DNA of 64,000 nucleotides, taken from contig JAGPYM010000023.1 of assembly GCA_020736575.1 (NCBI GenBank), positions 124,001 to 188,000 on the forward strand. The letters run 5' to 3'. Shown piece by piece: positions 1 to 64,000 of this stretch; the first letter of the stretch is position 1; each line of letters starts with the position of its first letter. Both the position numbers and the translations under genes were made by a program. Source of the stretch: Thelonectria olida. Lineage: Eukaryota; Ascomycota; Sordariomycetes; Hypocreales; Nectriaceae. Under the pieces are notes generated by a model that searched no databases, was not told where the DNA came from, and worked only from the letters and a program-made list of their open reading frames with translations.

Positions 1-2174
1 CTTCAATTCGGCTCTAAGCGACGTCCTTCGCCTCAGGATAAGTTTGTCATCTGCCAAGTCCCTGCCTACACAGAAGGCGAAGATTCTCTACGGAAGGCTC
101 TTGATTCCCTGACAGCCCTCCAATATGACAACAAGCGCAAACTCATCTGTGTCATTTGCGATGGTGTCATCGTTGGTCAGGGTAATGACCGTCCAACCCC
201 CAAGATTGTCCTTGATATCCTCGGTGTCGATCCCAAGGTTGATCCTCCGGCTCTGCCGTTTAAGTCCGTTGGGACTGGCAGTGAACAGCTCAACTATGGT
301 AAGGTCTACTCCGGCCTCTACGAGTTCGAGGGCAACGTTGTCCCGTACCTGGTCGTCGTTAAGGTTGGAAAGGAATCTGAGCAGTCCAAGGCGAAGCCAG
401 GCAACCGTGGCAAGCGAGATTCTCAGATTCTCTTGATGAGCTTCCTCAACCGTGTCCACCAACGTGTTCCTATGAGTCCTCTGGAGCTCGAGATGTTCCA
501 TCAAATCAACAACATTATTGGTATGGATCCCGAGTTGTACGAGTACCTTCTCATGGTTGATGCCGATACCTGCGTTTCTGAGGATTCCTTGAACCGACTG
601 GTTGCCGCTTGCGCCCATAACGCGAAGATTGCTGGTATTTGCGGTGAGACGAGTCTTGAGAACGATGAGAAGACTTGGTGGACTATGATTCAGGTTTACG
701 AGTACTTCATCTCTCATCACCTGGCCAAGGCATTTGAATCTCTCTTCGGCAGTGTCACCTGTTTGCCCGGATGGTAAGTAATCTTATTTATGAAAATAGA
801 AAGCAAGAATACTAATTGTCGACCAGTTTCTCCATGTACCGACTTTGGACAGCCGATAAGGGCAAGCCGCTCATCATCTCTGACGCCGTCATCAAGGACT
901 ATAGTGTCTGCGACGTGGATACTCTGCATAAGAAGAACCTGCTCTCGCTTGGTGAAGATCGTTACCTGACCACCCTCATGACCAAATACTTCCCAAGCAT
1001 GTCATACAAGTTCATCCCGGATGCCAAGTGTGTGACGGCTGCCCCCGAGTCTTGGAGCGTTCTGTTGTCTCAGCGTCGACGATGGATCAACTCGACCATT
1101 CACAACCTCGTCGAATTGATGCAGCTCAAGGAAATGTGTGGCTTCTGCTGCTTCAGTATGCGCTTCGTTGTCTTCATCGACCTCTGCGGTACCATTATCC
1201 TTCCCGCCACCTGTGGTTACCTTGGCTACCTCATCTACCGAATCGCCACTGGGACCGGCCAGTTCCCTACCATTTCCATCGCTATGCTTGCGGCCGTGTA
1301 TGGTCTTCAGGCACTCATCTTCATTCTCAAGAGACAGTGGCAGCACATCGGTTGGATGATCATCTACATTATCGCATTCCCTATTTACTCTGTCATCCTC
1401 CCCGTCTACTCCTTCTGGAACCAGGACAACTTCTCGTGGGGTAACACGCGTATTGTAATTGGTGAGAAGGGTAACAAGCAGGTCGTTGCTGTCGATGATG
1501 AGGGTTTCGATCCTCGCTCCATTCCTCTACAGCGCTGGGACGACTATGCCCTGGCTAACAACTTGCCTGGTCGACGCGGCGGATATCAGGAGGAGTTTGA
1601 GTGTTCTTTCGGTGACCAGTACGAGATGGATGAGATCAAGTCTGCCTACTTGGCTGGACCTCAGGAATCTGTCCTGACTGGCATGCCTGGACGCAACAAC
1701 GCTTACATGTCTCCCTGCTCCAACATGGGACGTCACCAAGACGCGCCCATGAACCGCCAGTCGATGATGTCTATGGGTACTGGCACTCATGACATGCGTA
1801 GCCAATCGCCATACCAGGACTTCCCTGGCCAGCGACCCAATATGACCAACCTGCGCGGCCAAGCCAACTCGTCTTCCAACTTGGGTGGTAGTGCCAGCCA
1901 ATTTGGAACCGCTCTCGGCCTCAACGGCGCCCAGTCTCCCATGCCCGATGCCATGTGCTCGGCTTCTCCGTTCGACTTTCAACAGGGCCACAGAGGACCC
2001 AACGACATGGCCATCGTGGAAGCCATCCGCTCCGTTCTGGTGGAGGTCGATCTCGACACTGTCACCAAGAAGCAGGTCCGCGACTTGGTGAAGCAGCGCC
2101 TCCAGACCGACCTGGTCGGCGAGCGCCGCACCTTTATGGATCGCCAAATCGATCACGAGTTGGAGAATATGTAG
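1..2174 (+). CDS. Chitin synthase, class V/VII type (3' part, 5' end outside window)
   Basis: Membrane-bound GT2 enzyme that polymerises UDP-GlcNAc into cell-wall chitin. The frame is open from base 1, so the N-terminus (a myosin-motor-like domain in class V) lies outside. Two exons, 1-773 and 827-2174, joined by a 53-bp intron; splicing restores the reading CLPGCFSMYR. Visible GT2 signatures are [19 protein letters not shown] (the DxD-like site), [10 protein letters not shown] and QRRRWINST. Several hydrophobic membrane segments follow at about 1150-1420. A Met/Gln/Ser-rich linker then leads to a C-terminal DEK-type domain (about 2005-2172), typical of classes V and VII. Telling class V from VII needs the missing motor domain. 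The ORFs on the other strand are shadows. Confidence 0.95.
774..826 (+). other. Intron of the chitin synthase gene
   Basis: GTAAGT donor, CTAAT branch-like site at 812-816 and CAG acceptor. Removing it joins GGA-TG to T-TTC and gives the family-conserved Cys-Phe; reading through instead hits a stop. Confidence 0.93.
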
Positions 2175-2872
2175 TGTGTTTGCGAATGAAAGGATGAACT
2201 CTCGGGATCCAATCTTGGAGAGGTGATTTCTTCTAATCTCGGTCCATAAGCATTTTTGTTTGGGGTAATACAACGAGCCACCACCATCATCATTAGCCCA
2301 TCCTATGGTATATGAGGGTGGTGAAGCTACCAGCGAGAAACGGATGATACGGGCTCTGGGTATCCAAAAGTTCTATGGGTCGTATTGTGCTTTGCTGGCG
2401 AGGATTGGGGCTCGCGTAAATTGCCCTTTTGAATTTCGCAGTCCCGGTGCTAGCCTATTTGATTTCGCAGTCATCACAGTTCACTTCAGGGTCACGTTTA
2501 ATGAGTTGAGTCTCTTCAGGTTCTGACCTTATTTTGAACGGAACTGCATCATAGGACATATTGCCAATTATGCCACAAACACCGAAGAAGCGCGGTCGGC
2601 CTCGAAATTATAGCTCTAAAGAAGGAAATGCAAGGCAAGACGTCATCGCGAGACGTGTCCGAAGACGGCTTCGATCTACTGCAGCGCAGAAAGATCTACG
2701 ATTTCAGGTCAACAGTGGGCCCCCAAAAGTTCTAAGCAATCCTCGATGCATGACCACACCTGCGCCCTAACACATGAACTTTGAAGCCACATTTCTCCGC
2801 TAAATGAAGGCCAATTGATTCATTGAATATAGCATTGTAATGGCAAATAACAGGGCTTTCTTCTAATGTAGA
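2175..2872. other. Intergenic stretch with a short AT-hook-like ORF
   Basis: 3' flank of the chitin synthase, then non-coding sequence. A 69-codon plus-strand ORF at 2561-2770 starts MPIMPQTPKKRGRPRNYSS and has an AT-hook-like KRGRPR followed by a basic helix. It resembles the N-terminus of repeat-linked fungal proteins but breaks off. I treat it as a possible fragment, not a gene. Confidence 0.35.
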
Positions 2873-3981
2873 TTAGTATTTAGTGTACCAGCCTTTTGCG
2901 TCTCTCACAGTCTTCAACCTCTCAGGCATCGATTTCCACAGTTTATTTAAGACCCTATCTTCAATGCCCTCCCAGGCTTCAATAGCAGCCTGCACAAGCA
3001 GCTGTTTAGTCCTATCTGTTTGAGGCATGTCATTCAATTGGGGATGTGCCTGAATAATCCGGGTTTTTATCAGGGGCGGGATGTTTTCGATAGGGTTGAG
3101 ATCAGGGCTATAAGGGGGGAAATTGGCGATATTGACCCCGTTCTCTTCAGCCCAGTCTTGGGGCCAAATTTGAACTATTCCAGCTGTATGCACGGGTGCA
3201 TTATCTTGTTGGAATGTATAGCCAGGTTCAGCTATAGTTGGGAGGTTTTCTTCAAGGCAAGCTTGAATTCGGCGGCCTGTTACTCCCCCGAGGTGTCTCG
3301 GGGTCCCCAATCAAGGGCACTAGAGATGTGCGTCTCAAGCCCGCAAATTCGCCCCAAAACATCTGAGAATGTCGTGACGGCTTCTCCTTTGGCTGCACAT
3401 TCTTAGGATATAATCGCTCTCCCTATATCTCTATTAGTTGTTGAGAAATTGCGAGGTTTAGAAGTCGCACCCTTTGGCAGAAAACCCACTTCTGTCTCTC
3501 GCCTTGTCCCCTGACGACTGTGACTTCATCTGTAAAAATTCAGACTTTCCAAAAGCTTTCTGGCTTTTCTAAATAGCTTCTCACAAAATCAAGCCTTATT
3601 TTCGCTATTTCTGGCGTCAATTTAGGCCGCCGCAGGGCTGTCCAGTGTTCAATGCCCTCTATTCGAAGATACCAGGTTATAGTCGTAATTGAACAGCTCA
3701 GGCCGGCTTCTTCAATCAGTTCCCTATGCTGTGTGAAAGGGTCGGCATTGATGAGTATAAAGATATGTCTTTTATCGCGTTCGGTCAATATTAAAGGCCG
3801 GCCAGAGCGAGGTCGGTCTCGTGCACTTTCTTGGCCTCTGTAACGCGCAACGATTGCATAGACAGCTCGGTCGGAAATGCCCTCTTCGGCCCCAATCATG
3901 CGCGCTGCCTTGCCCAAAAAAATATGACGTTACAATCCTCGTTCTCTTGTGAGGAGAATGATTTGGCCCTGACCTCGGCAT
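2873..3981 (-). pseudogene. Tc1/mariner-type transposase, broken
   Basis: Cut-and-paste DDE transposase remnant. The N-terminal part (from an ATG at 3981, with a frame change near 3920) contains a helix-turn-helix region with RDRPRSGRP, the usual linker of Tc1 transposases. The C-terminal part (2873-3310) has the DDE_3 signature FQQDNAPVHTA (second Asp) and PPYSPDLNPIENI (third acidic residue). The middle (3310-3540), including the segment around FTDE, is spread over different frames. At least two frameshifts make the product non-functional. I could not define the terminal repeats; a pogo element starts 20 bp upstream of the ATG. Confidence 0.85.
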
Positions 3982-4001
3982 GATTAAAATTGATTGAGAT
4001 A

Positions 4002-4050
4002 ACGTACATCATCAGTGAGCGGATCAAATCAGTAAGCGGATCAAAAATCT
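4002..4050 (+). repeat. Left terminal inverted repeat of the pogo-type element
   Basis: Begins ACGTACATCATCAGTGAGC and matches the reverse complement of 5503-5551 with few differences. Contains two subterminal GAGCGGATCAAA-like repeats, probably transposase binding sites. Confidence 0.85.
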
Positions 4051-4107
4051 CAACCTTTGCTTCCGAACATATAATAAAAACACAATAGACCATCTAATCA
4101 ATTAAAA

Positions 4108-5453
4108 CTAATTGCTATACTCTTCCCTAGACGTCGCGACAACTATCTGACATGTCCTTGTATTATGACCTGTCTTGCCGCATGTTCCACAACGCCTTTC
4201 CTTCCCTCGCGCTGACTCTCCTCGACCACCACTTCTCGACGATTCGGCCGCTACTTGCGCATTAACATCCATCTGATCAATTGCTTCCCTACCCTCATCT
4301 ACTGTCATCTTCCCTCTATTCTGTAGCCGCCTTCTTTTTGCTCTGCGCCGCTTGCTAAGGGCTTCATTTGACTGTCGAAGGACCTCAACCTCAGACCTTA
4401 ATAGTGCCACCTCATGCATTATTCCCTTTGTTCCTTTAGAAAGTGACTTGAGCGCCTCAGGAATTGACGCTGGAGAGCTGCTCTGATGCCGTCTGATTCG
4501 TCTTTCAAGGTATTCAGACTGAGAAGTGGCCTCAAGGACGGTCTTTGGCGTCTTAGAGACCCAAGGGTCAGGGAGGTTGACCTCCTCCTCAACCGGTGTT
4601 GGAGTTCGTAGCTGCACATCAAGCTTTGATATGACACTTTCTGGGTCCAGGGGAACAAGCCCAGCCCCTCTAAAGCCTCCCTGGATGTTGGCTTTTGTTA
4701 TCGAGGCTTGAAATGCGGCGCCAAAGGCAGAGAAGAAGTCAGTCTTTGAAACGTGGGTTATAGAGCATCTGATCAGATGCTCTATTTGCCGACCGTAGGC
4801 CTTCTTGAGCGGCCCAAAGCACCCGACGTCAAGAGGCTGGAGCAGATGCGACGAATGAGGCGGCATACAAAGTGTGATGATGTTGTTTTCCTCGCAATAT
4901 GCCTCGAAGTCAGCCGAGTGGTGGCTTTCATGCCCATCGAGGATCAGAAGGCGATAGCGACCATTTGACCGGGCCTTTGTATGCTCATCAAAGTGCTTAA
5001 GCCACTCAAGGCCCGTCTTATTATCGGTCCATCCATTTTGAGTTGTCGCAATAGCCCAATCGCCCGGCATATTGCTTTCTTGATACCAGCTGGCGAGGTG
5101 ATATTGGCCCGCAACCACGATGAACGGCGCGATCGCCCAGCCTTCCGCATTAATCGCCTGAATGACTGTAACCCATTCCCGATTTCCAGGCTGGACCAAT
5201 TTCGGGTTTCCACGCCTTTCTGCGCCTGTGATAACCATTCCGCTTGCAATGACGCCCATCATAAAGCCAGTCTCATCAAAGTTATAGATATCAGCGAGGG
5301 TGATACCATACTTGGTGATTGTGATCTCTACGAGCCTGAACCAATTGCGAATAATGGTTGGATCTTTGCAGCGCGACGGAGAGCTAAGTTTGGGTCATTT
5401 TGAAGTGCCTGAGGAGCAAGAAGGATATTTGCCTCTTTATTTGATTGTAGCAT
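4108..5453 (-). pseudogene. pogo-family DDE_1 transposase with internal deletion
   Basis: From the ATG at 5453 about 30 N-terminal residues are normal (ending LRRAAK). The sequence then jumps to KDPTIIRNWFRLV in another frame, so most of the HTH_psq and CENP-B-like DNA-binding region is gone. The first frame stops at 5328-5330. The DDE core is preserved: NFDETGFM (first Asp, just upstream of 5262), LLILDGHESHHS (second Asp), PPHSSHLLQPLDVGCFGPLK (third Asp). A coiled-coil-like basic segment and a CCHC knuckle (CGTCGKTGHNTRTC) close the protein at 4108. No functional product is expected. Confidence 0.88.
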
Positions 5454-5502
5454 ATTTGGTGGTTGAGAAATGTGTAATTGAATAAAAAGAAGAGAGATTG
5501 AG

Positions 5503-5551
5503 GGATTTTTGATCCGCTCACTGATTTGATCCGCTCACTGATGACGCACGT
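5503..5551 (-). repeat. Right terminal inverted repeat of the pogo-type element
   Basis: Mirror of 4002-4050; begins ACGTGCGTCATCAGTGAGC on the minus strand. TA follows at 5552-5553. Just outside, the flank forms a 9-bp palindrome (ACGTTAGTT, A, AACTAACGT) across the junction. Confidence 0.85.
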
Positions 5552-6038
5552 TAGTTAAACTAACGTAACTTATTATCTTTCAACATAAAACAACAGCCAA
5601 AGCACCTAATTGGTCCATTTAAACGACTTTCTAGTAAATCAAAGACTAAGGGAAATAAATACATAAAAAAATAGCCAATCAAAGCGTTAGATTAGTCACA
5701 AAAGTTGGAATACTAAAACACTGCCGGGGAACCTGCTCGCTAGCCTACCCAGGTAGCATTTTCGCACTGCCAAGTAGGGTACAAAAGGGTCGAGCACCAA
5801 AAACAGAACAGCTTCACGAAATCCTCAGCAGGGGAGGCGCATACGTAACGACCAGAAGGAATGGCATTTAATGATACAAACCAATAGTGTAAGTGCTTGA
5901 GAGACATGATCGATTGACACTCTATTACTAATGAAAACAAGGAGGAGCCCCATCGAATCCACAATTGGCAACACGCGCCAGATACAACAAAAGTCATCCC
6001 TTGACCAAAAGTGGAAATAGACATATTGTATACTGAAT

Positions 6039-6128
6039 CCATGATCCAAAACTGTCCATGATCCAAAACTGTCCATGATCCAAAACTGTCCATGATCCAA
6101 AACTGTCCATGATCCAAAACTGTCCATG
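6039..6128. repeat. 17-bp tandem repeat, five copies
   Basis: Unit ATGATCCAAAACTGTCC, with copies starting at 6041, 6058, 6075, 6092 and 6109, nearly identical. Degenerate copies continue at 6212-6262. Exact head-to-tail units without spacers, so a minisatellite, not a CRISPR. Confidence 0.92.
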
Positions 6129-6263
6129 CGTCACATTCAGGCTGTAAGCCATTATTAGCAAACGCATTGGTGGAGTGCGCATTCATTTTGCCTCAGCTGG
6201 TAATGCCACGCCATGATACAAAACTATCCATGATCCAAAATGTCCATGATCGGGCATGATACA

Positions 6264-6273
6264 GTATATAAGG
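6264..6273 (+). promoter_or_regulatory. Possible TATA box upstream of the 6786 gene
   Basis: TATATAAGGG lies about 520 bp before the proposed ATG, right after the degenerate repeat copies. Plausible only if the 5' UTR is long; no transcription start is known. Confidence 0.3.
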
Positions 6274-6785
6274 GACGTCTCGAAAGATGCTAGTACTGTG
6301 CGATAGCTAACGATGGCCCGCCCAATTCAGCATTTCCTGGTCTTGGCAATATCATAACAATCCTTGTTGGGTTTACCCCACGCAGAAACGTTTTCCGGAT
6401 TTCCCTTCCTAACAATTGCCTTTATCACCAACACCGAGCCCTTACTCACCGTCAGTCTTGGTCTTGAATACGAACAAGCACCCCCCCCCCCCTTTTTACA
6501 ACCTCTTTAAAGCCAGATATTACAACTTCAATCAGACTCAACGCTCCCTCATCTGTTTCAAGTTTTGATGTTCGATGCTTTCTCGGCAAATTACAGCCTT
6601 GTCATGACCTCAACGCCTACCGTTTCTGCTGACTGCCAACACCCAACGTCGGTCCCAAAAACTCGGTGAATACTAGCTTTTAGGCATCAGATTTGTATAC
6701 AAACGAAAGAAGAAGCGTTCCTCGTTTAGTCTTGAGCGGATTCATGCCTTAAAGATATCCCGATATTGGAGCTATCGACCCGACA

Positions 6786-7982
6786 ATGGCTAAACATCAA
6801 AAGGTAACTACAAATCCTTGGCCCCTTTTGGTCCAGTTCAGATCTTCCGTTGTCTAAAAAATTGCCTTCCTTGCTTTTGGGCTATTCATTAAGCCTTAGC
6901 GGAGTTATTCGCGGCTTCGTTGTACAATAACTAACGCGATGTCGTAGACGGAACGAACACATGAGGAGAATCAGGAACGTGCCTATATTGCCGCCTCGAG
7001 GCGAACCGACCGCAGCATCGAAGCTCGTGTCCAGTCTGCGCAGATGGCAAGCAACATCCACAAGATGCGTACTGGCAAGGCGCTCCGCGTATCTGAGGCG
7101 ATAGTCCTGAGGGAGGAGGTGTACGAGGAAGAGGAACAGGAATTTCCTCGGTCCTACCGGCTTTTGCGGCCACACATGCAGACTTCGTCCTCAGTGGTGA
7201 ATATACGGGTGGATGCGTACTTAACGAACCGAGTGGCCATGTCCAAAATGGTCTCAGATTCCGAGAAGGGTTGGCGTGAGAATGAGGTTAACCGAGCGTT
7301 TGCCGAAACCTTTCCCCAAACTCATCAAATTCTCTCACAACGATGGCCATCCTCTGGACTCCCCGGTCCCGTACCAGCTCGGACTGATGGGCTTCACAAA
7401 CCTCATGACCCATCGTGTGAGCCAAACTCCCAACCGCTCATGTATGAACAGGAGCTGGGTACTGGCCCTCAGAGACATACACCTACTGAGGCCTCACCGC
7501 CCGAGCTAGGTGCGGATGGAGACAACCAGTCTTCTCCGCCGCTGACGCGGACGTCCGAGTCTGGATATCACCCTGGGACGCCTCAGTCACAGGAAGAGTC
7601 AATTTCGGCAAATGCCCCATCGCCAAACTCTTTTGGCCACTATACGTCTGACCGATCCGCATTCATCACAGGGCTGCCGCTTGACGCGAAGATGCTGATG
7701 GTAGGCATTGGCCCAGACGGCGTGTTTGACACAGCGCTGTACTGCCAACCGTGGATATCTAGCAACGCATCGCCAAACAGATCCTACGAGACGCTTAAGA
7801 ATGTCAAGATGGAGAAAGAGCAGAATACACATGCAGACAGTGCGGGTTCGACGTACTGGGAGTCGGCTACCCAGTTGAGTAATCCTGTGGACGAGCTCTC
7901 CTGGGAGACATTCATCAATGACGCTGCATGGAGAAGCGATCAGCGGTCCGCACCGGACAATGTGCCCGCCTTTCTCCCATGA
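6786..7982 (+). CDS. Conserved fungal protein of unknown function (350 aa)
   Basis: Two exons, 6786-6803 and 6948-7982. The 144-bp intron has donor GTAACT, branch ACTAACG (6930-6936) and acceptor TAG. The first exon codes only MAKHQK; splicing joins it in frame to TERTHEENQERAYIAASRRTD. The N-terminal ~90 residues are charged and helical (DRSIEARVQSAQMAS, EEVYEEEEQEFPRSYRLL) and look like a conserved block seen in many fungal hypothetical proteins; the rest is low-complexity Pro/Ser-rich. No signal peptide, membrane segment or catalytic motif is visible. The acidic/basic pattern would suit a nuclear protein, but this is inference. The ORF is intact, unlike most neighbours. Confidence 0.75.
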
Positions 7983-8717
7983 CTTGTGCCCTTGGTTGTT
8001 TACTCAACCCTCTTCGTAACCCCACTACACCATACTGAACGTCGATCCAAGCCACCCGCCATGGGCTTCTTTCAAAATTGTTCCAGGATATCGGACCGGG
8101 CAACCTGGAAAGAGAAGAACAATCGGGTTTTCTTACTTCGTTGCAATGTCGCGTTATCCGGCAAATAAAGCGATCATCTCAACAAGGTCCTAGAAACTTC
8201 TGAGTAGCTTTATCAATGCATGAAGGGTCGCAAGGACTGAAGGGAATTTATTCCATTTTTCGGCCTTACCTAGTAATCTTCTATTGCGTCCATGACCTCT
8301 ATGACCAAATCATTATCTCAGCAGCCTACGAGACAATTTCGGGACCGATTTTACAGGAGATTCCCCGAACCTATGAAATTGCATATGCCAAATCTCGTTC
8401 CTTCCAGGAGAAACCAGGTAGTAGCCGATGGAGGGCGGAAGATGAGAGTCGATCCTTTCACTCTGCCTCGAGCTCGCATCATTCCCTCGCTACTCACGTC
8501 TGAGGTGCGTTGCGACTCCGCTGACATTAGCGTCTCGTAAAATATGGATGCTATCTCGTATACCCTGGAGGCAGGAAGAGTCCAGAACAACATTAGGCGC
8601 ACTAGCGCCCGATCGAGACCTGCAATGGGATCGGGTATCTTTCCAGTCGTAGTGTACAGCTATCATGCCCTTAAAGGCTCTTAGGGAGAAGTAAACCTTC
8701 ATATTCCAAGCATTGTA
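7983..8717. other. Intergenic stretch, no gene seen
   Basis: Contains only short overlapping ORFs without recognisable domains. It ends at the TA (8716-8717) duplicated by the pogo insertion. Confidence 0.6.
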
Positions 8718-8762
8718 ACGTGATCCACTGGAACTCCGCCCCCCCCCCCAAGTCCGCCCACC
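8718..8762 (+). repeat. Left TIR of the complete pogo element
   Basis: Matches the reverse complement of 10531-10575; includes a C-run and repeated CCGCCC motifs. Confidence 0.88.
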
Positions 8763-8869
8763 ATTAGAAGGTCAAATCTAGAACGTACGGTCGGCAACAC
8801 TCATTCATTTCTCAACCAACATAACTGTCAATAATAAAATAATTACATGAATTGATAAAGAATGCCTGC

Positions 8870-10444
8870 TCATTTCTCTGGTGATTTTTCCTTTTTTTTC
8901 CCTTTGCTTTTGCGGGCGGGACGTTGCGTGCGGGCTATGACATGTTTCTCAGCAATATCTCGCGACGTGATGATGTCTTCAATGCGAGGAAAAGCCTTAT
9001 TTGGGTCGAATTCAACTGTGCTTTTTCCTGATGGTTGCTTAGCAGCTAGTTGTGCCTTCAGAATAGCGACTTCTTGCCTCAGGTGTGTTATTTCGCTGTT
9101 ATTGGCGTCAAGAGTCGTACCTACCTTCTTAAGGAGGTCCTGTACATCCTGACTAACAGTATTTAACTGCATATCAATGCGTTGAAGCTGACTTTGAACA
9201 TCGCGGCTGCTGTGAGGCGTATCCCACTGTATTTCCTTGCTTTTCTTCTTCTTCTTTGGCGTTGTGGGGGTCGAATCTGGCTGCCGAAAACGCTTCGGTG
9301 GTGGCAGCGCCGACAGGGCCTTAGAAACATCAGTCGGGTAGATGCCAGCAGCGCGAAAACTGGATCGGATGTTCTCCTGACTGAAGGCTTTCTCCGAAGC
9401 TATTTTATATGCCTTCATGAAGCGTTGTTTTTGTCGTGGTGATGATGTATCATATGACGCCCACGCCCGAGTTTCTTGGTGATAATAGGTCTTCAATGGC
9501 GAAAAAACCCCAACATCAAGGGGCTGTGTGATATGCGATGAATGTGAGGGTAGCCAGCTGAGCCAAACCTTATGCAGCCACGCCTTTTTCATCAATTCTG
9601 GTGTGACATGAGTCTTATGACCGTCTAGGACCAAGAGGCGCCATAACGACTCATCTGCCGGCTTTGTTTCCGGTAGAAACACCTCTAGGAACCATTTCAA
9701 GAAGATCACGGCATCAGACCAGCCTGAGGGGGTCGAATCAAACTTCCAGCCGGGAACGACCTTCTCAAACCACTGCCCTTGAAGCTGTGCGCCTGTGAAT
9801 ATCACACACGGCGTCAGGCGACGACCACACGCACTTATAGCCTCAAGAATAGAGATCCAAGCGGTGGCATTGCTCTTGATAGTCTCTGAATGTGTTGTCA
9901 ACGCCGTGCCTAGCACCTTATGAGCCCTTGTTTCGCCTTCTTGGACCCCAGTCTCGTCGACGTTGAACATTCGGTCTGATCCGATGCATTTGTCCCTGAT
10001 GACCTTCTCCAGACCGGAATAGTAGTCATTGAGAGTATCTTCTGTGACGGCAGCCTTCCGAGCAGCCTCAATAAGCCGTGATGGCTTCATTTTGAGCCTT
10101 GAATGCCGGGAAATGAATCTATCGACCCAATTTTTGCCCAGCTTGGCTTTTTGACCGTTGAGGCAGGCAACCGTGGCCGCAAAAGCGTGGACTTCGACCT
10201 TCGTAACAGGCTGGTGACCTTCTTCTCGTGACATGACCCAATTCACTAAGTCTTCCTCTTGCACAACAGTCAGCCTTTGTGTCTTTTCCTTTGCTTCGTG
10301 GATGTTGACGGCGCCGTTGCTTCGCCCTCTCAATGTCGACCTTGCAACTTTGTTGAGGCGCGCCGAGGTGCGAACGCCGGTCGAATTCGCATCGTCTAGA
10401 GCTGTGCTTATAGCATATTCACGATCGGTGTCTTGGGGTGTCAT
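8870..10444 (-). CDS. pogo-family transposase (DDE_1), intact, 524 aa
   Basis: Catalyses excision and TA-targeted insertion of the surrounding element. An N-terminal HTH_psq-like region (about residues 5-55) precedes a CENP-B/Tc5-type helix-turn-helix (about 60-130, including GKNWVDRFISRHSRLK). The DDE_1 core follows: MFNVDETG (first Asp, about 170), LLVLDGHKTHVT (second Asp, about 270) and PSHSSHITQPLDVGVFSPLK (third Asp, about 310). The tail has a Lys-rich stretch, a coiled coil (LLKKVGTTLDANNSEITHL) and a basic end. Length and motif order are normal for an autonomous pogo/Fot element, and no stop or frameshift is visible. Confidence 0.93.
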   Translation of the reverse strand: MTPQDTDREYAISTALDDANSTGVRTSARLNKVARSTLRGRSNGAVNIHEAKEKTQRLTVVQEEDLVNWVMSREEGHQPVTKVEVHAFAATVACLNGQKAKLGKNWVDRFISRHSRLKMKPSRLIEAARKAAVTEDTLNDYYSGLEKVIRDKCIGSDRMFNVDETGVQEGETRAHKVLGTALTTHSETIKSNATAWISILEAISACGRRLTPCVIFTGAQLQGQWFEKVVPGWKFDSTPSGWSDAVIFLKWFLEVFLPETKPADESLWRLLVLDGHKTHVTPELMKKAWLHKVWLSWLPSHSSHITQPLDVGVFSPLKTYYHQETRAWASYDTSSPRQKQRFMKAYKIASEKAFSQENIRSSFRAAGIYPTDVSKALSALPPPKRFRQPDSTPTTPKKKKKSKEIQWDTPHSSRDVQSQLQRIDMQLNTVSQDVQDLLKKVGTTLDANNSEITHLRQEVAILKAQLAAKQPSGKSTVEFDPNKAFPRIEDIITSRDIAEKHVIARTQRPARKSKGKKKEKSPEK

Positions 10445-10530
10445 ATTGCAAATTTGGGATCAATTGGTTAAAAAATGAGGCCGTGAGCGTTGAGTGTTGT
10501 GATGTTGTGATGATGCAATTGAGACTACGA

Positions 10531-10575
10531 AGGTGGGCGGGGTTGGGGGGTGGGCGGAGTTCCAGTGGATCACGT
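10531..10575 (-). repeat. Right TIR of the complete pogo element
   Basis: Mirror of 8718-8762, with GGGCGG repeats, ending at T10575 before the TA duplication. Confidence 0.88.
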
Positions 10576-11262
10576 TAGATGGCTGTGATACTGCCGTGTC
10601 AACCAACTCAACTGTAACGATCCTCAACGTCCTTCCCGATGCGTACGAGAAGTCATCCACCGATAAATCAGTGTCCGCCATCTCCAAGTCGTCTCGAAAC
10701 ATGTGGAGACAATTAATAGTGCAAAAAGCGTCATCTGATGGCGTGGTTAAGGCTAAGTTTAAGGTAGGAACAAAAGTCAAGAGCATTAAAATCACAGTCA
10801 GAAGCAGTGTCTCCTAAGCCTCAGCCTGCTGGTCGCCTCTGCTCTAAGGGTAATTTAGGCGGTAGTAAGATATACTCGGCTGCGAATTAGACTTTAGCAC
10901 CTAAAGCCTTGATCACTGCGAGCGTGGCGAGAACAGATATACACCGTCAAGTAGAAAACTTCTTTATTCCACATGATATACATGAACACCTTCCCTCCGC
11001 ATTTGCGTAGCAGCATTGGGAAAACCCTGTGGGAAAACCAATGTCGAGGGACTTATCCGCCAAAAGGTTGCCTAAAGTCCATGAAACAAGATCTTACGAT
11101 CAGGAAATCCGAGACAAAGAAACAAAAGGTTACATTCCAATTCCCTTCTAAAGATAACGAGTCAACTAATGATGCGGTCGGTCAAATGACCGCAACCAAG
11201 GCAGAAATGAGGCGCAGTGTAAAGCATACCCGTATACAGAATAGCTGGCTGTTTCACGGGTC
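10576..11262. other. Intergenic stretch, no gene seen
   Basis: Flank of the pogo element and 3' side of the dynamin fragment. ORFs at 10533-10817 and 10973-11302 show no domain. Confidence 0.55.
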
Positions 11263-11962
11263 CTATTTCTGCAAGGCAGCAAGACTTTGTCTCAGCCCTT
11301 GAGTTATTTCGGCAAGTTTTTGTCTTCGCAGAATTTGCTTTTCGGGCTCCGAGCCGATGTTCAAGAGAACTTCGTCAGACATTTGAGATACATTGTTGGG
11401 GCAAAATGCGGTCGGCAAGCTTGAGATGATATGTCGTTTGATGACTTGTCGGGCCACATTATCGACGAACGTTTTCATAGCGACCTTGCAATAATAAGTT
11501 GTCTAGAAAGAGCAGCCGAGCAAGATGAGATAATAATAACCTTGTAATAGGTATTGAGCTCAGTGACAGCTTCATTGCACGCTTGTTCATCCATGTTGAC
11601 AGTAATCCTTGCTTGGAGCGCGGACACAAATTTCTCAATCTCGACGGAACAATTGGGAATGTGCAACTTCCCGTGCCAGTCCTGTTGTGTCACCTCGGCC
11701 ACAACCTCTTTAATTCCCATTCTCTGGAAATTAAGCCTCGCCTTCTGCACATTGTCAGTGTAGTAGTGATTGTAGGTCAGCGGGCTTCGTTTCTCGTCTT
11801 GAATAAGCTTGCCAAGCTCATTCGACGCCTGCTCCCTCGCTCTCTGCATCCAATCTCGCAGTAACTCTCTGATTTCTCGGCGGATCTTCTCCTCATGGAA
11901 TAGCACATCTGTGGCTTTGTCAGCCCACCTCGATAGAGCGCCAAAGACACTGTCGACATGGT
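11263..11962 (-). pseudogene. Dynamin-like GTPase, C-terminal fragment
   Basis: Encodes only the stalk end and GTPase effector domain of a fungal dynamin/Mx-type protein. Exon 11962-11541 contains the stalk motif PLTYNHYYTDNVQKARL; a 56-bp intron (11540-11485) is removed in phase 0. The last exon reads VAMKTFVDNVARQVIKRHII, then DEVLLNIGSEPEKQILRR and a stop at 11263, the usual GED ending. The G domain and most of the stalk are absent: the sequence stops where the hAT element begins (11963). What remains cannot bind GTP. The rest of the gene is not seen on the far side of the transposon. Confidence 0.82.
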
Positions 11963-14802
11963 CAGACCTGCGTATATCGATATCCACCGAAATTCTGGCC
12001 CTTATATCGATATCCAGATAAGTGGGAGAAATTATCTGGATATCGATATCCAGGTAGATATCCATACAGCCACATAGCCACTTTAGCAAGGTTGATATCC
12101 AGATAAACCACATATAATTCTTGCAGGCTAGAGGAAAGAACAAGAAAGTGCCCTAATCTAGAAAGTCCTCTGCCTCTGTTTCAACGCTAAATTCAACAGC
12201 AACGCTCGAAATAACGCCCCTGCCGCCGTGAGACCTGGGCACAATGATACCCTCGCGCATCCAGTTGCCCACACACTCAACCTTCGCCAGGTTCTCGCAG
12301 GTCATGCTCTCTCTATCCCATGATAGCGTACGCCGCGCCGATGAGAAGTGAGACTCAACATCAGATGATTCAGGAGGGATTGAGAGGATATCAATTGCCA
12401 TGCGGGATAACCGCGGATATGCTTTCCTTTGATCTCGATGTAGCCACCACTCGAGAGGAGAGCCAGCTATCCGGGTCGGTGGTGCATCAATAAAGGTTTC
12501 GAAGTCATCGGCGTCGTCTAAGATAGGGCCAGTAACAGCAATATCGCTCAACAACTCATCCAGCTCGTTGCGCTGCCTCCCAGATGAAGAGGACACATCT
12601 AGAGGCACCCGCAAGGATTCTGGGATTGGCGCGGCATTATATTCATCTAGCCAAATTTGCTGGGCAGCAGCAATAGCAGGCGCGTGCCAGGATTCTTGCC
12701 AATTCCGCTCAATGTATTTTCTTCGTTTCGAGGGATCGAGAAGGAGTGCGGCGGCATACACAGGTGTCTGGTCTGGTAAGGTGTAGTACTTATTAAGGAC
12801 AAACCAGCCCATATCGATACAGTGTACCATGTGGGGATCATGGTTTTCCTTTGAACTATAAAGCTCCTAAATAAGACAATTAGTTAACTAGTTAACCGAT
12901 CAATTAGATAAAAGAAAAAAACATCGCCACCGACCTTATACTTCTCGTACTGTCGCAATAAAACATCCATTATCGAGAGTGATTGGGAGAGTGTAGATCG
13001 CGCCCCTTCGGCCAACAACGTAGCTGAGGCAAACGGCTGTAGGAAACGATGCGTCCGTTCAATAAACTCCCACTCTGAAGCTAGCAGGATATCGTCTTGA
13101 AGCTCTCTATCATGGTCAATTAGGAACTGTTTTACACGGGATTGATACCGCAGAAAATTGTCCAACAATCGATACCATGAATTCCAGCGTGTGGCATTAT
13201 CTATGCCTAGTCGGAGCTTTATTTCATCGTCCCATATAGCCGAATGAAGCGTAGTTTTACGTATCCAGACCGCGATGTTGTGTACTTTCCGTAGGGGCGC
13301 GATATGCTGCCATCCAGTGAAGTTCTCAAGTATACGATTGCCTCTTCGCGAAGCTCTTCTTCTCTGATGGGCCTCATCTGTTCTTGTTGTCTGTCCGGCG
13401 TCGTGCAAGGTGTCGTAGAACTGTGCAAACAACTGATCGTTTGAGGTATCATCGGCGGCATTAAGAGCGGCGATTAGTGCCTCTTTTGAAGACGCGAGAA
13501 GAAATGCTTGAAGGGATAGGTTAATAATGTGGGCGACGCAGCGGATACGGCGCTTAGAGGGATCAAATGTCAACTAGCAACCAATTAATCCTAATCCCGA
13601 GATAAGGGAAGAGCTATCGTACCCCATAGTCTTCTCGTAACCGCCGTGAGAGATAAGACAAGCAGGTATCATTTGAAGTGGCATTATCCCCTACATGGTA
13701 GCCCACTTTAGAAGCAATACCGTACTTTGCCAGTGTATCGATAATTAGAGATGCCTGGGTTTCACCACTATGGCTATGGCGACATTCTGGCATCGCTAGA
13801 AGTGCCCTTCGTGGCTGATAATCCTGATCAACCCATCTCGCAGAGATGGCGAGTATCCCATGGCGATGGGGCGATGTCCAGAGATCAGAGAGGATATGGA
13901 TCTTTGAGATGGAAGCTTCAAGAGTTGCCATGAGCTGAGAAGAATATAACTCATATGTGGCATCAATTAGTCGCATTAGAGCGCTTCGGTTGGTCACTAA
14001 AAGGTCCTCTATAGCAGGATTAGCTGCTAGCATCATCTCTTGCATCTCATCCCAGGTAATTGCTGAGAAGGCAAGCCGGCGGCGTGTGATTAGGCTGATT
14101 ATTGCATCTAAATACCGATCGCGGTCGAACATACGGCGGAGAGAGACATCCGAGTAACGAGAGGGGAAGAAAGCATCAATCCGAGGACGTTTGACTTCCC
14201 TTTCATCATCTAGAACATCAGAACTGCCCCCAATGAGCGTGCGATCGAGGGAAGAGATAATATCGGCGTGGCACCGCCGGGCATGATGCCATGCGTTGTC
14301 CCGCTTCCGATTCGCCCAGGGCTTATCGGCAGGGCAATGGAGACATCGATACATCACCATGCCCCTAGATTTGCGCGTACGTGACCCGCCGGTGGTGTTC
14401 TGCGTGTCCTCATCAGGATACGTTGCTTTGAAGAAGAGGAAAAAGTCCAGAGACGTCCCAGTAATGGGCTGGTCCGAAATCGAGGGCGTAGAGGCGGCGG
14501 TGGTCTGAGATGATGTCATGGTCGATAAATCACCTGGATAAGTTAATTGTGCTAGAATACCTAGGGCCGTTTGAACGAGTACTGAGATGGTGGTGCTGAT
14601 GTTGAAATTGAGAGAAGTCTTTTCATCATCTAAACAGTTGATAAGATCTTTTCAGCCAATCAGAGAGCGGTATTTAGGTGGATATCAATCTGGATATCCA
14701 TTTAAGAGGCAGAGAGTTATATCGATATCGATATATATCAATATCGATATATCCAGATAGCACAGTTGATATCGATATATCATATCCAAATACGCAGGTC
14801 TG
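11963..14802 (-). mobile_element. hAT-type DNA transposon (about 2.84 kb) with intact transposase
   Basis: Ends are short inverted repeats: CAGACCTGCGTAT at 11963 and its complement ATACGCAGGTCTG ending at 14802. Both ends carry clustered subterminal GATATC/GATATCCAGATA repeats (about 11972-12065 and 14680-14790). The flanks differ: dynamin on the left, copia gag on the right, and the 8-bp neighbours do not match, so no target-site duplication is seen. This suggests a rearrangement after insertion. Confidence 0.82.
12153..14519 (-). CDS. hAT transposase, intact, 749 aa
   Basis: Three exons on the minus strand, 14519-13623, 13573-12935 and 12866-12153, with 49- and 68-bp introns, both removed in phase 0. 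The N-terminus has a BED-type zinc finger (YRCLHCPADK ... HHARRCH, about residues 55-85). Next comes the RNase-H-like core: LSDLWTSPHRHG and YHVGDNATSND (about 215-290), then RIRCVAHIINLSLQAF. The C-terminus has the hAT dimerisation region, PRLSRMAIDILSIPP followed by HFSSARRTLSWDRESM. No frameshift or in-frame stop was found once spliced. Related, decayed copies sit at 36.9-39.2 kb and, more distantly, 34.2-36.4 kb. Confidence 0.9.
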
Positions 14803-15627
14803 CTTGTCATTCAGTCGTTTCTTAAGCTCTGGGTGAAGTAACCAGCATCCATCCGAAGTGTGCCCAGGTCTCTTGCAGTAGCTGCAGGTAGTGAAACTTT
14901 GCTCCTTGATGGCAGCGGCCATAGCAGCGTGCTTGATTGCCTCTTGGTCCTGGTCTTGTTGTTGCATTCGCTGGCTATGTTCCTCCTGCTCAGCAGCTCT
15001 GGTAGCTTCTTCGATAGTAGTGGCTGCTTTGATGACGATGCCTTCGAGGTTCCGTTCGGGTAGCAAGCTATGGCTCTGAAGGAATGCAGTGAGGAACACC
15101 TGATACTTGGGTCCAAGTCCATTGAGGAACTTGTCCATCAGTTGTGATTCTCCAATCTGACTGGTTTCATCCAGTTGAAGTATTTGGTCCCGGGCCTTTC
15201 GCAATTGTCGAGAGAAGTCGGATACACTTTCGCAGTTGTCTAGAGTAAGTCGACCAAACTTTTGCTGGAGGTCATGGAATACACTGCTACCCTTGGGTTT
15301 GAAGTGTTGCCCCAGTGTTTTGAGGATGGCCGTTAATTTGTTGAGACCTTGGACTTCCTGTTTGGGACGGAAACCAAGTCGATATCGAACTGCTCCACAC
15401 GCTCGTGCTTGTCTCTGGTGCCAAGCATCTAGCTTTTCTTCGAAGTCGACTTCCGAGAGATTGCCTTGTACCGGTGGGTCCTGTTTTCTTTCCAGGAGTT
15501 CTTCGTAGCCGGACAGGGCCAGGATGTCTCGGATTTCCTCGTTCCAGTTGATCCAGCCTTCAGAGGATTCAAGTTTGGCGACTCCGGAAAGGTTTCCGCT
15601 CAGGTTCGGTTCTTTGCCTTCTGACAT
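14803..15627 (-). pseudogene. copia gag polyprotein, 3'-truncated
   Basis: Structural gag protein that packages retrotransposon RNA. The frame starts MSEGKEPNLSGNLSGVAKL. It contains the Trp-anchored N-terminal copia block (EGWINWNEEIRDIL), a UBN2-like helical region (FHDLQQKFGRLTLDN, ESQLMDKFLNGLGPKYQVFL), a Gln-rich segment and a CCHC knuckle, CSYCKRPGHTSDGC, near residue 260. Reading beyond 14802 enters hAT terminal sequence, so the pol region is missing. Coding sequence up to the cut is open. Confidence 0.87.
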
Positions 15628-16023
15628 GTTGAATGAAATAGTATATGAGTTGATATTGTTGGCTTGTTTTTCGATGAAGGTAGAGGTAAGACAAGAGGTC
15701 TAAGACATGCTTCTTGTTGATAGCTTCTTGAGGTGCACAAGGTAGTGGAAACCTTCTCGAAGCGAAGAGAAGTGTCTAGAATGTGATGGAGTTAGCGAGA
15801 GCCTGATAGAACTAGCGGGAAGCTGGAAGAATTAGCGAGAAGCTGGAGGAATGGGCGAGAAGCGGATTCTCCGTTAGAGTAACTGGGAGATGAAGGACCG
15901 TATACTGGCGCGGTCCAAGACCGCTGTTGAGTCTCCGCTGCAGTAGAAGAGGACTGTGAGGTCCTGGTGAGTAAGGGACGGGTGATTAGGTAGGAGACTC
16001 AGCTTTAGGTTTACTTTTAGCCT

Positions 16024-16038
16024 TCCGGGCTCATAACC
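16024..16038 (-). other. Retrotransposon primer-binding site matching the initiator tRNA-Met anticodon arm
   Basis: The plus strand reads GGGCTCATAACCC, the anticodon stem-loop of eukaryotic initiator tRNA-Met (CAT anticodon). It sits immediately inside the LTR. This is the half-tRNA priming style known from Drosophila copia, not priming by the tRNA 3' end. Confidence 0.75.
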
Positions 16039-16193
16039 CGTTGAAATGAGAAGATTCAAGTCGCTTAATTCATACTAAATATGCAGTGGGGAAACCACTG
16101 TTTATGTACACAGGCACAATCCCTTGTAGAATGTTCCTCCTTCTTCCACACCTTGCCACCGACTTGGTCGCCTCACACTTGTGATCTCCAACA
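16039..16193 (-). repeat. copia 5' LTR (about 155 bp)
   Basis: Aligns over its whole length with the solo LTR at 22580-22727, both in the same orientation, ending ...GATCTCCAACA. One small indel region (GCCTCACACTT versus ACACTT) and scattered substitutions separate them. The expected T at the inner edge is C here. Confidence 0.85.
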
Positions 16194-17357
16194 CCTTGGC
16201 CTTCCCCTACCCCTCAATTACGCTTGTCGGTCCCTGCCCGAACAATCCTACCACGACTCCTGTTGCCTTCGTCCCCTGCTTTTCTAACATCTTTTCTCTT
16301 GGCTTACCTCGCACTCATGTAGAACTACGTAGGCACTTGGCAACTAACAATAGACACGTCAGGTAACACAAGGAGAACACAGCTCCTGACTACATTGGGG
16401 AGACCGACCTTACGTCCTACAGATTTAGTATTGAACCCTGCTCAACTAATCGACCGAGAGAGCCCAACGTGACCCAAGACATGCACATTGACCCTGTCAC
16501 ACTAAATCCCAACCGCAGCCACCCCTCCATCGTGCAATCTGCACCATTAACCACCTAGAGCTAGCCACAAGACCCAACGCCACCAATGCCACTCCGAAGC
16601 CGCATCTTCCTCTGATAGGCGGACGGCTCTGTAAACAGAAGGAACAAGTGAAATGAGGTGTGAGAAGAGAGAAAGGATCTAAGTTACGCAGTACTTGGAT
16701 GTTAAAAGCGCCGATGCATGACGTAAAATAGAATATTAAAAAAAGTTGGATGCAGAACATGACGAGACTCAGTTGTCTGGATCAACCACCAAGAAAAAAG
16801 GAGACAAAACCAGCCCGATTTGGATGTAATGTCCTTTCTGTAAACTGATGGTAGATACCTGTCGAATCTCTCTCAAGGACACGGGCTGAACGAATGCTGT
16901 CGAAGCCAAGCTCGGCGTCCATATCCTTCCTATCCAGGAAAAGAATGCTACTTCCTTCCACCAATCCATCCATCATCCGTCTTCAGTTCATTCAAGTCCT
17001 ATGCATGCCGAGTTCCCAAACCCGGTCCCAAATCCCAATGCCGACCCCCCCAAACTATTGCGTATTCAATCGTAAAGAATAATTGTTGCGTGAGGCCGTA
17101 TCGTCAGTGATTCCGACCTCCCTTCTTCTCCAATCCCGACGAGCATGCAAACAAGGAAACGCTCCCTCCGACCCATGCAGAGAAAAGAAATCAAAACACC
17201 TTTTGCATTAAGAAATCGATGGCCTGCCTCCCCCATCCAGTTGATGATCCAGTCCTCTGTCTCCCTGAACTCCGCGAGGTAACAACCACCCTCCCATGCA
17301 CTGTAGACATCCCTTGTCGTCCTTGGCCTGTTGACCATTCAGACTCTCCAAGCTCCA
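16194..17357. other. Intergenic stretch, probable 3' flank of the otubain gene
   Basis: Pyrimidine-rich flank of the LTR followed by non-coding sequence. ORFs here are short and without domains. The part next to 17358 probably holds the 3' UTR of the minus-strand otubain gene. Confidence 0.5.
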
Positions 17358-19682
17358 TTAGGACGACGGCTCGTTCTTAAACTTCCGCTTGCCTCCAACT
17401 CGCCCGTCCAAGTGTTCGTCGTCGGGACTCCATTCTTGGGGATGAAAGTCTGGGCTGCCATAGTGTGCACGGTTCCATATACTATTCTTGAATGTGTTCG
17501 TCTTGACGTTGAAGCGCGGCTCTATACTGCCCTTACTCTCTTCATACTCGAGCTGAACAGGGCTGAATCGAATGTGGTACCCAGAAGTCGATTTGTTAGA
17601 AGAAGCCTGTGACGCTGCCTTTAAAACCGCTTGCACTGGGGCAAGCGCTGGGGCTATCGAGGCACGAGAGCCCAAGCCGGATGTCGCAACCATTGATGAG
17701 TTGGATCCCTTGCCCGAGCTTGTAGAGATTGGGGTGGAAGGGGACTGGGGCTGGGGTGATGCCATGACGGGTGGTTGCGGCTGGGGTTTCGATGTCGGAG
17801 CCGATAGTCTTTCTGAGAGTTGCGGCATCCATAAGCTCTGCTGTACAGGCGCAGGCACAAAAGGCTGAGCTTGAGAGGAGCTTGGGAGAGGAGGGGACAT
17901 GAGAGAACCCAGACCACCCATTGACAACCCCGGGATCATAGACAAGAGGTCAAAGTTAACCGATGAGAAATCTCCGAGGTTCGTCTGAGTACTTGTGATC
18001 GCAGTATTGCGGGGAAAGGAATCAACTCGGTTGACTTGCATGGAAACCGGTGCAGTCGGGATGGGGACCGAGACTGGGAGGGGAGGCGGAGGCGGCGCGC
18101 TGTATAAAATGTCATAGTGGTCAGGACGATAGAGTAGATCGATGATAGGGCCGAGATTGGTGGGATCCTGGTTGTTTGCTGACTCCGGGAAGCGGTAAAT
18201 GTTAGCTTGGTTACCCGAGTTCAGATCAAGATAGACAATCTGAAGGACAAAGTCGAGGGGTTCGAGGAGCATACTGGAGAGCGCAACGATGCCCAAGTGC
18301 TCGATTTCCCGATCAACCAGCTCGATAGTCTGGGCGCAGTATATTGCGACGCCTCCAGTTCCTTTTGGGACGAAGGGGTCGTACCTATCGGCGTTGGCCT
18401 TAAGATAGGTAGCTGCAAGGAGACGGAGATAGTAGATGATGCTAGCAGTAAGTGAGGCGTCATTCCATCGCTCCATGAGTAGCATGTGTGCGACTTGAGG
18501 ATTCTCCATGTTCTGGGCAATTTCTTGCAGGAGTCCCATCATCTCCTCAGCCCAATCATCAAAGTAGTCGTAACCGCCTATCCTACGGATCATTGTTTCA
18601 AAACTCATGAGTCGGGCAACCTCACCTTCAACAAGGTTTTGATCGCCCGTCTCAATCAGTTTCTCAAAGTAGGAAAACCCAATTGCTGTTTGGAAAAGGT
18701 CAACAGTTAGCCACAGACCCTACAAGTCACCTACGACAGGATGCCCGAGACAAAGGCCGCAGGGCAAGACAACGCAATGCGCTGCTCGAGAGCGGAGCCA
18801 AATCTGGGGAGACAGGGAGTGATGTGGGCATTGGATCTCCATGGAGTCAACCACATCTTGGAATTGGAGGAAATGACGAATCAACTAACCTCGCCAGCCA
18901 CAGTTTCCATCGCCTTGAACAGCTCGGTAGTGAGAATAAGTCTGGGGAAGAGCCTAGGTGAAAGATGCGATATTAGTGTCTTGATTCTCGATAGGTTTCG
19001 GAGTTGCAGGAGACGAACGATTGTTTTCTCAACGTAGATGGGGTCTGTTTTGGCGTACTCGTTGGTCATAGCTTCGCTCGAAACTTTCAGGCCGATCTTG
19101 GGACCCTGCGACACCGGAGTGTTAGTGCTTTCTTCGCTGGTGGATCGCAAAGTGCGCGAGATGTCGTAGATGTATGCGACTTGCCCTGTGGATGATCTGG
19201 AAGTCCTTTGCAGCCGCCTGTTCTTCTTCCATCTTGGGGGCGACGAGACGAGGAGAAGGACGGTAGGCTTGCTGCGGCGGTTGGCGCGGTTGGTGTTGGT
19301 GTTGGTGTTGGTGTTGGTGAAGCTGAAGCTGAAGCTGGTGTTGCGGATGTTGATGTACAGGAGTGCCAGCACCAGTGCTGGTGGGAGTGTGTGGAGGCGG
19401 CGATGTGGTGGAAGTCGACGAGGGAGAAAAGGACGAAGAGGCCGCGGCCGAAGAGGTGGAAAATTATCGAAGTCGGAGGAGTGCACGTTGTTGTTGTGGT
19501 GGAGGTGGAGGTGGAGGTTGTGAGTTGTGAGCTGATGGTTGCGAAGCGTCAAGCAGCCCCACGGATGTACCTGCTCCTCCGACTCCAGCTGACAGCGAGA
19601 ATCCAAAGTCTAAGTCAAGAGCTAAGCCATAGGAAGCGCAGCTCCTGGCGGCGAATGGGTTGGTGAGTTGAGGCTGGAACAT
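17358..19682 (-). CDS. Otubain-like ubiquitin thioesterase (peptidase C65)
   Basis: Cysteine protease that cleaves ubiquitin chains. Exons are up to 19185, 19105-19019, 18953-18890 and 18685-17358, with introns 19184-19106 (GC-AG, branch CACTAACAC), 19018-18954 and 18889-18686. Splicing gives NEYAKTDPIYVEKTI, then ALPQTYSHYR, QGDGNCGWR (Asp and catalytic Cys) and AIGFSYFEKLIE. The C-terminal half of the fold has LEPLDFVLQIVYLDL and LLYRPDHYDILYS (catalytic His). A long Pro/Ser/Gln-rich tail follows. The start is uncertain: the ATG at 19682 is in frame with the core but a TAA at 19466-19464 intervenes and no good intron removes it. The ATG at 19232 (MEEEQAAAKDFQ) avoids the stop and would give a shorter, plausible protein. 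Confidence 0.85.
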
Positions 19683-21423
19683 GCCTCGTTTGGTGTTTCT
19701 TTTCTTGAATCCTCTTGTCGTTGCGCAAGGTAGCTGCTGGAGGGAGAATGTGTCAGGTAGAAGGTATGGATAATGTGTTGAGTTGTGGACGAAGGGGAGA
19801 AGGGAGCCGGAGAGGATGTCTAGGAAGGAATGGGATGACAGGTGATGAAGTGGAAGGAAGATTGAAGAGGGTCTTCTGCAAGAGGGCACCAAAAGTTATA
19901 AGAGACCAATAAGAGGGTAAAAGGAAGGAGCGGGAGGGAGGGAGGAGGAAGAGAAAAAGAAGAATCAGGTGAGAAAATGAGAACATGAGCGAAGCAAGAG
20001 GATAATAAGTTAGTTAGGCCGTAGGGTGAGGTAGTTGCGATTTAGCTGTTGGTGCTACTCGAGCGCTGGTGCTGGAGCTTGGTGCTTTTTGCCCGTTGGA
20101 AGGCATAGCGTGTGCATGCACCTGCAGCCCTGCACTCTGCTAGGTTCTATTAACCTGGAATGCTTGCGGCACGCACGTACAAAGTACAGATGGAAGGTAC
20201 CACCTAACTTAGAGGGAGCAGCCGCCTGCTTCTGATACTCTACGCCGCAGCGCTGCTTGGGGGCGTGGGTTTTAGGTAGATGGGGCCCCCGGTGGGACTT
20301 GGAACTGGGAGCTGGCTTTCCCCCCGTCGCAAAACTTGGCGAGACTGCGAGACTGAGAGAGAGCCTCGTAACAAAAGCCCCGTCGTTTACCCTTTGCCGA
20401 GCCCTGCCGAGAGGTCCTTTTGGTGGATCGCACTCAGCAGCGAGGAGAGCAAGGCAGGTGGCCGCGCTGGGCGCTGGACACACAGTGGACGGCGAGGGTG
20501 GACTCGTGGTCCTGTGGATGCTGGGGGAGGTGACACTGGCCTCTGGGTGGTCGATGTTCCCTGGAGTATCGGGATGGGAGGGGAGAGGAGCTACGGATTT
20601 TAGCACCACGACTGAGCAGCGGGTGAACTGGCCAAGTGGATGATCTAGCGGGTGGTCCAGCGGGTAATCCCACCGGATCAAGCTCAACCACTGCGGGCGC
20701 TGGCAATTGATGCCCGTAGGGGAAACCACCTCGGCTTCGGAATTTGAACGGACTAGGAGACGACGGTTTGAGTTCTGATTTTTCTGGCTTGCAACTTGCC
20801 GGCCTGGCCCCGGGAATGGGCGGACGAAGGAGAAAATGTTGATTGAGGAAAACAAGGCCGGACAAGGGCGCTAGGAATGGGATCCGACGGCTTAACATGG
20901 TATATAACCGCGAGGCCGGTGGTATTATGGCCAAAATACCACTCGCTCGAGCCAATGGCGTTGCACCGAGGGCGACCCACACCTCGACCGGGGTCCCAAA
21001 ATACCATTTCCAAAATACCACTTTCGTTGCTTTTTATCCCCTTTTCCCTCAAAACGCGGGCTGGGCGCGACCGTAGAAGGAAAAATGACGCTTCATCCTG
21101 TAGAGATCGTCAAGGCCGATCAAATATATGCTCGTTTAGGCCAGATGATGCCGAAGCGTGGGTGTTATGGCCTACTCTAAAGTCAGTCTTAAGGTTAACC
21201 AGAAACACCATCTCAGGGTCAATCCACCCGCGTTCCCCCCCGAATTCGACCCCAAGCCCGGGATGGAATGAACCGCCAGAGGAAGGTCCCATTAGCTGAG
21301 TCAACGCGTTTATGATTCCCTCCCTTTCATCAATATTGCGAAACTTGATATACAATACACCAAACCTTGCCTTATACCTACCTACCTATCTGCCTGCCTT
21401 GTCTGATCTGACCTCTTTTGGGT
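19683..21423. other. Intergenic stretch, upstream of the otubain gene
   Basis: Low-complexity GA-rich sequence near 19800-19980, probably otubain promoter or 5' UTR, then GC-rich sequence without convincing coding potential. A 266-codon minus-strand ORF (20055-20855) overlaps several rival ORFs in other frames and has no recognisable domain. Confidence 0.5.
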
Positions 21424-22215
21424 ATGGCTGGCTGGCTGGTATACCACCTGGAGCACCAGCGCCTCGTCTGTAAATTGCATGGCTATGCAATATCGAACCT
21501 CTATGGCCACCTGCGAGACCGGCATCCCGACATCGACAACGCTGCCCGCCAGGCCCTCGTGTCCCACCATGCCGCCCTAGAGCGCGAGGGCCGACCGAGG
21601 TCGACGTCACCTATGGCCCATGAATCCTATCCCGGCCGTTCATGGCCTGCCTTTCCACCACGGCTTCGCCTGCACGCGTTGCGAGTTCCTGACCGTAAAC
21701 TGGAAACGGTTGAAGGTGCACTGCAACCAGGAGCATGGGGTAATGGGGGTCAAGGCCCGCTCGGGACTCTGGTCCAGTGTCCGACTGCAGACCTTCTTTA
21801 CCGGGCCTAGGTCGGTGGTCCGCTACTGCTGCGTTACCGCTGCCGGGGCCGACGCTGTGCCAGAGCCGGCCGAAGAGCGGGGCCAGTCCGAGTCTCGTTG
21901 ATGGCCTTAAGAGCATGCCTTGATGACGCGGCTGCTCCTGGCCAGCCCCCATCAACAAGATGCCTACAGCCGGCCGTTTGGGCCGCTGCAGGAGCAGACG
22001 AGCATGGTCGGTACTTGGTCTACTGGAAGCGGTTCCTCTGCTACTGCTTAAACGTCCTTACGCTAGGCGAGGCCTCGCTGTTCAACACACACGGCTTCCG
22101 CTTCACGAGTGCGCAGAGGGCGAGCCTGGAGCAGCTGCGGGAGCACCTGCAGGACGATGGGTGGTCGGATGAGGCTTTGGAGGAGGAGCTCCTACCGGTG
22201 TCGGCGGGCTTCTGA
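21424..22215 (+). pseudogene. Decayed fungal zinc-finger-like protein of the repeat-linked type
   Basis: Three overlapping frames together read like one protein. Frame one has YHLEHQRLVCKLHGYAISNL and LYGHLRDRHPDI, a C...C/H...H arrangement. Frame two has CTRCEFLTVNWKRLKVHCNQ followed by LQTFFTGPRSVVRYCCV. Frame three has RYLVYWKRFLCYCLNVL. This order of motifs resembles C2H2-like proteins common in fungal repeat-rich DNA, some fused to RecQ-like helicases or DUF3505. Frame changes near 21610-21900 make it non-functional. The family name is tentative. Confidence 0.55.
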
Positions 22216-22579
22216 ATCATGTCAACTGAGATGGTTGGACGCTCATCGTCTGAAATTCGAGTAAAAGTGGCCATGGCTAGAAACTTATGATGTCGTCAAA
22301 AATCTTGTTCACGCACACAAAAAAGCACACACGAATTGTTCCAAAAAAACTGAGAGATCTGACAATCTCAGAATGTACTACCAATTCAGTCACGAGGGCA
22401 AGAATTTAAGCCCCGTCTGGGAACGTCAGCTTACGCCAGGCCTGTCAAAAGCCCACAATCCCACGTTTATCAACCGCCACGAGTATGTAGACCTAGGCCC
22501 TCTCGGTGCTTCAACGGCCGCAACGTCTCTCAGCCGAGCAAACCGGGGCGGACAGCACAGCAAAGCACAGCGCACTCAC

Positions 22580-22727
22580 TGTTAAAATGAGAAGATTCAT
22601 ATTCCTTAATTATTCCTAGATGTGCAGTAGGGGAACTACTGTTTATATACAGGCACGATCTCTTGTGGAATGTTCCACCTTCTTCCACACCTTGCCACCG
22701 ACTTGGTCACACTTGTGATCTCCAACA
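22580..22727 (-). repeat. Solo LTR of the copia family (148 bp)
   Basis: Begins TGTT and ends AACA, and is flanked by the direct repeat CTCAC at 22575-22579 and 22728-22732. It matches the LTR at 16039-16193. It marks a complete insertion later reduced to one LTR by recombination. Orientation is given by the 16 kb copy. Confidence 0.9.
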
Positions 22728-22732
22728 CTCAC

Positions 22733-23845
22733 CGCGTCTCTCCTCCGGTTCGTGCGCTTCAGCCGCGCATAATGATTGGAGCGCTTCAGTCCAAAACTAC
22801 CGTTAGCCAAGCGGCGCTACAGACAGTACCATGACTCTGCAAGGGTCTGATCGGCGGGTGCGTGAGAAGGGCGTCCCCGCACTTTGAGGCCGAGATAGGA
22901 CATGGTGGGCGTCTTGTGGTCTTTTGCGCTGAGTACGCCAAAACAGAACAGAACATGCGACGCCGGAAGCATCTGAAGAAAAGCAAAAAGGCAACACGAG
23001 ACCTGTAGCAACCGGGGTTGCCCTGAATTCATATGTGGCGTCGGTGGGGGAGGAATTGCAACCGGAGCTAACGAGGAAAACTCCACTAGTCTCGTCCAGT
23101 CTCCATATTATTGTCGTCCGCTAAGTCATGAGCCCGGCAAGATGCTAACGCCAAACCGCGAGCCAAGTGGAGATGTTCGCTTCTGGAGGATTGAACCAAG
23201 CTGTGCCCACGTGGTCAAGGCCCAGCTCAGCTCCAATGGCTTCACTCCATCTCCAGTGTGAATCTTACCGAGGCTCTCAGTTTTTTTCGGTGGAGTTGCA
23301 ATGACTTTATCGAACCAGACAGCAAGCTAGGAACATTCCACTCCCAAACTCTCCACAGCTGAGCCAAAATCTCTCCCCATGGGCCCCCAGTCTCCCACAC
23401 CCCTCACGGCCTAACCCACGATGACGATCCCAAAGACGGTAGCGACTCCGGAGACTCGCCGTGCCAGGCCCATGGGGGGAAGCTTGGTCCATGGAATCGA
23501 GTCGTGTAACTTGACAATTGCCCATTGATGATGATAATCTTGGGTGTTCAGTTCCGGACTAGGGAGCCGCGTGCCGCAATTTCTGCCAGAGTTCTGGTCC
23601 CTTGCCTTGCCGTTGGTCCAATACCATTGCGTCGGTTACTTTGGTGGAGTTGCATCCTTGACATCCGACGGGTGTAACATAGAGATTGACCTTGCGAATC
23701 TGGAACCTGCCAAGATACTTAAAAGGCCATCCCTCGCTCCATTGATTGACACTTCAGTCGCTGTCTGACCCTGCCAAGTTGTCGATCATTCAACTACACC
23801 GACAGACAAGAGATACCGACAAAGAGCTGCGCATTTACCTTCACC
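22733..23845. other. Intergenic stretch, promoter side of the MFS fragment
   Basis: No gene recognised. The last few hundred bases before 23846 are probably the promoter and leader of the transporter fragment. Confidence 0.5.
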
Positions 23846-24309
23846 ATGGCTCTCCCTCCCAAATGGTACCAGTTTCTGGTCTCCGTCTTTGCCTACCTCG
23901 GCTCTCTCCTCTATGGTTATGACCTGTGTGTCATTGCGGAGGTCATTGCCTCTGGGAACTTCCTTAATAGATTCGGAGATGATTCAAATAAAATGTGAGC
24001 TTCTCATCCTTCAAATGCATATCTAGATGCTGACCAAATCGCCGCGGTAGTGTCCGTATTCACGGGCGGAGCCTTCTTTGGCGCCATGTTTGCTGGTGAA
24101 CTCAGTGATCGTCTCGGCCGAAAATACACCATTCTCCTCGGAGCCCTCATCTTCATCCTCGGTGGAAGTCTTCAGACTGCTGCCAGCCATCTCAACTACC
24201 TCTACGCTGGCCGATGTCTTGCTGGTGCTGGGTACGTGTTAAGCAGGCCTCTTCTGTACTGATTCTTGGCTAACATGCGCCTCAAAGTGTTGGTTTCCTT
24301 GTCATGATA
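23846..24309 (+). pseudogene. MFS sugar transporter, N-terminal fragment
   Basis: Start of a hexose/quinate-type proton symporter of the plasma membrane. Exon one reads MALPPKWYQFLVSVFAYLG and LLYGYDLCVIAEV (TM1). After an intron near 23996-24049 comes AAVVSVFTGGAFFGAMFAGE, then LSDRLGRKYTILLGAL, the family signature between TM2 and TM3, and YLYAGRCLAGAG. A second intron (about 24232-24289) leads to VGFLVMIS, where homology stops at about 24309. About 400 residues are missing. The first intron also fails to restore the frame with a clean donor and acceptor, so the fragment may be frameshifted too. Confidence 0.85.
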
Positions 24310-24715
24310 TCAATAAAGGGGTCCATGCGCCATGACACTCCCTTATCACCCTTTAACTATCGAGTGGATATAATTGCTTTTGCATGTGGCTGATATGACG
24401 CTATCTGATTCGTGAAACGATACAGGCATCCCCTGTTGTCAATGGAACACCAGAAATTCACCATTTACGATAAAATGGAGGATGAGTCAACAATAAGCAT
24501 TCTTTCGCATAAAACACTTGCATGGTTGATGTCGCAGAGTGGAGGATTCATATCTTGCGAATTTTCAGACTTACCATAGCTCTATAGGGCGAGAAACCAC
24601 TAATTGTCGGCTACGCAGATTTTTAATTGTCGGCTACCCCATGGTCTGCTAGCGTCTGCTTTTTTCCCATACAATTTTAATCGTCGGTTGGCAGATGACG
24701 ATTCAACTGGTCTTA
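24310..24715. other. AT-rich non-coding stretch after the transporter break
   Basis: No ORF of note. Two direct copies of AATTGTCGGCTAC occur at 24602 and 24624. Confidence 0.5.
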
Positions 24716-25362
24716 GGTTCGCGGTACTCGCGAATTTAAAATTTCACGGGTACCACGAAAATGACTAAGCACAGTGTATAAGAATTAAGTTGCGAGCGAT
24801 TTCTCATTTTTCACACTGGTTTCGCCTTATGAGCCTGCTGGGATGGCACTGCTGTTCGAGTGCATGAATCCGATTTAAGACATCATGCTCCTTTTCACTC
24901 ATCACTTCTTTTTGCTTCTTCGGGTACACTTTGCCATAATTTCTATTTTAAGCAGAATATTTCTAGCATCTCTATTACCAATACTCTACAGCGTAATTTA
25001 ATGCAATACTGCGATTTTACCTCTTGAAAGGCAGGCAATGCCATTAAAAACTAGTCCCCGCACACACAGATTACTCAATGCAAGTTCCAAAATTGGCTAG
25101 GACAAGCAGCAAGGGTACAGGCTGCTGTCCTCTAGATGGCTATCGCTGGGCAATATTCTGCTACTGATATCACGGTTGAGACTGAGTCCAATAACGAAAA
25201 ATAAATCAGACTACTGTCAAGTGCGTTTTGCAACTCTATGAATGTATCAAATCAGTATGCGCGTTAAGATTATATTGCAATACAACATCCTTAGGTACGA
25301 AACTTATGCTTAGTCATTTTCGCGGTACCCGTGAAATTTTAAATTCGCGGGTACCGCGAACC
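24716..25362. mobile_element. Non-autonomous TIR element (647 bp, MITE-like)
   Basis: Terminal inverted repeats of about 55 bp with two mismatches: 24716-24770 and 25308-25362, both starting GGTTCGCGGTAC. TA flanks each end (24714-24715, 25363-25364). Each TIR is itself an imperfect palindrome (TTCGCGGTACCCGCGAA and ACGGGTACCGCG). The interior has no transposase ORF. TA target and length suit a Tc1/pogo-mobilised derivative. Confidence 0.87.
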
Positions 25363-25984
25363 TATGGGCTCCCTGCGGACGCGCCAGGTTGAGTAAACGG
25401 ACCTTCACCTTAACCTTAACCTTATTCCCAAGGGCGCAGTGGGCCAATAGCGGCACTGAAACAGTAGGCCATTTAGGGCAACCCAGACCGACCCAGGCCA
25501 CCCAGACCGACCGGTCTGTCCGGTCTGTCCGGTCTGTCGGTCTGTCAGACGGTCTGTCAGTTAGCCACACTGGACGGGAAAGAAGGAAGGGAGGAATTTA
25601 TCGTGTCTAATCTGTAGTGGACGAAGCCTCGCAGGCCCAGCACGCTTTGACAACCACCAAAGGCCCACTTTTCACATACACGTAACATGCGCGTTAAATT
25701 GCCTTTCAGAGCCATGGCATTGAGCTGTCGCTGCATATTAGACATCAGGATCATGGCCATTGGTGCAAGTTGCGTGTTGGGTGCCTCTGGTAGTCCAGAG
25801 CCACCCCACCGACCCTGATCTCCCAATTCATATCTAATCTAGAGGGGCAGCCGACTGACCGGTTAGGGCCGTCTCCCTTGAAGATATTCCCGTTGCTATA
25901 GATGGTACCTTTCGCCACCACAACATTTCGGTACTTGAATGTGCCCGTAACTCAGGATACTTCCGTCTCAAACTGACACCATGT
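25363..25984. other. Low-complexity stretch
   Basis: Contains three CTTAAC-type units near 25405-25425 and a cluster of CGGTCTGTC repeats at about 25509-25560 preceded by CCCAGACCGACC inverted units, able to fold into hairpins. No gene identified. Confidence 0.5.
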
Positions 25985-26521
25985 TCATATCTCGCCATTG
26001 TCAGTATGTAATCCATACTTCTCACGCAGACGCTGCAAGAACTCTCTTCGGATTTCTGCGCGCGATTTGCCCATGAAGCGCTGACGATAATGAATGTCGT
26101 CGTGGACAATGAATTTAGATGTAAACCCCAGTATGCGACGTAAGCGGCCTGCCTGATCCAAGAACCCATATACTGACTGGTGATTCGAGTCCTTTGACCA
26201 ACCTATTAAGATGTACTTGTATTTGAGGCCTGCCAGAATAGGTTCTCTTGTCGATGATCTGGGTCCCCGTCTCGCTTTCGGTTTCTGTTGGGAGCTGCCG
26301 TTTTTGTTTGGATTTGAAGCTATACTCGTTTCTGGAGGAACGTCGGTCTGTGGAGTGGTGGCACTTGCGAGACGAGCAGAGACAGAAGCCTCACGAGGCC
26401 TGCTGCCTATGTAGGTCACCGAATCGTCGGAGTCGTCGCGTTCGTCGTGTGCCGACATAGGCGCGATGAGAGATGCAAAGCTGGGGGGAGAGGTGAAAGG
26501 GTCAAGACGGTTGGGAGACAA
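25985..26521 (-). CDS. Hypothetical protein, 178 aa
   Basis: Unrecognised. Residues 1-95 are Ser/Pro-rich and disordered; residues 96-178 look folded (PILAGLKYKYILIGWSKDSN, VYGFLDQAGRLRRILGFTSK, then a basic helix RQRFMGKSRAEIRREFLQRL). The compact C-terminal half suggests a small conserved domain, but I cannot name it. It stops soon after LREKYGLHT. A 16-18 bp poly-A tract lies about 70 bp upstream of the start. It may be repeat-associated; function unknown. Confidence 0.45.
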   Translation of the reverse strand: MSPNRLDPFTSPPSFASLIAPMSAHDERDDSDDSVTYIGSRPREASVSARLASATTPQTDVPPETSIASNPNKNGSSQQKPKARRGPRSSTREPILAGLKYKYILIGWSKDSNHQSVYGFLDQAGRLRRILGFTSKFIVHDDIHYRQRFMGKSRAEIRREFLQRLREKYGLHTDNGEI

Positions 26522-26799
26522 TGTATTTTTTCAGAGCATCGCTGGGGCCCATAAAAGTATGGGGCTGTTTGGCATTTGTCTTCGCGCTAAAAAAAAAAAA
26601 AAAAAAATGGACAAGAAAAAGAGAGAGAGAAGAAAGAAGGAAGGAAAGGAATAACAAAAAAGCAAAGGAAGAAAACGGCAAAGAATTGATCAGCGCGTGT
26701 GTTCTTGGATATAACAAGCGCCCTGATTTGAATTTCAATCAGCCAGCATAAGACTTTCCCTGCCCCACGTCATATACAGTGCCGCGTTGGCAGTTGGCC

Positions 26800-27697
26800 A
26801 ACCCCGGCAGCAATCGGGACAGGAAGAAATCCGCCATATCTACAACGCCGTGCCCAGATTATTGCCTCTTCTGGCGAAAGACCGTTGTACATTGATTTGA
26901 TGTGCTGTTGCGGTATCGCTTTGTCGATTCCTTTCGTGTACTGGCTAGCCGGATTCTCGTTCAGCAGCCTGATCCATGCCTCTATAGCCCATTTCTTATC
27001 GCGGGGGAAAATATGCGCGACGCCGGGTTGCTTCCGTTGTCAATCTGTGGGCCATCTCGTTACCGCGGACTCCCGCATGCGCTGGGACCCAGTGAAACTG
27101 TATCTCATGGCTGCTACCGCACTCTTCGTTCACTCATCCTGTGAAGGAGTACCTCTTTTGACGCTCCGTTGTAGGCTCCTTTGACGTCGAACGTAATGAG
27201 CATGAGAACTTTTCCTTCCCGCCAAGCATCGAATATCTTCTGCACCACCCAGAGTACTGCTTGGACTGTTGATCTTTGTGTCCGGGCACCGTAGTGGTGC
27301 TTCGGTAGGAGATCGTATTCCTCCACCAAGTAAGACGGTCTCTCGGCTATGATAACTCCATGATCTTTCCGAGGGTAGGGAGAAGCGAAATCGGTCGGTA
27401 CGACTTTGACTTTTGGTAATTTCTGTCCTTGCCTCCTTTTCTGAGCGGTATGATCTTCGCCGTCCTCCATGCCCTAGGGAGGTACGCCTGCTCTAATGAG
27501 TTCTGGAAGAGTTCCAGTAATTGATCTTGCAGCACTGGCCAGAGTTCTTTCCAAACAACCGAGGATGAGCCACCTAGGCCCGGTGCCTTATAACTTGAAT
27601 ACAGTTTAGCTCTGTCAGATTCCTCCATGTTGTTTAGACTCGAAATGGCCATAGCTTCCATTATCTCATCTTCCTCAACCCTGTCTTTGATGGTCAT
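26800..27697 (-). pseudogene. LINE (Tad-type) reverse transcriptase/RNase H fragment
   Basis: Minus strand, several frames. 27697-27347 covers the start of a non-LTR RT domain: KAPGLGGSSSVVWKELWPVL, LPRAWRTAKIIPLRKGGKD and SKSYRPISLLPTLGKIME. After a frame change, DLLPKHHYGARTQRSTVQAV and LMLITFDVKGAYNGASKEVL follow (RT block with the first catalytic Asp). It then jumps to an RNase H piece, IQFHWVPAHAGVRGNEMAH, near 27070, skipping the YxDD catalytic block. The internal deletion and frameshifts make it dead. Confidence 0.82.
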
Positions 27698-28407
27698 TTT
27701 CCAAAGTTGGTGATGCTAATCTTAGGGGCAGTGGCAAACAATTTCTGGGATATTATCTACCAGGTAGAAATGGCTTTTGATAGGACACAGGGACTAAGCT
27801 TCTGTGACTTGAGGTTATTCTGGTGTTATTCTGTCCGACGTGCGAAATTTTCAGGTATTATGTCAAGCCCAGGGATCCGTACGGTCGAGGTTCCGCAAGG
27901 AACAATGTCCCCGACGGAGTAACATAGTGACTTGGGAATCTTGGGGTCCAGCCATAGACCTTTGCACTACGTTAGGTTCGGGACTCTCCGATATGAGATT
28001 TAATAGAGCGAGCCACGGAGAATCCAGAACCAGACAGACCTGGTTAAGCACTAGCATGGATATAAAATATGGGCTAGAGAATGTAGCAATAATAATCCCT
28101 GCCTAGTGTCTTTAGGGGTGGTAAGCCTCTTTGGCGAACGACGTTCTGTTGCTGCCGGCTGTCCGCCAACTTCAGCAGTAGTCTTAACCCTGCCTACCCC
28201 ACATCCAATTTGAAGCTCGGGCCAACTTTACCCCATTCAGCTGTATGAATCAGGATCCGGGGTTGGATATGCGACTCTCACTGAACATCACCGTTGCCAC
28301 CAGTAGCCGCTCGCTGCCATTAGCTGGGGTATGACTTGCTCGTAGACCCAGTGAAATGCTCACAGAGTGCTTGCAAGAGATAAAGAGACACGCGACGTGT
28401 TGCTTCC
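27698..28407. other. Intergenic stretch, possible LINE 5' remnant
   Basis: Lies upstream of the LINE fragment on its strand and could hold decayed endonuclease sequence, but I recognise no motif. No gene seen. Confidence 0.35.
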
Positions 28408-29330
28408 ATGAGTCATACCAGCTTTCCAGGGCCACTTCGCGGCGAAAACGTGATCGCCAGCACGCACGCGTCCGGCGGGGAGACGATCAGCTTCAATTTT
28501 GGCGCCCATGCCTCGCCGCGATCTATCCGACCCTTCTCGACCGTCCCTTTCCCGCCGGACCCGAAGGTCGTTGAGCGGACGGATATCTTACTCTGGCCGC
28601 GGCATCAAGCCGCGCAGCGCTCGTCGGGCTCAGCGGCATCAGGTAGGCTGCGTGTCCCATGACCCAAAAACTGTGTTAACAGACCCAGGAAATCACAGGT
28701 CGCGATCCATTACGCGCACGAAGTCCGACGGGCGCCACCAGATACCTGGGCTTTCTGGGTGCATGCAAGCTCCAGGGCCCGTTTCGAGGAAACATACCGA
28801 AACATCCGCCGATAGGCTGCAGCTTCCGGGACGAGATGATCCGAAGCGCAACGTGCTCCAGCTGGTGCATGCCTGGCAGTGCGACGAAGAGAATGGACCA
28901 TGGATGATGGTGCTCGATAACGCCGATTCTGTTGAGGTATTCTTTCCGGGACGGGGCGCGCATGACTCACGCGACCAGCCGCTGGCACCACTCCTACCAA
29001 AGAGCGGCCGCGGATCGATCGTCACCACATCTCGAAACACAAATGCGGCGGAGAGGCTGGCCGGCCTGGATGTCATTTACAAGGTGCCTATGATGGAGAA
29101 TGGCCAAGCCCTGCAGCTTCTCCGCAACAGGCTCGTGGAGGAGTGCGCCGAGGATAATGTGGTAATGACAGATCTTGTCGATGATCTAAACCGCGTGCCA
29201 CTTGCAATAACCCAGGCTGCCGCTTACATCAAGCGAAGAAGACCGCGCATGTCGGTATCGGCTTACCTAGACGAGTTCCGGAGAAGCGATAAGAAGAAAG
29301 CAAGCTCAAGTCTCACACAAGTCAGCTATA
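28408..29330 (+). pseudogene. NLR-type NB-ARC (STAND) NTPase fragment
   Basis: Part of a fungal NOD-like receptor. Exon from the ATG at 28408 to about 28649 reads FSTVPFPPDPKVVERTDILL and ends in the P-loop region. A short intron (donor GTAGGC, acceptor CCCAG at about 28686) joins it to KSQVAIHYAHEVRRAPPDTW. The P-loop then reads GIRKS in place of GIGKS. WVHASSRARFEETYRNI follows; one extra base near 28810 then shifts the frame and makes a TAG in the old frame. The new frame continues RLQLPGRDDPKRNVLQLVHA, WMMVLDNADSVEVFF (Walker B), GSIVTTSRN, NRVPLAITQAAAYIKRR. The usual effector domain and C-terminal repeats are missing. Confidence 0.82.
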
Positions 29331-30700
29331 CCTCTGAAAAGTCGGAAGCAACTGTTGAAGAAAGTATCGACCTCGAAGCGGCGCTTCCTGAAAAGAGGCA
29401 AAGTAAACGTATGCGGGGTCTCCGGCATCGCATCCTCAATGTGTATCGCCGCTTGTTCACTTTGGTTGGCATCTTCAATATCGCAGCTGCTCTCGCAGTC
29501 ATTCTCTCTGGTATCCAAAGAGAATGGCTGGGTACAGTTACAGCTTTCAACCTCGCCCTTGCCGTTCTTATTCGACAGGACTTCGTCATCAATGCCCTAT
29601 ACACGATAACGTGTAGCGTGCCAAAATCTTGGCCACTCGCCATCCGATCTCGGTGTGCTAAGATTTATCACCTCGGTGGCATTCACTCTGGCGCAGCAAT
29701 CAGCGCCGGCGCCTTGCTCCTCGCTTCTAATTTCGGCGATATTGTGTGCATGACCTCAACATGCTCGAACTGGGGCCATCAGTCGCTGGCCACAAGGATC
29801 ATATCTTGGATGCTGTCGGTTCTCTTCTTCGTCATGTTCGTGATGGCGTATCCATCAATCCGAAAGGCCCATCATGATATGTTCGAGAAAACACATCGCT
29901 TCGTCGGTTGGACGATGCTTGGACTCTTTTGGGCTCAAGTGGTACTCACCTGCAACGACGCCAAGGACGTAAGCACATCGTTGGGCAGCGCTTGCGTACG
30001 ATCGGCCTCATTCTGGCTCCTTGCCATTGCCACCGCCAACATAACCCTGTCCTGGGCTTTCCTTCGAAAGGTGCCTGTTCAAGCAGAAGTCCTTTCTGAC
30101 CATGCTGTCAGACTTCATTTTGACTACACGGTTCCAGTCAATGGATCATTCACTCGCTTGTCCAAGCGTCCTCTGCTCGAGTGGCATTCCTTTGCCACCA
30201 TCCCAGTTCCGGAGCCTGCAAATGGTCACCCCAAGGGCTTCTCGATTCTCGTTTCGAATGCAGGTGACTGGACAAAGGCAACGATAAAAGAGAAACCGAC
30301 TCATATTTGGACCCGCGGAGTTCCCACTTGTGGCGTTATGCGTATCGCTACTCTCTTCAACCGCATCGTTCTGATTGCAACTGGATCTGGCATCGGACCC
30401 GTGTTGGGCCACATTCAAAGTCCTTCTTGCCCAACACAACTGATTTGGTCAACATCTCGACCAGAACAAACGTTTGGAGAGGATCTGTGCAACGTTATCA
30501 AGGCCCAGATCCCTGACGCAGTTATCCATGACATCAAGATATTTGGCCGCCCAGATCTAGTCAAGATGGGGTACAACCTTGTGAAAAGTTTCAAGGCGGA
30601 GGCTGTGATTATCATTGCAAACGAGAAGATTACCAAGAAGGTTGTTTATGGTCTCGAGGCTCGGGGTGTTCCTGCATATGGTGCGATTTGGGACAGTTAA
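28499..30700 (+). CDS. Chimeric ORF: NB-ARC tail fused to TmpA-like membrane oxidoreductase (733 aa)
   Basis: The frame is open from 28499 to 30700. Residues from about 300 onward match TmpA-like fungal proteins, which combine a ferric-reductase-type membrane part with an FAD/NAD-binding-like C-terminus. The homologous part begins LRHRILNVYRRLFTLVGIFN. Several TM helices follow, with AKIYHLGGIHSGAA and DMFEKTHRFVGWT holding candidate heme His residues. RLHFDYTVPV and LEWHSFATIPVP match the FAD-binding barrel, IVLIATGSGIGPVL the nucleotide site, and GVPAYGAIWDS the usual C-terminus. Upstream it runs in frame into an NB-ARC fragment. TmpA of Aspergillus nidulans affects conidiation; a role here is unknown. 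The native TmpA start was not found. Confidence 0.8.
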   Translation: MAPMPRRDLSDPSRPSLSRRTRRSLSGRISYSGRGIKPRSARRAQRHQVGCVSHDPKTVLTDPGNHRSRSITRTKSDGRHQIPGLSGCMQAPGPVSRKHTETSADRLQLPGRDDPKRNVLQLVHAWQCDEENGPWMMVLDNADSVEVFFPGRGAHDSRDQPLAPLLPKSGRGSIVTTSRNTNAAERLAGLDVIYKVPMMENGQALQLLRNRLVEECAEDNVVMTDLVDDLNRVPLAITQAAAYIKRRRPRMSVSAYLDEFRRSDKKKASSSLTQVSYTSEKSEATVEESIDLEAALPEKRQSKRMRGLRHRILNVYRRLFTLVGIFNIAAALAVILSGIQREWLGTVTAFNLALAVLIRQDFVINALYTITCSVPKSWPLAIRSRCAKIYHLGGIHSGAAISAGALLLASNFGDIVCMTSTCSNWGHQSLATRIISWMLSVLFFVMFVMAYPSIRKAHHDMFEKTHRFVGWTMLGLFWAQVVLTCNDAKDVSTSLGSACVRSASFWLLAIATANITLSWAFLRKVPVQAEVLSDHAVRLHFDYTVPVNGSFTRLSKRPLLEWHSFATIPVPEPANGHPKGFSILVSNAGDWTKATIKEKPTHIWTRGVPTCGVMRIATLFNRIVLIATGSGIGPVLGHIQSPSCPTQLIWSTSRPEQTFGEDLCNVIKAQIPDAVIHDIKIFGRPDLVKMGYNLVKSFKAEAVIIIANEKITKKVVYGLEARGVPAYGAIWDS

Positions 30701-32359
30701 GGCGGAAATCCCCAAGACTTGCGAGAATCCTTTAGGAGATCTCGGGTTGTAGATCTAATGTTCAATAAGGCCTAATCGCAAGGCCGATGGTGGCTATAAC
30801 CAAAGCGCATCACAGAATCGCGAAGTCGAGGGTCATGATGCACCAAACATGAATGAGTCCAGTCGCAGTACTAATCCTCGTCCTGCTCCTGCTCCTGCTC
30901 TCGGCCACGACCAGCCCGCCTGATCTGGGAATCCACACTCCCGCTAATCTGGCCTAATTGGTGGTTCAACCGCTTTAGGATGGCGGCACAAACGCCATCC
31001 TCGCCGCGAGCCTCGTAACGAATTGGCGCCCCTACGGGACCTACTCCGTACGCCAACATCGACCCCCACCGACCCCGTCGCCGCACCCCGAGAGGATCTC
31101 CGTGTCTTCATCCGACTGCAAGCCGGAGCCCCGACACATGCGATTTGGGCCCACATTTTCGGGAAACTCCGAGTTCACCTGCGCCGGATCCAGCAGACGG
31201 TGAGTCAATTCCGAACTTCCAGACTAAGACTCTGCTTGTATCCTTCCTGGAGCCGACCAAGAGATAATGCATCTCAGTTAATTGACTACTACGTGTTTGT
31301 TATTCGGGATAGGATTGGTAAGTCGCTTTAGGTTTGCCAGCGAGCCTTGCTAACAAAAGAATGGGATGGGCCGTCACAAAGGTTTGCTGGCAAATCAGAG
31401 GTTGCTAGCAACCCTCCTTAAACCCCAACCCCGCACCTTCCTGGCCAGTGATCCTGGGACCTGGTCAGTTGTTACGGGAGAAGGCTTTGCTCCTCGTTTT
31501 TGAGACACCTGGGTAGTTGCTTCACAGCTGCTTTTTTGTGTCGGCTCCTGTCGAACTGGTGGTCCCCTTCGGATTGTCAGTTGCTGGGGTGGGATTCCCC
31601 TTTGCCCCTTTAAAACCCGTTCAGGGGGTTGCACGTCATGCCCTGCCCTCGATTGGCCAGTTGCAGTGGAGTCGAAGGGGTCAAGACCGGGCCGTCGGGC
31701 GCTGAATAATTCAACGTCCCCCAATGTTTCTTCTTGGCATTTCCGTTGTGGCTGCACTAAGTCAGGTCCAGTCGTGTGGCAAGCCCAAACTATTGGTTAT
31801 TTAACCTAATCAAGCTTCTTGGGGGATGTGTGGTGGTCACTAGGTTACCCGTAGCTCAGCTAGTTACCGGTGTGGCGTTTGTTTTGAATGATTCTCTTTG
31901 ATGCCGAACCAATATCATCTGACCAGCACGATGCAGACTCCAGCCCGTGGCGGAAAATCTGAACTGACTTATTCTCTCGGCCAATAGGAACGAGCGTAAT
32001 TATGCTGATGCTGAGAAATCTAGACCGTCCCATTTGTTGAACACTTGTTCCTTGTCGTTGTATCACGAATGATCAGCGCACGACTGCCTAGCAAGAGATG
32101 GCGACTATTAATTTAACAAATTATATTAAATACGGAGTCAATTGCCGATATTTGAATAGTGAATTGGATGGCGGTGAGATCACAGTTACGGGGATGTGGC
32201 TTTTCTTTGTATCAAACAGCAGCCAACGTCCCAACCAGGTTGATATAAACTTGCTTCTATGACTGAGGGGTTGCAAGTCCATATGTTTGCCTCTGTACTT
32301 GAACTCTATTGTCTTTCATATTTGGACTACTACCGCTGTCTCTAGTTACTCCCTGTATC
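30701..32359. other. Intergenic stretch with weak repeat remnants
   Basis: At 31023-31331 an ORF contains EDLRVFIRLQAGAPTHAIWA, reminiscent of ORF1/gag-like proteins of fungal LINEs, but too short to be sure. A Pro/Arg-rich minus ORF (31395-31757) has no domain. A run of CTGCTC repeats lies near 30885-30900. The last ~150 bp are presumably the promoter of the 32360 gene. Confidence 0.35.
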
Positions 32360-33643
32360 ATGTTCTACAAACCTTTTGCCTTGGTAGGGCTCCTCCTCCC
32401 GAGCCTAGGCCTCGCGGATACCTTCGACACCTGCTCGACTTCCGAGGTCACCACATGCAGCTGCCCGACCACTCCGGTCAAGAGATTCCAGTCTCGAGAC
32501 TTCACCTTCCCCGAGCATCTCTTCCCTCGCACGGCCGATTCCTGCTCCGACGATACACCTCCTTGCTGCGTCGAGAAGGGCCCCGGACCGCTGCAGGTCT
32601 CGCCTTCTACCAGCAAGACGAACCTTCAATGCGGCTCCAAGTTTGGTGATGATCAGCTGGATGTCACAGACGGTGTCGTTTACACGATCGAGGACTGTCC
32701 TGCGTCGGGGCCATACTCTGGGAAGAAGTGTCTGCACGTTGCTATCACTACTGCCGCCGGCACTACTATTTCGGATATCCATCTCCAAGTCGACGACGAC
32801 CCAATCACGCTGAACACCAAGCTTGGCAAATGGCCCTTCAACAGTTACTGCACACTTAGCCCTACTGAGTGTTGGGTGCCTGTTGATGCCATTATCGCCA
32901 CGTTTGAGAACCCATCTATGTCCTCGCTGTGCGACACGACCGTCTACGTTGCCGTTGGCATCAGCGTTTCTAGCAAGCGCTGTGCCTCTGGTGCAACCTG
33001 CTTCAACCAAGGCACTACCATTGGCTCCGGCAACTGGTTCATGTACTTTACACTGGACCTCGAGTGCCCTGACATTTGCCTGCGCAAGTGCTGCTGTCCC
33101 GCCCTCCCACCACCTCCCCCGGCGAACAAGTCCTGTTCCATTGGCACTGCCTTTGGCTATGGCGAGGGATTCGAGAACCTGAATGGAAACCCCGTTGGTC
33201 CTGCTTTGGGTGGTAGCGGCTGCAACCGCTGGGGCTGGTACTTTACTCCCAGCAAGGCTACGTTGACCGGAGGCATCAGTGGTTCATTGATTGTCGGCGC
33301 CGGCCAGAACGACATCTCTAAGGGCACTAACGCAGGAACCTGGTCAGCTAGCCTATCCGGGTCTCAGGTAAACGTCCAATACAACCTGTATGACGATGAT
33401 ACCAACGGACACTTTGATCTCGCCGAGGTACATGTGTATGCTTCGTGCTCGGCGCCGACCAAGTGCGCGCCCGGTCAGTACACGTATGTGTTCCCTTCGG
33501 GCACTCTGACGGGAAGCTCGGATGCCACGTACAGCACCTCCATCCAGGTTGATGGTACCTGTTCATCGTACTATCTCATCTTCCATGCCAAGGTCAACGA
33601 GGTATTCCCGGAGAGTGCCACTTGCCCCGAGGAGGCGACGTAA
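32360..33643 (+). CDS. Secreted cysteine-rich protein, 427 aa, function unknown
   Basis: The chosen ATG gives a clean signal peptide, MFYKPFALVGLLLPSLGLA, cleaved before DTFDTC; an in-frame ATG 51 bp upstream would bury it. The mature part has many Cys. The first half (about residues 85-250) includes NLQCGSKFGDDQLDVTDGVV and ECWVPVDAIIATFENPSM, and ends in a CLRKCCCPALPPPPPANKSC linker. The second half is built around AFGYGEGFENL, SGCNRWGWYF, GSLIVGAGQNDISKGTNAG and FDLAEVHVYASC. The NRWGWY block recurs in fungal secreted proteins of unknown role. No GPI signal or catalytic motif. Likely extracellular, possibly effector-like; intact and intronless. Confidence 0.82.
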   Translation: MFYKPFALVGLLLPSLGLADTFDTCSTSEVTTCSCPTTPVKRFQSRDFTFPEHLFPRTADSCSDDTPPCCVEKGPGPLQVSPSTSKTNLQCGSKFGDDQLDVTDGVVYTIEDCPASGPYSGKKCLHVAITTAAGTTISDIHLQVDDDPITLNTKLGKWPFNSYCTLSPTECWVPVDAIIATFENPSMSSLCDTTVYVAVGISVSSKRCASGATCFNQGTTIGSGNWFMYFTLDLECPDICLRKCCCPALPPPPPANKSCSIGTAFGYGEGFENLNGNPVGPALGGSGCNRWGWYFTPSKATLTGGISGSLIVGAGQNDISKGTNAGTWSASLSGSQVNVQYNLYDDDTNGHFDLAEVHVYASCSAPTKCAPGQYTYVFPSGTLTGSSDATYSTSIQVDGTCSSYYLIFHAKVNEVFPESATCPEEAT

Positions 33644-34188
33644 GCGAATTGGGATGAGACATGAGCTGTTTGCAGCACTTACGGTATATAAGTTCGTTTC
33701 TGGCTCATCTCTGCATAATGTGATTACGCATCGCAAAGGACCCCGTTCAGGCAGAATGAGCATGGGTTAAGGCCAAAGGCACCCTCGTTTTAAGATATGA
33801 AGAGGTGGTGTGTAATAGGATAATATATAATAGCCTCCTAGATATTAACTCTTCGCTTTTAATTGTTTCACATCTGATAGTGACCCGCACAAGTAGAGTT
33901 CAAAGAACTACATGGTTTGGGATCAATGGTAAATCGCCGAAGTCAGACTGTTGGGACAGGCGCAGCCTTGGCCTCCCATTCACGAGAATTCAAAATCTAG
34001 TCGCTAGATAGATTTGCCCATAATACTACAACGGAAACCGAGGTGCCCAAGCGAAAAGATATCCACTGATAGGTACTGCTGGATCCAGCGCTGCCCTCAA
34101 ATCAAACAAATCAAATCCAGCATCATATTTGAAATATTTGATGGCCAGCAAAGTCAGATTTGTTGATTGGAATATTTGATCAAATATT
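33644..34188. other. Intergenic stretch; possible left end of a hAT element
   Basis: No gene. Near 34120-34195 there are repeated ATATTTGA/TCAAATATT motifs, palindromic around TTTGATCAAA, which could be subterminal repeats of the hAT element to the right. Confidence 0.4.
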
Positions 34189-36470
34189 TCAAATCGCATC
34201 ATCTGTGCTCTCCATGCTACTCCCTACCTCCCGGTGTAACCCATTTCTCCCAGGTACAATACCACCCAGCTTGACAGCACCATGCCTAATCCAGTTCTTG
34301 AGGCACTGCAGCCTCTCCAGTGTTTCCGCACTCATCGAAAGTCTCTGCGACGTTAACGTCAACTTAGCAAGGCTGAACGACCTCTCACAATCCGTTGCCA
34401 TCGCCAGAATAGTAAGTATGTCAAGAGCCAGCTGACTGAGCATCGGGAATGGCCCCCGGTGAGTCATCCACCACTCAATCGGATCCTCAGTTTCTTGTGG
34501 TTCCAGTCGCAGATAGCGCTCAAGCTCGCTACCCATTACCGTTGCTCGCGCCGTCCTGCTCTTCACCCACTGCTTGAACACACTGTCCTCGCGTGTCCTC
34601 TGGGTCGGCTTTTGCTGTTCATCCGTTGCGTCGGCCCGCCTGCAGAGATACCAGCGATCAAGATAGTCCGATAGTCCAATCTTAGCGTCTCTTACCCACA
34701 CAAGCTGCTCTTCCGTAGCCCAGTTCGCCTCGAGATAGCTCATGCCAAGAGCCGGGTGCAGAATGATGGATGCGGCAAACAACGGGGACTCTCCTAGCTT
34801 GGTGTAGTACTCATTGAGCTTCTGCCAGGCAGTCGGGATGGAGAGCCTCAGATACTGTCGATGATCCCTTCCGATGTCCTCAACACCTGATGACCCAGAC
34901 GGCTTGCCCCGCCCGCTGCCTTCTTCCGCATGACTTGGAAGCCGTGTCCCCTGCAGCTTTCGCGGCGGCATGTCCATCTCACAGTCTTTGAATCGCGCAG
35001 GGAGCTGGCGATTTCGATCTGGCCGCCCACGAGGCTGCTTCACCTGCGAGCTAGCACTCTCTTTCACCGTCTCGTCTGGGTCAGCATGATAAAACAGTTT
35101 CCAATCTTCCAAATGCTCCAACAAATATTCCATGCCCGTCATCACCTCCCATAGGCGTCCATGACCTCCCTCACTGCCCCACCCCTGCGCTCTCATGGTC
35201 TGCAGATAGAACGGCTCAAGAATATGCTTCACTTCCGCCAAAAGCCTCCAGTCATCACCCTTCAGGACATCGCCCTCGGGCAGCCATCTCTCCACATCTG
35301 GATGTACCAGGAAGGCCCTGATGTCTCCCTGCTTGACAAGCGCTCGAGATATCATGAGGTAGGTAGAGTTCCATCTCGTGTCATTGTCTATGATAACCTC
35401 TAGCTCCGCTGTCGACTCCCCTGCCAGCACAAAACCTTGTGCTTCGTCGTTCTCACGTGCGACTTTTTTGAAGAGTTCGCATCTTTGAGGGGATGATCTG
35501 ATGAACTTGACAACGTTATGGAGCTTTCCCATTGGTCCTTTCCTTCTCCAGTGCCATAGGTCCTCTTTGTGATGGCCGAGAAGATTGAAAACCTGCGATT
35601 CAGCCTCGAAAGCCTCGAAATCTTCGCCGTAGAGAAATGCACGAGCCACTAGGTGCAAGATGTGTCCATAACAGCGCATGCGTCTTGCCCGAATATCCGC
35701 TGGTGTCATGTCTAGGTCGAGACGTCGGTAGAAGTTGTGGAGGCAGTTGTCATTTGAGGATACATTGTCCGAGATCACTGTCCCAACTCGATCCTCTATC
35801 CCCCATTCCTGCACGACTTGCGAAATCGTTACAGCGAGGTTTTCCCCACTATGGCACCCGAGCTGGCGTCGAAGTGCCACTAGGCGTGACTGGTGCTGGC
35901 CCTGGCGGTCGAGAAAGTGAGCCGTTACTGCCATCATAGCATACCGATTGGGTGAGGTCCATAGGTCAAATCCGAGATGAATCTTGGCGATGGCATCTGA
36001 AAGCTCCTGCTTGACCTCATCCTTCTTAGACTCAAACATGTCATCTAGCAGACGGCTCATCGATTGCCGGCTCCATGGTACCTGGCCTGACAGATGAGGA
36101 TCAAGTTGCCAGGTGAGTTGTTCAAGGAATGGATCGGAAAATAAAGAAAAGGAATATTGGTGTTAATAAGAAGCCCTAGGCTTACTTCTCGGATCATCCT
36201 GACCTTGGCTCGTGGCACGGCGCGGTATTGCAAGCGTGGTCGCTTGGGAGGAACAGAGTCGTCGGTCGAGGCAGATAGATCTGTGTCGGCGCCAGGACTG
36301 CCCTCAAAGATCCTGTGACACCTGCACTCTGTCAGCGACGCCCAAGCTCGTGGTACACTTATCACCGTACTTGCGGAGGTGGTCAGCGGCTGAGCTGGCA
36401 CTTCGCGTCGCACTGACGACATGCCAAGTAAGGGTTTAACGGGCTGTCATTAGCGTCTATCCATACCTGG
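34189..36470 (-). pseudogene. hAT-family transposase with damaged N-terminus
   Basis: A long open frame (36060-34189) encodes most of the protein. It has AKIHLGFDLWTSPNRYAMM, RVGTVISDNVSSNDNCLHNF and RCYGHILHLVARAF of the catalytic core, DNDTRWNSTYLM, an AT-hook-like PRGRPDRNRQ, and the dimerisation region LSQLALDILTILAMATDCER followed by FSLAKLTLTSQRLSM. In-frame residues upstream of 36060 (LTWQLDPHLSGQVPWSRQS) belong to it. Further upstream the BED zinc finger (CRQCDAKC, then DHLRKYGDKC) is split between two frames near 36385. Without a working zinc finger it is probably inactive. It belongs to a different hAT subgroup from the 12.2-14.5 kb gene. Confidence 0.82.
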
Positions 36471-36979
36471 GCATTTTAGTTAACTCAAACCTAACTCATG
36501 AGTTAACTCATAGACTCATAACGGCGTTCCTGGCGTCTGATTGGCCCGCTCTATAATCTAATCTAATCTATTGCAACCCCTCTATATTCAGAATTGTCAC
36601 ATCCAACAGACCAAGGGTCATACATTTGATCAAACCGGAAGGAAGGTCTTCCAGCAGTTCAGACAGGCTGTTCAGACCGGCAGCCCGGAAGTCAGGACTT
36701 CCCGTCAGTGGTTGGTATCACCTATGTCTCCCAAAAAGCAAGTTCTTCAACACAACGGCCCCGGAGGACCAATTCATCTTATGTATAAGAAACCGACCTG
36801 TTTCTACTCATTAGATAGAGAAATCAAGAGCTTCTATCCCTATGATCCAGATCCATCAGAAATTGACAAGAATCTTAAGGTAAAAAAACTCTTCCGAGTA
36901 GCTACTGCAGTTTCTAGTACGATTTATCGGCAGACTCTTCATCGCCTCGATCCATTATCTATATCATCAAGCCATCGCC

Positions 36980-39237
36980 ATGGCATCCGAAACTTCGTCC
37001 GTACCGAGGACACCCTCTTCCGCCCCCGACTTCATCGATATTGAGAGATTTTTCACCAGAGAGAAGGCGAAGCCTCGCACTTTATATGTCTGCTTATACT
37101 GTACGGCGAAGCCATGGAAGGATGGCTATAAGGGCAATGCGCGGCGCCACATAAGGAATAATCATCCATATCTGATCGGGCTCTCTAGCCGGCAGAATCA
37201 ATCTCAGCAATCGCTCGACGTATATATCACATCATCGACTACGCCATCCGAAGCGGCATTACGGAATGCCTTCAATCGACAGGCTTACATCGAGGCTCTT
37301 ATCAGCCTTCTCACACGTCGCAGAGTGGCCTTTTCGATGGTTGAGTGGGATGAGCTAAGGACCTAGCACTAGCATGTAATCCTGCCATCGAGGATAGTCT
37401 GATTACCTCCCGACGTACAGTGATGCGCTACATCTCAGCTAGCTATGAGTTCTACGCTGCTCAGTTGGCCGAGTCCCTTCAATCTGCCATTTCGATGATT
37501 CACCTCTCATCTGATCTCTGGACATCACCAGACCGACATGGTATGCTTGCAGTATGCGGACAGTGGGTCGATAAGGGCTATAGACTTCGAAAGGCGCTTC
37601 TAGGTCTGCTAGAGTGTCGAAAAGACCACTCTGGAGAGTCCCAGGCCGGCCTGATCGCTGATGTCTTGGGGCGATTCGAAATTCGACGCGTGGGTTATCA
37701 TACTGGGAATAACGCATCCTCGAACAATACCTGCCTAGAAGCTTTATCAAAGAAGCTACTTCACGGGCGAGGAGTAAGTAAAGATAAATTTCTATGGCTG
37801 TGCCAGCTGAGTTTCGTCTAGATAACCTTCGATCCTGTCCGCCGCCGTGTCCGCTGTTTCGGCCATATTATTAACCTTTCCCTTTAAGCTTTCCTTCTCG
37901 CGCGCTCGAAAGAAGCTTTACGCGCTGCCCTTAATGCCGCCGGCAACGCCGCTGGTGCGCAGTCTATCGAAACCTTCTCTACTGCTCTGAATGAGAATAC
38001 GCCTTCAGGACCCGATACCACGGTGGATCACACATCAGAGGAGAACCAGGGGAGACAGCAGAGACCTCCGACGAGAGAGAGGACTACTCAGCAATTAGAA
38101 TTTAGCGGATGGGAAGGCATTAATGCTCTCCAGAAGCTCCACCATCTCGCAGTCTGGATTGGAAGCTCTCCAATCCATAGTGATAACTGGCGCGAAGCTG
38201 TGGGTCGCAATCTCAGGATCGATAACGCAACACGGTGGTCCTCATGGTATAAAGTTATCAGTGTCGCCCTCGATAAGAAGGCACAGATAGTCCAGTTTAT
38301 GGTAGACCATGACAAGGACATCGGCTGTGCTCATCTTCTATCAGGCGCCGACTGGGATATACTGTCGAAAACGCATATTTTCCCCCAGCCCTTTACCGAG
38401 GCAACTTTGATAACAGAAGGCGATAAAGCGAGCCTCTGCAGTACGCTGCGGCTGATGGATGGTCTTCTCAGCCACTTTGAGAAAGCGAAGGTAAGGTCTA
38501 TCTCCGTTAAAGAGACAGCCTTTAACTAATTTGTTAGATACACTACTCGACCCCGGAGTTCCATGATAGCCGTATGCTCCATCCTATCGAGATGGGATGG
38601 TTTGTACTCGATAAATACTACACTATGTCTGATGAGGCTCCCGTTTACGTCGCCGCTCTTCTTCTCGATCCACGCTGTCGAAAAGCATACTTGGATAAGA
38701 ACTGGAAGAGTGCGTGGATCAATCCAGCGATTATGGGAGGAGGAATACAATACCAATATCGATGGAGACATAGAAACTACTCCGGAGGATATTCCAGCTG
38801 CGCTGGGGAAGCCGCCTTCGCAGCTACAGCTATTGCTACAGGAGATGGAGGTCGAGACGGCTCTTTCAACCGATGGCGATAACCTAGACGCACTTATTAA
38901 TTCTCCGGCTATCAAGATCGATTGCAAACCTCTGGAGTAGTGGTGTCGCATTGAACAACGACGGCAGTTTCCACGCCTTAGCCGTATGGCCATCGATATA
39001 CTCTCGATAAGCCCTCAGTCGGCAGAGCCAGAAAGGACCTTCTCAGGCGCTCGTAGGACCGCATCATGGGACCGGCTCTCGATGACGTGCGAGCGGCTGC
39101 AGGAAGTTGAGTGTCTCGGCAACTGGATGCGGAATGGGCATATTGTCTGGACTCGGCACGGTGGACTGGGGCTAGTATGCGATCCGAACATTGCTAATGA
39201 TGATATTGATATAGAAATTAGTGATATTGAATAGCGC
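36980..39237 (+). pseudogene. hAT transposase related to the 12-14.5 kb copy, decayed
   Basis: Follows the intact copy collinearly. Zinc finger CLYCTAKPWK (37085-37170), HLSSDLWTSPDRHGMLA, VGYHTGNNASSNNTC, RRRVRCFGHIINLSL, RIDNATRWSSWYK, MGWFVLDKYYTMSDEAPVY and RLSRMAIDILSISPQ, then ERTFSGARRTASWDRLSM. It is broken by stops: TAG near 37366, TAA near 37888 where the intact copy has Gln, and TAG at 38938 where it has Trp, plus frame changes. The Gln and Trp losses are both C-to-T type changes at CpA. The 5' flank (36470-36520) has repeated TAACTCA motifs that may be its subterminal repeats; the 3' end abuts the MULE. Confidence 0.87.
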
Positions 39238-39269
39238 GGCGATTTTCTGCACTTCAATACCATAGATTC

Positions 39270-39342
39270 GGCGGCCAATACATGGGCGCCCGGGCGCGCC
39301 ACCCACAAACTGTCCAGCGTCCCATTGGCCCATGCAACACGC
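39270..39342 (+). repeat. Left TIR of the MULE
   Basis: GC-rich outer part with one GCGCCCGGGCGC palindrome, inner part shared with the right end up to CATGCAACACGC. Confidence 0.87.
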
Positions 39343-39402
39343 AACACGCGCTCTGCAACTGTAACCTGAACCGCGACAAACACCTCGGGTCCAGGAGAAA
39401 CA

Positions 39403-42067
39403 ATGGATCAGACGACATTTGTTGATGATGCCCTGCCGCCGGAGGGCATATATGAATCACGCGAATCTCTGCTCACAGCCATCAATTCTTGGGCGAAACC
39501 TCGAGGTTATGCATTCACGACGGGAAAATCCACGAAGACCCCAAACGGTCGAATCAAAGTCGTGTTTGCATGCGATCGGAATAAGCCGCCACCGAGTACA
39601 TCTATCGAACGAAAACGCCGCACTTGTAGCCGGAGAACTGGATGCAAGTTCTCAGTACTGGCCAAACAGTCACTGGATGGAAGTACATGGGTCCTAAGCC
39701 ATCGACCAGACAAGGAGTGTGCCCAGCACAATCACCCACCGAGTGAAGATGCATCTGCACACCCGGCGCATCGCCAGCTTAACGAGAGAGATGCTGCCAT
39801 TATTTCAAATCTGACGACCGCTGGTACTGCTCCTCGAGATATCAGAACCTACCTCTATAACAATTCCGATAGCCTCGCGACTCAGCAAGACGTCTATAAC
39901 CGAATTGCGGCAACCAGGAGAGATCTACGTGAAGGGCAAAGCAGTATCCAAGCGCTGGTTGACCAATTATACGAAGAGGGCTTCTGGTGTCGAGTTCGAC
40001 TGGATTCAGACCATCGGCTCACAGCCATCTTTTTCGCCCATCCGGACTCTTTTACCTACCTCCAATGCAACCCAGACGTCTTGTTGTTAGACTGCACCTA
40101 CAAGACGAACAAGCACGCCATGCCGCTCCTTGACATGGTTGGAGTTGATTCTTGTCAGCGTTCGTTCTGCATCGCATTTGCCTTCCTATCAGGGGAATCG
40201 GAAGAAGACTATTCGTGGGCACTTCATCATCTCAAATCACTCTATCAGCATGAGCTTCCTTCTGTGGTCTTGACTGACCGATGTCTCGCTGCGATAAATG
40301 CGGCTGCAACCTGGTTCCCTTCCTCCAAGGCACTGCTTTGCCTCTGGCATGTCAACAAGGCAGTCCTGCAGTACTGTAAACCTGACTTTGTAGTGAAGAG
40401 TAGCCAATCGAGCGGTCAAGCAGAGGAAGCATGGAACAAATTCTACGGATTTTGGCACTCAATTGTGGATTCGCCAACCGAAGTGATGTTCAAAGAGCGG
40501 TTGGCCAAGTTTGAGCTCAAGTACGCCAAAAGCCACCCCCGGGCGGTTGGGTATATTAAGTTATACTGGCTCGAGCCGCACAAAGAGAGAATTGTTAAAG
40601 CATGGGTGGATAAGCACTTGCATTTTGGCAATGTGGCCACTTCGAGGTACTCAGCCAGTTACATCAATATTGAAAGCTAATTAACGTTTGCCTCCTAGGG
40701 CCGAAGGAATCCACTCGTTGATCAAATCGTATATCAAGACATCCACATTCGACCTCTTCGACTCTTGGCAGGCCATGCGCCACGCGGTCACCAACCAACT
40801 AAAAGAGTTGAATCACATACGGGCCTCTCAACAGACCCGGACGCCTCTAGATGTCTCGGGAGAGATGTTTGATGCCGTGCAGGGTTGGGTGTCACACCAG
40901 GCCCTGCGCAAAGTGCAAGAGCAGCGGAAGTTACTTCTGGCGCCTCTCAAAGCTCCTTGCAGTCAGTCTTTCACTTCCTCGCATGGACTGCCATGTTCTC
41001 ACACGTTGAAGAAACTTGAGGAGGAAAAGCAGAGTCTTTTGCTTGAGCATTTTCATCCTCATTGGGCTTTGAAACGGAATGTGGACTGGCCGTGGCCCAT
41101 ACTGGAACCGCGTAGAGTCCCAAGGCAAGGTATCCAGACAACTAGCCAGCCCACAACGAGCACCAGACGAGAACCCTCTGGATTTGAAATCGTCCAGTCT
41201 GGCAAGAAAGAGCCCCGTACGTGCAGTAGATGTCACGCTGTCGGTCACATAAAGTCCTCGAGAGCATGTCCTCTGAGGCTCCAGGAGTTGCTCACACAGA
41301 CAGCACCGGCTTCGAAGTCAGCCCCGCAGCCGGACGCAACACCAGTCGCCATTCCAGCTCTTACTGATCCTGCTGAAAGTGTTTCGGTGACCCGTGGGCC
41401 ATCATTGGCCGGACCTACAATAGAACGCCCTGCGGAAGCTGTTCGACGCTCTCGCTCTCCCGCTGCTGTACCAACCCCATTTGTCCCGCCTTTGCCTACT
41501 ATACAAGATTCCCCTATAGGCCCCCACTCTCCTATCGTTTCAGACGGTCGGGCGGGAACTGTGCCAAGCTCCGTCGGTGGAGAGTCTGTGGTGCAACAAC
41601 CATGCCATTTGCGCGAGCCCCTCCTGCATTCACCACCGAGGTACGACTCGCCACAAGCTATATATGGAAGGTATGTTGCCGCGAGAAGCGCGTGGTACGC
41701 AGCGCAGCCCACCGGCAGCATCAAGACCAACCAGCAATATCGTAGGGCGATGGGGCTGCCACAAAGGTACGACAAGCAGAGCTATGAGTGGTGTCTGGAC
41801 TACAAGCAGATGTCCAAGCGCTACATGACTTCAACAGGATCAAGAGAATGGACGAAAGAAGAGATGATGGCGTATTTGGATTGGAGTAAGGCGGAGGATG
41901 AACGCATTGAGGCCCAAGTCGTTCATGAGATGGGAGACAATCCGCTGGCAAACAAGAGAAGAGGTGTGAAAGACATCTGGAAGAGCGTTGAAAGAGATAG
42001 CAAGAAGCAGCAAGCCTTGCATTCGACTACTGGCTCGGTAGATCAGTGTATTGTCGTCAAACCGTAG
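39403..42067 (+). CDS. MULE transposase, intact, 870 aa
   Basis: Two exons, 39403-40646 and 40699-42067; the 52-bp intron is removed between ACT-TCG-AG and G-GCC. The N-terminus has a FAR1/WRKY-like zinc region (CDRNKPPPSTS, TGCKFSVLAK, HNHPPSED). The MULE core has VLLLDCTYKTNKHAMPLLDM (first Asp), SVVLTDRCLAAINA (second Asp) and ALLCLWHVNKAVL, with EEAWNKFYGFWHSIV for the acidic third position. A SWIM-like element, SHGLPCSHTL, and a CCHC knuckle, CSRCHAVGHIKSSRAC, follow, then a Pro-rich tail and a second helical region. No stop or frameshift is seen. It should catalyse movement of the TIR-bounded element. Confidence 0.9.
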
Positions 42068-42133
42068 CCGATTATACTTACAGTTGTCAAATGAGGCCAT
42101 AGTAACTTCAGACTATGCTTGTAAGTTTGCAGC

Positions 42134-42232
42134 GCGTGTTGCATGGGCCAATGGGACGCTGGACAGTTTGTGGGTGGCGCGCCCGGGCGCGCAATTTTAT
42201 TTGGGCGCCCGGGCGCCCATGTATTGGCCGCC
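42134..42232 (-). repeat. Right TIR of the MULE, with extra palindrome
   Basis: Same as the left TIR plus about 25 bases (AT-rich core AATTTTATTT) between two GCGCCCGGGCGC palindromes at about 42180-42190 and 42204-42216. Confidence 0.85.
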
Positions 42233-42400
42233 GGGAGCGAGAGCTCCAGCGGGCAGAGTGTAGTTGCCTTGAGATTGAATCTCTTATATTGCTCGGGGGC
42301 GGAAGTTGACCACCATGTTTCGAAGGCTTCCTTCAGTTTCTGCCTCGCCATCCTTCGTAGGTATGCTAGTGTCGGCTGAGCGCCCTCCGGCTCTGGCGAA
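42233..42400 (-). pseudogene. LINE RNase H-side fragment
   Basis: On the minus strand, QPTLAYLRRMARQKLKEAFE then WWSTSAPEQYKRF and TTLCPLELSLP match the region C-terminal to RNase H in fungal LINEs. It ends exactly where the MULE repeat begins at 42232. The continuation is not found on the other side of the MULE. Confidence 0.65.
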
Positions 42401-42588
42401 ACAATGACAGCATGAGTTCGTGTTGTTGCTATAGGGTAGCCACGATGACTAGTGCCTGATTTCCTGAGGCACCAACCATGCGGGGTTGTCACGCCAATAT
42501 GCCGACGCATCAAAATAAACAAACCAAAGAGTACAATTACGAGCAACCTCAACAATAACTATCGGAACCCAACATGAAATAACAAGCC

Positions 42589-44007
42589 ATGGTCGCTAAT
42601 CAGAGAGTAGTTACTTGGATTAACAACCTGCCCGACACTTTCGCGTGGTCCCAGCCTCAAACGCGCGCAAAACCAACGACAACACCACCATCACAAGCCA
42701 GTAAACGCAAGGCAGCACAAGAGCCAAGTCCACCAGCCACGGTATCAGATATGGAGGATCCCGAGACTCCTACCAGAAAGAGGCAACGGCTCGATCGAAC
42801 CGCAGATCCGGAATTGACGCCCCGACCTCAGCATGAAACCTCGAATGACGCGATGAAGTCTCCGTCCCTTTCGAGCTCCAACACCTCCGGTCGCTCTCGC
42901 TCGACATCGCCGTTAAAGAGACAATTCCTGGAACTACGCCTTGATGAGACAGGCATGGAGACGAAAGCACTTAGTGTCGGCGCCCTCGAGGCCCTGCCGA
43001 ATCCAGACGGTGCTTCTCTGTTGAGGATCATGCGCCGCATTGGTACCTGCAAGGGTATTCTTCCTGATGACCGGCGCGAGGAGATCTTGCGGAGTCACAA
43101 GATAAAGGGGAGCGATCTTGAAGACTGGGATTCGGCTTTCAAGGGTTCCAGTGCGTTTGCCGGCCTCCCAGGTCGCATCCCGTCACCCGGAGAGGTCGAT
43201 CTGGTGCGTGAGTGGACCACGGACTGCATTGAACTCAAGCATGAAGAGGCTGGCTGGAATGACGAGGTTCACTTTCGTCTGCTAGAGGCCATTTTCAGGG
43301 AGCCTGGGAAGAAGAAAGGAGGGCTCTTCAACATCACTACCAGGTAAGCCGCTCATTCACTTGTTGATTCCGATCCTGTGCTGACTTGAATCGACAGACA
43401 CACGGCTCGTCCGCACAAGGCTTGGCTGCCAAAGTCGATTGGTTCTAAAATGGTCGATTTCTGCATCTACGCTGACACAGTTCACCAAGACGCCGTGTCG
43501 CTCGAAACTCACGAGGCCTTCTGTCGAACCACCCTGACCAAATCCGTCAACCACACAGACTTCCAGCGACTGCAGATCTGTCCAATAGTTTTGAGCATCG
43601 AGACTAAGGCAGGGAATCAGAACCTAGACGCAGCTGAGCTACAAATCGGGGTCTGGCACGCTGCCCAGTGGGCATTTCTTCGCGCATCGCTCCTTTCGGC
43701 GAAGCGCGCGTCGGCGGGCAGACTTCCCACGGCGCAGGAAGCGGAGCAGGCCGATGAAGCTTTGTCTCGCTTGCCCTTCATCCCTGCGGTGATTGTCCAA
43801 GGCCACAGATGGCTCTTCGTTCTCTCGACGCGCCAAGGCCACAAGACGATACTTTGGAAGGAATGGCAGTTTGGCAGCACGTCCACGGTGGTGGAGACCT
43901 ACCAGACTGTGGCTGGGCTCAGGCAGCTCACTGCGTGGGCTGAGAAGGTCTACTTGCCATGGTTTCAGGAGGAAATCCTGGCGGCATATAAGCCTGGCAC
44001 GGTATGA
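42589..44007 (+). CDS. PD-(D/E)XK nuclease-fold-like protein, 454 aa
   Basis: Two exons, 42589-43343 and 43398-44007, with a 54-bp intron (phase 2) joining ITTR to HTARPHK. Residues 1-125 are disordered and basic, with a KRKAAQ/RKRQR-like nuclear signal. Residues 130-250 are helical (LRIMRRIGTCKGILPDDRR). The C-terminal half has the motif spacing of the fungal PD-(D/E)XK-like family: KMVDFCIYADT (Asp), VLSIETKAGNQNLDAAELQI (the ExK pair) and WHAAQWAFLR, then VIVQGHRWLFVLSTR. The family is abundant in fungal accessory regions; its role is not established. The gene is intact among pseudogenes. Substrate cannot be inferred. Confidence 0.82.
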
Positions 44008-44859
44008 GAGCATATGCGGCCTAAAAGACGCCCCCGTGGTCCTCTACCACCTCAATTGCAGCAGCCTTTGGTCCAACACCAACACCTGAAGCCGCCTGTC
44101 AACGCCGACACCAACCGTCCAGTCGAGCCCTAGTAGTAGCCTCCTGCTGGGAACCAGAGAGAGAACTATCCACTCAGCCTGGCAACACCAACGCTGGTAT
44201 CTGCCGCTGTTAAGCCTACTGAACCTCCTACACTCAGGATATCTTCCGCGACTATTGGAAGGAACATCTTGATAGGCACCAAGAAGCCAGCCGAGCTCTC
44301 AAAGCGGGACCCGACCAGCCTTGTCGAGCGTCTGATAAATAGCAGCACCTTTCCGTTCGATGGTCGAGTTCAGTGCAGTTCCCGGATGTTTACAACTCCT
44401 AGAGAGGTACCTTTGGTAGCTCTGCCTATGTGCTTTTCGGAAGGATGTCTTCTCCTATATCAAGTCAATTCTACATCTAGAGCATATGGAGGCTGCTTTG
44501 ACCGGAGAGATCACGCTATGTTACTGTACAATGACTATATCAACTGTAGTAGATTGGATTTTCTGCCCATTTTACGAAAACGAAATGTACCTGACGTGTC
44601 AGTCCGCGTCCTCCATAGCCTATATTCTGACAATTCAGTCAGCGCTCGCACTAAGCCTTCACTAGGTCATCGCCTCATCGACTTGGCTATCCGGATGAAA
44701 TCTCCTTGCGGACTGACGAACCTGGCCAGCAGTCCTACTAGGAGTTATTCGATATAACATCTGGCATGGGTACAATCCAAAAGCAGCTTTAGGGTGGCGA
44801 CAAGGGCTTCTAGACAGATCTGAGCTACCGAAGGCCACAACCTTCTATATTAGATGATC
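44008..44859. other. Stretch without a recognised gene
   Basis: Contains one plus ORF (44269-44757, 162 codons) without a recognisable domain, signal peptide or family motif. Probably non-coding. Confidence 0.5.
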
Positions 44860-45664
44860 AATACCAATGAGCCATTAACAATATGTAGTACAACCCTTCT
44901 TGCGTCTGGGTAATCAACGAAGCGGCGAGGCGGTGAGAAGATGGACATGAGCTCGAGATTGAATAGAACAACCCGGTTCATTTCCTCCGCTTGCAGTTGC
45001 ATTCCATGCACCTCATAGGACGTCCATAAGATTGATATCCAATGGCTTCCACAGCACTCTCTGGCTTGATAATGTCATCACGAATGATTGACTACGGTAT
45101 CATCACCTCTAATAACAGTGAGGAACTTGGGCGATTGTGATGGACCTCCCTGCGACGATTGTGATGATTGTGACTGTGACTGTTGTGCCTGTGAAGCTTT
45201 CTTTGAGGGAGATTTGAACATAGACCTCATTGCTGCGAAGCCGCCAGCTTGGGATGGGCCAGGTTCGGTTTTAGAGGAGGAGACTGCGTTAGAAGCAGGT
45301 ACAGGTGGCGTGCTCTTGTCCGGAAACGTTCAAGAGTCGGGAATGACGATGAAAATATAGTCCTTCTCATCAGCTGCAGGGGCAGCCACCATAAGACTAT
45401 GGTAAGCAGGCGAACCTTTGGACTTAGCTTTAACGTTATAGCCGTGAGCTTAAAATAGCCTGGTAGCTTGTCTAGTTCGAGCTGAGAGGACCCAATGGCT
45501 GCGGACAGCTTGCGATACTGTATCCCAGTCTTTGATGATTGAATGGCTGCTGCGAGACGAGGAATCGTCCATTGGCAAGGTTGGGTCTTCGGGACAGGAT
45601 ATTTCCGATATGCTAGCATCGGTTGCGTAACTGAATAAATCGCTTTGAGATGCCATTTGAGCAA
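44860..45664 (-). pseudogene. Mosaic with an inverted partial copy of the Helitron-side gene at 62-63.6 kb
   Basis: 45430-45110 on the minus strand is closely similar to 63023-63310 on the plus strand. Both encode HSLMVAA.AADEKDY.FIV.P, FPDKSTPPVPASN and QAGGFAAMRSMFKSPSKK, then a Gln/Ser repeat. Here a TGA replaces the Trp codon after PDS. Upstream (45664-45450) it is joined to a different start, MASQSDLFSYATDASISEI, absent from the other copy. Downstream the sequences diverge after the Gln/Ser repeat. It is a broken, rearranged copy. Confidence 0.78.
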
Positions 45665-45861
45665 TGGTTTTGAGTGGCATCAAGGGCGATGCGGATATGC
45701 CAAACCAAGACCCAAGCGAAAAAGGGGGAGGGCGTGGGGAAATCGGGAAATGAGAGGGACGGTTGGGGAAGGGATTGTGGGAGGTACAGATACTTCGGTG
45801 CAAGAGGATGCCATTAATACCGAGAAAGTACAACTACCTCACCCAATTTTCACCAGCGGTC

Positions 45862-46000
45862 TTGGCATCTATCTACATTTCGTCTATCTACCGGACTTCC
45901 AGGTAGATAGATAGATGACCCACATGTCTGTGGTAGATAGATAGATATAGATCTACATCTATCTACATCTACATTTCATCTACATCGGTAGATAGATTCG
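45862..46000. repeat. GATA/TATC microsatellite with inverted arms
   Basis: Runs of TAGATAGATAGAT and ATCTATCTACATC alternate in both orientations, so the stretch can fold into hairpins. It forms the right-hand break of the erythromycin-esterase-like remnant. Confidence 0.85.
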
Positions 46001-46434
46001 CCATATGGGCCATATGCCTCCTTGCATAGCTGTCCGATGTTCAATTCGCCCCGCGACCAGCCCATGCTTGTCGCACGGGCATTGCCAACGTGGCTGTTGT
46101 GTGCCCAGACAATGGCTTTGGAATCATCGCCGTGATGTTTCAGGATGCGCACAAGCGTTTGAAACATGTGCGTATCTCGGAGATTCCACGACTCGGCCTG
46201 GCCAGAGTACATGGCTCTGTAGTACCGTTCCGCGTCTGTGGATGCAGTCAGTATTCCCGGAGACTAGGCTACCGATGCTGTTCGCTATGTCAATTTCCGG
46301 GAGCCATCACCGAGAAGCAGAACCCTGCAGTCACTGAAGCTGTCGAGATATGGTTTTATAGCGTCAAAGTCTTCCGAGAAGGATGAAAATGGTATTACGT
46401 TAGCCCTCAGCAGCTCAACTGTAGATGAGGACAT
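45990..46434 (-). pseudogene. Erythromycin-esterase-like protein, internally deleted
   Basis: From an ATG at 46434 the N-terminal block reads VIPFSSFSEDFDAIKPYLDS and CRVLLLGDGSRK (family: LIGEASHG-like). It then breaks with stops near 46300 and resumes with AMYSGQAESWNLRDTHMFQT, AIVWAHNSHVGNARATSMGW and GELNIGQLCKEAYGPY. The latter carries the conserved WAHNxH of the Erythro_esteras domain. About 200 internal residues and the C-terminus are missing; the frame ends in the GATA repeat. Confidence 0.82.
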
Positions 46435-46761
46435 GGTATTCGTAGTTTTGAAGGTTGGAATATTGTTGGGAATGATATATGGTCCAAGTCAGAGCGAGTT
46501 CTGAAAACCGTTGAATCTTCATGTCATGGCGCTGCGCGGTGCAGCTACGTATACATGTATTATCGTTAAGTTGTGGTGAATATTCTACGAACCTTATTTG
46601 ATGCCGTTACTGGGGCATGATGTTAGTTGCGGAAGTGATTATGCTACCTTACGTGACAGTTATGTCAGCGTTGCTCATGCAGAGGACATCAATCAATCAA
46701 TTTATTACGCCCGGCTCTACTGTCGCTCATTTTTGCTCACCTGTTATTCACTCCTTTCAAA

Positions 46762-47961
46762 ATGCATTCTCTTCTTCCCCTTGCTTCCCTGCTCCTTGCG
46801 TCGTCGGCCACTGCACTCAAGGTCCCCGACAACCTCGAGACATTTTTCAAGGACCTCAAGACCAAGGGCGAATGTTCCGACAAGCTGGCTGGCGGATTTT
46901 ACAACACCGAGTTTGATAATGGCAGTAAGTCACTACTACTTCACATCACCTCTTATGCTTGGGAGACTGTACTGATCATCGGCATCTAGATACTGCCTAC
47001 TGCGGAGACCATCTCGAAGACTACGGCATAGTCTATCTTCAGGCCAATAAAGGACGCTTCTCCAACATGGATATTGACTGCGACGGCGAGCAGGGCGGTC
47101 CCCAGGATGATGGACGGTGCGACGTGACGACGACGACCCAGGAGAGAACGAGCGTCAAGGCTACCATCCAGTCGTACAACGCGGGAATCAGTGACTTGAA
47201 CCCCCATGTGCACTCTTACGTCGTCTTTGGAAACGATGGCTTCAACGACCCTTACAGCTTTGACCCTCGCGAATGGGGCGTTCACCAGACCAGCGTCATG
47301 GCTGTGGTCTGTGGTGACCAGATGGTAAGCTACCTCACCAATATACTCTGGTTGTATGCATAATAACATTCCTCAACCAGTTCTACGGTATCTGGGGCGA
47401 CGTAAACGGCGGCGATAGCCCCCGACCCAGCGTCGGAGAAGTCTCCCTGTCTCTAGCGACCGCGTGTTACGGCAAGAACATGTCGTCCAGCGACGGCGAC
47501 GGCACCAGTCACAACGCAGAGGACGTTCTATACCTTGCCTTTATCGGAGAAGACGCCGTTCCAGGTGCCAATGGAGCGGACTGGGATGCCGAAACTTCAC
47601 CGACTTCCATTCCAGCATTTCCTCCCTGGGCAACAAGCTCGTCAAGCGTATTGGAAACCCCAACACTGCCGAGGCCATTAAGCCTATCCTTGACGTGAGT
47701 AAGGAGACCTGCTCATGGCTCCAGCACTGCAAAGGTATGTTCGCGTGGAGTTTCCCTTGCACAGAAGTGGACATGTCCTACGTCAAGGGCGCCTACTTCG
47801 CGCACCGTGTTTCATGTCTATCAGAGAGACTTTGGCTTAAATATATTGCGGATAACTAAGCACTGAAACTTCATTTATAGGAGCCTCATGCGAATCTGCC
47901 AATGACTGCGCCGACAGCCTGACCTGCACCAACGGCAAATGTGCCGAGCGAACATCCTAAG
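46762..47961 (+). pseudogene. GH75 chitosanase, frameshifted
   Basis: Secreted enzyme family that hydrolyses chitosan. Exons 46762-46924, 46990-47324, 47381-47734 and 47881-47961. The signal peptide MHSLLPLASLLLASSATALK leads into FNTEFDNGNTAYC-type sequence, then YGIVYLQANKGRFSNMDIDC, DGEQGGPQDDGRC, VMAVVCGDQM and FYGIWGDVNGGD, which carry the conserved acidic residues. At about 47587 a single base is missing: WDAETS continues in one frame, while DFHSSISSLGNKLVKRIGNP lies in the next. In frame it therefore ends early at 47698. A C-terminal Cys motif, SCESANDCADSLTCTNGKC, is preserved in the last exon. The spliced length of the third exon is one base short of that needed for the fourth. Confidence 0.88.
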
Positions 47962-48279
47962 CTCCAGCAACTCTGCATTAACTTTCGAGGAACACTTTTC
48001 TAAAACCTTGGCTCCAAAGCTTTTACTTCTTGGGTAAGAGCTTCTGAAATATGATACCAAAGTTCGTGGGAACTTAGTAGCAAGCTGTCACACTGGCTGA
48101 GGTTCTCTTGGGCGGAGCATCTGTAACAAATAGGTAGTAAGAATATAAGAATAGATATCGCTTCTTGATGAAACGAAAAGGTTATCAGTTGTGTTAAAAG
48201 GTCTAAGTTGCCTACGTTTGAGAGGAGCACAGCTCCTTACATAGTACCCACATCCCAGCCACCAGCAGATCGGACCATC

Positions 48280-48828
48280 TTAGTCATACGGTCTCAACAC
48301 TCCCACTCGAGCTGCTGTTGGACTTGATGTGCACGCCTGTTGAGTCTCGTTACATCTTCGTCTTTGGCGCGGGCATTGCTCTCCCGAAACGTCTTGGAAG
48401 GCGCCGTGAGAGAACTTAGAAGGCGAGAGTGACGACCTCGGCACAGCCATTGCTGCCATGACCTCCTCCAACTCTTGCTCTTGTGAGGAGTATATAGGGT
48501 GAACTCCATGATCGGTCAAATGCTGTTCGAAACCGCGGTTATAGGGGGTCGTCGACTTCTTGGTCGTGGTCGTTCCTGAGGTTGTTGGGAGAGTTGTTGG
48601 GAGAGTTGTTGGATCGGTGGACTTGGTCGCTCGGCTTCGCGAAGAGGAGTTCATGGCGCCGGCGTGTTGGTGGCTGCTTTTCGCGGGAGGATACGCTCGA
48701 AGATCACGCAAATCTGGACCACCGCGTTTCGCAAATCGAGCAAGCTCTCTAGTGGCGGCGGGCGTAAGGTTTGGGCAAGCTCGTCGGAGGCGAAGGACAG
48801 GAAGGTTGAGTACAGGGACGCCTTTCAA
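48280..48828 (-). pseudogene. DUF7924-like protein, N-terminal remnant
   Basis: Contains FAKRGGPDLRDLRAYPPA, a Ser/Thr-rich linker, YNRGFEQHLTDHGVHP and AVPRSSLSPSKFSHGAFQ. This order of motifs is typical of the N-terminus of fungal DUF7924 proteins, common in accessory DNA. The larger C-terminal domain is missing and the tail is frameshifted. Family assignment is from pattern memory. Function unknown. Confidence 0.6.
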
Positions 48829-49086
48829 CGGTTTCCGAATTTGGCTGCAGGATTTGTACAGCCAATCCCATCTCCGAACTGTTTACACGGCCACTTGTTT
48901 TGTTTCCATGAACGTACGTGTGAGATCACCATATCGCATTCTGACTGTTTCTCATCACGGCCCATCTTACAAGATAATTCTATCTTGAGTGATTATAACA
49001 TTGCCATAAGCATAGTTAGGCGAACGGAAAAATCACTCATCTCTAGGGTAAAAATGAACCGTTTAAATTCCAATCTCAAACTCATT

Positions 49087-52000
49087 CTATACGGATAAAT
49101 TGGCCTCAAATGCTGCAACAACTTTAGCACCAAGATCCCACTTTCCACCCAAATATTTTCCGAGTCCGGTTGCTCTTGCCACCTGGCCTCGTACAGAGTG
49201 ATTCCTTCCACATCCTGCTTCGAGATCAATCGCTCAAATTTGAATTCACCCCGAGCCTGGTGGTGTCTCGCTTCATAGTTGGCTATGGCCCCCGTACCGA
49301 TATCCTTTTTCTTCACCCAGCTGTTGTCGCTCTCGGGGTAGCCCTTCCACTTGACTTTGTACCACGCTCCCCTTCCGATTCGCCCCTTGGCGACTAAACG
49401 CTCAACTTCGAATTCGGTGCCTTCTTGGTCGAGAGGAAGGGGCTTATCGTGATGCTCTTGCTGAGGGACTCCGCTGACGAGTTGTTCATTGTTACTTGTA
49501 TGAGCGGCTGTGGTTCCGGCCTCAGCACCTTCACTAACTTGATCAGCTAGTTTTTCTTGGGATGACACATCAGTATCTATAGAATTCGTGGTGCTAGCCG
49601 CACTCCTTTCTTCTGTAATGTCTGACACAGTAGACAAAGAGTCATGGAGAGCCCCTATAGAAGTGGTAAGAATCAGCTAGTATATCAATCTCAAAGAGGC
49701 CATCCTACCTTGATTCTCACAGAGGGTGTCTGCTGTTGCCTCTAATGGACCGTTGGCAGCTGTGCAGCCCACGAGCGTATCACTCGACCACGTTTCCGGT
49801 AGGGACATGGTCGGATCGATTACTTCCTCTGACAGGACGGACGATAGTGGGGTGCTGTAACCGGACGACGCGGCATCTTCAAAGTCGGTAGTGCCTGAGC
49901 TGCTGCGGGAAGGCACAAGCTCTTGAGAATGACCCGGAAACCTAGGAGATAGCTGCCTCTTTACACCGTCTAGATAGGTGTTGTGGAAGGTATGTTGGGT
50001 TTGAACGACAGCCATGCTGTCGTTTTCTTTAGAGTTTTTGCGACACTGTTGTGCTTTCTTCCTCTTCGAGGGTGGGATATCGTCGCTGTCGTATCTCGGT
50101 CTTTTTATCTTAGTATCGTTACTGCGCTCGACACCAAAAGCATCTTGAAGATGGAATTGCAGATCCAACACCGACTCGAACTTTCTTGGACAGTGGGGAT
50201 GCGTGTGTGGGCAGGTTACGGGCATAGGTGCATTTTCGAGCTCTCGAATATGGGTTTGGATGTGATCGAGCCATGTCCATCGTTTCTTAAATTGGTACAT
50301 CCGTACCGAAGCTAGCATTCGATCGTCTCCGAGGCAGAAAGGGCAGTATCCGGCCCTCGCAAGAACCCCTCCATATGTGAGAGGATCGCACCAGATCGGA
50401 AGGCTCTCTGGGTTATCTAAGTGGTGTTGGCAGTGTGCTCCCAGTTCCGATACCGCAGAACCATTCGTTGCAGAGGAAGCATAGCTCGGCAAAGCCATCG
50501 ACCTTCCCAGCGGTTGTTCTGTGGCATTCGTATACATGTCGCCAGTCATAAGAAGAGCCGTTGTTGTCCTGTCCGCAGTGGCACTTGTCCAGCTCTAACC
50601 CCAGCCGATACTCCACGCTGCAACGCTTCTGATAAAGAGCTAGCATGTCATGGAGCACAGCAAGGCCCGCAGGGCTTCGTAGCTTGTCGACCAGGAAGAG
50701 GTTTTGCGCCAGACGGTCTCTTTCTGGCATCAGGAATCGGACACGATCGAATATCGCCCTGTGGTATCCTGGCGGATCATCGTGCTTGACTGGCTGATTC
50801 TTTTGCCACTTTCGCAATGCTCGGCAACGAGTTTCCGTTTCTCCGCATAAAGCTTCTTACGCTCTAAGGGTTTTTTATCGGCAGTATCCCGTAGTGCGAG
50901 GAGCTCTCGATTGATGCGCGTAATTTCAGAACTGGTATCACAGTCATATTGCTGTTTGGCTGGCAGGCACTGCCAAAGACTTGGGTTTCGGGGTATCGTT
51001 AGCCCACGAAAGAGATCAAGGACTCGAGTACGCCTCTCCTGGCCGTGGTAGGCTGCCTGGCCATCTGCGCCATTTCGAGGCAAGTAATGCGCTGGAACTG
51101 TATTTGGGTCAGTGTGTCCAGCATAGACCATCCGTGTAGCTTCTGATTCAAACTGATCTATTGAGCGGGCCAGGTTAGCGGCGGAGAACTTGGGGGAAGC
51201 AATATGTACGTACTCATCAGGTAAAGACCCTCTGCCCGAATATCATGATGCCTCGGCGGTGTCGGGTATCCTGCCCGTAGACCCAACGATCGTAATCGGT
51301 GACTGAAGGCACCAGCAGTTTCGATATCCTCACTTGAATGACTTCGAAAGAATGGCGTCTCAAGAAGATGGTCCTTCCATTGTATAACCCACATCTCATC
51401 TTCTGGTGGCACAATTGTGAGGAGGTCATCAATGGTTTTGTAGTCCCTGAAAGCTCCGTACGCCAGAAGTCTGGCTAGGAAAGGAAGCATAGGGTTGAAG
51501 CAGAGCAATCCAGGCCCAATTCCTTCGTATAAGGCGTGTTGAGGCCTGTGATATTGAAGATCAGAATAAGAATCCAAGAGCTAAGTGATAGATCTTACCT
51601 TTCGTCAGGCGTGCTTGTCATGTTTTTGGCATCTCGGGTCAGTTGAATGGCGAACTCAGGTGCCCCTACCTCATTAATGAATGCCACGAATGTGAGATCC
51701 TTGAACGCGGGTTAGCGTGTGCTTAGGCTGTCGAATAGAACGCAATGTCGTTACCTTAAAGTAGAGGCCTCGGCCGGTGTCCGCGCGACAGCTAGACTCG
51801 ATATACTCCCCAATTCGGGAAGAAGAATAGGCATTTCCAAGTAAGAGGCCCCAATCATCGACAGGCGTTGCTGGGCGTTTGTGGTCGACCCAATCGGCCG
51901 CCCAGAGCTGTCTTGCGTAGTTTAACATGACATTTTTTCCAGCAAACCTACGCCGCCTTTTGTGTTTTGGCATGCGCATTTCTTCTGCAAGAGGTCCCTT

Positions 52001-52417
52001 AATGAACTAATAACGAAATTAACATTTTGACATTTACTGACACGTCAATATTAAGAATACTTGCCTCCGTCACAGACTGTGCTATGCCACGCGGTATCGA
52101 CTCCTTGGGGTTGGCTCGCTGCCAGGCTGCCGTGAATGTGTTCCAGTATTTCCGCACAGTTTCCCACCCAGGAACATCAAGTTCACGGTTTTCAGCATCT
52201 TGACCATCAATGCTGTAGGCCACCTTCCTCATAAAGTCTTTCAGAGACTCCAAGTCATGTGCCGAAGCTGTGATTTGAACCCTCTGGTATCTATTAACAT
52301 GAGTCAGTTAAACATTAAGACGTAAGAGTAATATGAATACACTAACCCGAGCCAAAAGTCCATCATCTTCTTATAATTCCGTTCTACCGCGGGCTGAAGC
52401 GGCCTATGACTCGCCAT
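49087..52417 (-). pseudogene. Tyrosine recombinase of the DUF3435 (Starship captain) family with zinc-finger-like and chromodomain C-terminus, decayed
   Basis: Seven exons on the minus strand: 52417-52347, 52290-52065, 52006-51755, 51699-51599, 51545-51214, 51157-49709 and 49654-49087. The second intron is GC-AG. Spliced, the core reads MDFWLGYQRVQITASAHDLE, TVRKYWNTFTAAWQRANPK, SSRIGEYIESSCRAD (catalytic Arg), QLTRDAKNM, HHDIRAEGLYLM (H-x-x-R) and AGHTDPNTVPAHYLP (His and nucleophile Tyr). Then come Cys/His-rich modules (CHCGQDNN, CFLCNEWF, CDPLTYGGVLARAGYCPFC, CPHTHPHCPRKF) and a nuclear-type basic linker. After an intron, two chromodomain-like units follow, VERLVAKGRIGRGAWYKVKW and FERLISKQDVEGITLYEARW. 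Three single-base frameshifts (about 50820, 50440-50465, 49150-49165) inactivate it; the original end was near 49087. Confidence 0.85.
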
Positions 52418-53144
52418 TCACAATATCGCTCTCTTTCACCGCGCTCCTTTCGCAGCCCAGGCGCAGAGAGTCAGTAGCACTCTTAGCTTTTCCCATTAGA
52501 TAGAGTTAAGTTGGTGATAAGGTAAGGGAAAAAAGTAATGGGGGGGTAGAATGGTCTTGGCACCTTTGGTTTAAAGATTTGGGTGTAAATACCACGGCGA
52601 GTTCTGAGGACAAATGAATGGGGTGAAGTCGAGTCTAAATACCAGCCAGAGGTCTGGGCGCGAATAGGAGGAAGGTATTCCACAGGTGTACGTAGATTGC
52701 GATGCGGTCAGTTACTAGGAACGAGAAGCCTTGCACCGGAGCCCATTGCTTCCAGACACGAAAGGATTCAATCATAGCCAAGTTCCGGGACTTTTGCCAA
52801 AGGATCAAAAATTGGGATCCCAGTCCCAAAAGGGGACCCAAGGCCGACTCCTTAGTTGCCATGACGCTTGTGAGAGTCGGACGGGGTGGCCGACAAGACT
52901 CAGAGGTTGAGGGCCCAGAAATGGGAACAAGAGCGGCCACTAAGCTGCTGCTCTGTACCTGAGGTGCAGGCTCAGGTACAGCAATCTGGCATCGTAATTT
53001 TGTCTAAAAATGGACCAAGCAGAGTACATCCGCATGGCGTTTAAACCCCTCTGAACGACATTTGGCAGCCACCAAATTGCTTAGTATTATGGCCAAAGGC
53101 AGTCTACTATAAATAGCACTAGAGGTCAATTTCTTGCCCCCCCC

Positions 53145-53171
53145 TTCCCGCCCCCCGGGGGGGGCGGGGAA
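53145..53171. repeat. GC-rich palindrome
   Basis: TTCCCGCCCC pairs with GGGGCGGGGAA across a C6G8 centre; a strong hairpin. Confidence 0.8.
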
Positions 53172-53192
53172 AGGTCCTGAAAAAGGGAGCCC

Positions 53193-53307
53193 TGTGCCTT
53201 TCGGTACGAAAGGTCTTCTTAAGCTCTGGGATTTTTCACCCCCGAAATTTGGCCCCCACCCTTGCAAAATGTGCCTTTCGGTACGAAAGGTCTTCTTAAG
53301 CTCTGGG
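53193..53307. repeat. Two 38-bp direct repeats with internal hairpin
   Basis: Copies at 53193-53230 and 53270-53307, identical (TGTGCCTTTCGGTACGAAAG...). Period 77 bp. Each contains CCTTTCG-GTA-CGAAAGG, a stem-loop. No coding sense. Confidence 0.88.
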
Positions 53308-53494
53308 GTTTTTCAACCCCCTGGCAAAATTACCGGATTAAGTGATTACCCGATTAGTAAGCGCAACTGCACCTCCTGTTGGTCCGGATTAACCCCATCC
53401 GAATGGCCCCCAGAGGTGCCAATCTTCTCTTCCTCATTTGGCAATGCGCACATGTGAACTCTCATTCGCTCTCTGAGGGTTTCCTGTTAAGAGA

Positions 53495-53533
53495 CACGTG
53501 AAATGCACGTGAAATGCACGTGCAATGCACGTG
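53495..53533. promoter_or_regulatory. Four CACGTG palindromes at 11-bp spacing
   Basis: CACGTG at 53495, 53506, 53517 and 53528, separated by AAATG/CAATG linkers. CACGTG is the classic bHLH (E-box) site. It lies 190 bp beyond the 3' end of the RepHel ORF. Part of it also forms CACGTGCA-T-TGCACGTG, a perfect hairpin. Confidence 0.55.
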
Positions 53534-53722
53534 GGAACTCGGTTTGTGATAGCATTATTGCTCTTGTCTTTATATATTTTATGAGATTTTCTCTTGTGCT
53601 TGAGTTAGGTGTAATGTATTAAGTTGATTTGGATCTAAGTTAACTAGTTAACTATGGTTTTCTATCCTTCTACCTACTTCTACTTATATATAAGAAACCT
53701 ATTAATCTAAATTACATTACTG

Positions 53723-56700
53723 CTAGTATTGTGCAGATGGATATGACAATAACGATAATCGGGCCTCATTTACTGTCCTCTCGCACAACTGTTCCAGCCT
53801 AGCCTCGCCATCAAACATTTCCTGTGGGATTTTATTCCCGACTATGTCCTGTACCCGTGCCTTTGACAGCAACATAATGCCATCAAGCGATTTGCACCGC
53901 GATAGCTGCACATACAGGCTGTACGGATCGCACTTTCCTGGCTCGAGTTGTCCAGTTGTGGTATTCAGCTTTGTTCCGGTTCCTCGCAGCTCCAGCGCAA
54001 TCTCGAGGAGGGTTTCGCCTTGAATTTTGTAATCGGTGCATGCGAACGCTGCAGTGCAGGGAAGTCCTCGGCGGCTCACTTCGTGCCTCTGCCAAGGCCT
54101 CTTCTTGGCCCTCTTCTTCTTCTCGATGGGTATTTGGGCACTTGTTGGAGTAAGCAGGACCGTGCCTGGTGGCATGTCATCAAACTTGAACTTCTTGGTT
54201 GACTCGGATAACAGGATAATGCCGGCAGGTGGTCCAAAGTGGAGGATAATGTTCGGGGCGAGTTGATACCCTGGGAAACTCTTGGCGTCTGGTATAACTT
54301 CTAGTGCTTTGTACTTGGCCCCGTTCACGAGCTTGAGGCCTGGATTTATATTCTTGGTCACTACCACCGGCATGCCAGGCACGAACATGAACGTGGCCGG
54401 CACGCAGATCTTGCTGTCATCTCCGACGCTGGCTATGAGCGTAGCTTCTTCCTCCGTTACCGGTAATGTACTGGGTTTACCCCAACGGTGCTGGGGTAGA
54501 AATATCCGGACTGGCTTCTGGTGGTGCCTCTGGAAGGCTAAGACCGCATCCATGTTCAGGCACCATCTGGTGCTGTTGAGGGGTGTAACTACTGTGATGC
54601 CCTTGCCCCATGGTGTGGCTCGACCTTCCTGGAAGCACCGGCTATTAAGAAGCTCCATGTCGGACTCGTCTTGCTGCCCCTGCCGGATCCGAGTCAGCAG
54701 CCGCTGCAGCTCCGGGTCCCCCGCTGCGCGCACCTGTTCGGTGAGCATAACGACGGTGGTAAATCGAGTCCAGAGTGCGTGCGCCCTCATTTCGTCCGCA
54801 ATCCTGAGGGCGGACCATGGCGTCAATAGCGACTTGTTTTGCACTGGGCGGAATTGGTGGAAATCTCCTGATAGTAGCACCACTGGGATGCCGCCAAAAT
54901 CTTGATTCGATCCTCGGGAGGCGCAAAGTCGCTTGTTGATGTTGGAGAGCGTCTGCAGGCCCAGCATGCTCACCTCGTCAATGATGAGCAGCCACTTTTC
55001 TCTCCATCTTCTTCGGGCATCACCGTCCACGTAGGTTACCGTGCTGCCATCGTCGGCATTGCTGTCGGATGCGTTGGGTTGCATCCCACAGGCGGAGTGA
55101 ATGGTCACGCCGTTGATCCGCGCTGCTGCGGCCCCCGATGTCGCCGTCATGAGCAGCCTGTGCGATATGTCTTTGCTAGCGAACAATTCCGCCAACGCCT
55201 CGATGACCCTGGACTTCCCAGTGCCGCCCTCCCCACCCAGGAACTCGCATAGTTGTGCGTTATCATTGTTCTCGACATTACTGCTATCGAAATCATCGCT
55301 GTCATCTTCGTCCGGGATGGTGTCGAGATGGCGACACACTAAAAGGAAGGCAATTTCCTGCCGCTCGTTCAGGGTGAACCTGCTTGCGATCTGCCGACCG
55401 GCGTGGAGGAATGTGGTTGACGGTCCAAAAGCGACCCTACTGCTGGGTTCATAAGTGTTCCCGGTGTCTGTTTCCGATATCTCTATGCTATCTTCTCCTG
55501 CACCCGCAAAAGTATGGTTCAATAATGCTTCTCTGCCGGCAGCCGTGTTCTGAGTATCCTGAGCTCCGTCAGAGCCTTGGATTCTTTGCACAATTTCCTT
55601 GTCGGCTTTGCCCTGCTTGCTCTTAATCCCCTTGAGTTGATGTTGCATTGGGAGCTCGCTCCTGGCTACCATAGTTGGCTGGTACTGCTCAGGCCTCTCT
55701 GCGGGAGCGACAGTCTCAAGATCATCTGCAAAATCGGTGATATCTGCGTGGGTTTCACGGAGCTGGTCTAGCAGCTTAACGAGAGACTCCGAACCAGCGG
55801 TCACCTGGTTGGGGGCTGTGGCACCCCGTACTGTCTCCATCAGTCGGCCAAGCTCGCCAACCTGATCTGAGCGATACGTTTTTACTGGGCCCATAGAATC
55901 TTCGATATCATACCCCATAGCATCGATATCATCTAAAACGGCATCGTCCCCCGCAGCTGCCCACTGCTTCGCGTCTCGCCGCGCATCTTCCGCTGATCGC
56001 TTCAAGAGCTGGATATTGCTTGCGATAGTCTGGAGCCTTTTTGGGAGTCGCCGTCTCCAGTGTTCCCAGATTTCATTAATATCGCCTGATGCTGCTCTAG
56101 TGAACTTCTCCCATGGCACAAAGAGTGCGAGGTGCTGTACTGCAGCTCTGGTGCTAATATTAGTGTATGCTCCTCGTGTATCCATCCCGTCTGTTCTATG
56201 GATTTGTGCTTACCTGCGGTATCTGTCTGCGTTTGTGTCAATATCAAAGTCCATATCGAGAAAGCCATTGATGCATGGCACTGCATACTTCCCCGGGGGT
56301 CTTAGAACCTGCACCCAGTCCCTTCCCGGCTTCCAGTTCTTCTCAAATTCTATCTTCACCAACTCCTTGGAAGATGAATCTATCCTCTTTTGCAATTTAA
56401 CAAGCGACACGTAGTCATAGAAGCATAATGTCTGCAGCACCTCTCCACGGTGGTGGTAGGCTTCAATGTATGGTAGCTTCTTGCCATTGCTTCCCACCAA
56501 GACCCTCTCCACGCTGGCTTCCGCGTCGTTGCCGTTGCCATTGCCACCTATGTTCTCGATAGGTCGATCATCGTCGTCGCCTAAAGTGCTACTGCATTGC
56601 TGGAGATACTGCCAGCGTCGGAGTATTGCCCAGTATATCGTTGTCATATTCACATATGACCATTGTTTAGTACTGGAGAACTCACTTGGGTAATCCAGGA

Positions 56701-59700
56701 AGTGCGCAATCACCTCCACCTGCGATAATGGCCGCTCAGTGAATATTCTGTTTGCGATTCTCATCAGATACTGGCGGTTTATATTTGCCTTGGCTTCGTA
56801 GTTTGCAGTTGTTGCACCTAGCCCGACGGCGCTGGTTGTGCTGATACTCGGAAAGAGCTCTGCTGCTATGGCCACTCTCTTCCAGATCGGATCTTGGATC
56901 TTTGTGGCGTAGTTTGTCAAGTAGTATATCAGCGCCATTGTCTTGCTTTGGGTTCCGATGAAGGAGATGTCGTGATTGTGCCGCAGCCCAACCGCCATTG
57001 GCTTGTTCCATCGGTTGATCATGGGATGTGAGCGTTGGAGCCGAAGTATGCCATCCGCGCCAAATTCGCTTTTTGTAAAGAGCTTCCAAGGCGCATGGAA
57101 TCGACACGTGGGCTTCTTTTCTCCCTCCTTGACATGAGAGTATTTGACACAAGTTGCAGTGTGGACATGCATCTGAACCCTGCCCGCGCAAAAGTGGGCT
57201 TCATCGTCAAACTGTTCAGAGAAGCGCCCCGTATCGATCATCAAGTGGGATATGTTGTCGTAAACTACCCTAGCCTCGCTCTCCTCACTAAAGGCGGCGG
57301 ATTCGTCTAGATCCTAGATAATAGTTTAGCTTCCGACCTACGTTGGCCTTTGGTTATATGGATATATGGATCACATACCTCGGTAAAGACAGAATCGACA
57401 TATTTCAGGATTCCTTCCCGTTCCATCGCCGCACTCTCATCATCCTCCCCGTTTCCATGAGCACCGATGAAGTTTCCGAGCTCCAAGTTCCCTTCGAGCC
57501 ATAGCAAACCATGGACATGAAGAGCACCGCGTTCGTTGGTCTCGACAGCAGCAAAATACTGTCCAATCTGACCAAACACAGATTCCTCCCCAACCTTGAC
57601 GTAATGCTCAAAGAACATCTCTACTTCGCGGTGGAAGAAGATGGCAGAGCTTATGGGGTCAGTTATCGCCAGCTTCACTCTCTCATACCTATCCTGAAGG
57701 GCCCGAAGCAGGGTTGCTTCCGCGGCAGCGTTGTCCTCCTTTCGATATGCCGCCAGACGTAGTTTTACCGGGTTCGTAATGTCATTAGGGTTCAGCGTAA
57801 ACCAAATTGCCGGTATACCGTATCTGATGATGAGCGCTTTAATCTTTCTGCGCATGGCTAGCCGCGACTCCTGCGACATGGCCTGTTTGTAGCCAAAGTA
57901 TGAGATGTATCGCAGGAGCTTTTTGATATCTTCATCTAGGGTGCTCCCGCCAGCCTCTAACTCCTTTTGCACTTCCGCCAACCTCTCTGGTGTTAACGAC
58001 TGAACGATCCTCTCAACCTCAGGAAAATCGTTCCGTCGCACGCTCACCATACTTACTCCTCTATTCCTAGACCGAACCTCTATGTTGAATACTAGGAATG
58101 AAAACGCCGGATGATTGGCAAAGCGACCACCATGTCGATGCAGCACTTTCTTCGTCCATGCGCGAAGTCCGAGATTACGTGTTGGCGAAATCGCATCCTT
58201 TTCACCCTCTCCAATACTGTCTCTATCACGGATATGCCCTGTGAGCTGGAGACTGTTCTTCCACAGGTCCGATTCCATTTCTTCCTTACACCGTGGCCCA
58301 CCGAAACCGAACGGGAATAGTGTTGGAAATGCTTTTGCAAGATGCCAGAGATCATTCATATCTGAAAACTCGTTGCCTCTTGAAATGTGAATGTATGGCT
58401 GAAGGTGCGAATCCTGCGCGCTCCCAGTCGGCTGGTTGGGCGGCTGTGCTTGCGCATTTGTGTGTCCACCTCTGATTGTATCAATAGCAAATTGCAGTTT
58501 ATCGGCATCGGTTGCTCGCGGTGTTGTATCCAGTGGAAACATACCAGATGCAAGTATCTCATCAAGGAAGCTTCCCATGCCCTCATACTCGAGCTCCTCC
58601 CTACTGCGCTCGTCGTAGAGCCGCTGATCCTCGTCGTAACTTACATCATTCTCATCGTACGCTCTGCCCAGCCCGTCCACAATCTGTTCGAGTGACTGGG
58701 GCCCAGTGTCATCCATTCCACGTTCTGCTGGGGGCACAATGTGCGCCGTTCGCGTTTCTTCCCATGCCGATGGTTCATCTCTCTCTATCCTGTCATAGAT
58801 CCGGCTCGGAACCCCGTGCGCCGGCTCTCCCCAACTATCCAACTCGGCTTTGTCGATTTCGATATGCCGATAGTGGGGGTTAAATTCTTTTAGCCAAAGC
58901 AACGCCCGTTCCACAGCTCCTCGCCGGACTGAGAGCAACTTGGATAGATCGCTGGGGGCTGGTCTCTGCGGCCCATGCCAGGATATATGGATGTCCTCCA
59001 AAGATTGTAGAAGCGGATGTGGTAGTACTGTGGTAACCAAGTCTTGAACACTGTTTGGAAACACAGTTATATGACCCTTTACATGGCGTGCATATGCCGT
59101 ACTCTGTTTGGTGCTTTTTGTCACTTTGATTCTTGCAACGATGCCGAAGTGGGTGTTGAGTGCAATCAGCTTCTCCTCAACCAATGTCAAGTCTCTGAGA
59201 GCATCCGGGTACATGTGCTCGCAACCAAGTGCTTGATGCAAGTTCCCGCCCCGCGCCATATTGTCTTCGCGGATCTTCATTGCACAGTTTTCGCAGCTCG
59301 GTATAGCCTTGCCAACAGGGAAGCAATCTGGACATGAATACGTGCGGCAGCTATTCATCGCTTCGCTACTTGTCCACTCTTCCCAGCTAAGCTTTTTCAT
59401 CTCCATGGTGCTGATCTTCTGATAGCATATCATGCAGGTGTGTATGGGTAGAGTGTCCATGTTGTGAAATGCTTGATAAAAGTCCATGACTGTGGATATA
59501 TTCCTCTCACGGGGGACCGACTTACACCAATCCTTGGTGTAGGATAGTCTCTGCTTCTCTGTAAATTCATCTTCCAGATGCTTAATAGCTCGGTATAATG
59601 CCTGGCTTTGCTGCGCAAGGTTGCTATTCTCAACCCGTCTTCGATTTTGCCTTTTGTTTTGTTCTTGTCCGTGTTGATCAGCCTTGCGTTTTGCGCCAAG

Positions 59701-60747
59701 TTCTTGCTGGCCATCTTGAAACCTCAGTCTTGCCATACATCCACGTCGATCCAGTTCATCCTCTGGGTGAGATCTGCCTGTACTGGTGGTCTCTACTGCC
59801 TCTGTAGGCGTTGGCAATGTTTCTGAGTGTGATTCTTGTTGATTGTTTTGTCCTTGTTTGTGTTGATTAGCTCCACGCGTTGGATTGCCATGTTGATCCA
59901 CATCTGAAAAGCTTAGAATGCTCATACATTGCTGCATGCCCAGTGCATTGTGCGGGTGATACTGGCTCGCGTTGGTTATCTCTGCAGCCTGTGTGAGGTT
60001 TGGTGCTATGAGCTGTTGCGCTGGTACAGTACGTCGTGGAGCATTAGATGGCAACTGGGAACTGGTTGGAGGGGTCCCGACAGCAACCAGTGGTCTTTGC
60101 TGTTGTGTTTGTCTCCTTTGCCGCCAGTTTCTTTCCCGGGCATCTTTCCGTCTTGATGCACGAGAAGTTCGCAGTTTGCCTCTTGATCTTGGAAGCGCTT
60201 GTATTGGTGGCGTACTCCTTGGCTGATGTTCCAGCCCCCGATTTCCTTCTCGAACATCTCTCCGCCTTGGTACACGAGAACCTCGCGGTCTGCCTCTTCT
60301 TCTTAGAGGCGCTTGCATCGGCGTCGTGCTCCCTGGTGGTGGTCGACTCATCCAGTTTCCTGCCGCCTGTGTTTGCACATTGGCATTGTCGATTTGATTT
60401 GCACTTGATTGGTATTGTTGGTGATTACCTGGTTTGCTTGGTTGGCCAGTTGATTGCGATCCCTGGAGTGCCGGGTCTATAGGTACGGTTTCTGGAATAT
60501 CACCAAGTGTACTCAGTTGGACAGTAGGGTGTGACCTCCTTAATGCCGGGCCCACAGGCTGGACATCCGGAACACGATCGGGTGTGCTTGGTTGGACAGT
60601 AGAATGTGATTCTCTTGGTGTTGCGTTTGTATTCGAGTTTCCCGCACCAAAGATATCATTGTACGTCTTCAGCCCGACACTGCTGAGTGTGCTGCCAGGC
60701 GTTCGACCACGCAACCTTTCAAGTAGAGCAGATAATGACGAATCCAT
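53723..60747 (-). CDS. Helitron RepHel protein, intact, 2,299 aa
   Basis: Rolling-circle transposase-helicase. Exons 60747-57379, 57313-56214 and 56153-53723, joined in frame (65- and 60-bp introns). The long N-terminus is Gln/Pro-rich and disordered with basic clusters. A Cys-rich region follows (CMICYQKI, CPDCF, CENCAMKI, DUF6570-like, about residue 430-490). The Helitron_like_N/Rep domain has FFHREVEMFFEHYVK, ERGALHVHGLLWLEG (HUH-type metal site) and MALIYYLTNYATKI (paired catalytic Tyr). The third exon carries a Pif1-like helicase: GGEGGTGKSRVIEA (Walker A), LLIIDEVSMLG (Walker B), GDFHQFRPV, MLTEQVRAAG and YVQLSRCKSLDGI. No stop or frameshift is found. Confidence 0.93.
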
Positions 60748-61074
60748 TACAAGACACTGTATGTACGAATATTCTTAGGGTGTGTAATCATATGTATTGA
60801 GCCAAATAGTATTATAAATGTGAACGATAAAGGTTGATGCCATTCACAATGCTGTTTTGTAATCGGTACATTCTGGGGCAGATTTCGATTCTTCCACACC
60901 AACCGGGCCAACCGGTCCCACTCTGCTCTTGATCCGATTGTATCCCGATACTCCCACGTCATCTTTATCTCTATTATACCTATCAAACTATATGATAATA
61001 TGGTCTATCGTCATTGTCTTACCCACCTACCAATAAATGATACGTCTATCCCACCATGGTCTTCTTTAGTCTTC

Positions 61075-61450
61075 CAATTTCATCCCAATATCAGACTTGA
61101 TTATTCATCCCATCATCTACTCGGAGCATCATCACACCAACATACCATAGAGCATCATATTCCTCCACCCTCTTACTTTCGTGATAATTAACTTCGGGCT
61201 TGATTATTCATCCCATCATCTACTCGGAGCATCGTCACACCGGTATACCAGTAGAACATCATACTCCTCCACCCTCTTATTATTATAACATTAATAACAT
61301 CGGGCTTGATTATTCATCCCATTATCTAGTCGGAATACCATTACACCGATATACCAATACGGCATCATAGTCCTCCACCCTCTTATTCATATTGTCCCTG
61401 CAGTATTGATATACCAATAGATCAAAATATCCCTTCACCCTCTTTCATTG
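61075..61450. repeat. Degenerate tandem repeat, about 105-115 bp units
   Basis: Three to four units sharing CTTGATTATTCATCCCAT, CTACTCGGA, CACACC..ATACCA and CCTCCACCCTCTTA, starting near 61095, 61199 and 61302, with a partial unit near 61400. Confidence 0.85.
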
Positions 61451-61584
61451 TAATGGTAACATCGATGGACACACGTGATTGATATAATACACACCACGTT
61501 ATTTCATCTACCTATCACGTAGTGCTCAGCTCTCATACTTGTTTTTTTTTTTTCTTTTTTCTTTTTTCATGCCTTAATATCTTA

Positions 61585-61875
61585 GTCAATCCTTCGTAAT
61601 CGTGGAAGAAGCAATTCTATTCAACAGCTACGTTGATTGATCAATTTCGATGTGCAAGTATCCACCTGGCAGGGATCAAGGTTCTTAACTAAAGATGCTT
61701 TACGACGATCGGCGATATGTGCTGACGTTTTGGCCAATCCTTTGTACTCATGGAAAAAGCAAATCTGCTCACCATCTACCTTAATTGATCAATTCAATTG
61801 TGCGAGTATCCACATCGGCAGGGATAGTAGCTCTTAGCTGAAAATGTTGGATGGAGATCGGCGATGCCACATCCT
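61585..61875. repeat. Two degenerate direct repeats of about 145 bp
   Basis: Units begin near 61589 and 61735 (AATCCTT.GTA, TGGAA.AAGCAA, GATCAATT, GTATCCAC, GGCAGGGAT, GATCGGCGAT). About 75-80 percent similar by eye. Confidence 0.78.
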
Positions 61876-62114
61876 CTCTGAGCAACGAAATACAGTATCT
61901 TTACCAAGTGGTATCAATCTTCGCATTTGTATACACTATATCATATAATCGATCATAAATATCAGATGTGTTTCTTCTTTATTCTGTACATTTGCATGCC
62001 AACCTTGCAGGCTTATCTTACAATTGCTCTCTCTCTCTCTCTCTCACACACACACAGTCGTAATCTTAACTGCTCTCTCATCTTTTATCGAAACATTTGC
62101 AAGTTCAATGTATC

Positions 62115-63638
62115 ATGTCTTCATCAACTTCTACCTCAAATTCTACCTCAACTTCCACTGTTAGCGGCCATCCCCCTCCGCGCATGCCTCATGACTCTCA
62201 GAAAAACCTTGGTAGTGATATGACCATGTTCTTTTTTGGTCAGCCAGATACCCCAACGCGGTTTCCTACATCAGATGAACAACTTATAAAGAGCCTTAAT
62301 GTTGAAGCTCTTGGCAGGGTTTTTCTTCCACCCCCTCCCTATATGACACTGCCTGAATATTCTGCACTGCGTCCTGAACGGCACCGATCCCCTGATCCAC
62401 TGCCGATCTACTTTAGTCTCAACCTCTCTGTCTATAACCAGCAGATTGTTGAATCGGAGTGGGAGAATCAATGGTTCCATTTCACTGGCAAAGTACACCC
62501 CTACGCACTGGAGTGGGTGCTACGGGAGCCTGATGTTTTCAGCGATGAAGATGGTGACGGCGAAGTGTACAAGGTTCCAGTTGTTCTCATACGCGACTTT
62601 GGATACCAAGCGTAAGCAGACTTATCCTTTCCCCTTAGCTCGAGTTCGACTATCGCGCTTACCACTAATGTAACTATTAGCATTGACCCACGAACGCTTT
62701 GTAATGGTGAGGGCTTTCCACTTATCCAACCAGTCGTTTCTTTGACGAGGCAGGTTCTCGGGACAGGTCAAACCCACTTGATCAAGGACTCTGTCCCGCT
62801 GTTGGATGATGCGCAGCTGAGATGCTGTGCTTTTATCCAGTGCTGTACCTACATTACTCCGGGTCAACCATCAAACAGTCCTTTCAAAGGCTTCCACCCC
62901 TTTCAAGTTTTTATTCTCTTTCCTATTCACGCTTTACCATTCTCTCTCCTCTGCAAGAAGATGGCAGATAGGAAAGATACACAGTTTGTTCCAGGTGTTC
63001 CCTTCCACTGCGTCGGCAAGATAGTTGGCCTGCTTGACCATAGTCTTATGGTAGCTGCCGCTGCAGCTGATGAGAAGGACTATGTTTTCATCGTCGTTCC
63101 CGACTCTTGGACGTTTCCGGACAAGAGCACGCCACCTGTACCTGCTTCCAACACAATCTCTCCCTCTAAAACTGAACCTGGCCCATGCCAAGCTGGTGGC
63201 TTCGCAGCAATGAGGTCTATGTTCAAGTCTCCCTCAAAGAAATCTTCACAGGCGCAACAGTCACAGTCACAATCATCACAATCGCCGCAGGGAGGCCCAT
63301 CCCAACAGCCCGTTACTCCATCTCAGAACAAAAGGCCCGCAATCTCCGCATCTCAATCATCTCAGTCAAGTTCGAACAACCCCGCCCCCAAGAGACTCAG
63401 GGGGTCTAGTGTGACTACCGCAACATCTCCAGTCATTGCAGGGTCGCCGGTCTCCCCTTTAACATCCGTAGACTCTGATGAAAACCATAACCATGAAGAA
63501 GGTGAAGTGAAGGAAGAGGAGAACTCTCGATCACCTGATATATCTGCCACACTCCGATCCTCCGTTCGTCCTAATATGAGGTCATCAATGGCCGAACCAG
63601 GTGGCAGGAACAAGAGGCATCCGACAAAGAGACTTTAA
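62115..63638 (+). CDS. Helitron-side protein of unknown function, possible OB-fold/RPA-like
   Basis: Two exons, 62115-62611 and 62681-63638, with a 69-bp intron joining FGYQA to IDPRTL. A further 51-bp intron at about 62910-62960 is possible, since reading frame is kept either way. The first part is Ser/Thr-rich. The folded segment has MFFFGQPDTPTRFPTSDEQ, FHFTGKVHPYALEWVLREPD and YKVPVVLIRDFGYQA. The second half has QFVPGVPFHCVGKIVGLLDH, DYVFIVVPDSWTF, then a Gln/Ser-rich basic tail. The alternating beta pattern could suit an OB fold as in RPA, known in plant Helitrons, but there is no diagnostic motif. Transcribed divergently from RepHel, 1.37 kb away. A decayed copy lies at 45 kb. Confidence 0.7.
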
Positions 63639-64000
63639 GTAGCCTAATATAGTGATAGTGTGTGGTATTTTGGGCTGTTGTATTGGGTTTGGAAAACTTA
63701 CAGATTGATAATTGGAGGAAATAAGGGTGCGGTTTCAACACCAGTGCGAGTGATAAAAGTCCAATGATCTCAACACCAGGACATCTTGGCATGGCAGCTT
63801 CTTATACTCAAATTGACAATTTTCCCTCTTTAGTATTGCAACTGATTGATCTCTGCTAGTCTCAGTCCCCTGATCCCCGTCTCAATTATTGACCCTCACC
63901 CTATTGGCTAGGTCTCTTAGTTCCACATTAAGCTCTTCAAACCGTGCCCCTCAAAATGGTGCCTGCTCCTCAAAGCCCGCTGCATAGGTCTTATTGGCTA
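63639..64000. other. 3' flank of the 62115 gene
   Basis: No gene seen. The Helitron 5' terminus (a TC on the minus strand) may lie here or beyond the window. Confidence 0.4.

Follow-up and report, generated by a model that had tools for sequence, protein, structure and literature searches.

A decayed DUF3435 tyrosine recombinase gene with a chromodomain tail in Thelonectria olida and its putative Starship-captain relatives

The window, a stretch of 64,000 nucleotides from Thelonectria olida (C82:124001-188000; assembly of 52.5 Mb in 165 contigs), carries on its minus strand a series of open pieces that combine into one decayed DUF3435 tyrosine recombinase gene (Table 1). The gene encodes a recombinase that has the full set of active-site boxes; these are followed by Cys/His modules, then a linker and, at the C-terminus, two chromodomains. 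The nearest proteins are fungal, mostly from Fusarium. A tblastn search with the relative P0002 covered residues 1-1022 of that protein. The alignment placed the start of the gene at 52496, 79 bp further out than the 52417 given in an earlier note on this DNA, and revealed loss of frame at four places (about 52.4, 50.8, 50.4 and 49.1 kb) instead of the three frameshifts counted there. The intron that the note had proposed ahead of the chromodomain exon held up, as it joins in frame and annotated relatives run on across its site in the alignment. The window copy is a broken relic. Decay by RIP was considered and rejected, as the indices at the gene, 0.77 (TA/AT) and 1.23 (second index), do not show it. 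Comparison of the gene with a plasmid collection gave zero matches, as expected for a fungus.

Table 1 Features of the decayed gene and its upstream flank, in window positions
Feature	Position	Strand	Basis or remark
Decayed DUF3435-chromodomain recombinase gene, whole	49087..52496	-	Frame pieces, landmarks, P0002 tblastn; six introns, four frame breaks
Intron 1	52346-52291	-	Placed by landmarks
Intron 2	52064-52007	-	GC donor
Active-site box I, SSSR (catalytic Arg)	51815..51826	-	Arg in 36/37 filled rows, 50 rows in total
Intron 3	51754-51700	-	AAG acceptor
Lysine box RDAKNM	51619..51636	-	Lys in 39/39 filled rows
Intron 4	51598-51546	-	Placed by landmarks
Active-site box HHDIR (His-x-x-Arg)	51236..51250	-	His in 39/40, Arg in 39/41 filled rows
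Intron 5	51213-51158	-	Placed by landmarks
Active-site boxes AGHT and HYLP (nucleophile Tyr)	51078..51125	-	Tyr in 47/47 filled rows
Cys/His (C2H2-like) modules, frame break near 50.4 kb inside	50151..50583	-	Translation, positions counted by hand
Intron 6, precedes chromodomain exon	49708-49655	-	GT..AG ends, in-frame join
Chromodomain 1, aromatic cage F-W-Y	49260..49418	-	Pfam, translation
Chromodomain 2, third cage position Gln, frame break near 49.1 kb	49104..49244	-	Second Pfam stretch; model strands 134-165
End of an unrelated small DNA transposon, upstream of the gene and not part of it	52955..53029	.	Same sequence at 6 other loci

The gene sits in a transposon-rich stretch that spans from a chitin synthase at the left edge of the window to a Helitron upstream of the gene (53723-60747, minus strand), which comprises Helitron_like_N and DUF6570 (57307-60747) and a PIF1-type helicase (53723-56185). 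Pieces of DDE_1/Tc5-type, hAT, MULE and PDDEXK_12 families were found at 4108-10444, 12153-12830, 34189-36060, 39403-40680 and 42589-44007, and a repeat of about 190 bp lies just downstream of the gene (48166-48352; about 30 genome matches among those listed). The window holds 41 ORFs of at least 150 aa, of which 21 neighbours were scanned and two more belong to the gene. No border of an element was found in the window; a candidate 5' border at 53029 was rejected, the repeat there being the end of a different small transposon. The 21 scanned ORFs contained no member of the NLR, patatin, DUF3723 or ferric reductase accessory families, and DUF3723, patatin and ferric reductase were absent from the matches listed for the whole contig C82.

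On the minus strand we recovered all active-site blocks named in the earlier note together with a lysine box, RDAKNM, that it had left unnamed: SSSRIGEY starts at 51826, RDAKNM at 51636, HHDIR at 51250 and YAGHTDPNTVPAHYLP at 51125. The protein displays the R-K-HxxR-H-Y active site and Cre-like fold of tyrosine recombinases. In the alignment of relatives the third active-site His (AGHT box) is His in 28 of 48 filled rows and Gln in 18. The Cys/His ligand columns are nearly invariant in the filled rows (C551 47/48, H562 45/45, C566 45/45, C581 43/44, C584 41/44, H597 42/42, H601 40/42, C627 40/40, H654 41/41, C671 40/42, H691 41/42), the weaker ones being C549 (33/48) and H658 (28/41).

The piece 49637-48993 matched the Pfam Chromo profile PF00385 in two stretches (5.1e-14, 52.4 bits, cut-off 25.1), and an AlphaFold2 model of it predicted two beta-beta-beta-alpha units with a pLDDT of about 90, the end of unit 2 lying past a frame break and being taken in the shifted frame. 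The two chromodomain-like units claimed downstream of the Cys/His modules were thus borne out. Of the two profiles suggested for checking the protein, Chromo was clearly matched; for DUF3435 (PF11917) the best window piece stayed weak (20.2 bits, E 3.3e-4, cut-off 25.8), though 34 of 37 relatives match that profile at E 0.01 or better. The window gene is also absent from the genome-wide PF11917 search, among the matches listed. The gene pieces had no integrase core or reverse transcriptase among their Pfam matches, and one piece gave a Retrotrans_gag match below threshold (E 0.12). The three-residue aromatic cage of unit 1 is kept in 23 of 25 relatives by regular expression and in 24 by eye, and chromodomain 1 is far better conserved than the linker. 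Because the cage is conserved, guidance of integration by histone marks is plausible. The third cage position of unit 2 is non-aromatic in all 15 relatives that have this unit (13 by regular expression, P0040 and P0044 by eye); unit 2 is best described as a predicted chromo fold without a full cage, and not as a demonstrated chromo-shadow domain.

Three protein searches returned at least 52 distinct relatives: 37 with the window pieces joined by X (7994 candidates sharing most words scored), 16 with P0033 (7993 scored likewise) and ten of 87 candidates with the P0002 tail. Both PF11917 and PF00385 are present in 18 of the 52 according to a precomputed column. The closest, P0001-P0008 from Fusarium and Monosporascus (662-1032 aa), are 66-83% identical to the query in the best local alignment; query coverage reaches at least 81% in five of these eight, the remainder being shorter or missing exons in their gene models. 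The fusion of recombinase and chromodomain is shared by predicted proteins of Fusarium, Monosporascus, Pseudogymnoascus, Fonsecaea, Apiospora and others. More distant chromodomain-bearing members come from Phaeomoniella, Lachnellula, Pseudogymnoascus, Cudoniella, Fonsecaea, Hyaloscypha and Chlorociboria, and further ones from a member of the Xylariales, Apiospora, Thelonectria, Candelina and Cirrosporium. With the same fusion in relatives, the description of the gene as a captain-family recombinase with zinc-finger-like modules and chromodomains is supported, and, judged from these sequences, the fusion is genuine.

We retained 50 proteins and excluded P0051, an unrelated multi-chromodomain protein, and P0052, a patatin-chromodomain model. 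A chromo-like tail is present in 25 of the 50 (24 by precomputed Pfam; P0034 at 22.5 bits, below the cut-off). Seven have tails of more than 200 residues without a chromodomain (P0010, P0011, P0012, P0018, P0025, P0030 and P0032), and the remaining 18, with tails of less than 200 residues, are uninformative on its presence. All long chromodomain-less tails except that of P0012 end in a short basic RIKL/KKRIK-like motif (by eye), possibly an alternative tail module. The excluded P0052 (Fusarium langsethiae) is a patatin gene model ending in a chromodomain exon like that of the window gene, its tail agreeing with P0002 at 88% identity along 66% of the length; it may be a merged model, a rearrangement or a real new fusion. 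P0046 (Fusarium nematophilum) is a 1791-residue model in which a chromodomain-bearing captain is followed by a second DUF3435 stretch, either merged neighbouring recombinases or a real double protein.

A midpoint-rooted tree was computed from the recombinase-to-zinc part of 49 of the 50 rows, P0037 being dropped with fewer than 300 core residues; four rows are long-branched. The tail label requires a minimum of three changes among the 24 chromodomain and seven long-tail rows, two of them forced by starred branches, compared with 6.4 changes for shuffled labels; none of 500 shuffles was as low (18 rows uncounted). Gain and loss are not separable by the number of changes on an unrooted tree. The deepest split (13 versus 36 rows) has chromodomain rows on both sides, and therefore the chromodomain tail was probably ancestral and would have been replaced later in some lineages.

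Related copies occur in the same genome. An intact paralog of the same architecture, which the earlier note had suggested looking for, is nearly realised on C77: a P0033-type relative runs from an ATG at 522222 in a frame to 525630, with the zinc region and both chromo units inside one uninterrupted open frame. A copy 95% identical to it, with a deletion, lies at C83:347005-343551; its later zinc part shares a frame with the chromo units, and its first zinc module is outside that frame. The note had also named intact relatives that end before the chromodomain exon as a refutation; this does not apply, because relatives extend through that exon. In C77, unit 1 is imperfect, the single Pfam match (21.3 bits, below the cut-off) being best over unit 2. 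The full unit-1 cage is lost in both the C77 and C83 copies, which are the best-anchored captains, and in both the third catalytic His is replaced by Gln. Chromodomain-bearing fragments were found at C81:404k and C79:13k, with a small one at C83:131k; fragments on C108, C118, C101 and at C82:496k lack a chromodomain in the stretch examined.

The C77 and C83 loci are unrelated up to C77:521796, 426 bp 5' of the ATG, and about 95% identical from there on, until the homology stops inside the last exon. A genome search with this leader gave 15 matches at 13 places. The 12 copies compared have unrelated flanks and share a common start near AACCCGAATCTCGACGCAACC, preceded by TGTT in eight (by eye). 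A captain piece follows the terminus on C77, C83 and C124 (tblastn), and at C80 the DNA similarity reaches into the gene; for the other eight of the 12, none was detected over 1.5 kb. These eight, copies of the first 70-250 bp of the terminus, lie on C46 (two places), C86, C107, C88, C158, C97 and C2 (labelled L046-L050 and L052-L054) and are possibly non-autonomous elements or elements with other captains.

Outside the C77 terminus lie a sugar transporter, a Zn2Cys6 factor and an alpha-amylase-family gene. Inside it, the repeated 5' terminus is followed first by the captain and then, within about 34 kb, by Starship-type accessory genes and others: WD40 repeats with an NPHP3_N/NACHT-like piece (NACHT 25.7 bits, cut-off 26.7), a Ulp1-type protease, SIR2, a patatin piece (22.3 bits, cut-off 27.7), DUF3723 (252 bits), a DUF7492 protein and a BCS1-type AAA protein. 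No ferric reductase is among the matches listed for the C77 contig. A 3' border, direct repeats and an empty site of this island were not found in the single assembly, and a search of C77 525000-568000 for a terminal inverted repeat of the terminus gave nothing above 10 bases. Genome-wide, 17 DUF3723 matches merged into nine loci and 35 PF11917 matches into 19 (by eye). Four of the nine DUF3723 loci fall within 50 kb of a PF11917 locus or one of the three chromodomain-bearing captains (C77, C83 and window); together these zones take up no more than 4.2% of the genome. Two fall within 50 kb of the three captains themselves, with about 0.05 expected by position; one of these, on C83, is on the outer side of its captain, beside another DUF3435. 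The fragments on C81, C79 and C124 have no DUF3723 within 50 kb and were left out of the expectation figure. The C77 relative looks like a Starship captain, with its 3' border not found and its own cage imperfect. The captain status ascribed to the window gene is thereby upheld on the 5' side of its C77 relative, by terminus and accessory genes, and not at the window relic itself, which has no border or cargo that we could find. Ferric reductase and DUF3723 matches also lie close together on C131, C150, C83, C2 and C102, and a DUF3435 is no more than 80 kb away on each of them except C102; these contigs look like further Starship islands.

The wider question is how Starships, which carry large gene sets between fungi, choose insertion sites beyond short target motifs. 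We assign a probability of roughly 0.6 to the explanation that the window gene is the relic of a Starship-type captain whose chromodomains would steer or license its complex to methylated chromatin. The Cre-like recombinase would cut and rejoin DNA at the element end and a short target, the Cys/His modules would serve as additional DNA- or partner-binding parts, and chromodomain 1 would act as an HP1-like methyl-lysine reader. Together with the cage-less chromodomain 2, it would steer or license the complex to a particular histone methylation. We infer catalysis, binding to histones, the mark read and a directing effect of this reading on integration. In view of the captain and chromodomain pairs of the Sanctuary, Frontier and Janus Starships and of the fused form, which would be their Rosetta-stone counterpart, we rate chromatin-guided action as most likely and self-regulation as its main rival. 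Against chromatin guidance counts the description, in the part of PMC12289983 drawn on, of H3K27me3 in Verticillium Starship regions as no different from that in other adaptive regions. Further points weigh against the explanation as a whole: the lack of a found border and cargo at the window copy, the missing 3' side of the C77 island and its sub-threshold patatin and NACHT matches, the cage loss and the Gln replacement in the C77 and C83 captains, the outer position of the DUF3723 near C83, and the eight terminus copies in which 1.5 kb showed no captain.

Self-regulation, which we regard as unlikely, would mean that the chromodomains hold the recombinase at a silenced donor or tie it to silencing or repair proteins, and so regulate excision or self-silencing instead of targeting. 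The separate chromodomain genes conserved in some Starships, as excerpted, would fit a regulatory partner as well as targeting, and the incomplete cage of unit 2 would suit a protein-binding module; fusion to the enzyme, however, favours action at the DNA being recombined, as does the targeting role that Gao 2008 reportedly assigned to chromodomains on retrotransposon integrases. Lower still we place the view that these genes are solo DUF3435 transposons, consisting of the recombinase only, with the C77 accessory genes as coincidental neighbours. The end of the C77-C83 homology in the last exon and the majority of terminus copies in which no captain piece lies within 1.5 kb fit it, and solo DUF3435 genes are described in the excerpt of PMC12134995 as outnumbering captains and not separable from them by tree; the position of the C77 gene, first after a terminus that sets host-type genes apart from NLR, SIR2, patatin-like and DUF3723 genes, and the excess of DUF3723 near such captains speak against it. 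That the chromodomain exon stands apart, as a gene of its own or the remnant of a retrotransposon, with the fusion an artefact of gene prediction, is very improbable and was rejected: 62 chromodomain matches are listed genome-wide, many in frames above 1000 aa, and the window parts are linked by a predicted intron alone, but C77 has its single frame, C83 likewise from the later zinc part on, the architecture recurs on both sides of the tree and the frame of the window's last exon has no ATG ahead of the chromo unit.

Returning to chromatin-guided captains, the chromodomain-tailed family is widespread, and a histone-reading tail may help giant elements to choose a chromatin landing site. The window copy, itself broken and set among a Helitron and other transposons, is informative as a report of this family, which holds both cage-bearing and naturally cage-less members and makes the histone-reader role directly testable. 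To our knowledge, this would be the first tyrosine recombinase to carry a chromatin reader, in parallel to chromoviral integrases. We tentatively extend the idea further: in a large captain lineage, reading of methylated histones could have belonged to transposition from the ancestor on and be general to it, whether through a chromodomain tail on the captain or through a partner chromodomain gene, so that giant transposons would choose a chromatin state as well as a short target and lineages with the RIKL-type tail would have changed their insertion preference.

Among known systems, HP1, MPP8 and CDY resemble chromodomain 1 in fold and aromatic cage, and are without a recombinase. Chromoviral (Ty3/gypsy) integrases likewise carry a C-terminal chromodomain on a DNA-integrating enzyme; they are DDE integrases and not tyrosine recombinases, whereas the present gene has a Cre-like enzyme part and no DDE core. 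Cryptons are, like this family, tyrosine recombinase DNA transposons of fungi, and we know of no chromodomain in them. Their recombinases are very distantly related to DUF3435 according to the part of PMC12134995 drawn on. Starship captains (DUF3435/PF11917) share the recombinase family and active-site boxes, and the C77 gene resembles them further in being first after a 5' terminus and followed by NLR, patatin-like and DUF3723 genes; they differ in that here the chromodomains are on the enzyme and the window copy has no border or cargo found. In excerpts, PMC12153272 presents captains as both necessary and sufficient for transposition, and it and PMC12134995 give short motifs as the targets. 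The literature drawn on, in part, comprises PMC12506042, PMC11857905, PMC12289983, PMC11905480, PMC12134995, PMC8547959, PMC6338049 and PMC12153272; no captain fused to a chromodomain is reported in the open-access literature among the matches listed, a scope outside which lie the main Starship surveys (PMC11162782, PMC9156397) and the supplements. Sanctuary, Frontier and Janus each have a captain and a CHROMO gene in one element. According to these excerpts, size variants of Sanctuary share the captain end and a 3' end with one chromodomain gene, Frontier elements share the captain end and the chromodomain-gene end, which the authors suggest to be a minimal transposition unit, and in Janus CHROMO is listed in all five of five haplotypes, down to a mean of 19 kb. 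In the passages drawn on, the chromodomain protein of Sanctuary and Frontier is a separate gene at the opposite end from the captain, and the CHROMO of Janus, its form not being given there, could be the captain itself. Starships with a separate chromodomain gene are thus known; what appears to be new is a captain to which the chromodomains are fused.
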